From positions 1 to 33,895 of the forward strand of contig CANROX010000018.1 in assembly GCA_947632335.1 (NCBI GenBank): 33,895 nt of DNA, given 5' to 3'. The translations under genes and the position numbers were made by a program. Shown piece by piece: positions 1 through 33,895 of this stretch. The notes beneath the pieces were generated by a model. The model was not told the DNA's origin and searched no databases. It saw nothing but the letters and a program-made list of their open reading frames with translations. This stretch comes from an uncultured Clostridia bacterium. GTDB taxonomy: Bacteria > Bacillota > Clostridia > Oscillospirales > Acutalibacteraceae. How positions within the stretch are numbered: position 1 is the first letter of the stretch; every line of letters begins with the position of its first letter.

Positions 1-29
1 AATATAAAATATGTGGAGGTGAAATCAAA

Positions 30-260
30 ATGAAGAAAACAAGCGTAAGCATTATGTACGATGATGAAAAGCTGAATGCAATCAGGCTGTATATGTCACA
101 GCGTGATTTGGATTTCAAGGAAGAGCTTGAAAAAGCCGTTGACAGCTTGTATGCAAAATATGTTCCTGCAAATGTGAGAGAGTTCATTGATATGAAAGGA
201 TTGCAGACAAAACCGCCCAAGCCTAAAAAACCAAAGATTGAAAGTGAGGAAAAGACTTGA
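30..260 (+). CDS. Small DUF6103-like protein of mobile elements
   Basis: A 76-residue charged protein with no signal peptide or membrane segment. The ATG follows a good ribosome-binding site (GGAGGTG near position 15). The N-terminal part (about 1-45) looks like a short beta strand plus helices, as in ribbon-helix-helix-type proteins. The C-terminus is a Lys/Pro-rich tail (KPPKPKKPK). The overall pattern, a short strand, then 'KAVDSLYAKYVPANVREFID', then a basic tail, matches what I remember of DUF6103 proteins, which sit in Firmicute integrative elements beside relaxase and TraG genes. Its stop codon overlaps the TTG start of the next gene, so the two are translationally coupled. A DNA-binding or accessory role is only a guess. 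Confidence 0.75.
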   Translation: MKKTSVSIMYDDEKLNAIRLYMSQRDLDFKEELEKAVDSLYAKYVPANVREFIDMKGLQTKPPKPKKPKIESEEKT

Positions 261-1267
261 GGTCGCAAAATTTTGGCATAGAAATAGAAATGACCGGCAT
301 TACCAGAGCAACAGCCTCAAAGGTAATAGCCGGTTATTTTCATACAAGTGCAACTCATATTGGTGGAGGTTATGATTCATATACTGTAAAGGATCCTGAG
401 GACAGAAACTGGAAAATAATGCGTGACTCAAGTATTGAGTGTACTAACCGACAGGGTGAAAGAGCAAGTCAGCTTTATTCCGTAGAATTTGTTTCTCCAA
501 TCTGTCAGTATAAAGATATTGAAACCTTGCAGGAACTTGTTAGAGCGTTACGAAATGCAGGTGCAAGAGTTAATGGCAGGTGTGGTATTCATGTTCATGT
601 TGACGCATCAAAACACACTCCCAAAACTCTTCGTAACATTGTAAATATTATGGCGTCAAAGGAAGATTTATTATACAAGGCACTTGATGTTAATGTTCGC
701 AGGGAACACTACTGTGAAAAAGCTGACACAAGATTTCTTGATGAGGTGAACAAACGACCGCCCCTTACAATGGAGCAGATTAAGGATATGTGGTATGACG
801 GAGAAGATGGTAGCTGGCGACATTATGATGATACAAGGTACCACGGTCTTAACCTTCATTCTGTTTTCAGCAAGGGGACAATAGAATTTCGCCTTTTCAA
901 TTCAACCCTACACGCAGGAAAGGTAAAGGCGTATGTTCAACTGTCACTTGCAATCAGCTACCAAGCACTAATACAAAAGAGGGCTATGCGTAACAAAACT
1001 CATTCCAGTAATGAAAAATACACTTTCAGAACTTGGCTGTTAAGGTTAGGTATGATAGGTGATGAATTCAAAACAGCAAGAACCCATCTCCTAAAAAATC
1101 TTGATGGCAATATTGCTTGGAAAGACCCTGCACAGGCTGAAAAGCAAAAGGAGAGGTTAGAACAAAGAAGATATATTGAAACAATGGAAAACAATGTTGA
1201 AATAGAATCCGAACTGGAAACTGCTGAACAGCAGGAAGATGGTTCGGATTTTTCTATGTCAATGTAA
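257..1267 (+). CDS. Amidoligase family protein
   Basis: A 336-residue protein resembling the Amidoligase_2 family, relatives of glutamine synthetase / gamma-glutamylcysteine ligase that form amide bonds using ATP. Visible family features: an N-terminal FGIEIEMTG strand with metal-binding acidic residues, a CGIHVHVD motif near residue 110, and GLNLHS...TIEFRLFNSTLHAGKVKAYVQL near 195-230. The C-terminal 60 residues are charged helix and probably not catalytic. The start is TTG at 257, inside the TTGA overlap with the upstream stop, with GAGG about 8 bases ahead. The next gene, 18 bases downstream, is a gamma-glutamylcyclotransferase-like protein; amidoligases are known to cluster with such enzymes. 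The pair presumably makes and breaks a gamma-glutamyl or peptide linkage. The substrate is unknown. Confidence 0.85.
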   Translation: MRSQNFGIEIEMTGITRATASKVIAGYFHTSATHIGGGYDSYTVKDPEDRNWKIMRDSSIECTNRQGERASQLYSVEFVSPICQYKDIETLQELVRALRNAGARVNGRCGIHVHVDASKHTPKTLRNIVNIMASKEDLLYKALDVNVRREHYCEKADTRFLDEVNKRPPLTMEQIKDMWYDGEDGSWRHYDDTRYHGLNLHSVFSKGTIEFRLFNSTLHAGKVKAYVQLSLAISYQALIQKRAMRNKTHSSNEKYTFRTWLLRLGMIGDEFKTARTHLLKNLDGNIAWKDPAQAEKQKERLEQRRYIETMENNVEIESELETAEQQEDGSDFSMSM

Positions 1268-1285
1268 AGGAGAGGAGAAATTATT

Positions 1286-1807
1286 ATGAGTAAGATATAT
1301 GTTGCCTATGGCAGTAATCTGAATCTTGAACAGATGAGTTTTCGTTGCCCAACTGCAAAACTAATTGCAACAGGGATGATTGATAATTATGAGTTGCAGT
1401 TTAAGGGACGCCCGAATTGTTCCTTTGCTACTATAGCACCAAAACAAGGTTCAAGTGTTCCTGTTGCCCTTTGGAAGATAACACCTTTTGATGAACTTAT
1501 GCTTGACAGATACGAGGGTTACCCTAACTCATATTTCAAGAAAGACATTAGTGTAAATGTAGGTGGCAGAGATGTTCAAGGAATGGTTTACATTATGAAT
1601 TTAAAACAGAACTTCGGACTGCCCTCAGAGGGTTACTATGATACGGTCACACAAGGATATATGGATTGTGGACTTGATATTAATGTTCTGAACAAGGCTG
1701 TCAATGATAGTGCTGACAAATATTATGAACAGCACCCGGAAGAACAACCAGAGTCATTTGATTTATGTGATGACGAAGACGAGGGGTTCGGTGATATGAC
1801 CTTATGA
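1286..1807 (+). CDS. Gamma-glutamylcyclotransferase-like (AIG2/GGCT fold) protein
   Basis: A 173-residue cytoplasmic protein. The N-terminal YGSNL motif (Y8-G9-S10-N11) is the substrate-binding loop of the GGCT/AIG2 fold, and LDRYEGYP supplies the conserved acid at about Glu77. This family turns gamma-glutamyl amines into 5-oxoproline plus free amine. The last 35 residues are very acidic (DLCDDEDEGFGDM) and look like an added tail. The RBS is AGGAGAGG just upstream. It lies 18 bases after the amidoligase and overlaps the next gene by 4 bases (ATGA), so the three form one operon. It may reverse or edit the amidoligase product; that is inferred from gene order. Confidence 0.85.
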   Translation: MSKIYVAYGSNLNLEQMSFRCPTAKLIATGMIDNYELQFKGRPNCSFATIAPKQGSSVPVALWKITPFDELMLDRYEGYPNSYFKKDISVNVGGRDVQGMVYIMNLKQNFGLPSEGYYDTVTQGYMDCGLDINVLNKAVNDSADKYYEQHPEEQPESFDLCDDEDEGFGDMTL

Positions 1808-2199
1808 ATTTGAGAAAACAGCTTAAGAAAGATTTAGGCAAGAGGTACTGTTTCAAAAGGTATATGTCAGCCGGTGATGTTAAGAAAAAGTTATATGGCA
1901 AAGCAGGTTATGAAGAAAGACTTGTGGCAACTCTCATAGTAGGTTGTGTAAAAATCAATGCAGTAATTTATTTCATTGATGAAGAACCACAGATAGCCCT
2001 TGATGTTCTTGTAAAGGACACACCCGAGAGCGAAGAATGGATTTGCTATGACACTTTGAGTGATGAAATAAAACTCAGCTCACGCAGTATTGAACAGTCA
2101 ATGTTCGATATTTTGAACCGTGAAGTCAAGGAGTACGGACTGTCCTATACCGAGTGCAATTTTGAAGTAATAAACGGTAAATCAATAAAGTCAGAATAA
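1804..2199 (+). CDS. Hypothetical protein in the amidoligase operon
   Basis: A 131-residue soluble protein that I do not recognise with confidence. The N-terminus is basic (NLRKQLKKDLGKRYCFKRY). The middle alternates strand-like stretches (LVATLIVGCVKINAVIYFID), and the C-terminal half is acidic. There is no signal peptide or TM helix. Its ATG overlaps the stop of the cyclotransferase gene by four bases, so it is co-translated with it. It ends just before the hairpin-rich region upstream of the mobilisation genes. It could be a substrate or accessory factor of the amidoligase/cyclotransferase pair; this is a guess from position only. Confidence 0.7.
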   Translation: MNLRKQLKKDLGKRYCFKRYMSAGDVKKKLYGKAGYEERLVATLIVGCVKINAVIYFIDEEPQIALDVLVKDTPESEEWICYDTLSDEIKLSSRSIEQSMFDILNREVKEYGLSYTECNFEVINGKSIKSE

Positions 2200-2368
2200 C
2201 AGCGGTATTCTCGCTACACTCGCCCTGTGTCGGCTTTTAAAGGAGAAGTCGGGAAAGTATCCGAATTCAAAGAAAAAACGAAACAGGGCGGTTTGTGGTA
2301 AAGTGTGGAAAATCAAAGTTACGGCAAATCGGGCAGTTTTTCAAGGGTAGGTATTTAAGCAGGAGAAA

Positions 2369-2398
2369 GACACGGGGTTGCAGTCGCTCCCTCGTGTC
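2369..2398 (+). repeat. Hairpin inside the oriT candidate
   Basis: GACACGGGG (2369-2377) pairs with CCCTCGTGTC (2389-2398): six plus three base pairs with one bulged T. There is no T-run after it, so it is not a terminator. Such hairpins often flank the nick site of mobilisation origins. Confidence 0.55.
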
Positions 2399-2406
2399 GG
2401 TTCACA

Positions 2407-2427
2407 GCAGACGGCAACGCCGACTGC
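2407..2427 (+). repeat. Compact hairpin inside the oriT candidate
   Basis: GCAG-A-CGGC, loop AAC, GCCG-A-CTGC: eight base pairs with one A/A mismatch and a three-base loop. It is not followed by T residues. It lies between the arms of the larger inverted repeat. Confidence 0.6.
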
Positions 2428-2554
2428 CATGCAGTTTTTCCCGCTTTTCAGCCTCAAAAATCCATAGGGGTTAATTTTCAGCCTTGGGGTTGTACTTGTG
2501 GGTTTAACTGCCCGAATTGCCGAATAAAATGCCAAAATTCAAGGAGTTGCAACT

Positions 2555-3004
2555 GTGGGTTGTAACAAAAAGGAGGTTTTGCACTTGAATGAAACGGATA
2601 ACAGAAAAGAAGTAAAGCGGAAGTTTGCACTCTGGATAAAGGAATCAACACTCGATATGGTTCAGAATATCTACAAGGAAGATAACTGCTCCAGTCGAAG
2701 TGAATTTATTGAAAAGGCAATCATCTTTTATGTGGGTTACCTTTCCTCAAACGACAACAGTCAGTATCTTCCGAATGTGGTTACCTCTACATTGAAGTCT
2801 ATCGTTGCCGAGAGCGACAACCGAATGAGTAGGCTGATTTTTAAATTAGCCGTAGAGCTTGCAATGACGATGAATATTATTGCCTCGTCACAGGACATAG
2901 ATAAGATGACTCTTACAAAACTTCGTGGCGAGTGCGTCAAGGAAGTCAAACGGCTCAACGGTTCGTTTTCTTTTGATGACGCATACGATTGGCAGAAAGG
3001 ATAA
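2555..3004 (+). CDS. Ribbon-helix-helix-type mobilisation accessory protein (MobC-like)
   Basis: A 149-residue protein read from GTG 2555, lying between the putative oriT and the relaxase gene. The N-terminal core KRKFALWIKESTLDMVQNIY...SRSEFIEKAIIFYVGYL has the strand-helix-helix pattern of ribbon-helix-helix DNA-binding proteins, with the SRSEFIEKA helix start typical of that fold. The rest is helical and may be the oligomerisation or relaxase-binding part. Two starts compete: GTG 2555 with AAGGAG 8 bases ahead, and TTG 2585 with a perfect AGGAGG (2571-2576) 8 bases ahead. The latter gives a 139-residue protein beginning just before NETDNRKE and looks slightly better. It likely helps the relaxase open oriT. 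The stop is 6 bases before the relaxase start. Confidence 0.8.
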   Translation: MGCNKKEVLHLNETDNRKEVKRKFALWIKESTLDMVQNIYKEDNCSSRSEFIEKAIIFYVGYLSSNDNSQYLPNVVTSTLKSIVAESDNRMSRLIFKLAVELAMTMNIIASSQDIDKMTLTKLRGECVKEVKRLNGSFSFDDAYDWQKG

Positions 3005-3010
3005 TTATTT

Positions 3011-4429
3011 GTGGCAAAGTTAGTTACAAAGTTTAAATATCTCAAGCCGAATCGAAAAGTCAGTGCAGGCGGTTATGCAAAATATATTGCTACCCGTGAG
3101 GGCGTAGAAAAGATTGATGACACTAAAAAATTTGCTCCTGCAACGGCAAATCAGAAGAATCTTATTGAAAAAATCTTAAAAGATTTTCCCGACAGCAAGG
3201 ATATGTTTGAGTACGCTGATTACCTTGAAAAGCAAAATCAAGGCTCGGCATCTGATTTCATCTCAAGAGTTATGGAAGATTACGCTTATGAAATCTCGGG
3301 AAGAAAAGCATATGCCGATTATATTGCAACCCGTCCTCGTGCCGAGAGATTAGGCTCGCACGGACTGTTTACAGATGACGGTGTGCAGGTTCAGCTGAGT
3401 AAAGTATCTGAAGAACTCGACAGGCACAAGGGCAATATCTGGACTGCGATAATTTCTATCCGCAGAGAAGATGCACAACGGCTTGGCTTTAATACCGGAG
3501 TTCGGTGGAGAGATATGCTCCGCACACAGACAGAATCACTTGCGAAAAATCTGAAAATACCAATGGAAAATCTTCGTTGGTATGCGGCTTTTCATAATGA
3601 ATCTCACCACCCTCATGTGCATCTGATTGCATATTCAACCGTGGAGAACGAAGGCTATCTCACGCAAAAGGGAGTTGAAAATCTCCGTTCGTCATTTGCA
3701 AGAGATATTTTTCAGCAAGATTTATTGTGCATATATGAAAGGCAGACCGAGCAAAGAGATAAGCTCCGTGCCGAGGCTCGTGACATTGTAGATGATTTGG
3801 TATCAAAGATTAACTCCGAAATATATATCAGCACATCAATTCAGCATAAGCTGTTGGAGCTTGCCGACAGACTTTCAAAAACAAACGGCAAAAAGGTTTA
3901 CGGATATCTTAAAACTGATGTAAAAGCGATTGTGGATTCTATTGTTGAAGAACTTGCCAATGACAGCAGAATTAATAAGCTGTATGATCTTTGGTATGAG
4001 CAAAAAGAAAACACAATCCGCACCTACACGGATGAAATGCCGGAGAGGATTCCGCTTGCCCAAAACAAGGAATTCAAGTCAATCAAGAATGCGGTAATCA
4101 AGGAAGCTATGAAATTAACTATCATCGAAGATGAAGCGGAAGAAAGCGAGAACACAGACGAAGAATCTGTTTCAAATCCCTTTGAATATGAAGAAAACAC
4201 CTTTGCTGAATCAGTCATTGATTCAGACAGAGGTGTTTTGTATCCTCATTATTCAATTAAAACCAACCGCAACAGCGTTGCAGTTTCTTCCCTATATCTT
4301 CTGCGCTACCTCTGCAACATAATCCAAAGTAGGCTTCGTTTTGAAGAAAAGCAGAAAGCGCAAAGGACGGATAAAAAGCTACAGCAGAAGATTAATGATA
4401 AAAAGCGTGATCAGGGGTTGAAAATGTAA
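3011..4429 (+). CDS. Relaxase (MobP3-like, Relaxase/MobL type)
   Basis: A 472-residue nickase-type protein that would cut and covalently hold one DNA strand at oriT for transfer. The relaxase domain covers roughly residues 1-260. The metal-binding histidine motif HNESHHPHVH lies at 195-204, preceded by the strand LRWYAAF. The N-terminal VTKFKYLKP...GGYAKYIATREGVE pattern is characteristic of the MobP3 group in Clostridia elements. A second copy of a YADYIATRPRAERLGSHGLF-type motif follows near residue 100. The C-terminal part (about 240-472) is helical, acidic in the middle and basic at the end. GTG 3011 follows AAAGGAT at a normal distance. It follows the accessory gene with a 6-base gap, so the two are one transcription unit. 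Confidence 0.88.
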   Translation: MAKLVTKFKYLKPNRKVSAGGYAKYIATREGVEKIDDTKKFAPATANQKNLIEKILKDFPDSKDMFEYADYLEKQNQGSASDFISRVMEDYAYEISGRKAYADYIATRPRAERLGSHGLFTDDGVQVQLSKVSEELDRHKGNIWTAIISIRREDAQRLGFNTGVRWRDMLRTQTESLAKNLKIPMENLRWYAAFHNESHHPHVHLIAYSTVENEGYLTQKGVENLRSSFARDIFQQDLLCIYERQTEQRDKLRAEARDIVDDLVSKINSEIYISTSIQHKLLELADRLSKTNGKKVYGYLKTDVKAIVDSIVEELANDSRINKLYDLWYEQKENTIRTYTDEMPERIPLAQNKEFKSIKNAVIKEAMKLTIIEDEAEESENTDEESVSNPFEYEENTFAESVIDSDRGVLYPHYSIKTNRNSVAVSSLYLLRYLCNIIQSRLRFEEKQKAQRTDKKLQQKINDKKRDQGLKM

Positions 4430-4446
4430 GTTCAATAAACTGGAAT

Positions 4447-5055
4447 TTATCGTTTTTCTTTTCCAAAATGCTTATATGACAATATACCTATTGGAATGAA
4501 GTAAGCGCACCAAAACAGAAGTGCGATTGTGCCACCACTGCCGTTATCACCATTTGCCATACTTGTGAAAACACCTGTCATAGGCATTATAAAGCAACTA
4601 ATGAAAAAGACACCGTGTATCATCATCAGATATTTCAGCCATTTGTCAGATTTACTTTCTGCCTTAATAGAAAGTCCGATAAAAAAAGTTGAAAGAGCCA
4701 TCATTCCATATCCGAGCAGGTCATAATTAAAAAGCAGACCACCTCTCTGGTAATCTAATATCTTTATTGCCTGCTCATTTATATCTTCCAGTCTTACAGT
4801 TGTGGTCTGTGCAAAATATACCAAGAAAATCAATACCGCATATATTGCAGAAAAAATCATTCCTATATTTGCAGATACACGTTGTTCCTCTGCGCTTTCA
4901 TGGTGAAAGCCAGCCGCCATCATGATATAGCCTATCGGTAAAAACATACATACAAGGTATGAACTAAATGGAAAATCTACTATCATAAACATTGCAAATA
5001 GGAAAACGGTTAATGTCACTATTGCTGCACCTATTTTAGATATTAGCCTATTCAT
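4447..5055 (-). CDS. Multipass membrane protein of unknown function
   Basis: A 202-residue hydrophobic protein with about six predicted membrane segments (roughly 8-28, 33-50, 63-83, 112-130, 142-160 and 175-195) and short polar loops. The start ATG (5053-5055) has AGGAGG at 5061-5066 on the minus strand. I do not recognise the family. It is transcribed against the surrounding mobilisation genes, so it is probably a separately acquired cargo gene or a surface-exclusion-type function. Nothing in the sequence decides between these. It converges on the relaxase gene with only 17 bases between their stops. Confidence 0.75.
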   Translation of the reverse strand: MNRLISKIGAAIVTLTVFLFAMFMIVDFPFSSYLVCMFLPIGYIMMAAGFHHESAEEQRVSANIGMIFSAIYAVLIFLVYFAQTTTVRLEDINEQAIKILDYQRGGLLFNYDLLGYGMMALSTFFIGLSIKAESKSDKWLKYLMMIHGVFFISCFIMPMTGVFTSMANGDNGSGGTIALLFWCAYFIPIGILSYKHFGKEKR

Positions 5056-5162
5056 CTCTTCCTCCTATAAATTCCGATTTATCAATCAGTTATTTTACAA
5101 TTATCATACCACATACAAATAAAATTGTCTATAAAAAATAATCCCACCACCAAGGAATAACT

Positions 5163-5184
5163 GCACCTAAACGCTGATAGGTGC
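5163..5184. repeat. Perfect 7-bp hairpin in the intergenic region
   Basis: GCACCTA and TAGGTGC with an 8-base loop, between the reverse-strand membrane gene and the primase-like gene. No T-run follows on either strand, so it does not look like a terminator. It could be an operator or an RNA element in the leader of the primase/VirD4 operon. Confidence 0.4.
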
Positions 5185-5256
5185 CTCCTGTCACAGTGAT
5201 AAGAGAAGAACTACCCACTATAAGATATTACAGCAGAAAAAAATATATACAAGGAA

Positions 5257-6177
5257 GTGATTAAAATATCAACTTACATTCATTTTACAAAAGAACAGCG
5301 AGAACAGGCAAGGCGAACTGACCTTGCAAATTTTTTAATCAGTCAAGGCGAGAAAGTCAAGAAATCAGGTTCAGAATACGAATGGCTTGACGGCTCGCAA
5401 AAGGTAACAATCAGAGGTCACCTCTGGTATCATCAGTACGAACAGATAGGCGGTGATGCGATTGACTTTGTCCGCAGATTTTACAACAAGGACTATGCCG
5501 AAGCGGTTGAAATGCTTTTGAATAACTGTGGCGGTCAAATCATAACATCACCACCCATAGAAAAAGAGCATAAACCTTTTGAATTACCACAGAGAAATAA
5601 CAGAATGAGCAGAGTTTTTTCTTATCTGCTGTTGACTCGTGGCATTGATAAAGATGTGCTCTTTGAATTTGTCAGGAACCGAATGATATATGAATCGGCA
5701 GATTTTCACAACGCAGTATTTGTAGGTTACGATTCAAGCGGTAAACCTCGCCACGCACATAAGAGAGGAACGGTGACGAGTAATTCGTACAAGGGAAATG
5801 TTGCAAGTAGTCAGCCGGAGTTCAGCTTTCATTGGTACGGCACAAGCAACAAGATATTTTTATTTGAAGCACCGATTGATATGTTGAGTTTCATTTCAAT
5901 GCACAAGGAAAATTGGCAAGAAAACAGCTATGCGGCATCCTGCTCTGTTTCGGACAGGGTGCTTTTTCAATGTCTGAAAGATAATCCGAACATCAAAAAT
6001 GTATTTCTCTGCTTTGACAATGACGAAGCAGGACAGACAGCAAACAAACGCATAGCCGATAAATTAAATTCAATGAATATCACAAATGAAATCCTCGTTC
6101 CTACTCATAAAGATTGGAATGAGGATTTGATATTTTCAGGTGAAAGGAGTAATGAAATATGCCATCAGGAATTATAA
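5257..6177 (+). CDS. DUF3991 and Toprim-domain primase-like protein
   Basis: A 306-residue protein made of an N-terminal DUF3991-type region (about 15-110, with YEWLDGSQKVTIRG...GGDAIDFVRRFYNKDYAEAVEMLL, resembling a primase zinc-finger region without cysteines) and a C-terminal Toprim domain (about 200-300; KIFLFEAPIDMLSF supplies the conserved Glu, and VFLCFDNDEAGQTAN the DxD pair). Such proteins on integrative elements are thought to prime replication of transferred single strands. The start is unclear: GTG 5257 directly abuts the Shine-Dalgarno AAGGAAG, which is too close, while a codon ATA at 5266 would sit at normal spacing. The 3' end overlaps the VirD4 gene by 19 bases. Confidence 0.85.
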   Translation: MIKISTYIHFTKEQREQARRTDLANFLISQGEKVKKSGSEYEWLDGSQKVTIRGHLWYHQYEQIGGDAIDFVRRFYNKDYAEAVEMLLNNCGGQIITSPPIEKEHKPFELPQRNNRMSRVFSYLLLTRGIDKDVLFEFVRNRMIYESADFHNAVFVGYDSSGKPRHAHKRGTVTSNSYKGNVASSQPEFSFHWYGTSNKIFLFEAPIDMLSFISMHKENWQENSYAASCSVSDRVLFQCLKDNPNIKNVFLCFDNDEAGQTANKRIADKLNSMNITNEILVPTHKDWNEDLIFSGERSNEICHQEL

Positions 6178-8198
6178 CTCTGATTATTGTGACAGGCTCA
6201 ATGTTTGCTCTGTTCATAATCATTTCTACGGTCGGCAATTACTATTCACTCAACCGTATAAAAAATAAGACGGTCGGACAAGGGCAACATGGCACGGCTC
6301 GGTGGGCAGCCAAAAAAGAGATAAAGAGAACCTACAAGCACATAAATTTTCAGCCGAACAAGTGGAGAAAAAATCCGAAAAGCAGACCAACACAACAGGG
6401 TATCGTTGTCGGTTGTAAAAATAGGACAAGAGGTCATTTGATAAATCTTTCTCATACAGTATTTTATGCTTTCAGAAAATTCAGAAATCTGTTCAGGAAA
6501 AAGAAAAATAAAAAAGTAATAGCGCAAAAAGAACCTGTCAGCACCACAACAGCAATGGTAGACACAGGCGATGTTCACGCTCTGATGATTGGTGCGGCAG
6601 GTGTCGGCAAGACAGCATATTGGCTCTATCCGTGTATTGAATATGCCTGTGCAACGGGTATGTCGTTTATGGTAACCGATACCAAGGGAGATGTAGTTCG
6701 CAATTATGGGACGATTGCAGAAAAGTATTACGGTTACAAAATTTCAGTCATAGACTTGCGTAATCCCACACGCTCGCACGGCAATAATCTCCTGCATCTC
6801 GTGAACAAATATATGGACTTATACAGAGCCGAACCTGAACAGCTTGTTTACAAGGCAAGAGCAGAAAAATATGCAAAAATCATTTCAAAAACGATTATTC
6901 TTTCGGGAATGGACTCGGCTTCATTCGGACAAAATGCTTACTTCTATGATGCGGCAGAGGGACTTTTAACAGCAACTATTCTGCTTGTTTCAGAATTCTG
7001 CGAACCCGAAGAAAGGCATATTGTTTCGGTATTCAAAATCATTCAGGAGTTACTTGCTCCGACCAACAAGAAAGGCAAAAATCAGTTTCAACTTTTAATG
7101 GACTATCTTCCCGATGACCACAAAGCAAAATGGTTTGCAGGAGCCGCACTGAACACAGCCGAGCAGAGTATGTCAAGCGTTATGAGTACGGCACTTTCAA
7201 GGCTGAATGCTTTTCTTGATAGTGAGTTGGAACAACTTTTGTGTTTTGATACAGAGATAGACGCTGAAAAATTCTGTAATCAAAAATGTGCGATATTCAT
7301 TGTAATGCCGGAAGAAAATCCCAACACTTTCTTTATGGTTTCGCTGATTATCCAACAGCTCTACCGTGAAATACTTTCAGTCGCAGATGAAAACGGCGGT
7401 GTGCTGAAAAACCGCTGTGTGTTCTTCTGTGATGAATTCGGAACATTGCCAAAGATTGATTCGGCTGAAATGATGTTCTCCGCTTCCCGTTCAAGGCGTT
7501 TGCAGATAGTTCCGATAATACAATCCTTTGCACAGTTGGAGAAGAATTATGGTAAAGAGGGTGCTGATGTTATCATAGACAACACCCAACTGACTATCTT
7601 CGGTGGCTTTGCTCCCAACAGCACAAGTGCGGAAGTGTTATCAAAAGCACTTGGCAGTCGTACAGTTATGAGTGGCTCGGTGAGCAGGAGTAAGAATGAC
7701 CCTTCCCAATCCTTGCAGATGATTGAGCGACCGCTTATGACTCCCGATGAGTTGAAGTCACTTCCAAAAGGTACATTTGTTGTTATGAAAACAGGTTTTT
7801 ATCCAATGAAAGTTAAGCTAAAGCTGTTTTTTAAATGGGGTATTAAGTTTGAGGAAAAGTATGAGGTCATGGAAAACGGAAACCGTGAAGTTCACTATGC
7901 AAACCGTTCAGAGTTGTTCAACAACATAATACAAGAATACCATCCTCACTATCTTGAACAGCCTGTAACTGATTCGGAATTTGATGAAGTAAGCGGTGAG
8001 AAAAAGAAGAAAAATGAAAATCTTAAAACCTCGCCAAATATAGAACAAACCGATAGTGAAAATACTATCGATTCTGAACAGAAAGAAGAGCCAACAAAAG
8101 AACCCGAGAATTCAAGCGTTGAACAGAACCCAGATAAGCAAAGAAAAGTAGTCATCAGAACAGAAAGACCGCCACAGGAGGATATCAGTAATGAGTAG
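6159..8198 (+). CDS. VirD4/TraG-type coupling protein (conjugative DNA transfer ATPase)
   Basis: A 679-residue ATPase that links the relaxase-DNA complex to a transfer channel. One N-terminal membrane segment (about 4-26) is followed by a basic region, then Walker A GAAGVGKT (145-152) and Walker B VFFCDEFG (Asp425, Glu426). SASRSRRLQIVPIIQSFAQLEKNYG and the TIFGGFAPNS...RPLMTPDEL motifs are typical of this family. The last 75 residues are an acidic, low-complexity tail that is probably dispensable. The start ATG 6159 has AAGGAG nine bases ahead; ATG 6152 is too close. It overlaps both neighbours, so primase, VirD4 and HTH genes are one operon. The length and motifs look intact. Confidence 0.92.
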   Translation: MPSGIITLIIVTGSMFALFIIISTVGNYYSLNRIKNKTVGQGQHGTARWAAKKEIKRTYKHINFQPNKWRKNPKSRPTQQGIVVGCKNRTRGHLINLSHTVFYAFRKFRNLFRKKKNKKVIAQKEPVSTTTAMVDTGDVHALMIGAAGVGKTAYWLYPCIEYACATGMSFMVTDTKGDVVRNYGTIAEKYYGYKISVIDLRNPTRSHGNNLLHLVNKYMDLYRAEPEQLVYKARAEKYAKIISKTIILSGMDSASFGQNAYFYDAAEGLLTATILLVSEFCEPEERHIVSVFKIIQELLAPTNKKGKNQFQLLMDYLPDDHKAKWFAGAALNTAEQSMSSVMSTALSRLNAFLDSELEQLLCFDTEIDAEKFCNQKCAIFIVMPEENPNTFFMVSLIIQQLYREILSVADENGGVLKNRCVFFCDEFGTLPKIDSAEMMFSASRSRRLQIVPIIQSFAQLEKNYGKEGADVIIDNTQLTIFGGFAPNSTSAEVLSKALGSRTVMSGSVSRSKNDPSQSLQMIERPLMTPDELKSLPKGTFVVMKTGFYPMKVKLKLFFKWGIKFEEKYEVMENGNREVHYANRSELFNNIIQEYHPHYLEQPVTDSEFDEVSGEKKKKNENLKTSPNIEQTDSENTIDSEQKEEPTKEPENSSVEQNPDKQRKVVIRTERPPQEDISNE

Positions 8199-8463
8199 AT
8201 TATCTTTTCTTTATCAAATGGACTTGCCACACCGAGCCGTTGCCGTATATACCTACCTCCACGACCGAGCTAACAAAAACGGTGAATGCTGGCCTTCGGT
8301 AAAAACAATAGCAGGCGACATAAAGCTGTCGCCTGCTACAGTCAGAAGGGCTATCAAAGATTTAAAAAATGCTAAACTAATTACAACCAAGCAAAGATAT
8401 AGAAACAACGGTGAGAAAAGTAGTTTACTGTTTAAAATAATTCCAATTAACTTAAGGTTATGA
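8191..8463 (+). CDS. Short helix-turn-helix protein, possibly a truncated replication initiator
   Basis: A 90-residue protein overlapping the VirD4 stop by eight bases, with AGGAGG upstream. It carries a winged-HTH of the HTH_36 type seen in replication-initiator N-termini: 'HRAVAVYTYLHDRANKNGECWPSVKTIAG' then 'LSPATVRRAIKDLKNAKLITTKQRYR'. The C-terminus (KIIPINLRL) ends where the element's synteny stops and overlaps by six bases the end of a convergent pseudogene. The original gene may therefore have been longer and cut by insertion of the cargo block. A short intact form also exists in such elements, so truncation is not proven. Confidence 0.8.
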   Translation: MSRLSFLYQMDLPHRAVAVYTYLHDRANKNGECWPSVKTIAGDIKLSPATVRRAIKDLKNAKLITTKQRYRNNGEKSSLLFKIIPINLRL

Positions 8464-8937
8464 CACTACTCCTGTTGCACTGCACTTTATTGTAACTGAC
8501 ATTGAATAATTTGTTGCTTCTCCAGATACTGTATGGGTAGCTGTTGCTTTTGCTGTTGCTGTGTTGCCCGATTTGCTGTGTGATGCACTTTTTATAGACC
8601 AACTAGCGGCTGGGGCTGTCGTACTATGGGAACAGCTTGTACAGGTCGATGTACTGCCATTGTATGAAAATGTAGCCTTAATTGAAACGGATCAGAGTAC
8701 AGTACCACTGCTGTTTTTATAATATTTTGTTTTTGTTTTTGTAATTGTATTCGTGGTGTATAAAGAAATATCTGAATCTAAAGTATCATCAGTAATTATT
8801 GTTTCAATATAATCACCATTATCTAAATATTCAATGGTTCTTTCTGTATTATCGGTGGTTTTGGCACTTACAGTAATACATAATAATGTACAACTAATAA
8901 GTGCGAAAATTAATGTAAGAACTATACTTTTTTTCAT
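8458..8937 (-). pseudogene. Secreted Ser/Thr-rich protein interrupted by an in-frame TGA
   Basis: The minus-strand frame starts at ATG 8937 with a clear signal peptide (MKKSIVLTLIFALISCTLLCITVSA) and runs 81 codons to TGA at 8692-8694. The same frame then stays open for 77 more codons to TAA at 8458-8460, giving a Ser/Thr/Ala-rich, beta-type sequence (SYNGSTSTCTSC...KSGNTATAKATATHTVSGEA) with the composition expected of the same secreted protein. The parent would be about 159 residues, and a single base change such as TGG to TGA would explain the break. The gene follows the HAAS and PadR genes on the same strand and would be co-transcribed with them. The 81-residue remnant might still be secreted. 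Confidence 0.75.
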
Positions 8938-8949
8938 TGTTTTCCTCCT

Positions 8950-9324
8950 TTATTCAATTACTTCTTCAACGATAACAACTTCTTCTCTCAATAGCATTTG
9001 ATGTTCTTCCCATCTTATAACACCATACATAGTAGAGAGAACTAAAATAACTGCAATTATAATAGCTATTAATGCCTTAATATATTTGCTGATTCTAATT
9101 TTTTTAATAACATAAGGTGCACCGATTGCCGAAAAATATTCGGCTACTACATCAACCGGATTTCCGTAGTTTTCATAAAGCTCTTCCTTTGTTGTTGCAT
9201 TGGATTCTTCGCAGTAATCCTCTATATCCTTGCTCAGTTGTTTTATGTACTTGCGTTCTTTCTTTCCTTTAACAGGGAACATAGCCTTTACTTCTTTGAT
9301 GTACTCCTTGCACAGCTTATTCAT
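8950..9324 (-). CDS. HAAS-type (DUF1700-like) membrane protein, partner of PadR
   Basis: A 124-residue protein. The N-terminal 80 residues have the helical pattern of HAAS/DUF1700-like domains (KEYIKEVKAMFP...KKERKYIKQLSKDIEDYC...TKEELYENYGNPVDVVAEYF). One membrane segment (about 84-104) follows, then a short acidic outside tail. HAAS proteins are commonly encoded directly after PadR repressors and are thought to act with them in regulating envelope or export functions. Its start overlaps the PadR stop by eight bases, so the pair is translationally coupled. It lies 12 bases before the broken secreted-protein gene. Confidence 0.8.
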   Translation of the reverse strand: MNKLCKEYIKEVKAMFPVKGKKERKYIKQLSKDIEDYCEESNATTKEELYENYGNPVDVVAEYFSAIGAPYVIKKIRISKYIKALIAIIIAVILVLSTMYGVIRWEEHQMLLREEVVIVEEVIE

Positions 9325-9676
9325 TGTCCTTATCCTCCGTGTTTTCCTTTAATGTTGAAAGTATTTTTTCTACACCCCTGTAAGCGTCACGAAAGTTGTT
9401 TAGTAGTTGGGCGTAATAATCCCGTCCGTTTGATTCAAGATGATAATAAATTCTTGTTCTCCGCTTGCCCACAAGTTTAGAATATTGGGTGATTTTACCC
9501 TCATTTTCAAGCTTGTAGGTAACAGCGTAAATGGTGTTTTGAGAAATCGCAAGGCACCCGTCGGAAAATTCCTTAATGTACTTAACAATCTCATAGGCGT
9601 AGCTATCATGGTCATTCAAAATTGCCAGAATAAGAATTTCTGTTATTCCGCTGAAAAAATTATTTTTAGTACCCAT
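9317..9676 (-). CDS. PadR-family transcriptional regulator
   Basis: A 119-residue winged-helix repressor: ITEILILAILNDHDSYAYEIVKYIKEFSDGCLAISQNTIYAVTYKLENEGKITQY is the PadR DNA-binding core, with GKRRTRIYYHLESNGRDYYAQLL forming the wing and the dimerisation helix following. PadR proteins bind palindromic operators and usually repress transporter or stress genes next to them. Here a divergent promoter with an overlapping perfect palindrome lies about 90 bases upstream of its start, making autoregulation plus control of the secreted protein/ABC operon likely. It is the first gene of a three-gene minus-strand operon. Confidence 0.9.
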   Translation of the reverse strand: MGTKNNFFSGITEILILAILNDHDSYAYEIVKYIKEFSDGCLAISQNTIYAVTYKLENEGKITQYSKLVGKRRTRIYYHLESNGRDYYAQLLNNFRDAYRGVEKILSTLKENTEDKDNE

Positions 9677-9763
9677 AAAACACCTTCCAAAAATTATGAT
9701 TTACCAACAATTCTATTATACATAAAAATATTGTAATTTAAATATTTTAGATTTCAAAATATT

Positions 9764-9793
9764 ATTGACAAGCCTTGTCAATAGTGATATGAT
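9764..9793 (+). promoter_or_regulatory. Sigma-A promoter with a palindromic operator over its -35 box
   Basis: TTGACA (9765-9770), 17 bases, TATGAT (9788-9793) is a near-consensus plus-strand promoter. The -35 hexamer is part of a perfect 9+1+9 palindrome, ATTGACAAG-C-CTTGTCAAT (9764-9782). A bound repressor would block RNA polymerase. PadR, encoded about 90 bases away on the other strand, is the obvious candidate. The promoter would feed the secreted-protein gene at 10028 through a leader of about 230 bases. Confidence 0.7.
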
Positions 9794-10027
9794 TTAATCA
9801 CAAGATAATTGAATTATGGTAACATTGTTCAATTTATTGTAGTTTTGTGATTGTTGCAACAAATTGCAAAAAATCAAGCACAAATTAGTCTAACATTATA
9901 TTTTATTTTAAAATATAAATAAGGTTAATTATATGAACTGATAAATCCACTGCAGAGTATTTTAGAATACAAACAAAATACAGATTAGCTAACTGATGTT
10001 TTGTTACAAAAAATAAGGAGGTTTTGA
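9794..10027 (+). other. Long A/T-rich leader before the secreted-protein gene
   Basis: About 230 bases between the promoter and ATG 10028 with no gene. It holds short inverted pieces (for example TTGTTGCAACAA near 9850-9865, an AT-rich palindrome near 9900-9920) and ends with AGGAGG (10017-10022) at ideal spacing. I see no riboswitch that I can name. Confidence 0.4.
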
Positions 10028-10477
10028 ATGAAACAAAAAGGATTAAGAAAAGTGAAGAAACTATTGGCTTCATTATTAGCAGTAAGTTGTGTAGCGGTTT
10101 CTGTGTTATCTGTAAATGCTGTAGATTATGTTAGTCATACCAACGATTGTACCACTGGTAAGCATACATTAAGTGATGGCGGAACAGGTTATTCGAAGTT
10201 ACATAGATATACTGCCAAAGCCACAGTAACACAATCTACAACTGGTGGTCCTTGCACAACTGGTGGAACCGTATATATTTATTATCATTACCGTGATAAT
10301 AATAATCAATTACTTAGAACAAGAGCGGTAAAAACACTGGGTTTGGACTCAAGGACAAGTAGTTCTTTTACAGCAACTGTCCCTTCAAGTAGATCTAGTT
10401 TGTCAAGTTATGATCCAGATAGCTCATATGCCAAAGTGAGATTGTCAACACGAAGCGATACCTTAAAAACTGACTAA
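10028..10477 (+). CDS. Secreted Ser/Thr-rich protein, bacteriocin-like candidate
   Basis: A 149-residue protein with a clear Sec signal peptide: basic start MKQKGLRKVKK, hydrophobic core LLASLLAVSCVAVSVLSV, probable cleavage after VNA. The mature part (about 117 residues) is rich in Ser, Thr, Tyr and Gly, with two cysteines (NDC, GPC) and alternating residues that suggest a beta-sheet protein. I cannot assign a family. It stands first in a run followed by a lipoprotein, a large ABC permease and an ATPase, and is separated from them by a terminator hairpin, which would make it the most abundant product. That layout recalls lactococcin-972-type operons (secreted beta-rich bacteriocin, large membrane protein, ATPase), but the sequence similarity I can see is slight. 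Confidence 0.8.
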   Translation: MKQKGLRKVKKLLASLLAVSCVAVSVLSVNAVDYVSHTNDCTTGKHTLSDGGTGYSKLHRYTAKATVTQSTTGGPCTTGGTVYIYYHYRDNNNQLLRTRAVKTLGLDSRTSSSFTATVPSSRSSLSSYDPDSSYAKVRLSTRSDTLKTD

Positions 10478-10484
10478 TTTTATA

Positions 10485-10516
10485 AACCTGCCGGAAAACC
10501 GGCAGGTTGTTATTAT
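10485..10516 (+). terminator. Rho-independent terminator after the secreted-protein gene
   Basis: AACCTGCCGG, loop AAAA, CCGGCAGGTT: ten perfect base pairs followed by the weak U-rich run GTTATTAT. It starts 8 bases after the stop codon. Partial read-through would give low expression of the downstream lipoprotein/ABC genes. Confidence 0.8.
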
Positions 10517-10544
10517 AGTAGACTAACGTACAGGGGGTAAAACT

Positions 10545-11741
10545 ATGAAAAAGCTTTTATTATTAAATGTATTATTAGTATTGCTGATTATTAGTGGGTG
10601 TTCTGATACAGAAAAAATAATTTCTGACAAAAATACTTTTGTAGCAGGTCAAGATAACCAGTATATGTATGAAGATGTGTGGTACGGTTCAACCCTACAA
10701 CGGGGTGATGGCGGATATTACTTTTTGAAAGATAATTTTATATACTTTATTGATAAGGATATGTCTGTTTATCCATTGTGTAATAAATCCGATTGTTTGC
10801 ATAATAAGGAAATAGATGAAGATGAAAAGCACAGTTGCAATGCCTATATAGAGGGAGATTTTTTACCTGCAGAGCAAGTAATTCAGTATTATAACAACAG
10901 TATATACTATATGGATAACTCTAAGATTGAAAAAGAGGGTTTATATCTAAAAAGGATTGACTTATCTGCACAACAAACAGAAACAGTATACAACATTAAG
11001 GCAATGAGTATTGATCAATGGATTATACACAGAAATTATTTGTATTATGCACTTTCTTCTGTTACAACAACGGACGAAAAAGGAAGGGAAAGAGCAACTG
11101 AGGATTGTTCTATATACAGTTTGAATTTAGAAGATAAGTCTGTAAAAACAGTTGCTGATTTTAACAGTAAAGGACTGATACTTCAACAAACACTGAATAT
11201 GCAGGCATATGGAAATTATGTGTATTTTGATTGTTCAACTGTAAAAAAAGGGACAGGTATACTTGACGCAAATAATGAATCTTTTAATGACAGCAGGTAT
11301 GTTTATGATATAAAAAATGATGAGTTCTATTCATTAACTCAAAAGGTAAAGGGTGATACACCTACATTTTGCGGTTATTTTAAAGATAAGTTAATATATC
11401 TATCCGGTGACAACTGTATATATACCTGTAACCTTAACGGTGAGAATACAACTAAGCTTTTTGATTATGATAAAAAATACAATGGATATAATATTTTTTC
11501 CGACGGTAATTATATAATTTTTGAAGAAATAGAAAAAGCACCGGGAGTGTATATTTTATTTGATAAAAAAGGTAAACTGATAAACAAAGTGAAAATGCCC
11601 TTCATAGTTGACCCACAACTACCTTATGATGATGAATATATTATAAGACTTACAGAAGACGATAAATTACAGGCTGTTTCCAAAAAGGATATTGCAACAA
11701 AGAAAAAATTGACTTCTAAGATAATATATGAATTTTCCTGA
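10545..11741 (+). CDS. Lipoprotein with predicted beta-propeller, ABC-associated
   Basis: A 398-residue lipoprotein: signal LLLLNVLLVLLIISGC with the lipobox Cys at about residue 19. The mature chain is strand-rich with repeated 'Y-hydrophobic-Y' blades (for example NSIYYMDNSKIEK, NYLYYALSS, NYVYFDCST, DKLIYLSGDNCIYTCNL), as in DUF5050-type propellers. The segment YPLCNKSDCLHNKE...KHSCNAY holds a Cys-x4-Cys-His pattern that I associate with Clostridia lipoproteins beside ABC exporters. The RBS is AGGGGG upstream of ATG 10545. The next gene starts 8 bases after its stop. It is probably a surface accessory or sensor of the transporter; ligand unknown. Confidence 0.8.
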   Translation: MKKLLLLNVLLVLLIISGCSDTEKIISDKNTFVAGQDNQYMYEDVWYGSTLQRGDGGYYFLKDNFIYFIDKDMSVYPLCNKSDCLHNKEIDEDEKHSCNAYIEGDFLPAEQVIQYYNNSIYYMDNSKIEKEGLYLKRIDLSAQQTETVYNIKAMSIDQWIIHRNYLYYALSSVTTTDEKGRERATEDCSIYSLNLEDKSVKTVADFNSKGLILQQTLNMQAYGNYVYFDCSTVKKGTGILDANNESFNDSRYVYDIKNDEFYSLTQKVKGDTPTFCGYFKDKLIYLSGDNCIYTCNLNGENTTKLFDYDKKYNGYNIFSDGNYIIFEEIEKAPGVYILFDKKGKLINKVKMPFIVDPQLPYDDEYIIRLTEDDKLQAVSKKDIATKKKLTSKIIYEFS

Positions 11742-11749
11742 GGTGTAAT

Positions 11750-13729
11750 ATGAAACTGATATTTTACGAAATAAACAAGGTAATATGTAAAAGATTTTTT
11801 ATATCTATTATTGTTTTTTCTGTTTTATTAAGTGTAGTTGCCTTAATCAGCAATGACAATACATCTCAAAGCAAGGTCAATCAAAATCAATATATAAAAT
11901 CCTATTCTGATTTTATAAATGAAATGGATAAAAGAGCAAACAGTCAAGCTAAAATGTTTGGAGATAAAGATTCTTTTAGCTACAAAAATCTTTTTAAAAC
12001 AGCTGAAGATTACAGTAACTTAAAGGGTATAAAGCTAACAAATGCAAAGTCAGACAGCATTATTGCATTGGGGGATTTTGCCCTTACAGACTATTTGTTA
12101 ATAGCACTTGTATTTCTCATTGGGGTATATATTTTTACTGAAAATATGCAAAATCTTATAAATACAACAGCTAAAGGAAGACAGCAAACAGCACTTGCCA
12201 AGATTGTGGCATATATAATATTAACCATTTTAGTTTCAGCCTGTTTTACTATTGTCAATATAATAATATTAAACAACAAAAACGGAATTGATACTTTAGA
12301 TGCGGTAGTTCAGTCTGTACCGCAGTTTCGAAACTGCACTCTCAATCTGAATTTAGGTCAGTATTATTTGGTGTATTTGTTTTTTAAGTCCTTTGCATTT
12401 ATTGCAGTTGCTTCATTGTTTGCAATAGTTTTTGTTTGTATCAAAAATTCAGTAATTCGCTATTCTTTGTGTATAGGGCTTATAGCCGGAGAATATCTTT
12501 TATATACTATAATACCTGATAATTCGGTTATCAACCTTGTGAAGCACATAAATATATTCTGTTTTGTAGATACACAAACATTGCTATCTAAGTATCTGAA
12601 TCTAAATATATTAGAAATACCTGTTAACAGAATAACTGCCACAATTATAACTATCATAGTAATAACCCTAATCAGCATAATAATTGTGCTTGTTAACTTC
12701 ACAAAAAACAGATTTCAAAAAGTTAATATTCAAATCAAAAGGACAGGTGTATCAGGCAGTTCAAACCTTATAAAAGGCGAGTTATTTAAGTATCTTGTTT
12801 GCAACAAAACAGCAATAATATTACTTCTGTTAGCAACGGCTTCTGTTTTTAATTGCTTTGGCAGTGAAAATTATCCCTATACATCAAGTGCTGATGTGGC
12901 ATATAAAAATCATATGGATTATTTACAGGGCGAGATTACACCCCAAAAGGAGAAATACATTGAAAACATCAAATTGCACATAGATAAATTGGAGAAGAAA
13001 CTTGATACAAATATTTCTTCCCAAATGTATGAGGTTGTGTCAAATACAATAGAAAATGAAACAACAGCTTTGGAAAGAATAGAAGTACAGTATAATAGAA
13101 TTAAAAATTCAGAACAGGGAAGGTTTGTTGACGAAAAATTATATACTCAATTTATTTCCAATGAAGATAGGGAATGGCTGCAACTTTTCTTGTTGTCACT
13201 TTTAATTATTATAGCGATTCCGCAATTATATACTACTGAATATAGAAATAAAGTTATTTACCTTCTTCGTTCAAATAGAAATGGAAAATTTAAATTGTTT
13301 ATAACAAAATTAGGAATGTCAATCTGTGTGTTGTTTATAATGTTCGCATTGATATATATACCATATATAATTAGATTTATTAACACATTCCAAACAGGAA
13401 GCTTTCAATTTTCTCTTAATAATATAGGAGCTTTTCAGGGTGTACCTATATCGATTATTTCATCTTCTGTTTTAGAGTTAATCGGTTATTTTGCTATATC
13501 TTTATTACAACTATCCATAGTTACTTTTATATCAATTTATGGGGAAAATAACCTTATTTCAATGATAATTTCATCAGTAATATTGTTAATAAATTTCCAA
13601 TTAGGAAGAATATTTATGAGTAATTGGATATTGATTTTTGCAGTAATAAGTATATGTATTATTTTGTCGGTAGTTCTGTTTGTTATTGCCGGCTGTAAAT
13701 TTACTAACTATAAGAGGGTCAGAAAATGA
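11750..13729 (+). CDS. Large two-half ABC permease (ABC-2-like)
   Basis: A 659-residue integral membrane protein with about a dozen predicted membrane segments in two similar halves. Each half starts with a membrane helix (about 14-34 and 353-370) followed by an outside loop and a bundle of four to six helices, as in ABC-2 exporters where two domains are fused. The second outside loop (about 375-475) is charged and predicted coiled-coil (ENIKLHIDKLEKKLD). It overlaps the ATPase gene by four bases (ATGA), so permease and ATPase are translationally coupled. The pair presumably exports or removes a peptide, most simply the secreted protein upstream or a toxin; the substrate is not shown by sequence. 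Confidence 0.8.
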   Translation: MKLIFYEINKVICKRFFISIIVFSVLLSVVALISNDNTSQSKVNQNQYIKSYSDFINEMDKRANSQAKMFGDKDSFSYKNLFKTAEDYSNLKGIKLTNAKSDSIIALGDFALTDYLLIALVFLIGVYIFTENMQNLINTTAKGRQQTALAKIVAYIILTILVSACFTIVNIIILNNKNGIDTLDAVVQSVPQFRNCTLNLNLGQYYLVYLFFKSFAFIAVASLFAIVFVCIKNSVIRYSLCIGLIAGEYLLYTIIPDNSVINLVKHINIFCFVDTQTLLSKYLNLNILEIPVNRITATIITIIVITLISIIIVLVNFTKNRFQKVNIQIKRTGVSGSSNLIKGELFKYLVCNKTAIILLLLATASVFNCFGSENYPYTSSADVAYKNHMDYLQGEITPQKEKYIENIKLHIDKLEKKLDTNISSQMYEVVSNTIENETTALERIEVQYNRIKNSEQGRFVDEKLYTQFISNEDREWLQLFLLSLLIIIAIPQLYTTEYRNKVIYLLRSNRNGKFKLFITKLGMSICVLFIMFALIYIPYIIRFINTFQTGSFQFSLNNIGAFQGVPISIISSSVLELIGYFAISLLQLSIVTFISIYGENNLISMIISSVILLINFQLGRIFMSNWILIFAVISICIILSVVLFVIAGCKFTNYKRVRK

Positions 13730-14601
13730 AATTAGAAATCAAAAACATAAGCAAAACCTACAAAAAGGGAACGGTAAAGGCACTTGATGATTTTTCCGTA
13801 ACACTTACGCCGGGAGTTTATGGACTACTTGGCCCCAACGGTGCAGGTAAAAGTACACTTATGAACATTATCACCGACAACCTAAATACAGATAGCGGTG
13901 AGGTGCTGTATGACGGTGAGAATATCAAAAAACTGGGTAAAGACTACCGTTCTGTACTTGGATATATGCCACAGCAACAGGGACTTTATGACGACTTTAC
14001 CCTCAACAGATTTTTGTGGTATATGTCGGCACTAAAAGGACTGAAGAAGAAAGATGCAAAGGAAAAAATCACTTCACTTCTTGAAACAGTAAATCTAACA
14101 GAGTCAGCACACAAAAAGTTAGGCGGATTTTCAGGCGGAATGAAGCAGAGAGCCTTAATAGCCCAAGCACTTCTAAACGACCCCGAAATCCTTATCCTTG
14201 ACGAACCAACAGCAGGACTTGACCCCAAGGAAAGAATACGCATAAGAAACTTTATAAGCGAAATAGCCGAGGATAAGATAGTCCTAATCTCCACCCATGT
14301 TGTGTCCGACATTGAGTTCATAGCAAAGGAAATTATCCTGCTGAAAGAGGGCAAACTCATATCCCACAACACCTGTAACAGCCTTACAAAGGAAATAGAA
14401 AACAAGGTTTTTGAAGTGGAAATCGAAAAGGAAGAATTAAAGTATTTCCAGGAAAACTACCGTGTGTCAAATCTATTCCACAGCGGTGACAAAATAACAG
14501 TCCGAATAGTAACAGATATCCCGCCGGAAAATCATATCATACAGACGGCAAAACCAACTTTAGAAGACTTATATTTGTATGTTTTTGAAAAAGGAAAATA
14601 G
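13726..14601 (+). CDS. ABC transporter ATP-binding protein
   Basis: A 291-residue ATPase with all motifs intact: Walker A GPNGAGKS (36-43), Q-loop at MPQQQG, signature FSGGMKQR (about 135-142), Walker B ILILDEPTAGLD (Asp159, Glu160) and H-loop STHVVSD. The C-terminal 80 residues form the usual regulatory extension of ABC-2 exporter ATPases. Its codon use is visibly richer in C/G than the permease and lipoprotein genes around it, suggesting a different history or stronger conservation. It energises the permease encoded just upstream. Confidence 0.93.
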   Translation: MKLEIKNISKTYKKGTVKALDDFSVTLTPGVYGLLGPNGAGKSTLMNIITDNLNTDSGEVLYDGENIKKLGKDYRSVLGYMPQQQGLYDDFTLNRFLWYMSALKGLKKKDAKEKITSLLETVNLTESAHKKLGGFSGGMKQRALIAQALLNDPEILILDEPTAGLDPKERIRIRNFISEIAEDKIVLISTHVVSDIEFIAKEIILLKEGKLISHNTCNSLTKEIENKVFEVEIEKEELKYFQENYRVSNLFHSGDKITVRIVTDIPPENHIIQTAKPTLEDLYLYVFEKGK

Positions 14602-14613
14602 GAAGGTGAAAAT

Positions 14614-15288
14614 ATGTTTACAAAAATTGATAAAATTAAATCAGAAAGACCTAAATTAAGGAAAGTGATTGACACAATAATAGACCATTGTAATAGAATG
14701 TTGATAGTGTATTATATTTTAATAATTATTTTATCTTTATTCTTTATTTTTGTTCCAACAATAATTGTATTCTTTCAATGTCAGGAAGATATAAGAATGT
14801 GGATTTCCACAATTGTAGGTGGGATATTATCAGTTATTGTTATGCCCATAGTTGTTAATTTTCTTTCTAACAAACATAAGGAGAATAGGACATTGAGGAA
14901 AATGTCGAATGAAATAAATAAACCATTCTATGATGAATTAAGTAAGATATTAATTGATTTATTGGTTGATGAATATAATATACATGGTAAAGATCCATCT
15001 GAGAAAATAAGTAGTGAATATTCTAAGGAAGCTACAAATGTTTTGAGAGGCTTTTTGTGTGATAATTATTCGCATATCTCAAATTATTTTTCTGTAAGCT
15101 TAATTTGGAATCTTGTTGAAGTTTGCAATGAATGCTCGAATTCTGTAACTACATATGACAATATACGAATAAAAGTTAGAAAGTGTTTTCGTTCTATTAG
15201 GAAGGAAATAGGATCTAAAGGGATTTTTTATGAAAATAAGTTTATAATTGAAGAGATTTGTAGGCAAAAAGAAAATTTAAAAAAGTGA
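14614..15288 (+). CDS. Two-TM protein with a cytoplasmic helical domain, unknown function
   Basis: A 224-residue protein. Two adjacent membrane segments lie at about 32-54 and 65-85, followed by a mostly helical, charged C-terminal domain of 140 residues that should be cytoplasmic. I do not recognise the family. A two-TM hairpin with a soluble helical domain occurs in some stand-alone effector and immunity proteins, but no catalytic motif is visible. The RBS AGGAAGGTG precedes ATG 14614, 12 bases after the ATPase stop, so it is last in the ABC operon. Its base composition is more A/T-rich than the ATPase. Confidence 0.72.
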   Translation: MFTKIDKIKSERPKLRKVIDTIIDHCNRMLIVYYILIIILSLFFIFVPTIIVFFQCQEDIRMWISTIVGGILSVIVMPIVVNFLSNKHKENRTLRKMSNEINKPFYDELSKILIDLLVDEYNIHGKDPSEKISSEYSKEATNVLRGFLCDNYSHISNYFSVSLIWNLVEVCNECSNSVTTYDNIRIKVRKCFRSIRKEIGSKGIFYENKFIIEEICRQKENLKK

Positions 15289-15302
15289 ATAAATGAATTC
15301 TT

Positions 15303-15358
15303 AATAAAGCCGACAAGTTATAGCTTTTAATGCTATTAACTGTCGGCTTTATTCTATG
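15303..15358. terminator. Strong, probably bidirectional terminator
   Basis: AATAAAGCCGACA (15303-15315) pairs perfectly with TGTCGGCTTTATT (15341-15353), and the inner parts AGTTATAGC / GCTATTAACT extend the stem with one bulge. The arms begin with A/T, giving U-rich ends in both directions. It closes the cargo operon 15 bases after its last stop codon. Confidence 0.85.
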
Positions 15359-15409
15359 CCTTTTTTGCATTGAAAGCAGAAAGGGCAAGATGATCTATAA
15401 GAATAGAAG

Positions 15410-15453
15410 TCCTCCGATAGACCTGAATTAAAAAATTCAGATTGATTGGAGGA
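15410..15453 (+). promoter_or_regulatory. Hairpin that buries the ribosome-binding site of the sigma-like gene
   Basis: TCCTCC (15410-15415) is complementary to GGAGGA (15448-15453), which is the Shine-Dalgarno of the ATG at 15461. The inner arms CTGAATT (15423-15429) and AATTCAG (15434-15440) pair perfectly around an AAAA loop, and the seven bases between pair with two mismatches and two G-U pairs. The result is one roughly 20-bp imperfect stem covering the whole RBS, so translation should need melting, a bound factor or an alternative fold. Confidence 0.65.
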
Positions 15454-15460
15454 TAATTGA

Positions 15461-15934
15461 ATGGACAAGCGTCCTAAAAGGAGAAAGGATAAGTACAATC
15501 CTTATACACTGTACACGAAATCCGGGAGATACTACATTTCTTTTGTTGATGTCAATAATAATTTTCAAGAGATAGAGGTATCACAGGAAGTGTTTGAGAG
15601 TTTTAATAAATTTGAACTTGAAGATATTTCTCAGATGAATGAATACGACAGACATTTGGAACATTCCGAAGTAGATGAAAATGCCTTGTACCAAAAGTGT
15701 GTTTCAAGCGAACAGTCGTTAGAAGAATACTTTGATAAAGCTCAGGCTGGGGAGAATCTTCATATGGCAATAAACAAATTGCCTGATGTGCAAAAACGTA
15801 GATTAAAAAAGTACTATTTTGAAGAGAAAACCTTTGAAGAAATATCTCTTGAAGAAGGATGTACATATCAATGCGTTCAAAGATCGGTATATCGTGCAGT
15901 AGTAAAAATAAAAAATATATTAAAAAATTTATAA
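15461..15934 (+). CDS. Small sigma-70-like protein of integrative elements
   Basis: A 157-residue protein whose C-terminal 65 residues form a sigma region 4-type helix-turn-helix: LHMAINKLPDVQKRRLKKYYFEEKTFEEISLEEGCTYQCVQRSVYRAVVKIKNIL. The N-terminal half is unlike classical region 2 and includes a short strand pair (YTLYTKSGRYYISF) and an acidic helix. Such short sigma-like proteins occur near the recombinase of Clostridia conjugative elements and probably switch on element genes. Here it lies alone between two terminators, with its RBS sequestered in a hairpin, fitting tight control. Whether it binds core RNA polymerase cannot be told from sequence. Confidence 0.78.
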   Translation: MDKRPKRRKDKYNPYTLYTKSGRYYISFVDVNNNFQEIEVSQEVFESFNKFELEDISQMNEYDRHLEHSEVDENALYQKCVSSEQSLEEYFDKAQAGENLHMAINKLPDVQKRRLKKYYFEEKTFEEISLEEGCTYQCVQRSVYRAVVKIKNILKNL

Positions 15935-15965
15935 AACAGGGGTGTGTTTTAGCTTTTAAGTGAGG

Positions 15966-16008
15966 AAACAGGTGAAAGGGTTAATTCTCTTTCGCCTGTT
16001 TTCATTTT
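15966..16008 (+). terminator. Rho-independent terminator after the sigma-like gene
   Basis: AAACAGGTGAAAG (15966-15978) pairs with CTTTCGCCTGTTT (15989-16001), 13 pairs including one G-U, followed by TCATTTTTC. It lies 31 bases past the stop codon. Confidence 0.8.
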
Positions 16009-16038
16009 TCAGAGAACAGGCGTTGCTCTTTGAAAATA

Positions 16039-16201
16039 AAGGAAACTCTGAATAAATCATTTGCACAGATCGTTTACTCAGATTTTTTGTCGACTTGTTC
16101 AAAAAACCGCAGGAATACTGATGTATTGCGAGAATTTTTTGGACAAGGCGGCGGAAAATATGCAGACAAGCTGTGTGAAGTGATTTAGTCAGAGGTTCCT
16201 T
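16039..16201. mobile_element. Palindromic MITE-like element 1
   Basis: A 163-base non-coding unit. The ends are inverted repeats: AAGGAAACTCTGAATAAATC... at the left, and at the right end the complement of AAGGAACCTCTGACTAAATC..., agreeing over about 30 bases with five substitutions and one gap. The inside also pairs with itself: TTGTTCAAAAAA with TTTTTTGGACAA, and CGC/AATAC with GTATT/GCG. The whole unit can therefore fold as one long hairpin. It has no ORF. A TA dinucleotide adjoins the left end and TA-type sequence the right, as with Tc1/IS630-mobilised MITEs. The internal similarity and length point to a transposed repeat, not a terminator. Confidence 0.7.
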
Positions 16202-16214
16202 ATATATCAGCACA

Positions 16215-16582
16215 TCAGATACATTCCTTCTGCTGTTCGGAACGGACGAGCCACATGAGCGAACACCTTAACAGGTCTTCAGGACTCAGACATTGAAAGG
16301 CAAATTCAATGACGGCGATGACAGGCAGAGGGGACAATGATACTTCCGTCCAGTCACAGTTCGAGCGAGATAAAACCGTCGCAAGCAATGAGGACGGCTG
16401 TGGGAGATCCTCACGGTGGTGAAATTCCAATGGAGTCAAATGCATGACCGTCTGATGTGTTCCTTGTCGCAGGGTATCGAGGATAAATAGCGACAATAGG
16501 ATAGCGTGAGAATTAGAGCTATCCAAAACGATTGATATTACACCGACAGCAGAAAGCAAATTATGTTTATTTCTGCTGTCGG
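16215..16582 (+). ncRNA. Hairpin-rich non-coding stretch, candidate structured RNA
   Basis: About 370 bases, more GC-rich than its surroundings, with no convincing gene. It holds a chain of possible stems: GACGG/CCGTC (16311-16315 with 16346-16350), CACAG/CTGTG enclosing CCGTC/GACGG (16355-16359 with 16398-16402; 16376-16380 with 16393-16397), TTGTCGC/GCGACAA (16464-16470 with 16490-16496), GGATAGC/GCTATCC (16499-16505 with 16518-16524) and a 13-bp stem CCGACAGCAGAAA/TTTCTGCTGTCGG (16543-16555 with 16570-16582). The last has no U-run, so it is not a classical terminator. The three 3'-most stems are perfect. This could be a regulatory RNA or a recombination/transfer site of the element. A reverse-strand frame of 114 codons covers it but lacks protein features. 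Confidence 0.45.
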
Positions 16583-16619
16583 GGTATTTAGAAGAAAATT
16601 ACTGAAAGAAGGTGTTAAA

Positions 16620-16748
16620 ATGTTAGGATTTATGATTGGTCTTTTTGTCGGTGCTTTTATCGGCGTTTGCGTTATGTGCCTGTGCAATGCAGCGGCAAAA
16701 GCTGATGAGCAGATGAAAGATTATAAAAATAAGAAAAACAAAAAATAA
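16620..16748 (+). CDS. Small membrane protein, DUF3789-like
   Basis: A 42-residue protein: one membrane helix LGFMIGLFVGAFIGVCVMCLCNAAA followed by a basic tail (KADEQMKDYKNKKNKK). This matches the DUF3789 pattern commonly found in integrative elements of Clostridia. ATG 16620 has GAAGGTG at proper distance; an upstream ATG at 16563 in the same frame would add 19 residues but starts within the 13-bp hairpin and lacks a good RBS. Function is unknown. It is followed after 15 bases by another tiny gene and then the recombinase. Confidence 0.7.
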   Translation: MLGFMIGLFVGAFIGVCVMCLCNAAAKADEQMKDYKNKKNKK

Positions 16749-16763
16749 GGAACAGGTGATAAT

Positions 16764-16946
16764 TTGAACGAAAACTATATAAATGAAAATAACATTGATT
16801 CAGAACACAGAATAGAATCTGTTATAAACGACTGCAAGGTCACAATCTACTTTTCTAAAAACAGAAATAAACATGTAGAAAGAAATGTTCTTGAAAACCT
16901 TTTGGATACATTTGAGAACAGAATGAAAGCTCGGATTGGATGCTGA
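16764..16946 (+). CDS. Tiny conserved-type protein beside the recombinase (TnpW-like?)
   Basis: A 60-residue soluble protein starting at TTG 16764 with GGAACAGGTGA upstream. The central part IESVINDCKVTIYFSKNR has the short strand pattern of TnpW-type proteins that accompany serine recombinases of Tn4451-like elements, and the C-terminal part is an amphipathic helix (RNVLENLLDTFENRMKAR). The similarity is weak by eye, so the assignment is tentative. The position, between the DUF3789-like gene and the recombinase, supports an element-borne accessory role. Confidence 0.6.
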   Translation: MNENYINENNIDSEHRIESVINDCKVTIYFSKNRNKHVERNVLENLLDTFENRMKARIGC

Positions 16947-17037
16947 ATTTCTTTCAATTTATTTTTGGATTTCGCTGGATATTATAGGAACTATGTAGTA
17001 TTGTTGGTTTGCAAAAATCGTATGAAAGGGTGATAAA

Positions 17038-18600
17038 ATGAAAAGAGTATACTGCTTGTACAGAGTATCAACCAAAGGTCAGGTTGATAAAGATGATATT
17101 CCAATGCAGAAAACCTCGTGCAGAGAATTCGCGGAACGCAACGGCTGGACAATTCTGAAAGAGTTTCAGGAAAAAGGCGTGTCGGGATTTAAAGTTTCGG
17201 CAAGCGACAGAGATGCAATTCAGGATTTGAAAAGCGCCGCTGAAAAGAAAGAATTCGATGTGCTTCTTGTCTTTATGTTTGACAGAATAGGCAGAATTGA
17301 TGATGAAACTCCGTTTGTCGTTGAATGGTTTATTAAGCACGGCATAGAGGTGTGGAGCGTTAACGAGGGTGAACAGCGTATGGATAATCATGTGGACAAG
17401 CTTATGAATTACATACGATTTTGGCAAGCCAACGGTGAAAGTCAGAAAACGTCAGCTCGTGTTAAAACTCGCCTTAACCAGATGACATTGGACGGCAAAT
17501 TTACCGGAGGTGTTGCACCATTCGGCTACAAACTTATCAAAAGCGGTGAAATCAATAAAAAGGGAAAAGAGCTTATGGACATAGTCATTGACGATGACGA
17601 AGCTCCGATTGTCAAGAAGATATTCGAGATGACAGTTAAAGAGGGGTACGGCTCATATCGCATGGCTTACTATCTGAACAGTCACGGAATAAGAACACAT
17701 AACAACAGCAAATTTCAATGTAATACTGTAAACCGTATTTTAAAGAACAGGTTGTACTGCGGTTATCTTGTATCAGGCGGTGTTGAATCACCGTATATAG
17801 AAAGACTGCATATCATAGATGAAAATATCTTTGACCAAGCCCAGTTTATACTGAAACAACGCTCATCAAAGAACGAAGAAAAACAACAGATAGCAAGAAC
17901 AACAAAAGGCAGTACATTGTTGTCAGGAAATATATACTGTGCCCACTGCGGTCAGAAGATGGTATCAACAAGCTATATCGACAGATACGACAGGGCAGAC
18001 GGCAGTCAGTATAGAGTACGCAGACAGCGGTATATTTGTACCAATAAAGCAATGAAAAGAGGAGCTTGTGACGGACAGTCGGCTTATGTAGCACACAGAA
18101 TTGACGGTGCTGTGATTGAAACGCTGAGAGATTATCTCGCCAAAATCAAATCGACGCCAAAAGATATAGCACTGGAAAAACGCTACAAATCCGAAATATC
18201 GGAGTATAAAAGAAAGCAGACTAAACTTGAAAAAGAGATTGAAAAGCTGAAAAGGCAGGTAGTTGAATTATCTGCCGAAATAGGACGATCACTCCTCGGT
18301 GAAAGCCGCTTCACTCCCGATATACTGTCAGTTTCTATTGATAATACAAACGATTTGCTCCATAAAAAGGAAATTGAATTAAGTGATATAAAGTACAAGC
18401 TTGCCAATCAGCAAAATGCGATGGGCAAGCTTGATTTTTATTATTCACAATTCAGAACATGGGCAGACGAATTTGACAACTCAACAATGGAGCAGAAGAA
18501 AATGATAGCCTGCCAGCTCATAAGAGAAGTGAAAGTATCACGGGGATACGAATTAGAGATTATCTTCGACCTTAATTATGAGCAATTCTTATCTCTATAA
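17038..18600 (+). CDS. Large serine recombinase (integrase of the mobile element)
   Basis: A 520-residue serine recombinase. The resolvase domain (about 1-150) begins VYCLYRVSTKGQ with the catalytic Ser11; LLVFMFDRIGRIDDE and SARVKTRL lie in their usual places. The recombinase domain (about 165-270) includes APFGYKL and IFEMTVKEGYGSYRMAYYLN. A zinc ribbon (CAHC at 301-304, Cys334, Cys344) and a coiled-coil (about 375-460) follow. It is the TnpX/TndX-like type that excises and integrates Clostridia elements without a long target. No truncation is seen. Such genes sit at one end of their element, so a boundary is expected near 16950-17030 or just after 18600. Confidence 0.93.
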   Translation: MKRVYCLYRVSTKGQVDKDDIPMQKTSCREFAERNGWTILKEFQEKGVSGFKVSASDRDAIQDLKSAAEKKEFDVLLVFMFDRIGRIDDETPFVVEWFIKHGIEVWSVNEGEQRMDNHVDKLMNYIRFWQANGESQKTSARVKTRLNQMTLDGKFTGGVAPFGYKLIKSGEINKKGKELMDIVIDDDEAPIVKKIFEMTVKEGYGSYRMAYYLNSHGIRTHNNSKFQCNTVNRILKNRLYCGYLVSGGVESPYIERLHIIDENIFDQAQFILKQRSSKNEEKQQIARTTKGSTLLSGNIYCAHCGQKMVSTSYIDRYDRADGSQYRVRRQRYICTNKAMKRGACDGQSAYVAHRIDGAVIETLRDYLAKIKSTPKDIALEKRYKSEISEYKRKQTKLEKEIEKLKRQVVELSAEIGRSLLGESRFTPDILSVSIDNTNDLLHKKEIELSDIKYKLANQQNAMGKLDFYYSQFRTWADEFDNSTMEQKKMIACQLIREVKVSRGYELEIIFDLNYEQFLSL

Positions 18601-18608
18601 AGCTTAAT

Positions 18609-18640
18609 AGATTGAATTTACTAATTCAGTCTGCTATAAT
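18609..18640 (+). promoter_or_regulatory. Promoter of the BRO-N gene overlapping a small hairpin
   Basis: TTGAAT (18612-18617), 17 bases, TATAAT (18635-18640) is a good sigma-A promoter 30 bases before ATG 18670. The -35 box lies in a hairpin, AGATTGAATT / AATTCAGTCT (18609-18618 with 18623-18632, one G-U), which could also end the recombinase transcript or act as an operator. Confidence 0.65.
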
Positions 18641-18669
18641 ATTTTTAGCTTAGAAGTGGGTGAACATAT

Positions 18670-19533
18670 ATGAGTGAAGAAAACAAAATACAAATATTTG
18701 AAGATAAAAAAATACGGACTGCGTGGAATGAGTCGGAGGAAGAATGGTATTTTTCCATAGTGGATGTAATTGAAGTTTTGACTGACAGTAACGAACCTCG
18801 TCGTTACTGGAGTGATCTTAAGAGAAAACTTAAAGCTGAAGGAGCAAACCAGTTGTACGAAAATATCGTACAACTGAAAATGCCATCTCCAAAGGATGGT
18901 AAAAATTACAAGACGGATGTTGCAAATACAGAACAGCTTTTGAGAATAATACAGTCAATCCCGTCACCAAAAGCTGAACCTTTTAAAATGTGGCTTGCAG
19001 AAGTAGGGCGTGAGAGAATAGATGAAACCATAGACCCTGAACTCACCATAGAACGAGCCCTTGAAACATATCTGAAAAAAGGATATACCAGAGAGTGGAT
19101 AAATCAAAGACTTCAGGCTATACAGGTGAGAAAAGAGCTTACTGATGAGTGGGATTCTCGTGGTGTAAAGCAGGGTGTAGAATATGCAATTCTGACTGAT
19201 GAAATCACAAAAGCGTGGTCAGGAATGACAACCCGGCAGTATAAAAATCTAAAAGGGCTGAAAAAGGAAAACTTGAGAGATAATATGAGTACCCTTGAGT
19301 TGGTACTAAATATGTTGGCAGAAGCTACCACAACTGAGATTTCCAAAGAGAAAAATCCTCAATCTTTTTCTGAAAATAGAAGTGTTGCAAAAGAGGGCGG
19401 CGAAGTCGCCGGAAATGCACGAAAAGATATTGAGGAAAGAACAGGAAAACCTGTTATTACTTCAAAAAATGCTGTTGATTTTTCAAACCTTATTTCCGAT
19501 GTAATAGAAAATGATTATGATAAAAATGAGTAA
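18670..19533 (+). CDS. BRO-N domain protein (phage antirepressor / DinD-like)
   Basis: A 287-residue protein. The N-terminal BRO-N domain (about 5-115) has IQIFEDKKIRTAWNESEEEWYFSIVDVIEVLTDSNEPRRYWSDLKRKL, and FKMWLAEVGRERIDE closes it. The helical C-terminal part (about 120-287), with LTDEITKAWSGMTTRQYKNLKGLKKENLRDNM and GGEVAGNARKDIEERTGKPV, resembles DinD-type proteins. BRO-N/antirepressor proteins bind DNA and are spread by phages and mobile elements; DinD is damage-inducible in E. coli. It has its own promoter and a GTGGGTG-type RBS. It may belong to the element or to the chromosomal flank. Confidence 0.85.
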   Translation: MSEENKIQIFEDKKIRTAWNESEEEWYFSIVDVIEVLTDSNEPRRYWSDLKRKLKAEGANQLYENIVQLKMPSPKDGKNYKTDVANTEQLLRIIQSIPSPKAEPFKMWLAEVGRERIDETIDPELTIERALETYLKKGYTREWINQRLQAIQVRKELTDEWDSRGVKQGVEYAILTDEITKAWSGMTTRQYKNLKGLKKENLRDNMSTLELVLNMLAEATTTEISKEKNPQSFSENRSVAKEGGEVAGNARKDIEERTGKPVITSKNAVDFSNLISDVIENDYDKNE

Positions 19534-19634
19534 AAACACCTTCTCCTTTTGAGTAAGCAGTTATAATACTGCCAACGAACTGTTCAGAAGGACTATTGAA
19601 GAATCTGTTATCATAGAAATTAATGTAAAATGAA

Positions 19635-19672
19635 ATGACCATAACCTAAAACTAACTTTGGGTTATGGTCAT
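19635..19672. terminator. Bidirectional terminator between convergent genes
   Basis: ATGACCATAACC (19635-19646) pairs perfectly with GGTTATGGTCAT (19661-19672), and TAAA/TTTG extends the stem with a G-U pair. It lies between the BRO-N gene (plus) and the kinase (minus). On the minus strand it is followed by TTCATTTTAC. Confidence 0.75.
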
Positions 19673-19696
19673 ATTGTCATCTGCAAATATTCTGTT

Positions 19697-20386
19697 CTAC
19701 ATAATGACTATATCATCACGGTTAATTGATTGTTTTAGTGAATCGGCTCTATAAGAGTTGATTATAAAGATATTCAGACCGTCAAAGCGGAATGTGATGG
19801 ATTTTGAGAAAGGTGTTTTTGTTTTGTTCTCGGTGATGATAAGGCTGACATTAGATTTTTTTAGTGTTTCAAAGGTAGTCATAAATCCGATACCGCTGCC
19901 ACCTGTGTCCTTGTGGGTTGTAACCCTTTCTAAACCTAATTTTGCAAGGGTATCGACTTCAAAATCCACGCCATTATCCATAATAGATATTTCGTAAATA
20001 TCATCATTCATTGTAATGGTAACCAGTATTTTACCCTTAATATCCTCACCGGAGTTGATTGCAATAATTGCATCCTTAATATGGTCGCATAGCAGGGTTT
20101 CTAAATCTGTTTGGGTAATTAGATTGTTTATAAGGTAATGTATATCTTGATTTATGATTAGGTTGAAATCTATGTTATGGGCAGTTGCCTTTATGTACAT
20201 ATTACTTAAAGCACCGTCAATCAAGGATATTCCCGTTGTAGGGAGGACTTTTGTGTTGTTTTGTTCTTTAACAATAAGGTCACTGCGTTCCTGTGCAAGG
20301 GTTAGAATTTCGTTCATAAGTTTTTCTTTTTCAGACGGATTGTCACAAACCTTGTACTTTGTAATTGTGTGTTGCAGGGAGGACAT
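19697..20386 (-). CDS. GHKL histidine kinase, C-terminal (ATPase) half of a frameshifted gene
   Basis: A 229-residue segment from ATG 20386. It contains the GHKL ATPase of AgrC-like sensor kinases: N-box region LLCDHIKDAIIAIN, G1 box ISIMDNGVDF and G2 box TTHKDTGGSGIGFMTTFETL. The frame is open upstream of this ATG to about 20455, where it joins the -1 frame of the membrane half. ATG 20386 has only AGGGAC as RBS, so it is unlikely to be a true start. The upstream residues EQLNNSNAFLSKIVHRDNHI look like the helix that normally carries the phospho-accepting histidine. See the membrane half at 20437-21153 for the joint. Confidence 0.8.
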   Translation of the reverse strand: MSSLQHTITKYKVCDNPSEKEKLMNEILTLAQERSDLIVKEQNNTKVLPTTGISLIDGALSNMYIKATAHNIDFNLIINQDIHYLINNLITQTDLETLLCDHIKDAIIAINSGEDIKGKILVTITMNDDIYEISIMDNGVDFEVDTLAKLGLERVTTHKDTGGSGIGFMTTFETLKKSNVSLIITENKTKTPFSKSITFRFDGLNIFIINSYRADSLKQSINRDDIVIM

Positions 20387-20436
20387 AATGTGATTGTCCC
20401 TGTGTACAATTTTGGAGAGAAAAGCGTTTGAGTTGT

Positions 20437-21153
20437 TCAGCTGTTCAATTTGTTGTTTTTTTCCGCAAGTGTGTTTTGGTAATGCTCGTCAGCCTTAGCT
20501 TGTAGCTTTTTTCTGTAGTGTTCGGTTATGCTTTTGCGAATCCATAGGAATAGACCGATGGATGATATTATTGCTCCAATAAAGAGAATAGTCATAAAAG
20601 TATCAGAAAAGTATAATTCGTTAGTTCCAATACAAGCAAAAACAAAGATAAATCCAGAAATGATTAATCCAATACCAAGATTATCTTTATTGTTGAGAAA
20701 CAGTGATGCATTGTTAAATCTTCTTGTTTTAATTAATCCAATTGTAAGAAGTTGATGTATTAATAATAATAATATTCCTGCCACTGTTTTACTATCATCT
20801 ATTTTAAACACATATCCAACAATACCGAAGATAATAATACTAATTGTTTTTGTACAATAGGATAAACCTATTGACATTATAGTTAACGGAATTAAATTAA
20901 TTGATTTTTTACCTGTGATAAATAAGGATAAGCAAATGAGAGTAATAAAAAGTACTCTTGATAAGGTATTGTTGTATTGATTAATAGTTGATGAGAAAAA
21001 AGATATTAGAATAGCTGTTAAACAAGATATTGATATTATCGTAAAGTTTGTTTTTATTTTCGATATTTTATTGAAAACAATAAAACAAGATATTGACAAA
21101 GATAAAAATGAAATAAATTTTTCCAAGTACTGTAACATCCAAATTATATCCAT
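20437..21153 (-). CDS. AgrC-like sensor kinase, N-terminal membrane half
   Basis: A 238-residue protein with six to seven membrane segments (about 10-27, 35-55, 60-80, 90-118, 125-145, 158-177, 183-203), followed by a basic helix KSITEHYRKKLQAKADEHYQNTLAEKN that leads into the dimerisation helix in AgrC-like proteins. It stops at TGA 20437-20439 soon after a run of seven A residues. If translation slips -1 on A AAA AAC (20461-20455), the frame continues directly into the ATPase half, giving a normal kinase of about 485 residues. The start ATG 21153 has GGAGGG at good spacing. It should sense a peptide from outside; the response regulator is encoded upstream on the same strand. Confidence 0.8.
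   Translation of the reverse strand: MDIIWMLQYLEKFISFLSLSISCFIVFNKISKIKTNFTIISISCLTAILISFFSSTINQYNNTLSRVLFITLICLSLFITGKKSINLIPLTIMSIGLSYCTKTISIIIFGIVGYVFKIDDSKTVAGILLLLIHQLLTIGLIKTRRFNNASLFLNNKDNLGIGLIISGFIFVFACIGTNELYFSDTFMTILFIGAIISSIGLFLWIRKSITEHYRKKLQAKADEHYQNTLAEKNNKLNS
20455..20461 (-). other. A AAA AAC slippery heptamer at the kinase frame joint
   Basis: Read on the minus strand, codons GAA AAA AAC place the heptamer A AAA AAC in exactly the zero-frame phase used by -1 ribosomal frameshift sites. The -1 frame then continues into the GHKL half, whereas the zero frame meets TGA five codons later. Either this is programmed frameshifting or a one-base change in the A-run (indel) has broken the gene. 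No clear pseudoknot is seen downstream. Confidence 0.55.
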
Positions 21154-21193
21154 AAAGCCCTCCGATGTTTACCAATACTATATCATAATAATG

Positions 21194-21224
21194 AAAAAAA
21201 GGGAATGCATGTTCAAGCATTCCC
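21194..21224 (-). terminator. Terminator between the peptide ORF and the kinase
   Basis: On the minus strand, GGGAATGC, loop TTGAACAT, GCATTCCC is followed by TTTTTTT: a classic rho-independent terminator. It sits 7 bases after the 13-codon ORF and about 40 bases before the kinase start, so it could serve as terminator of the peptide transcript or as an attenuator for the kinase. Confidence 0.85.
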
Positions 21225-21231
21225 TGAATAA

Positions 21232-21273
21232 TTAGAACCACCTTTTTAATACTCTTAAAATGTAATCCCACAT
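21232..21273 (-). CDS. 13-residue peptide ORF, candidate signal or leader peptide
   Basis: ATG (21271-21273) to TAA (21232-21234) encodes MWDYILRVLKRWF, a short amphipathic, cationic, aromatic-rich peptide. It has a very strong RBS, AAGGAGGG, seven bases before the ATG, and a strong terminator follows at once. These signals around such a small frame argue that it is really translated. It lies directly upstream of the AgrC-like kinase on the same strand. No AgrB-type processing enzyme is visible, so a linear peptide signal, a membrane-active peptide or an attenuation leader are all possible. It is too short for normal gene calling. Confidence 0.55.
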   Translation of the reverse strand: MWDYILRVLKRWF

Positions 21274-21331
21274 AAACGAACCCTCCTTCAAATTGCTTTT
21301 TACAATTCAAAGGTATCATTTATGTGGGATT
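21264..21331 (-). promoter_or_regulatory. Inverted repeat masking the peptide start codon
   Basis: TTTATGTGGGATT, which includes the start codon and first codons of the 13-residue ORF (21276-21264), is perfectly complementary to AATCCCACATAAA (21331-21319) upstream in the same transcript. The 42 bases between hold the AAGGAGGG RBS in the loop. The ATG is thus buried in a 13-bp stem, as in RNA elements that control translation. Confidence 0.6.
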
Positions 21332-21374
21332 TTTCTGATTAGAATAAGTAGTTGCTTTTTGTTGGAATATGCAG

Positions 21375-21565
21375 AAAAGGTGCCTAATACTAATACCTGA
21401 TAAAAAACAGCAATCTTTGCGGTCTAATTTCCAGAGTACAGCGTTGTCGTCCTTGCAAGGCGTCAGCCTTACGGCGTCCTCCGCCTTGTCCTCTGAAAAT
21501 TATCCTCGCAAATATAAGTCTGCTTTTTATCAGGTATTAGTATCAGCTAATGCCGGGCACCTTTT
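21375..21565. mobile_element. Palindromic MITE-like element 2
   Basis: A 191-base unit whose ends are inverted repeats: AAAAGGTGCC at 21375-21384 and its complement at 21556-21565, with a longer shared inner arm ATACTAATACCTGATAAAAA. The arms continue to pair imperfectly toward the centre (TTTGCG, TAATTT, CAGAG, ACA), and the middle has GGCGTC/GACGCC-type pairs. It has no ORF. It abuts the stop codon of the response-regulator gene exactly (21566) and thereby separates it from the peptide/kinase genes. It differs in sequence from the element at 16039-16201. Confidence 0.7.
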
Positions 21566-22344
21566 TTATAAATTCATCATTACCTTATCTGCATAATAAT
21601 ATATAAATTCTGTAATTGTTGGAACACCCTTCTTTGGGTTTATGTAGGTGGTGTAGTTTTTTTCAAGGGTTTCAATGTCTGTGTTTCGCCAGGTGTGATT
21701 AATGGCATTCTGCATTGCTCTTTCAACGCTTGCGTCAGTTTTGAGATATTTTTTTGCCACTATTGCACATATATTCGCCTGTTTGTTTTTGCAAGTGATT
21801 TCAATAGCGTCCCTAAGATATTGTCTGCCCTTTAACTTAGGGCTTACTCCAATAAGGTCAAGCTCTGTTGTGATTTTCTTTCTTAACCGTTCTTTGTATT
21901 CGTCGCCGACAGTTGCTTTTACATCTGCATTGTCCTTTTTGGCGTTTGTAGCACCTATACCCTTAATTGAGGAGAGAAAACCAAGTACCATATCAACGCT
22001 GTAATCCTGCTGATTCTTTGTGATTACAAAGTCTGCACCTAGATTTCTTACAATATTATGGGTTACTGAGCTTATGTTGTTTGTAACAACTAAAATAAAA
22101 GGTTTGAACGGAAATTCCAATTCCTTTAAGGCTTGAAGAAAGGCTATACCATTGCCAACTCCTTTGTGAAGTTCTAAATCCAATACTATTGCCTGTGGTC
22201 GGTACTCATTTACAAGATTAATCGCCTTGTCCACACTGCCGGTTGTATCAATAAGGCACAAATCCGGATAGTTCTTTACAGCGGATTTATATTCTTCGCA
22301 TATTTCATTCTCGTCCTCAATCACAATGAAATCCATTATTTTCA
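21566..22344 (-). CDS. Response regulator with a Spo0A-like DNA-binding domain
   Basis: A receiver domain (MDFIVIEDENEICEEY with the acidic pocket; phospho-acceptor Asp in AIVLDLELHKG; Lys in VITKNQQD) is followed by a linker and a C-terminal domain (about last 105 residues) resembling the Spo0A effector domain: LIGVSPKLKGRQYLRDAIEI...AIVAKKYLKTDASVERAMQNAINHTW...PTITEFIYYYADK. It would act on DNA when phosphorylated by the GHKL kinase encoded downstream. GTG 22344 is the best start (GAGGAG eleven bases ahead); the open frame extends to an ATG at 22399 but the added residues are not domain-like. Pairing an AgrC-type kinase with a Spo0A-type regulator, not LytTR, is notable. Confidence 0.85.
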
Positions 22345-22506
22345 CAATAACCACACTCCTCATTTGCATTATACAACAAAAACCAACACAAACCAACAAA
22401 AAATAATTAATTTTTTAAAATGAAAGAATTTTTTAATATTTTCTGTGCTTTTATACTCTAATTAGGTTATGATTTTGGGGGTGTAGGTACGAATAATTCA
22501 TTTGGA

Positions 22507-22863
22507 ATGTTTATCAGAGAAAGGCGAAAAGAGCATAAACTATCAGTACAAAAGCTTGCCGGTTTGGTTGGCATTTCTCCCGCATATTTATCAAGTATAG
22601 AAAGCGGTTGCCGTACAGCACCCACAGAAAAAATACTTGTAAAGCTTGCGGATGTGTTGATGATGTCCGACAGGGATAAAATTTTGATGTCTGACTTAGC
22701 GGCGGCATCAAAGAATAAAGGTATGGTTGCAACAGATATAGCTGATTATATATCCGAAAATAAATATGTGAGTAACGCAATCAGAACGGCAATAAATTTG
22801 CACATTGATAAAGATGATTGGGAGAACTTTATCGGCTTAATGGAGAAAAAGTATTTGAAATAA
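22507..22863 (+). CDS. XRE-family helix-turn-helix regulator
   Basis: A 118-residue protein with an N-terminal Cro/C1-type HTH: FIRERRKEHKLSVQKLAGLVGISPAYLSSIESGCRTAPTEKILVKLADVL (about 3-55), then a helical C-terminal dimer domain. ATG 22507 has a poor RBS; the better GGGGGTG (22477-22483) would suit a start a few codons earlier, where the frame reads ACG AAT AAT TCA TTT GGA, so the true start may be a non-standard codon. It diverges from the response regulator and precedes the Rhs gene, which it may regulate. Confidence 0.85.
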   Translation: MFIRERRKEHKLSVQKLAGLVGISPAYLSSIESGCRTAPTEKILVKLADVLMMSDRDKILMSDLAAASKNKGMVATDIADYISENKYVSNAIRTAINLHIDKDDWENFIGLMEKKYLK

Positions 22864-22891
22864 GGGTAGAAAATTCATATTCAACTTTTGG

Positions 22892-22927
22892 GCTATGTAC
22901 TTATAAAGTGCATAGCTTTTTGTTTTT
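22892..22927 (+). terminator. Rho-independent terminator after the XRE gene
   Basis: GCTATGTACTT, loop ATA, AAGTGCATAGC (11 pairs with one G-U) followed by TTTTTGTTTTTC. It isolates the regulator from the Rhs transcript. Confidence 0.88.
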
Positions 22928-23246
22928 CTCTACCATTAATTAAATATAGCAGGGAAAAGCATAAAATTTATTACAGTAGGATATATACCCTTATAATGTT
23001 TGATGTTCACAACTTTGTATGTGCTTTTTGGTATATTAATCACAATTTTTGACCTTTATTTTCTCAATATTGAATTTTATAAAATTATACCAAAAATATT
23101 TGACATATGTTAGAATATATATAGGTAATTCACTTATTCTCTGAATTAAGGATAATATAGGGTTACTGATTGTTGGAAGGTTGTTGATGTGATTAACACC
23201 AACAAATATATTGAAATGTAAAAGTTACTAAAAAGGGTTCTGACTT
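22928..23246 (+). other. A/T-rich leader region of the Rhs gene
   Basis: About 320 bases without a gene. It holds the direct-repeat copy at 23004-23070 (see below), a TTGACA at 23100-23105 without a good -10 box at standard spacing, and a small IR TTGTTGATGTGATTAACACCAACAA near 23180-23205. The RBS of the Rhs gene (AAAAGGG about 10 bases upstream) is ordinary. Promoter position is not decided. Confidence 0.4.
23004..23070 (+). repeat. Diverged direct repeat, copy A
   Basis: This stretch (TGTTCACAACTTTGTATGTG... onward) aligns without gaps to 33734-33800, about 50 of 67 positions identical by eye count. It lies upstream of the Rhs gene; copy B lies past the tyrosine recombinase at the window end. 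Confidence 0.55.
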
Positions 23247-26200
23247 ATGAAAAGGACAAACAAATCTATTAAAACAATATCAATCTTCCTGTGTATACTA
23301 ATGGCATTCTTGTTACCTGTGCAAGTGTGTGCAGATGTCACCGGTAATGAGGAAGAAGAATTAACTGCTGATTTTAGCAATATTTCTTCAGACGGAGAGG
23401 AAGTAGGAAATATAGTATCAGAAATCACGGGGGAAAGAACAGAATATTCAAAAACTTTTTTGCTGGACGATGGCACAAAAATGTTAGCAGAATATCCAGA
23501 ACCTATCCACTTTAAAAATGATAATAATAAATGGATAGAATATAATAATACTCTTGTTAATACAGTAGAAAAAGCTACAAGTGATGAGATAACAAATGAG
23601 TGCGATTATACCAACAAAAGAAGTGATATAGATATAACACTTTCATCTTCTACTAATAGTGATAATCTAATAATGCTCTCTGATGATAAATATAAAATTA
23701 GTTGGGGATATAAAAATGTAGATGATAGTGATATTAATATAATCACTCCAGATAATACCACGACTGGAAATGATAAGTTTACGAATTTAGAAAATTTATC
23801 AGCAGAGGCAGAATATGAAGAAGTATTTGATAATATAGATTTACAGTATAAAGTTTCTTCAACGGGTGTAAAAGAAAATATTATCCTAAATAATTCTGAT
23901 TCACAAAACGAATTTGAAATTATATATGATATTGATAAATTAATACCAAATCAAATAGATGATAGTACAATTATCCTTTACGATGGTAACAAGAAAGTGT
24001 ATAAAATTGATGCACCATATATGGTTGATTCAAAGGGTGTATCCAGCAAAAAGTTGAAGCTTGAAATTATAAGCAATAAGAATGGAAAATTACATATCAA
24101 ATTAATAGCAGACAAGGCATTTATCAATGATAATAGTCGTAGTTATCCTATTATTATTGATCCGGAAATAAGTTATATCAATAATTCTAATGTGTTTACA
24201 TACACGGGCATTATCGGAAATAATTTATCGTCATATCCACCATACTATCTGTCATCAAATGCATATAGTAATTGGAAAATAAATTCATTACCGGTTTTAG
24301 ATAATTCCCAAGTTATTATAAAAGCAACAGCAAACTTTAGTATTGGGAGTATTACCGGTACTGTGTCAAATGATAACCCTATTGTTGTGAATCTGTATGA
24401 TGGAAAAACAACATCTCCATACTATGACACGCAAGTTGAGGATTACTGTGCAATTTCAAGTGCAAACGACAAATTAGAATTTGATTTTACACGACTATTG
24501 AAAAATTGGATGAATGGCTCAACGAACCATGGTTTTGTAATTAAATCTAATAATATTGGTAATAGAATACTAAATATATCATACGGAGAAACTATACGCT
24601 CAGAAACAGAAGAAACCCGGTATATAAATTATCCAATGTATACAATAGTTTATAAAGATTTTGCCGGAACAGAAGACAGTATGTCATATCATACAGTATC
24701 AGCAGGAAGTAAAGCCCAGGTTAGTGTAAACGATTACCTTGGTAACCTTGTTGTGTCACAAGATTTGTACGAGAGCAAGGCAGCCAGAATGCCAATATCA
24801 TTGTCAGCAACATACAATAGCTTCGATTATGACACAAATTATACCGAATCAATGATGGGCTATGGTTGGAAGTTCTCTTTTAATCAGTATATTAAAACAA
24901 CAAACGCAACACTTCAAAACGCAGGATATGACTACGTGTACATTGATGAAGAGCGTACAAAACATTATCTGAAAGAAACAAGCAGTGGTTCAAATAAGTG
25001 GGAAGATGAGGAAGATTTAGGACTTACTCTGACATTCAAGGATGGTTTTAGTCTGTTGGATGACGGTTCACAGACCAAGAAATTCCGTGTGCCGTCAGAT
25101 GGTGGTCACCTTATGTATATCTACGAGAACGATAAACCAAACAACCACATTGGCTATGGCAGGGCAAGTGACGGAACAGTACAGTATATGTACGATTCCA
25201 CCAACTCTACAACTGTAAGTTATTCAACAGCCACAATAAACGGACAAAAGTATATCTCAACAATCAATCTTCCTAACTCTAAAAAGATATATCTCACTCA
25301 TACATTATCAAATGGCAAGGTGTTGTTGACAAAGGTAACTATGCCGGATGGCTCAATCTCACAATACGCCTATACAAATTCCGGAATGTTAAATTCTGTC
25401 AAGTATTTAGGTAAGGGGGATGGAGTCAATCAAGACGGTCAAACTGTAACCTTGCAGTATAACAGCAACGGCCAGGTTACCAATATTTCAGAAATCGGCA
25501 CCGGTGGAAACACAGGTAATTCCCTTACATATCAGTACAATAATGATAATACAACTCAGGTAACAGACATAAAGGGCAGAAGCGAAACATACACCTTTGA
25601 TAATGAGGGTAACAGAATATCTACACTAAATGCCAATGGATTCATTTCAACAGGTGGTGGAAGTGGTTTGACTGCCTCATCAGGTGCTGACTCTTTTACA
25701 AAGAATTATATAACAGAGTCATACGATTTTAAAGGAGTAGGTAGTGGATATTACTTTAAAAAAACCGGCGGAAGTATCAACTGTAATACAACTAAAAGGA
25801 CTAAGTACTTTGGAAGTAGCTCACTGCAAGTAACAAGTAATTCAACATCTTCATCAACCGGTGTAGAGCATCAGTTTGATGAAAGCGATTTTATTGGCAG
25901 TAATATAACATTTTCTGCCTATGTCAAAACCAATATTACAAGCACAGCAAACGCCACAGCAGGTGCATATTTGCAGATAAGTTGCTTTACACCGGATAAT
26001 TCCCGTCTTAATACCGTAAAAAGTTTTTATATAAACAGTACAGATGAGTGGCAACGTATAAGTGTAACAGCCGGAGTGCCGGATTCTGCACAGTATGTAG
26101 TTGTATCCTGTAACATAGGAAATGCGTTGGGAACAGCATATTATGATTGTCTGCAACTTGAAATGGGTACAAATGCAAATGATTACAATGCCTTACAGGA

Positions 26201-29200
26201 CAGTGATTTCAAGACAAACTCTACTTGGTATGATGAAAGTGATAGTTTAGTATCTGTCAACAGCGGTTCAGCCACAATTAACGGTTCCTCAGGGTTGACA
26301 ACCGGAACAACATATGAGGAAGAAACAGAGGATGATTCTGATACAGATACTGAAACACCACAGGAAACAACAGTGGTAACAGAACACGATAGTGTTGATA
26401 CTACAGACCCCTACGGTAATGTTATTCAGAGTGCAGAGGGAGAGTTCGAAAAAGTATATTATGTTATTAATCCTGACCAGGGTACAAATGATACAGATGG
26501 TTCTGATGATTCAGACGGTGAAGATACATCTACGGACACATCTCAGGATACCTCCGACGACTCAACCCGGCAATCAAACAATAAGTATATTTATCAAACA
26601 GTCAATGTAAAAACAGCAGATGTGTCTTTTAACTTAATCGGAGAAGCAAAGGCAAAATCTGTTCCATTAACAAACAGTCAGAGGACTTTCGGCATAGCGT
26701 TGAACATCTATTATCAAGATGCTGACGGTAAAGTTTCTACAACTCCGGAAGAACATTATCAGGAGTTTAATGTTTTTACAACTTCAAGACAAACAATTTC
26801 AACAACAGTTACCCCGGATGATACAAATTCTATCATTCACCATATTGATTTTGCGTTTGTTTATGGTTATAATAGTAATAGTATGACAGTATATAACGCA
26901 ATGCTTAATATTTCTGTAAATAAGGCAAATGTGATAAATACAGATATAGAGGAAGATGAAAACTCTGGTGGCGAAACAGAAGAAACGACAACAACTACAG
27001 AACCGGAAGATTCCGAAGATGATGTTATGCTTGGGGATATGGTTTCAGAAAACTTAGTTGACTCTCAACCTTTTATCAAAACAAACACAACATATGATTC
27101 AACCGGCAACTATGTAGTGTCCGAAACAGATGAACTTGGCAATACCACAAGCTACACCTACGACGGCAATGGCAACAAAGAGTCAATTACAGACGGTAAG
27201 GGAAATGTTGTAGAATATGAATATGATGACGCTGATAATGTAACCTCTATTTCAAGTGGAAATGCGTCCAACAGCTATACCTACGATTATCTTGGCAATG
27301 TCAGCCTGATAACTCACAATAACTTTTCATATCAATTTAATTATAATCAGTATAATAAGCTTATAGAAACAAAGGTAGGTTCAAATCAAATAGTCACAAA
27401 TGAATACGATTCAAATTACGGTAACCTCACTAGAACTACATACGGCAACGGTGACTATATCGACTACGAGTACGACCTTTACGATAATATTACAAAAATA
27501 AGCAGTAATACCGGAACAATAGCCACATACGAGTATAATAAAAAGGGTCTGATTTCCAGAATCGTTGATAACGAAAGCGGAGACATAACACGCTATTACT
27601 ACGATTTTAACGGGGAGGTGCAGGGTCAGTACATATTCAGCAACGAAGGTCGCCTTTCTAAGTCAATAAGCCATGACGAAAATGGAAATACTGTGGAAAA
27701 AACATCCGTTGGCGGAGTGTCCCGAATTATAACCAGCGGAACGGATGACAACGGAGAGGAATTTGTAAATTGCGACGGACTGCAAAGCACAAAGAAAACG
27801 GATGATTTTGGAAGAGTAACATCAATAAATACTTCTATAAATTCCGCCGCCCCATTTATAACAACATATAAATATGCTGGTGGAAGTGAAGAAAACTCCA
27901 CATCAAACACAGTCAATAGGTTAGAAAATCGCTATAAAGGCAATTCATACGCTGTATATAACTATACCTACGATAATAACGGAAACATTACACAGGTAAA
28001 GCTCAACGGAACTCTTATTAGCAAATATACATATGACAGCCTGAATCAGTTACATGAAGAGTATGATTATCTCAGAGGAAGATATATAAATTATACTTAT
28101 GATAACGGTGGTAACATAAAGCTGGCTCTGGAAAGTTACTTGAATTCATCGGGAACAATAGGCGGAGTGTGTGGAAGTAAGAATTATACCTACGGAGATT
28201 CTGTCTGGAAAGATAAGTTGACAAAGTACGGAACTTACAATATCACCTATGACGAGATAGGTAATCCATTAAATTACCGCAACGGAATAACCTTCTCGTG
28301 GAAAAACGGCAGATGGCTTGCAAGTACAACCTTGTCCGACAATACCACAGTAACTTATCAGTACAACGCTAGCGGTATGCGTACCAAAAAGATGATTGGT
28401 AGTACTGTAACAAATTATTATTACGATTCAAACAACAATCTGATAGGCTTAAAATCAGGTTCAGATGTAGCATTCTTCTACTACGGTGCAGACAATTCCC
28501 CTGTATCAATGAAGTACAACAATAATATGTACTACTATGTCAAGAACCTGCAAGGTGATATTGTAAAAATACTGGACTCAAACGGAGGTACAGTAGCCGG
28601 TTATTACTACGACGCATGGGGAACAATCACCCGCAAAACTGTGAATAACGCAACCATAGATACTTTGTCCCCATTCCGTTACCGTGGATATGTATATGAT
28701 ACCGATACAGGGTTATACTACCTACAAAGCAGATACTACGACCCGCAAACAGGTAGATTTATTAATGCTGATGATAATGAGTATATATGTGCTTCAGGTG
28801 CTGTTTTAAGTGCTAATATATTTATTTATTGCGAAAATAACACTATTTCTAGTTATGATCCAAATGGCAATTTTAGTATAAGGGGAACTATAAGAGATTT
28901 AGTAAGACTTATTTCGTGCAATGATTATTCTCTTAGTATCACTAAATCAAATAATAAATATATAAAAGAATTATTCAAAATTGCAGGATTTTATAAGGAT
29001 AAAAAGGGTATTTTCCACACATATCAAGATTGTTTACAACAGTATGGTGGTTATAACAGTTTATATGATATTATATTTGATTTAGGTACAAGTATGAAAG
29101 CTGTTAATTTCCCTTTTACTTGCAGAGCAAATAATAAAGAATATATCTTTTGGGCTTGGAAAGGTGACTACTTAAATCTTGGTGCGGGTGCTGAACTAGG

Positions 29201-29534
29201 TTTTTATAAAAGATTGAAAATATTAGGCTATAAAACTGACCATTGGGTAGTAGATCAAAACTTTAAGTTTAAAATGTCTATGGTGTTAAAGCACAAAGGC
29301 AAAAAAATCATTAACTATGCCCCTAAAAAACATAAATGGTGGTTGACTGGATTTAATCCAAATAAACAAAACGTCAAGGCAACAGATTTATCTGTAAAAT
29401 ATACTGTTTATTTTGAAAATCATAAGAATATTTTTAAATCTTTTTATGATACGTGGAAAAAACATAAAAAAATGGAAAAGTGGAAAAAATGGTCTTTCTA
29501 TCCCCAAAAATATAAAGCTGTTTTGAAATTTTAA
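23247..29534 (+). CDS. Rhs/WapA-like secreted polymorphic toxin with a DUF4474 tip
   Basis: A 2095-residue protein. Signal peptide 1-28 (hydrophobic core TISIFLCILMAFLLPV). A DNRLRE-like region covers about 310-450. Rhs/YD repeats occur at about 510-800 and again at 1278-1830 (for example YTYDGNGNKESITDGKGN). Between them are a lectin/carbohydrate-binding-like domain (about 830-980) and two acidic Asp/Thr/Ser linkers. The Rhs core ends PFRYRGYVYDTDTGLYYLQSRYYDPQTGRF (about 1810-1838). The variable tip contains a DUF4474 domain at about 1950-2070 (WAWKGDYLNLGAGAELGFY; WWLTGFNP). Such proteins deliver their tip to neighbouring cells. The gene is intact. The next gene starts at its stop codon, as expected for a toxin/immunity pair. 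The 3' core is duplicated downstream at 30183. Confidence 0.9.
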   Translation: MKRTNKSIKTISIFLCILMAFLLPVQVCADVTGNEEEELTADFSNISSDGEEVGNIVSEITGERTEYSKTFLLDDGTKMLAEYPEPIHFKNDNNKWIEYNNTLVNTVEKATSDEITNECDYTNKRSDIDITLSSSTNSDNLIMLSDDKYKISWGYKNVDDSDINIITPDNTTTGNDKFTNLENLSAEAEYEEVFDNIDLQYKVSSTGVKENIILNNSDSQNEFEIIYDIDKLIPNQIDDSTIILYDGNKKVYKIDAPYMVDSKGVSSKKLKLEIISNKNGKLHIKLIADKAFINDNSRSYPIIIDPEISYINNSNVFTYTGIIGNNLSSYPPYYLSSNAYSNWKINSLPVLDNSQVIIKATANFSIGSITGTVSNDNPIVVNLYDGKTTSPYYDTQVEDYCAISSANDKLEFDFTRLLKNWMNGSTNHGFVIKSNNIGNRILNISYGETIRSETEETRYINYPMYTIVYKDFAGTEDSMSYHTVSAGSKAQVSVNDYLGNLVVSQDLYESKAARMPISLSATYNSFDYDTNYTESMMGYGWKFSFNQYIKTTNATLQNAGYDYVYIDEERTKHYLKETSSGSNKWEDEEDLGLTLTFKDGFSLLDDGSQTKKFRVPSDGGHLMYIYENDKPNNHIGYGRASDGTVQYMYDSTNSTTVSYSTATINGQKYISTINLPNSKKIYLTHTLSNGKVLLTKVTMPDGSISQYAYTNSGMLNSVKYLGKGDGVNQDGQTVTLQYNSNGQVTNISEIGTGGNTGNSLTYQYNNDNTTQVTDIKGRSETYTFDNEGNRISTLNANGFISTGGGSGLTASSGADSFTKNYITESYDFKGVGSGYYFKKTGGSINCNTTKRTKYFGSSSLQVTSNSTSSSTGVEHQFDESDFIGSNITFSAYVKTNITSTANATAGAYLQISCFTPDNSRLNTVKSFYINSTDEWQRISVTAGVPDSAQYVVVSCNIGNALGTAYYDCLQLEMGTNANDYNALQDSDFKTNSTWYDESDSLVSVNSGSATINGSSGLTTGTTYEEETEDDSDTDTETPQETTVVTEHDSVDTTDPYGNVIQSAEGEFEKVYYVINPDQGTNDTDGSDDSDGEDTSTDTSQDTSDDSTRQSNNKYIYQTVNVKTADVSFNLIGEAKAKSVPLTNSQRTFGIALNIYYQDADGKVSTTPEEHYQEFNVFTTSRQTISTTVTPDDTNSIIHHIDFAFVYGYNSNSMTVYNAMLNISVNKANVINTDIEEDENSGGETEETTTTTEPEDSEDDVMLGDMVSENLVDSQPFIKTNTTYDSTGNYVVSETDELGNTTSYTYDGNGNKESITDGKGNVVEYEYDDADNVTSISSGNASNSYTYDYLGNVSLITHNNFSYQFNYNQYNKLIETKVGSNQIVTNEYDSNYGNLTRTTYGNGDYIDYEYDLYDNITKISSNTGTIATYEYNKKGLISRIVDNESGDITRYYYDFNGEVQGQYIFSNEGRLSKSISHDENGNTVEKTSVGGVSRIITSGTDDNGEEFVNCDGLQSTKKTDDFGRVTSINTSINSAAPFITTYKYAGGSEENSTSNTVNRLENRYKGNSYAVYNYTYDNNGNITQVKLNGTLISKYTYDSLNQLHEEYDYLRGRYINYTYDNGGNIKLALESYLNSSGTIGGVCGSKNYTYGDSVWKDKLTKYGTYNITYDEIGNPLNYRNGITFSWKNGRWLASTTLSDNTTVTYQYNASGMRTKKMIGSTVTNYYYDSNNNLIGLKSGSDVAFFYYGADNSPVSMKYNNNMYYYVKNLQGDIVKILDSNGGTVAGYYYDAWGTITRKTVNNATIDTLSPFRYRGYVYDTDTGLYYLQSRYYDPQTGRFINADDNEYICASGAVLSANIFIYCENNTISSYDPNGNFSIRGTIRDLVRLISCNDYSLSITKSNNKYIKELFKIAGFYKDKKGIFHTYQDCLQQYGGYNSLYDIIFDLGTSMKAVNFPFTCRANNKEYIFWAWKGDYLNLGAGAELGFYKRLKILGYKTDHWVVDQNFKFKMSMVLKHKGKKIINYAPKKHKWWLTGFNPNKQNVKATDLSVKYTVYFENHKNIFKSFYDTWKKHKKMEKWKKWSFYPQKYKAVLKF
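27714..27897 (+). repeat. Rhs internal segment P (donor copy of 32445-32628)
   Basis: This 184-base stretch of the Rhs coding sequence recurs at 32445-32628 in the same orientation with only two mismatches (TT for CC). It lies about 130 bases upstream of segment Q inside the same gene. Confidence 0.9.
28026..28777 (+). repeat. Rhs core segment Q (copy of 30183-30934)
   Basis: The 3' end of the Rhs core is repeated at a constant offset of 2157 bases. The first 313 bases (to 28338) are identical; beyond that scattered differences appear, and identity ends right after the DPxTGRF motif where the tips begin. A sharply identical first part suggests recent gene conversion or duplication. Confidence 0.93.
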
Positions 29535-29545
29535 TGGAGGTATAT

Positions 29546-30106
29546 ATGAAAAGGTTAGCGATAGTATTTTCTTCCATACTTATTATGATAATGTTTTTTA
29601 ATGGTTGCTCATTTCAAGGAAGTACTAAAGCAAAGGATATAATAGGTGATATTATAAATAGTGAATACAATAAATCACCGGAAGGGCGTTCAGAAGAAAT
29701 AACAAAAAAAATAGTAAAAGCTTTTGAAAATGAAGATGGTTCAAAGGTAAGAGAACTATTTGCAAAAAATATCATTAAGAAGTATGAAAACTTTGATAAA
29801 GATTTAAAAAATGCTTTCCATTATTATAACATTAACAATTTTAAACCAGAATATGAATATGTTGGTGAAGAAGCAACAACTGACAATGGAAATATAGTAA
29901 GATTTGTAAGCTACTCAGTAGATTTGATTTCAGATAATAACAGTTATACTATAACGCTAGATATTTGCACTGACGATGACAATGATAGTTCCAATATAGG
30001 TATATGGAGTTTATTTATTTCAAAAGGTGAATTTGTAGGTAATGAAAGCTATTATGATACCATGGAAAAATGTGAAAAAAATCGTTTTGGAATTTACTGT
30101 GTATAA
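29546..30106 (+). CDS. Lipoprotein, DUF5104-like; candidate immunity protein for the DUF4474 tip
   Basis: A 186-residue lipoprotein from ATG 29546 (GGAGG seven bases ahead; an in-frame ATG at 29534 overlaps the Rhs stop but lacks an RBS). The lipobox is MIMFFNGCS, with Cys at about residue 21. The mature part, with EGRSEEITKKIVKAFENEDGSKVRELFAKNI and a strand-rich C-terminus, resembles DUF5104 proteins. Immediate position after the Rhs toxin and outside location suggest that it protects the producer from the DUF4474 tip at the cell surface. No biochemical evidence is visible in the sequence. Confidence 0.75.
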   Translation: MKRLAIVFSSILIMIMFFNGCSFQGSTKAKDIIGDIINSEYNKSPEGRSEEITKKIVKAFENEDGSKVRELFAKNIIKKYENFDKDLKNAFHYYNINNFKPEYEYVGEEATTDNGNIVRFVSYSVDLISDNNSYTITLDICTDDDNDSSNIGIWSLFISKGEFVGNESYYDTMEKCEKNRFGIYCV

Positions 30107-30182
30107 TAATCCTTATGTGAATTCTTTATTTATTTGATTTGCTTAGTATAGTTGTATTCAGAGATTAAAAACTGGAGACCCT

Positions 30183-30934
30183 TATACATATGACAGCCTG
30201 AATCAGTTACATGAAGAGTATGATTATCTCAGAGGAAGATATATAAATTATACTTATGATAACGGTGGTAACATAAAGCTGGCTCTGGAAAGTTACTTGA
30301 ATTCATCGGGAACAATAGGCGGAGTGTGTGGAAGTAAGAATTATACCTACGGAGATTCTGTCTGGAAAGATAAGTTGACAAAGTACGGAACTTACAATAT
30401 CACCTATGACGAGATAGGTAATCCATTAAATTACCGCAACGGAATAACCTTCTCGTGGAAAAACGGCAGATGGCTTGCAAGTACAACCTTGTCCGGCAAT
30501 ACCACAGTAACCTATCAGTACAACGCAAACGGTATGCGCACCAAAAAGACGATTGGTAGTACTGCAACAAATTATTATTACGATTCAAATAACAATCTGA
30601 TAGGCTTAAAATCAGGCGCAGATGTAGCATATTTCTATTACGATACAGATAATAGTCCTATATCAATGAAGTACAACAATAATATGTACTACTATGTCAA
30701 GAACCTGCAAGGTGATATTGTAAAAATACTTGACTCAAACGGAAGTGCAGTAGCCAGTTATTACTACGATGCATGGGGAACAATTACCCGCAAAACTGTG
30801 AATAACACAACCATAGATACCCTGTCCCCATTCCGCTATCGTGGTTATGTGTATGATACCGATACAGGTTTATACTATCTACAAAGCAGATATTATGACC
30901 CTACAACAGGTAGATTTTTGAATGCGGATGTGTA
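30183..30934 (+). repeat. Displaced copy Q' of the Rhs core 3' end
   Basis: Copy of 28026-28777. It begins abruptly at TATAC with no start codon or promoter ahead; the frame is closed by TAG at 30144-30146. It carries the in-frame core up to DPTTGRF and then fuses to a new tip, giving a silent cassette. Confidence 0.93.
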
Positions 30935-31685
30935 CATCGACACCCATTCAGAAACGCCACTCAGCACAAATATGTTTGCTTATTGTGAAAGCAATTGCGT
31001 AAATAATACTGATAACACAGGTGAATGGTGGAGCACAATTAAGCAATATAGAAGATTTCGGGTTGATTCTGCAAAGTACCAAGCCGATATGTATGATGCC
31101 ATGGGATATAGGACAATGTATCAAGAATATCAGCGGAAGTATAATATCCGCAATATGAAAGCATCGGGTATTGCTAGTCGATATAGGTACAATAAAAAGA
31201 AGATAGCCCATTTTACAGATTATATTTATAATCAAATGAAAGATAAGAGCAAGTCTTTTTCATTTGGGAGAAAATCAACGGTTGGAAAAACGGGCTGTGT
31301 TGCTGTTGCCCTGTTTAATACAATGCGTAAGATAGGAAAGAATAAACATCTCGCCAATATAATAATGGAATTAGAGTTAAATAATTTGCTTGTAAATGAT
31401 GGTGCGTTTGGTGTTTCTGATAGTGGAGTAAATAAGTACATATTGAATAATGTAAAATATAAGCATTATACAAACTATTCAAAATATAAAAAGAATTCAA
31501 AGAAGTATAAGGCTGCGGTAGTATTAATAGATTATCCATCCGGTGGAGGACATGCTTTTTGTATAATTAGAAATTCAAAAAAGAAACTTAAATCGCTTAA
31601 TTATGGTCCTAACGACACTAAAGCTTGTAAGATTAATTGGAAAGATCTAAAATCAAAGTTTGACGAAGCATTTTGCGTAAAATAA
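30297..31685 (+). CDS. Orphan Rhs tip cassette with a papain-like cysteine-protease motif
   Basis: A 462-codon frame from TTG 30297 (no RBS; the Rhs homology in frame already begins at 30183), so it is probably silent until joined to the full Rhs gene. Residues 1-215 are Rhs core ending RSRYYDPTTGRFLNAD-type sequence. The rest is a new tip with VGKTGCVAVALFNTMRK (Cys334), GGGHAFCIIRN (His419) and LNYGPNDT (Asn435 or Asn439), the order and spacing of a Cys-His-Asn papain-like fold. This would be a secreted peptidase or transferase toxin. It is followed 18 bases later by its own candidate immunity gene. The domain call rests on motifs only. Confidence 0.7.
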   Translation: MNSSGTIGGVCGSKNYTYGDSVWKDKLTKYGTYNITYDEIGNPLNYRNGITFSWKNGRWLASTTLSGNTTVTYQYNANGMRTKKTIGSTATNYYYDSNNNLIGLKSGADVAYFYYDTDNSPISMKYNNNMYYYVKNLQGDIVKILDSNGSAVASYYYDAWGTITRKTVNNTTIDTLSPFRYRGYVYDTDTGLYYLQSRYYDPTTGRFLNADVYIDTHSETPLSTNMFAYCESNCVNNTDNTGEWWSTIKQYRRFRVDSAKYQADMYDAMGYRTMYQEYQRKYNIRNMKASGIASRYRYNKKKIAHFTDYIYNQMKDKSKSFSFGRKSTVGKTGCVAVALFNTMRKIGKNKHLANIIMELELNNLLVNDGAFGVSDSGVNKYILNNVKYKHYTNYSKYKKNSKKYKAAVVLIDYPSGGGHAFCIIRNSKKKLKSLNYGPNDTKACKINWKDLKSKFDEAFCVK

Positions 31686-31702
31686 AAAGAGAGGTAGATA
31701 CT

Positions 31703-32377
31703 ATGAAAAATAAACCTTGGGTGGTGGTGTTGTGCGCTATTGTTGCTATTGTATTGGTTGGGTTATGTATCTATTCTATACCAATATTCTCTACAAATAG
31801 TGAATCATCAGAGAAAAAAGTAACGGAGAAAATTACAATAATTGATGAAACTACAACGGAAATCACTACTAACGCCACCACAACAGAGAAAGAAACACAA
31901 GGGACTGAAAAAGATGAAAATAATGATATATGTGCTCCATTGAGTGATGAAAAGTATGGTGCTGAATATGAGAAAGTTTGGGAGAGTGAAGACGGCGTAA
32001 TAAGATTTTTGCTTAATTGTGATAAAGGACCGAGAGGATATGGAATTTATCAAGGTACATACAATTATGAAGCTGAAAGAACAGATGTTACTGTTTATGT
32101 TTTAAGTTTTAGCGATGGTCGGGGACCTGAAGATGAGGGTTATATTGAGGTATATAAGGAAATATTTGAAGATGGTTTTCCAGATGATCCAGATGCTGAA
32201 TATTTAGGTGAGCATACTTATCTTGCCGGTTATTACAAAATTTCCGAAGATGATAAATCATTCACTGTAACAGTTTCAGATATGGAGGAAGCCCTTAAGT
32301 ATAAGCGACCTAAAGATTCCATTGAATCAAAATATAAAAATGGGGACAATGTCGTTTTTCATCAAGTTTCCGAATGA
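31703..32377 (+). CDS. Membrane-anchored surface protein; candidate immunity for the orphan tip
   Basis: A 224-residue protein from ATG 31703 with GAGAGG ahead (a further upstream in-frame start at 31673 lies inside the toxin frame). One N-terminal membrane anchor, PWVVVLCAIVAIVLVGLCIYSIPIF, is followed by a Thr/Glu-rich linker (about 30-75) and an acidic outside domain of about 145 residues (YGAEYEKVWESEDGVIRFLLN...). I do not recognise the domain. Like the lipoprotein at 29546 it directly follows an Rhs tip and faces outward, supporting an immunity role against a toxin acting at the envelope. Its acidity would suit a basic toxin tip. Confidence 0.7.
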   Translation: MKNKPWVVVLCAIVAIVLVGLCIYSIPIFSTNSESSEKKVTEKITIIDETTTEITTNATTTEKETQGTEKDENNDICAPLSDEKYGAEYEKVWESEDGVIRFLLNCDKGPRGYGIYQGTYNYEAERTDVTVYVLSFSDGRGPEDEGYIEVYKEIFEDGFPDDPDAEYLGEHTYLAGYYKISEDDKSFTVTVSDMEEALKYKRPKDSIESKYKNGDNVVFHQVSE

Positions 32378-32444
32378 ATAATTGACCTCGTAATTATCTT
32401 TTTGTTGTCTTTAACTAAAATGATTTACTTGTAATTCATATCGT

Positions 32445-32645
32445 GGAGTGTCCCGAACCATAACCAGCGGAACGGATGACAACGGAGAGGAATTTGTAAA
32501 TTGCGACGGACTGCAAAGCACAAAGAAAACGGATGATTTTGGAAGAGTAACATCAATAAATACTTCTATAAATTCCGCCGCCCCATTTATAACAACATAT
32601 AAATATGCTGGTGGAAGTGAAGAAAACTACATATTGTACCCATAG
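32445..32645 (+). pseudogene. Rhs fragment P' (remnant)
   Basis: Bases 32445-32628 copy 27714-27897 of the Rhs gene with two mismatches. A 65-codon frame starting GTG 32448 ends soon after the copy stops (TAG 32643-32645). It has no RBS or start of its own. It is a leftover of a past rearrangement of tip cassettes and provides a direct repeat for recombination with the full gene. Confidence 0.9.
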
Positions 32646-32700
32646 CAAATTGTCCCTATTCTATTTATCTATTACTACAAAGCCGAATAAAATATCCTGA

Positions 32701-32734
32701 AAGCCTTGTGAGCAAAAACTCACAGGGCTTTTCT
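32701..32734. terminator. Terminator between the Rhs remnant and the recombinase
   Basis: AAGCCTTGTGAG, loop CAAAAA, CTCACAGGGCTT (12 pairs with one G-U), followed by TTCTC on the plus strand. On the minus strand it follows the recombinase stop codon directly. Confidence 0.75.
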
Positions 32735-33669
32735 CATATCCGAATTTCCAGTTTGTTCCTCGGATGCTTGGCAGAAAGGATGTTTTTCTGCTTGTTAATG
32801 CTGGTATGAGTGTAAATCTGCGTTGTGGTAATAGAACTGTGCCCAAGCATTTGCTGAATATATCTGATGTCAACATCCTCTTCAAGCAGTAGAGTTGCAA
32901 AGGAATGGCGGAACATATGTGGTGTAATATGAATAGAAACCCCTGCACCTTTTGAGTAAGAATTTATCATATTGCGAACCGACTGCTCCGAAAGTCTGTT
33001 GCACAATCTGTTAATAAAGAAATAGTCATAATTTTTAAGTTCAAAATCAAATTCCCTTCGGTATTCGTCCAGAAGATTCTGGACATTTTTATTGCAAATT
33101 TGAATCAGGCGTTCTTTTGACCCTTTGCCATAGATTTTAATTATGTAGTCGCTGAAATTAATTTGTTTGTTGGTAAGACTGCAAAGCTCAGAAATTCTCA
33201 TTCCGGTGGCAAATAGCAATTCAAAAATCAGCACATTGCGTAAAGCTGTTTTTCTGCCATAGGATGTAGCTTGCCTTTTTCGTACCATATAGGCGTAGTT
33301 CATAATTTTTTCAATAGTTTTCAGAGGAATAGTCTTTGGTAGGATAAATGGTTCCTTGTATTTTATCTGAATTTTGTGAAATGGATTAATTTCTATAATT
33401 TCTTCCACTTCAAGATAATGAAAGAAAGCCTTTAGAGAAGCGATTTTCCTCTTAACACTTTTAGGCTTTAGGGTGTTGTGCAATGAGTCTATGTAATTTT
33501 CAATAGAATTTTTGCTTATCCATAATAGATTATTTTCACAAATAAACTCTGTAAACTGCCTTAAATCTACTGAGTAGGATTTTATAGTTTTATAGTCAAG
33601 ATTTTTCCTTTTAGCACAAAATTGCAGATATTTTTGTATTTCCACCGTTATGTTAATATTGTTTTCCAT
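32734..33669 (-). CDS. Tyrosine recombinase (XerC/D-like integrase)
   Basis: A 311-residue phage-integrase-type recombinase. N-terminal SAM-like DNA-binding domain about 5-95. Catalytic residues: Arg in FATGMRISELCSL, Lys in the KIYGKGSKERLI hairpin, HMFRHSFATLLL with His-x-x-Arg, and GHSSITTTQIYTH with the second His and the nucleophile Tyr. The ATG at 33669 has AAGGAG eight bases ahead. It could move the Rhs block, or the tip cassettes, by site-specific recombination; direct repeats around the block are present (23004 and 33734), but no core sequence is proven. Confidence 0.9.
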   Translation of the reverse strand: MENNINITVEIQKYLQFCAKRKNLDYKTIKSYSVDLRQFTEFICENNLLWISKNSIENYIDSLHNTLKPKSVKRKIASLKAFFHYLEVEEIIEINPFHKIQIKYKEPFILPKTIPLKTIEKIMNYAYMVRKRQATSYGRKTALRNVLIFELLFATGMRISELCSLTNKQINFSDYIIKIYGKGSKERLIQICNKNVQNLLDEYRREFDFELKNYDYFFINRLCNRLSEQSVRNMINSYSKGAGVSIHITPHMFRHSFATLLLEEDVDIRYIQQMLGHSSITTTQIYTHTSINKQKNILSAKHPRNKLEIRI

Positions 33670-33895
33670 AAAATATTCTCCTTATCATTTGATAAGTTAA
33701 TTATCCTACAAAACAAGCAATATTTCTATACAGTGTTCACATTTTTGTATGTATTTTTTGGTATAATCCGCACAAATATCCACCTTAGATTTCTCTATGT
33801 CGAAATGTGAGAAAATATGGCATAATAAGTTGTAAAGTGATAAAATATAAATAGATGTAAAAGGGTTGTCCAATAGAGGATAACTTACAATTATC
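33670..33895. other. Region upstream of the recombinase, holding direct-repeat copy B
   Basis: No gene seen. It contains the repeat copy B (33734-33800, aligning to 23004-23070) and a TGTCGAA heptamer (33798-33804) that equals the Spo0A-box core. After the repeat, some similarity to the Rhs leader seems to continue (GGATAA, TTAC pieces), so the window end may be the leader of another Rhs-like gene that lies beyond the window. Confidence 0.45.
33734..33800 (+). repeat. Diverged direct repeat, copy B
   Basis: Matches 23004-23070 without gaps, about 50 of 67 positions by eye count, the best block being TGTTCACA..TTTGTATGT..TTTTTGGTATA. Together with copy A it brackets the Rhs block and the tyrosine recombinase. 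Confidence 0.55.

Follow-up and report, generated by a model that had tools for sequence, protein, structure and literature searches.

The window analysed here is a stretch of 33,895 nt in which a live Rhs gene is followed on the same strand by a second toxin tip, attached to a copy of the gene's own core. The locus raises the question of how this second tip came to lie there and whether it can be joined to the expressed gene. The stretch was read as an Rhs C-terminal displacement array of a secreted WapA-like Rhs gene in the Ruminococcus bromii clade (probability of about 0.85), and re-attachment of the second tip at a biologically useful rate is considered possible, though on balance doubtful.

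The live Rhs gene, its tip and putative immunity gene

The live Rhs gene (23247..29534, + strand) encodes a protein of 2095 aa with an N-terminal hydrophobic segment, DUF6531 (24.9 bits, cut-off 24.1), RHS repeats (PF05593, 98.6 bits, cut-off 22), the Rhs-associated core (TIGR03696, 62.2 bits, cut-off 32.5) and tip 1, the domains being assigned by profile matches. The hydrophobic segment looks by eye like a signal peptide, and a Pfam scan of the nine window proteins revealed no VgrG, PAAR or EagR (the partners in type VI secretion, T6SS). Tip 1 (28869..29534, + strand) carries a DUF4474 domain (PF14751, 61.0 bits, cut-off 23), which appeared when tip 1 was scanned separately and was absent from the matches of the whole Rhs protein; comparison of tip 1 by sequence with solved structures gave no match. 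The adjoining putative immunity 1 gene (29534..30106, + strand) encodes a protein that is lipoprotein-like by eye and matches DUF5104 (PF17117, 47.3 bits, cut-off 27). The live gene would deliver tip 1, and immunity 1 would protect.

Direct repeats of the core

Within positions 24000-33895, two families of direct repeats of at least 40 nt, Q/Q' and P/P', and no inverted repeat pair were detected by a repeat finder at this length. Q (28026..28777, + strand) is the end of the Rhs core, delimited by the repeat finder, a genome DNA search and alignment, and Q' (30183..30934, + strand) is the core repeat of the orphan cassette. Their in-register alignment spans 752 nt and has 46 mismatches (about 94% identity); the first 313 nt are free of mismatches and all differences fall after them, where Q' is about 10% diverged. 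The first-pass annotation had described Q and Q' as direct repeats with the first 313 bases identical, and the alignment agrees. The Rhs start at 23247, Q and Q' share one frame, the spacing from Q to Q' is 2157 nt, and Q, used as a DNA query against the 1.78-Mb genome, matched these two copies only. The tips do follow Q and Q' as had been annotated, but the tips proper were placed by eye about 31 codons beyond Q, past a DPNG/DNTG motif.

P (27714..27897, + strand), a piece of the Rhs core, and its duplicate P' (32445..32628, + strand) differ at 2 of 184 positions, and at both sites P' has the bases of a relative, G100. On this comparison, together with the repeat finder and alignment, P' looks like an isolated, older relic of another core fragment. 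A stop codon lies within ten codons after P', so a crossover of P with P' would give a tipless, truncated and unusable gene; the pair was therefore rejected as a useful excision or switch pair, and the earlier assignment of P/P' to the switching set was dropped.

The orphan cassette

The earlier description of a tip/immunity cassette behind an in-frame core repeat, downstream of the live Rhs gene, was borne out by two ORFs, 30183-31685 (Q' and tip 2) and 31703-32377. All the features of an orphan are present, namely a core fragment downstream on the same strand, another tip and then the second of these ORFs, with no export part of its own. The Q'-tip 2 frame is open throughout, and its sole start in the ORF list is a TTG at 30297. 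The cassette is predicted to be silent, since it lacks start and export parts of its own.

Tip 2 (31026..31685, + strand) is predicted to have a papain-like cysteine protease fold on the basis of an alignment of 11 sequences, in which the invariant columns include Cys, His and Asn, a structure model (mean pLDDT 75.7) and a Foldseek search with this model, in which the top match was a CdiA-CT (E 2.3e-4). The putative immunity 2 gene (31703..32377, + strand) adjoins tip 2; its product is membrane-anchored by eye, and nothing above the cut-off was found when it was compared with family profiles. As judged by eye, the two immunity proteins appear extracytoplasmic, and the cell envelope is therefore the probable site of action of both tips.

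Tip and immunity pools

Between genomes, the tip was also similar in 36/36 of the pairs with similar immunity proteins, a value reached in 0/5000 permutations. This supports tip-immunity pairing in general, and it holds for the set as a whole, which contains no pair for either immunity protein of the window. Orphan relatives in another genome were found for 6/11 live tips. DUF4474 occurs in 2/161 genomes of the genus, live in the genome of the window and in the orphan region of G177, and the tip 2 family occurs live in G150 and as an orphan in G179 and G001; for 37/70 tips, the set contains no relative at E below 1e-6. As judged from these sequences, the pools of live and orphan tips overlap.

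These comparisons also bear on whether the end of the gene was duplicated in tandem and the two tips then diverged, as the tandem order of the direct repeats would allow. Such an origin is hardly credible, for a comparison of tip 1 with tip 2 gave no match at E 1e-3 or better, and the two belong to separate families that both have relatives in other genomes.

Arrays in relatives

Among the 57 named loci with enough flanking DNA, a downstream copy of the core was found on the same strand in 30 and on the opposite strand in none, identity of the copies with the core in their locus ranging from 66 to 100%. At least two cassettes were present in 21/47 loci examined, and the orphan core fragments are of variable length and of the core type of their own gene. 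One live and five orphan copies stand in the same order in G059, a genome of one contig, and this order of live and orphan copies is also contained inside one contig of G180. A strict order in which older orphans are shorter, checked by eye, was broken by G059 and G054. At the orthologous locus of G100, the same core has a different tip behind it, and a further tip lies on a second contig, whose connection to the first we infer. In G100 the first ~1200 codons of the Rhs gene are missing, which indicates that the locus can simply decay.

The two G100 contigs terminate inside the same repeat, and the 313-nt repeat of the window exceeds a typical short read, as would be expected if assembly had strung together live genes that are alternatives within a mixed population. 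The identity over 313 nt could be partly such an assembly effect of a repeat. For the arrangement as a whole, an assembly artefact is improbable in view of the same order in the one-contig genome, in the single G180 contig and at the 30/57 named loci.

The relatives weigh on the possible use of the orphan as well. It has nearly an even chance of being an archive of immunity and nothing else, that is, a relic of displacement kept for the protection that immunity 2 still gives against neighbours and never re-attached, which would be a rival to switching and not to the displacement array. Many orphan cores in the relatives are short or interrupted by stops, and an identical tract of 100 nt between the live core and downstream DNA is absent in 20/35 arrays, both as such an archive would have it; in Ruminococcus sp. 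zg-924 a tract of this kind reaches 606 nt. In the window itself tip 2 has an intact frame and retains the Cys, His and Asn invariant in its family, and 313 nt of Q/Q' identity would be unexpected from decay alone unless the displacement was very recent.

Traces of recombination

Of the aligned sites of Q and Q', 0/313 and then 44/438 differ, and in the same two segments 22/312 and 41/439 differ between Q and G100, a different species. The tip-side half of the repeat is thus as diverged as two species and the other half is identical, which suggests past recombination or conversion between the live and the orphan core, traced here as natural sequence evidence. Q and Q' lie at similar distances from the first G100 copy (41/439 and 45/439, respectively) and from the second (50/439 and 48/438, respectively), so that neither 3' half of Q stands out as the resident one. 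The longest identical run was no longer than chance in 5/14 copy pairs tested (p 0.12 or more).

The left ends of 17 orphan fragments from six loci fall at 17 positions, 96 to 1248 nt before the Q end, these being imprecise ends of BLAST alignments, with two pairs of ends no more than 1 and 7 nt apart. Entry of cassettes at a fixed site was therefore rejected, and the scatter argues against a site-specific mechanism; no common motif was seen by eye at these ends.

The neighbouring Xer-like recombinase

Switching by a site-specific recombinase was considered, as an Xer-like recombinase gene (32734-33669) ends about 100 nt from P' and its counterparts in relatives are flanked by paired inverted sites. 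With at most one mismatch allowed, a single copy of the site motif was found in the window, at 33879-33895, and none at P or Q; a site-specific shufflon was rejected, no short recombinase site being found at the joints. An Rhs gene lies nearby in 3/15 contexts of the close recombinase family (4.5 to 34 kb each), the window included. Together with the scattered left ends, these results make it very unlikely that the recombinase switches the tips; it appears to invert an unrelated adjacent module.

Proposed route and its meaning

The cassette of Q', tip 2 and immunity 2 would be a displaced, silent one. On one side, a cassette would enter by homologous recombination within the core, and on the other by a non-specific joint, a route suggested by the observed anatomy and mosaic; the incoming cassette would push the older tip downstream. 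During or after displacement, the Q copies would have become identical over 313 nt and so a substrate for homologous recombination, for which such a length of perfect identity is ample. A crossover between Q and Q' would then place tip 2 in frame behind the expressed core, with loss of tip 1 and immunity 1; judging from the Salmonella model, it would mainly be tolerated where the locus had first been duplicated. That homologous recombination re-attaches tip 2 is plausible by analogy with Salmonella, and displacement of old tips by incoming ones fits the data at least as well. Of the switching logic first annotated, the in-frame orphan cassette, the 313-nt identity, the recurrent arrays and the overlapping tip pools stand, and the role of P/P' does not.

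If re-attachment occurs in this clade, strains of common gut bacteria could swap their contact weapon with no need of gene transfer, and weapons used in the past could be read from the array. Even if no switching occurs, the count of 30/57 named loci points to displacement arrays as a general trait of Rhs loci in both Clostridia and Bacilli, not one peculiar to Enterobacteria. It is a rather unlikely extension that the secreted Rhs loci of gut Clostridia serve as a heritable archive of weapons and antidotes, re-armed by core recombination often enough to shape competition, with tip identity fast and reversible.

Comparison with known systems

The tip 2 model shares its fold with the papain-like cysteine protease toxins PDB 8ssm (a CdiA-CT) and 9l5u (a toxin/immunity pair), a likeness of predicted fold only, at 11-12% identity and a TM-score of 0.40-0.44 by query length.

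Novelty of the arrangement outside Proteobacteria, as first annotated, was too strong a claim, as there are precedents in Firmicutes. In the parts of these papers available to us, truncated duplications of WapA with immunity genes, called Rhs orphans, are described in Streptococcus suis (PMC12704120), and truncated lrhA genes in Listeria seeligeri (PMC10327511). The S. suis loci resemble the window in being Gram-positive, with a Sec-exported Rhs/WapA protein and a truncated core, another tip and an immunity gene downstream; they have SecF-like and SrtB genes upstream, whereas HTH and Spo0A-like genes were found in the window by the Pfam scan. The word "recombination" does not occur in the main text of PMC12704120 as available. 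In the titles and abstract openings of the literature on Rhs with Ruminococcus or Clostridia, the arrangement was not recognised.

For Enterobacteria, the available part of Jackson et al. 2009 (PMC2935791) describes a live Rhs gene followed by dissociated tips with core fragments that vary in length and share the core type of the gene, and proposes that displacement occurs by homologous recombination through a circular intermediate. The window is alike in having a live gene and then an orphan tip with a core fragment of its own type. It differs from those arrays in that the gene is a secreted WapA-like Rhs of a Clostridia member, the scan of window proteins having turned up no T6SS component, and in that a mosaic within the repeat was measured against a relative.

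In Salmonella LT2, according to the available part of Koskiniemi et al. 2014 (PMC3967940), re-attachment is supported by Southern blot and junction qPCR and is thus experimental, whereas the window is known from its sequence. The main gene and the orphan share 522 bp at 95% in LT2, compared with 752 nt at 94%, of which 313 are identical, in the window, and in both the crossover would delete the main immunity gene.

Repeat structure of the Rhs locus

The host organism, which we infer to lie within the Ruminococcus bromii clade, is represented by a 1.78-Mb genome in 68 contigs, one of which, C18 (33,895 bases), is the window in its entirety. The Rhs gene (23247-29534) carries the core-end repeat Q (28026-28777) ahead of tip 1 and immunity 1, and the second copy Q' (30183-30934) heads the orphan cassette of tip 2 and immunity 2. 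Q and Q' had been described in the first-pass annotation as direct repeats identical over their first 313 bases, with Q' joined in frame to tip 2 and immunity 2, and its observation of the repeat layout is right: the 752-nt direct repeats are in register with 46 mismatches (ungapped count), every one past base 313, and the reading frames of the Rhs gene, Q and Q' agree. With an even spread assumed, the chance of all 46 mismatches falling past site 313 was calculated by us as about 2 in 10^11. Q and Q' were the only copies found in the 1.78-Mb genome by a sequence search with Q. P, a core stretch in the live gene (27714-27897), and its downstream copy P' (32445-32628) are mismatched at 2 of 184 positions, and because P' carries at both sites the bases of G100, a relative with an orthologous locus, P' is read as a copy derived from an earlier version of the core. 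The reading of this locus as a C-terminal displacement array, in which the live Rhs gene is followed on the same strand by displaced core-fragment/tip/immunity cassettes, is well supported.

Recombination traces in the repeated core

In its first part, Q of the window was mismatched with Q of G100 at 22 of 312 sites, and in its second part at 41 of 439, whereas Q and Q' within the window were mismatched at 0 of 313 and then at 44 of 438 aligned sites; by these counts, the tip-side half is a species-level distance apart and the other half is identical. The longest stretch of identity in each of 14 copy pairs taken from other loci was compared with chance by a test that is inflated by diverged alignment ends. 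The stretch was above chance at p 0.0015 or less in seven pairs (three of G180, two of G179, one of G059 and one of G054), reaching 1169 nt in G180 and 1010 nt in G179 (locus L114), above chance at p of about 0.017 in two (one of G103 and that of G029), and no longer than chance, with p 0.12 or more, in five (two of G059, two of G103 and that of G177). Among 35 loci in which copies had already been found (a G103 duplicate excluded), the longest identical tract between core and downstream DNA was at least 100 nt in 15 and never more than 18 nt on the other strand, and the window ranked sixth by tract length. Seventeen orphan fragments from six loci have their left ends at 17 positions, 96 to 1248 nt ahead of the end of Q; two pairs of these positions are only 1 and 7 nt apart, and no motif common to the 17 ends was found by eye; such scattered, motif-free ends are consistent with homologous recombination together with non-specific joints. 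Past recombination or conversion within the repeat is supported by these sequence comparisons, and present-day tip switching at the window locus may be possible.

Distribution of related loci

Q was matched at E 0.001 in 50 of the 161 genomes of the genus. The first set consisted of 47 loci, namely the window and 46 picked from the Q matches (G054 alone being from another family), and a copy was counted if the alignment reached residue 228 or further of the 250 of Q. Of the resulting 85 copies, 11 lie in genes with more than 1300 residues ahead of the end of Q (long genes), 17 are open at a contig edge and 57 are orphans, the last class taking in a few truncated genes, such as that on contig C41 of G100 with the first ~1200 codons missing, and some weak tipless copies, such as that on contig C88 of G087. 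At least two copies were present in 21 of the 47 loci, with a maximum of six in the one-contig genome G059. In G179, 15 Q matches were located on four contigs, C62, C5, C20 and C55 (L113, L114, L115, L116). The G100 ortholog of the Rhs gene (L089, 7379-10344) is without its first ~1200 codons and follows immediately after the HTH gene.

For the second set, 84,980 named genomes were searched and the best 80 of 185 relatives were kept, giving 78 loci, a few of which (G103 for one) are common to both sets. The count of downstream copies was restricted to the 57 of these 78 loci with at least 3 kb of downstream DNA, and among them a core copy was found on the same strand in 30 and on the opposite strand in 0. 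By record title these loci belong mostly to Clostridia and Bacilli, and the 30 take in cultured species such as Clostridium manihotivorum, C. bornimense, Acetanaerobacterium elongatum and Haloimpatiens lingqiaonensis. The survey suggests that arrays of displaced Rhs tips are common in Clostridia.

Tips and immunity proteins

A DUF4474 domain was detected in tip 1 by a Pfam scan of the tip (61 bits, cut-off 23) and is absent from the listing of the whole-protein scan (2095 aa); the following gene encodes a lipoprotein-like protein with DUF5104. No family above cut-off was obtained for tip 2 against Pfam, or in family scans for the gene after it, the product of which appears membrane-anchored by eye. 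The alignment of tip 2 with 10 relatives (three array tips and seven selected stand-alone proteins) contained 9 invariant columns, among them C91, H176 and N192. The structure model of tip 2 had a mean pLDDT of 75.7, with the first 32 residues poor, and its Foldseek search against the PDB gave four matches at E 0.001, one to a CDI toxin from Citrobacter rodentium (TM 0.40 by query, E 2.3e-4) and the others to bacterial JOS ubiquitin proteases. The next match was a papain-like cysteine protease toxin/immunity pair (E 1.3e-3). As modelled, tip 2 is most likely a papain-like cysteine protease.

The tip plus the following ORF, defined as the longest of at least 60 aa starting close behind the tip, could be extracted for 66 of the 85 cassettes. 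Second genes were similar at E 0.001 in 36 between-genome pairs, and the tips were similar too in 36 of 36; tip-similar pairs numbered 92, and no more than 12 matches were reached in 5000 permutations. Similar tips and similar second genes go together across genomes. Immunity 1 and immunity 2 of the window are in none of the 36 pairs, so the pairing of the window's own tips and immunity proteins rests on position.

At E 0.001, orphan relatives in other genomes were found for six of 11 live tips, tip 1 included, the match of tip 1 to the G177 orphan being weak (34% over 56 aa). DUF4474 was found in only 2 of the 161 genomes, that of the window and G177; two of the three G177 hits are pieces of a tip behind the second copy, with an internal stop, and the third lies 1.3 kb past the third copy. 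Within its family, tip 2 is a remote member (24% to a G001 orphan, 29% to the G150 live tip), and the G150 (live) and G179 (orphan) members of that family have 71% in common in the tip and 68% in the second gene.

Genes beside the array

A Xer-like recombinase gene (32734-33669, minus strand) and a 17-nt dyad site (33879-33895), inside which the window contig ends, lie beside the array. Fifteen close-family contexts of the recombinase, including the window, were compared, and 10 of them extend 4 kb or more upstream of the recombinase gene. In 8 of these 10, a sequence of 16-30 nt recurs exactly in inverted orientation, the far copy lying 2.5-6.3 kb upstream; at L079 the longest inverted pair differs from the dyad, yet the dyad is also paired. 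The control on the other side of the gene, where two contexts have almost no DNA, gave at most 13 nt. In 5 of the 15 contexts the contig stops no more than 300 nt upstream of the recombinase gene. The recombinase appears to invert the neighbouring module. Cargo differs among the four modules examined, with a ThsA-like SIR2-STALD gene (332 bits) and a TIR gene facing each other at L079, ATP-grasp and AAA genes at L080, ATP-grasp and a gene of no family at L086, and radical SAM/ATP-grasp and a pentapeptide protein at L076, and the module resembles a phase-variable slot occupied by defence genes and others. In the literature searched on such a module, one paper came up, on the serine recombinase PinQ.

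By eye, the recombinase is tail to tail with a dinD-like gene in 8 of 12 related contexts having downstream DNA. In the window, within 18670-33669, dinD (18670-19533) and the recombinase are separated by a 13-kb block of a kinase, a Spo0A-like regulator, an HTH gene and the Rhs array, and a 98-nt recombinase-like remnant (19523-19620) lies beside dinD. The sensor-kinase gene (19697-21153, minus strand) is broken into two ORFs; compared with the 484-aa kinase of G100, its C-terminal part is 93% identical and its N-terminal part only 40%, a pattern that would result from exchange of the sensor half. A large serine recombinase gene (17038-18600, plus strand), resembling CcrB and XisF below curated cut-offs, adjoins dinD, and an integrative element may be present in this region.

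Comparison with known systems

No recognisable description of such an array in Ruminococcus or Clostridia was found in the literature searched, the coverage of which leaves out most subscription journals. In published reports, Enterobacteria (PMC2935791) and bee symbionts (PMC8125069) are described as displacing Rhs tips into downstream arrays. For Salmonella, an orphan tip is reported to have been re-attached (PMC3967940). In S. suis the name Rhs orphans is used for truncated duplications that come with immunity genes (PMC12704120), and truncated lrhA genes are proposed as a source of variation in Listeria seeligeri (PMC10327511).
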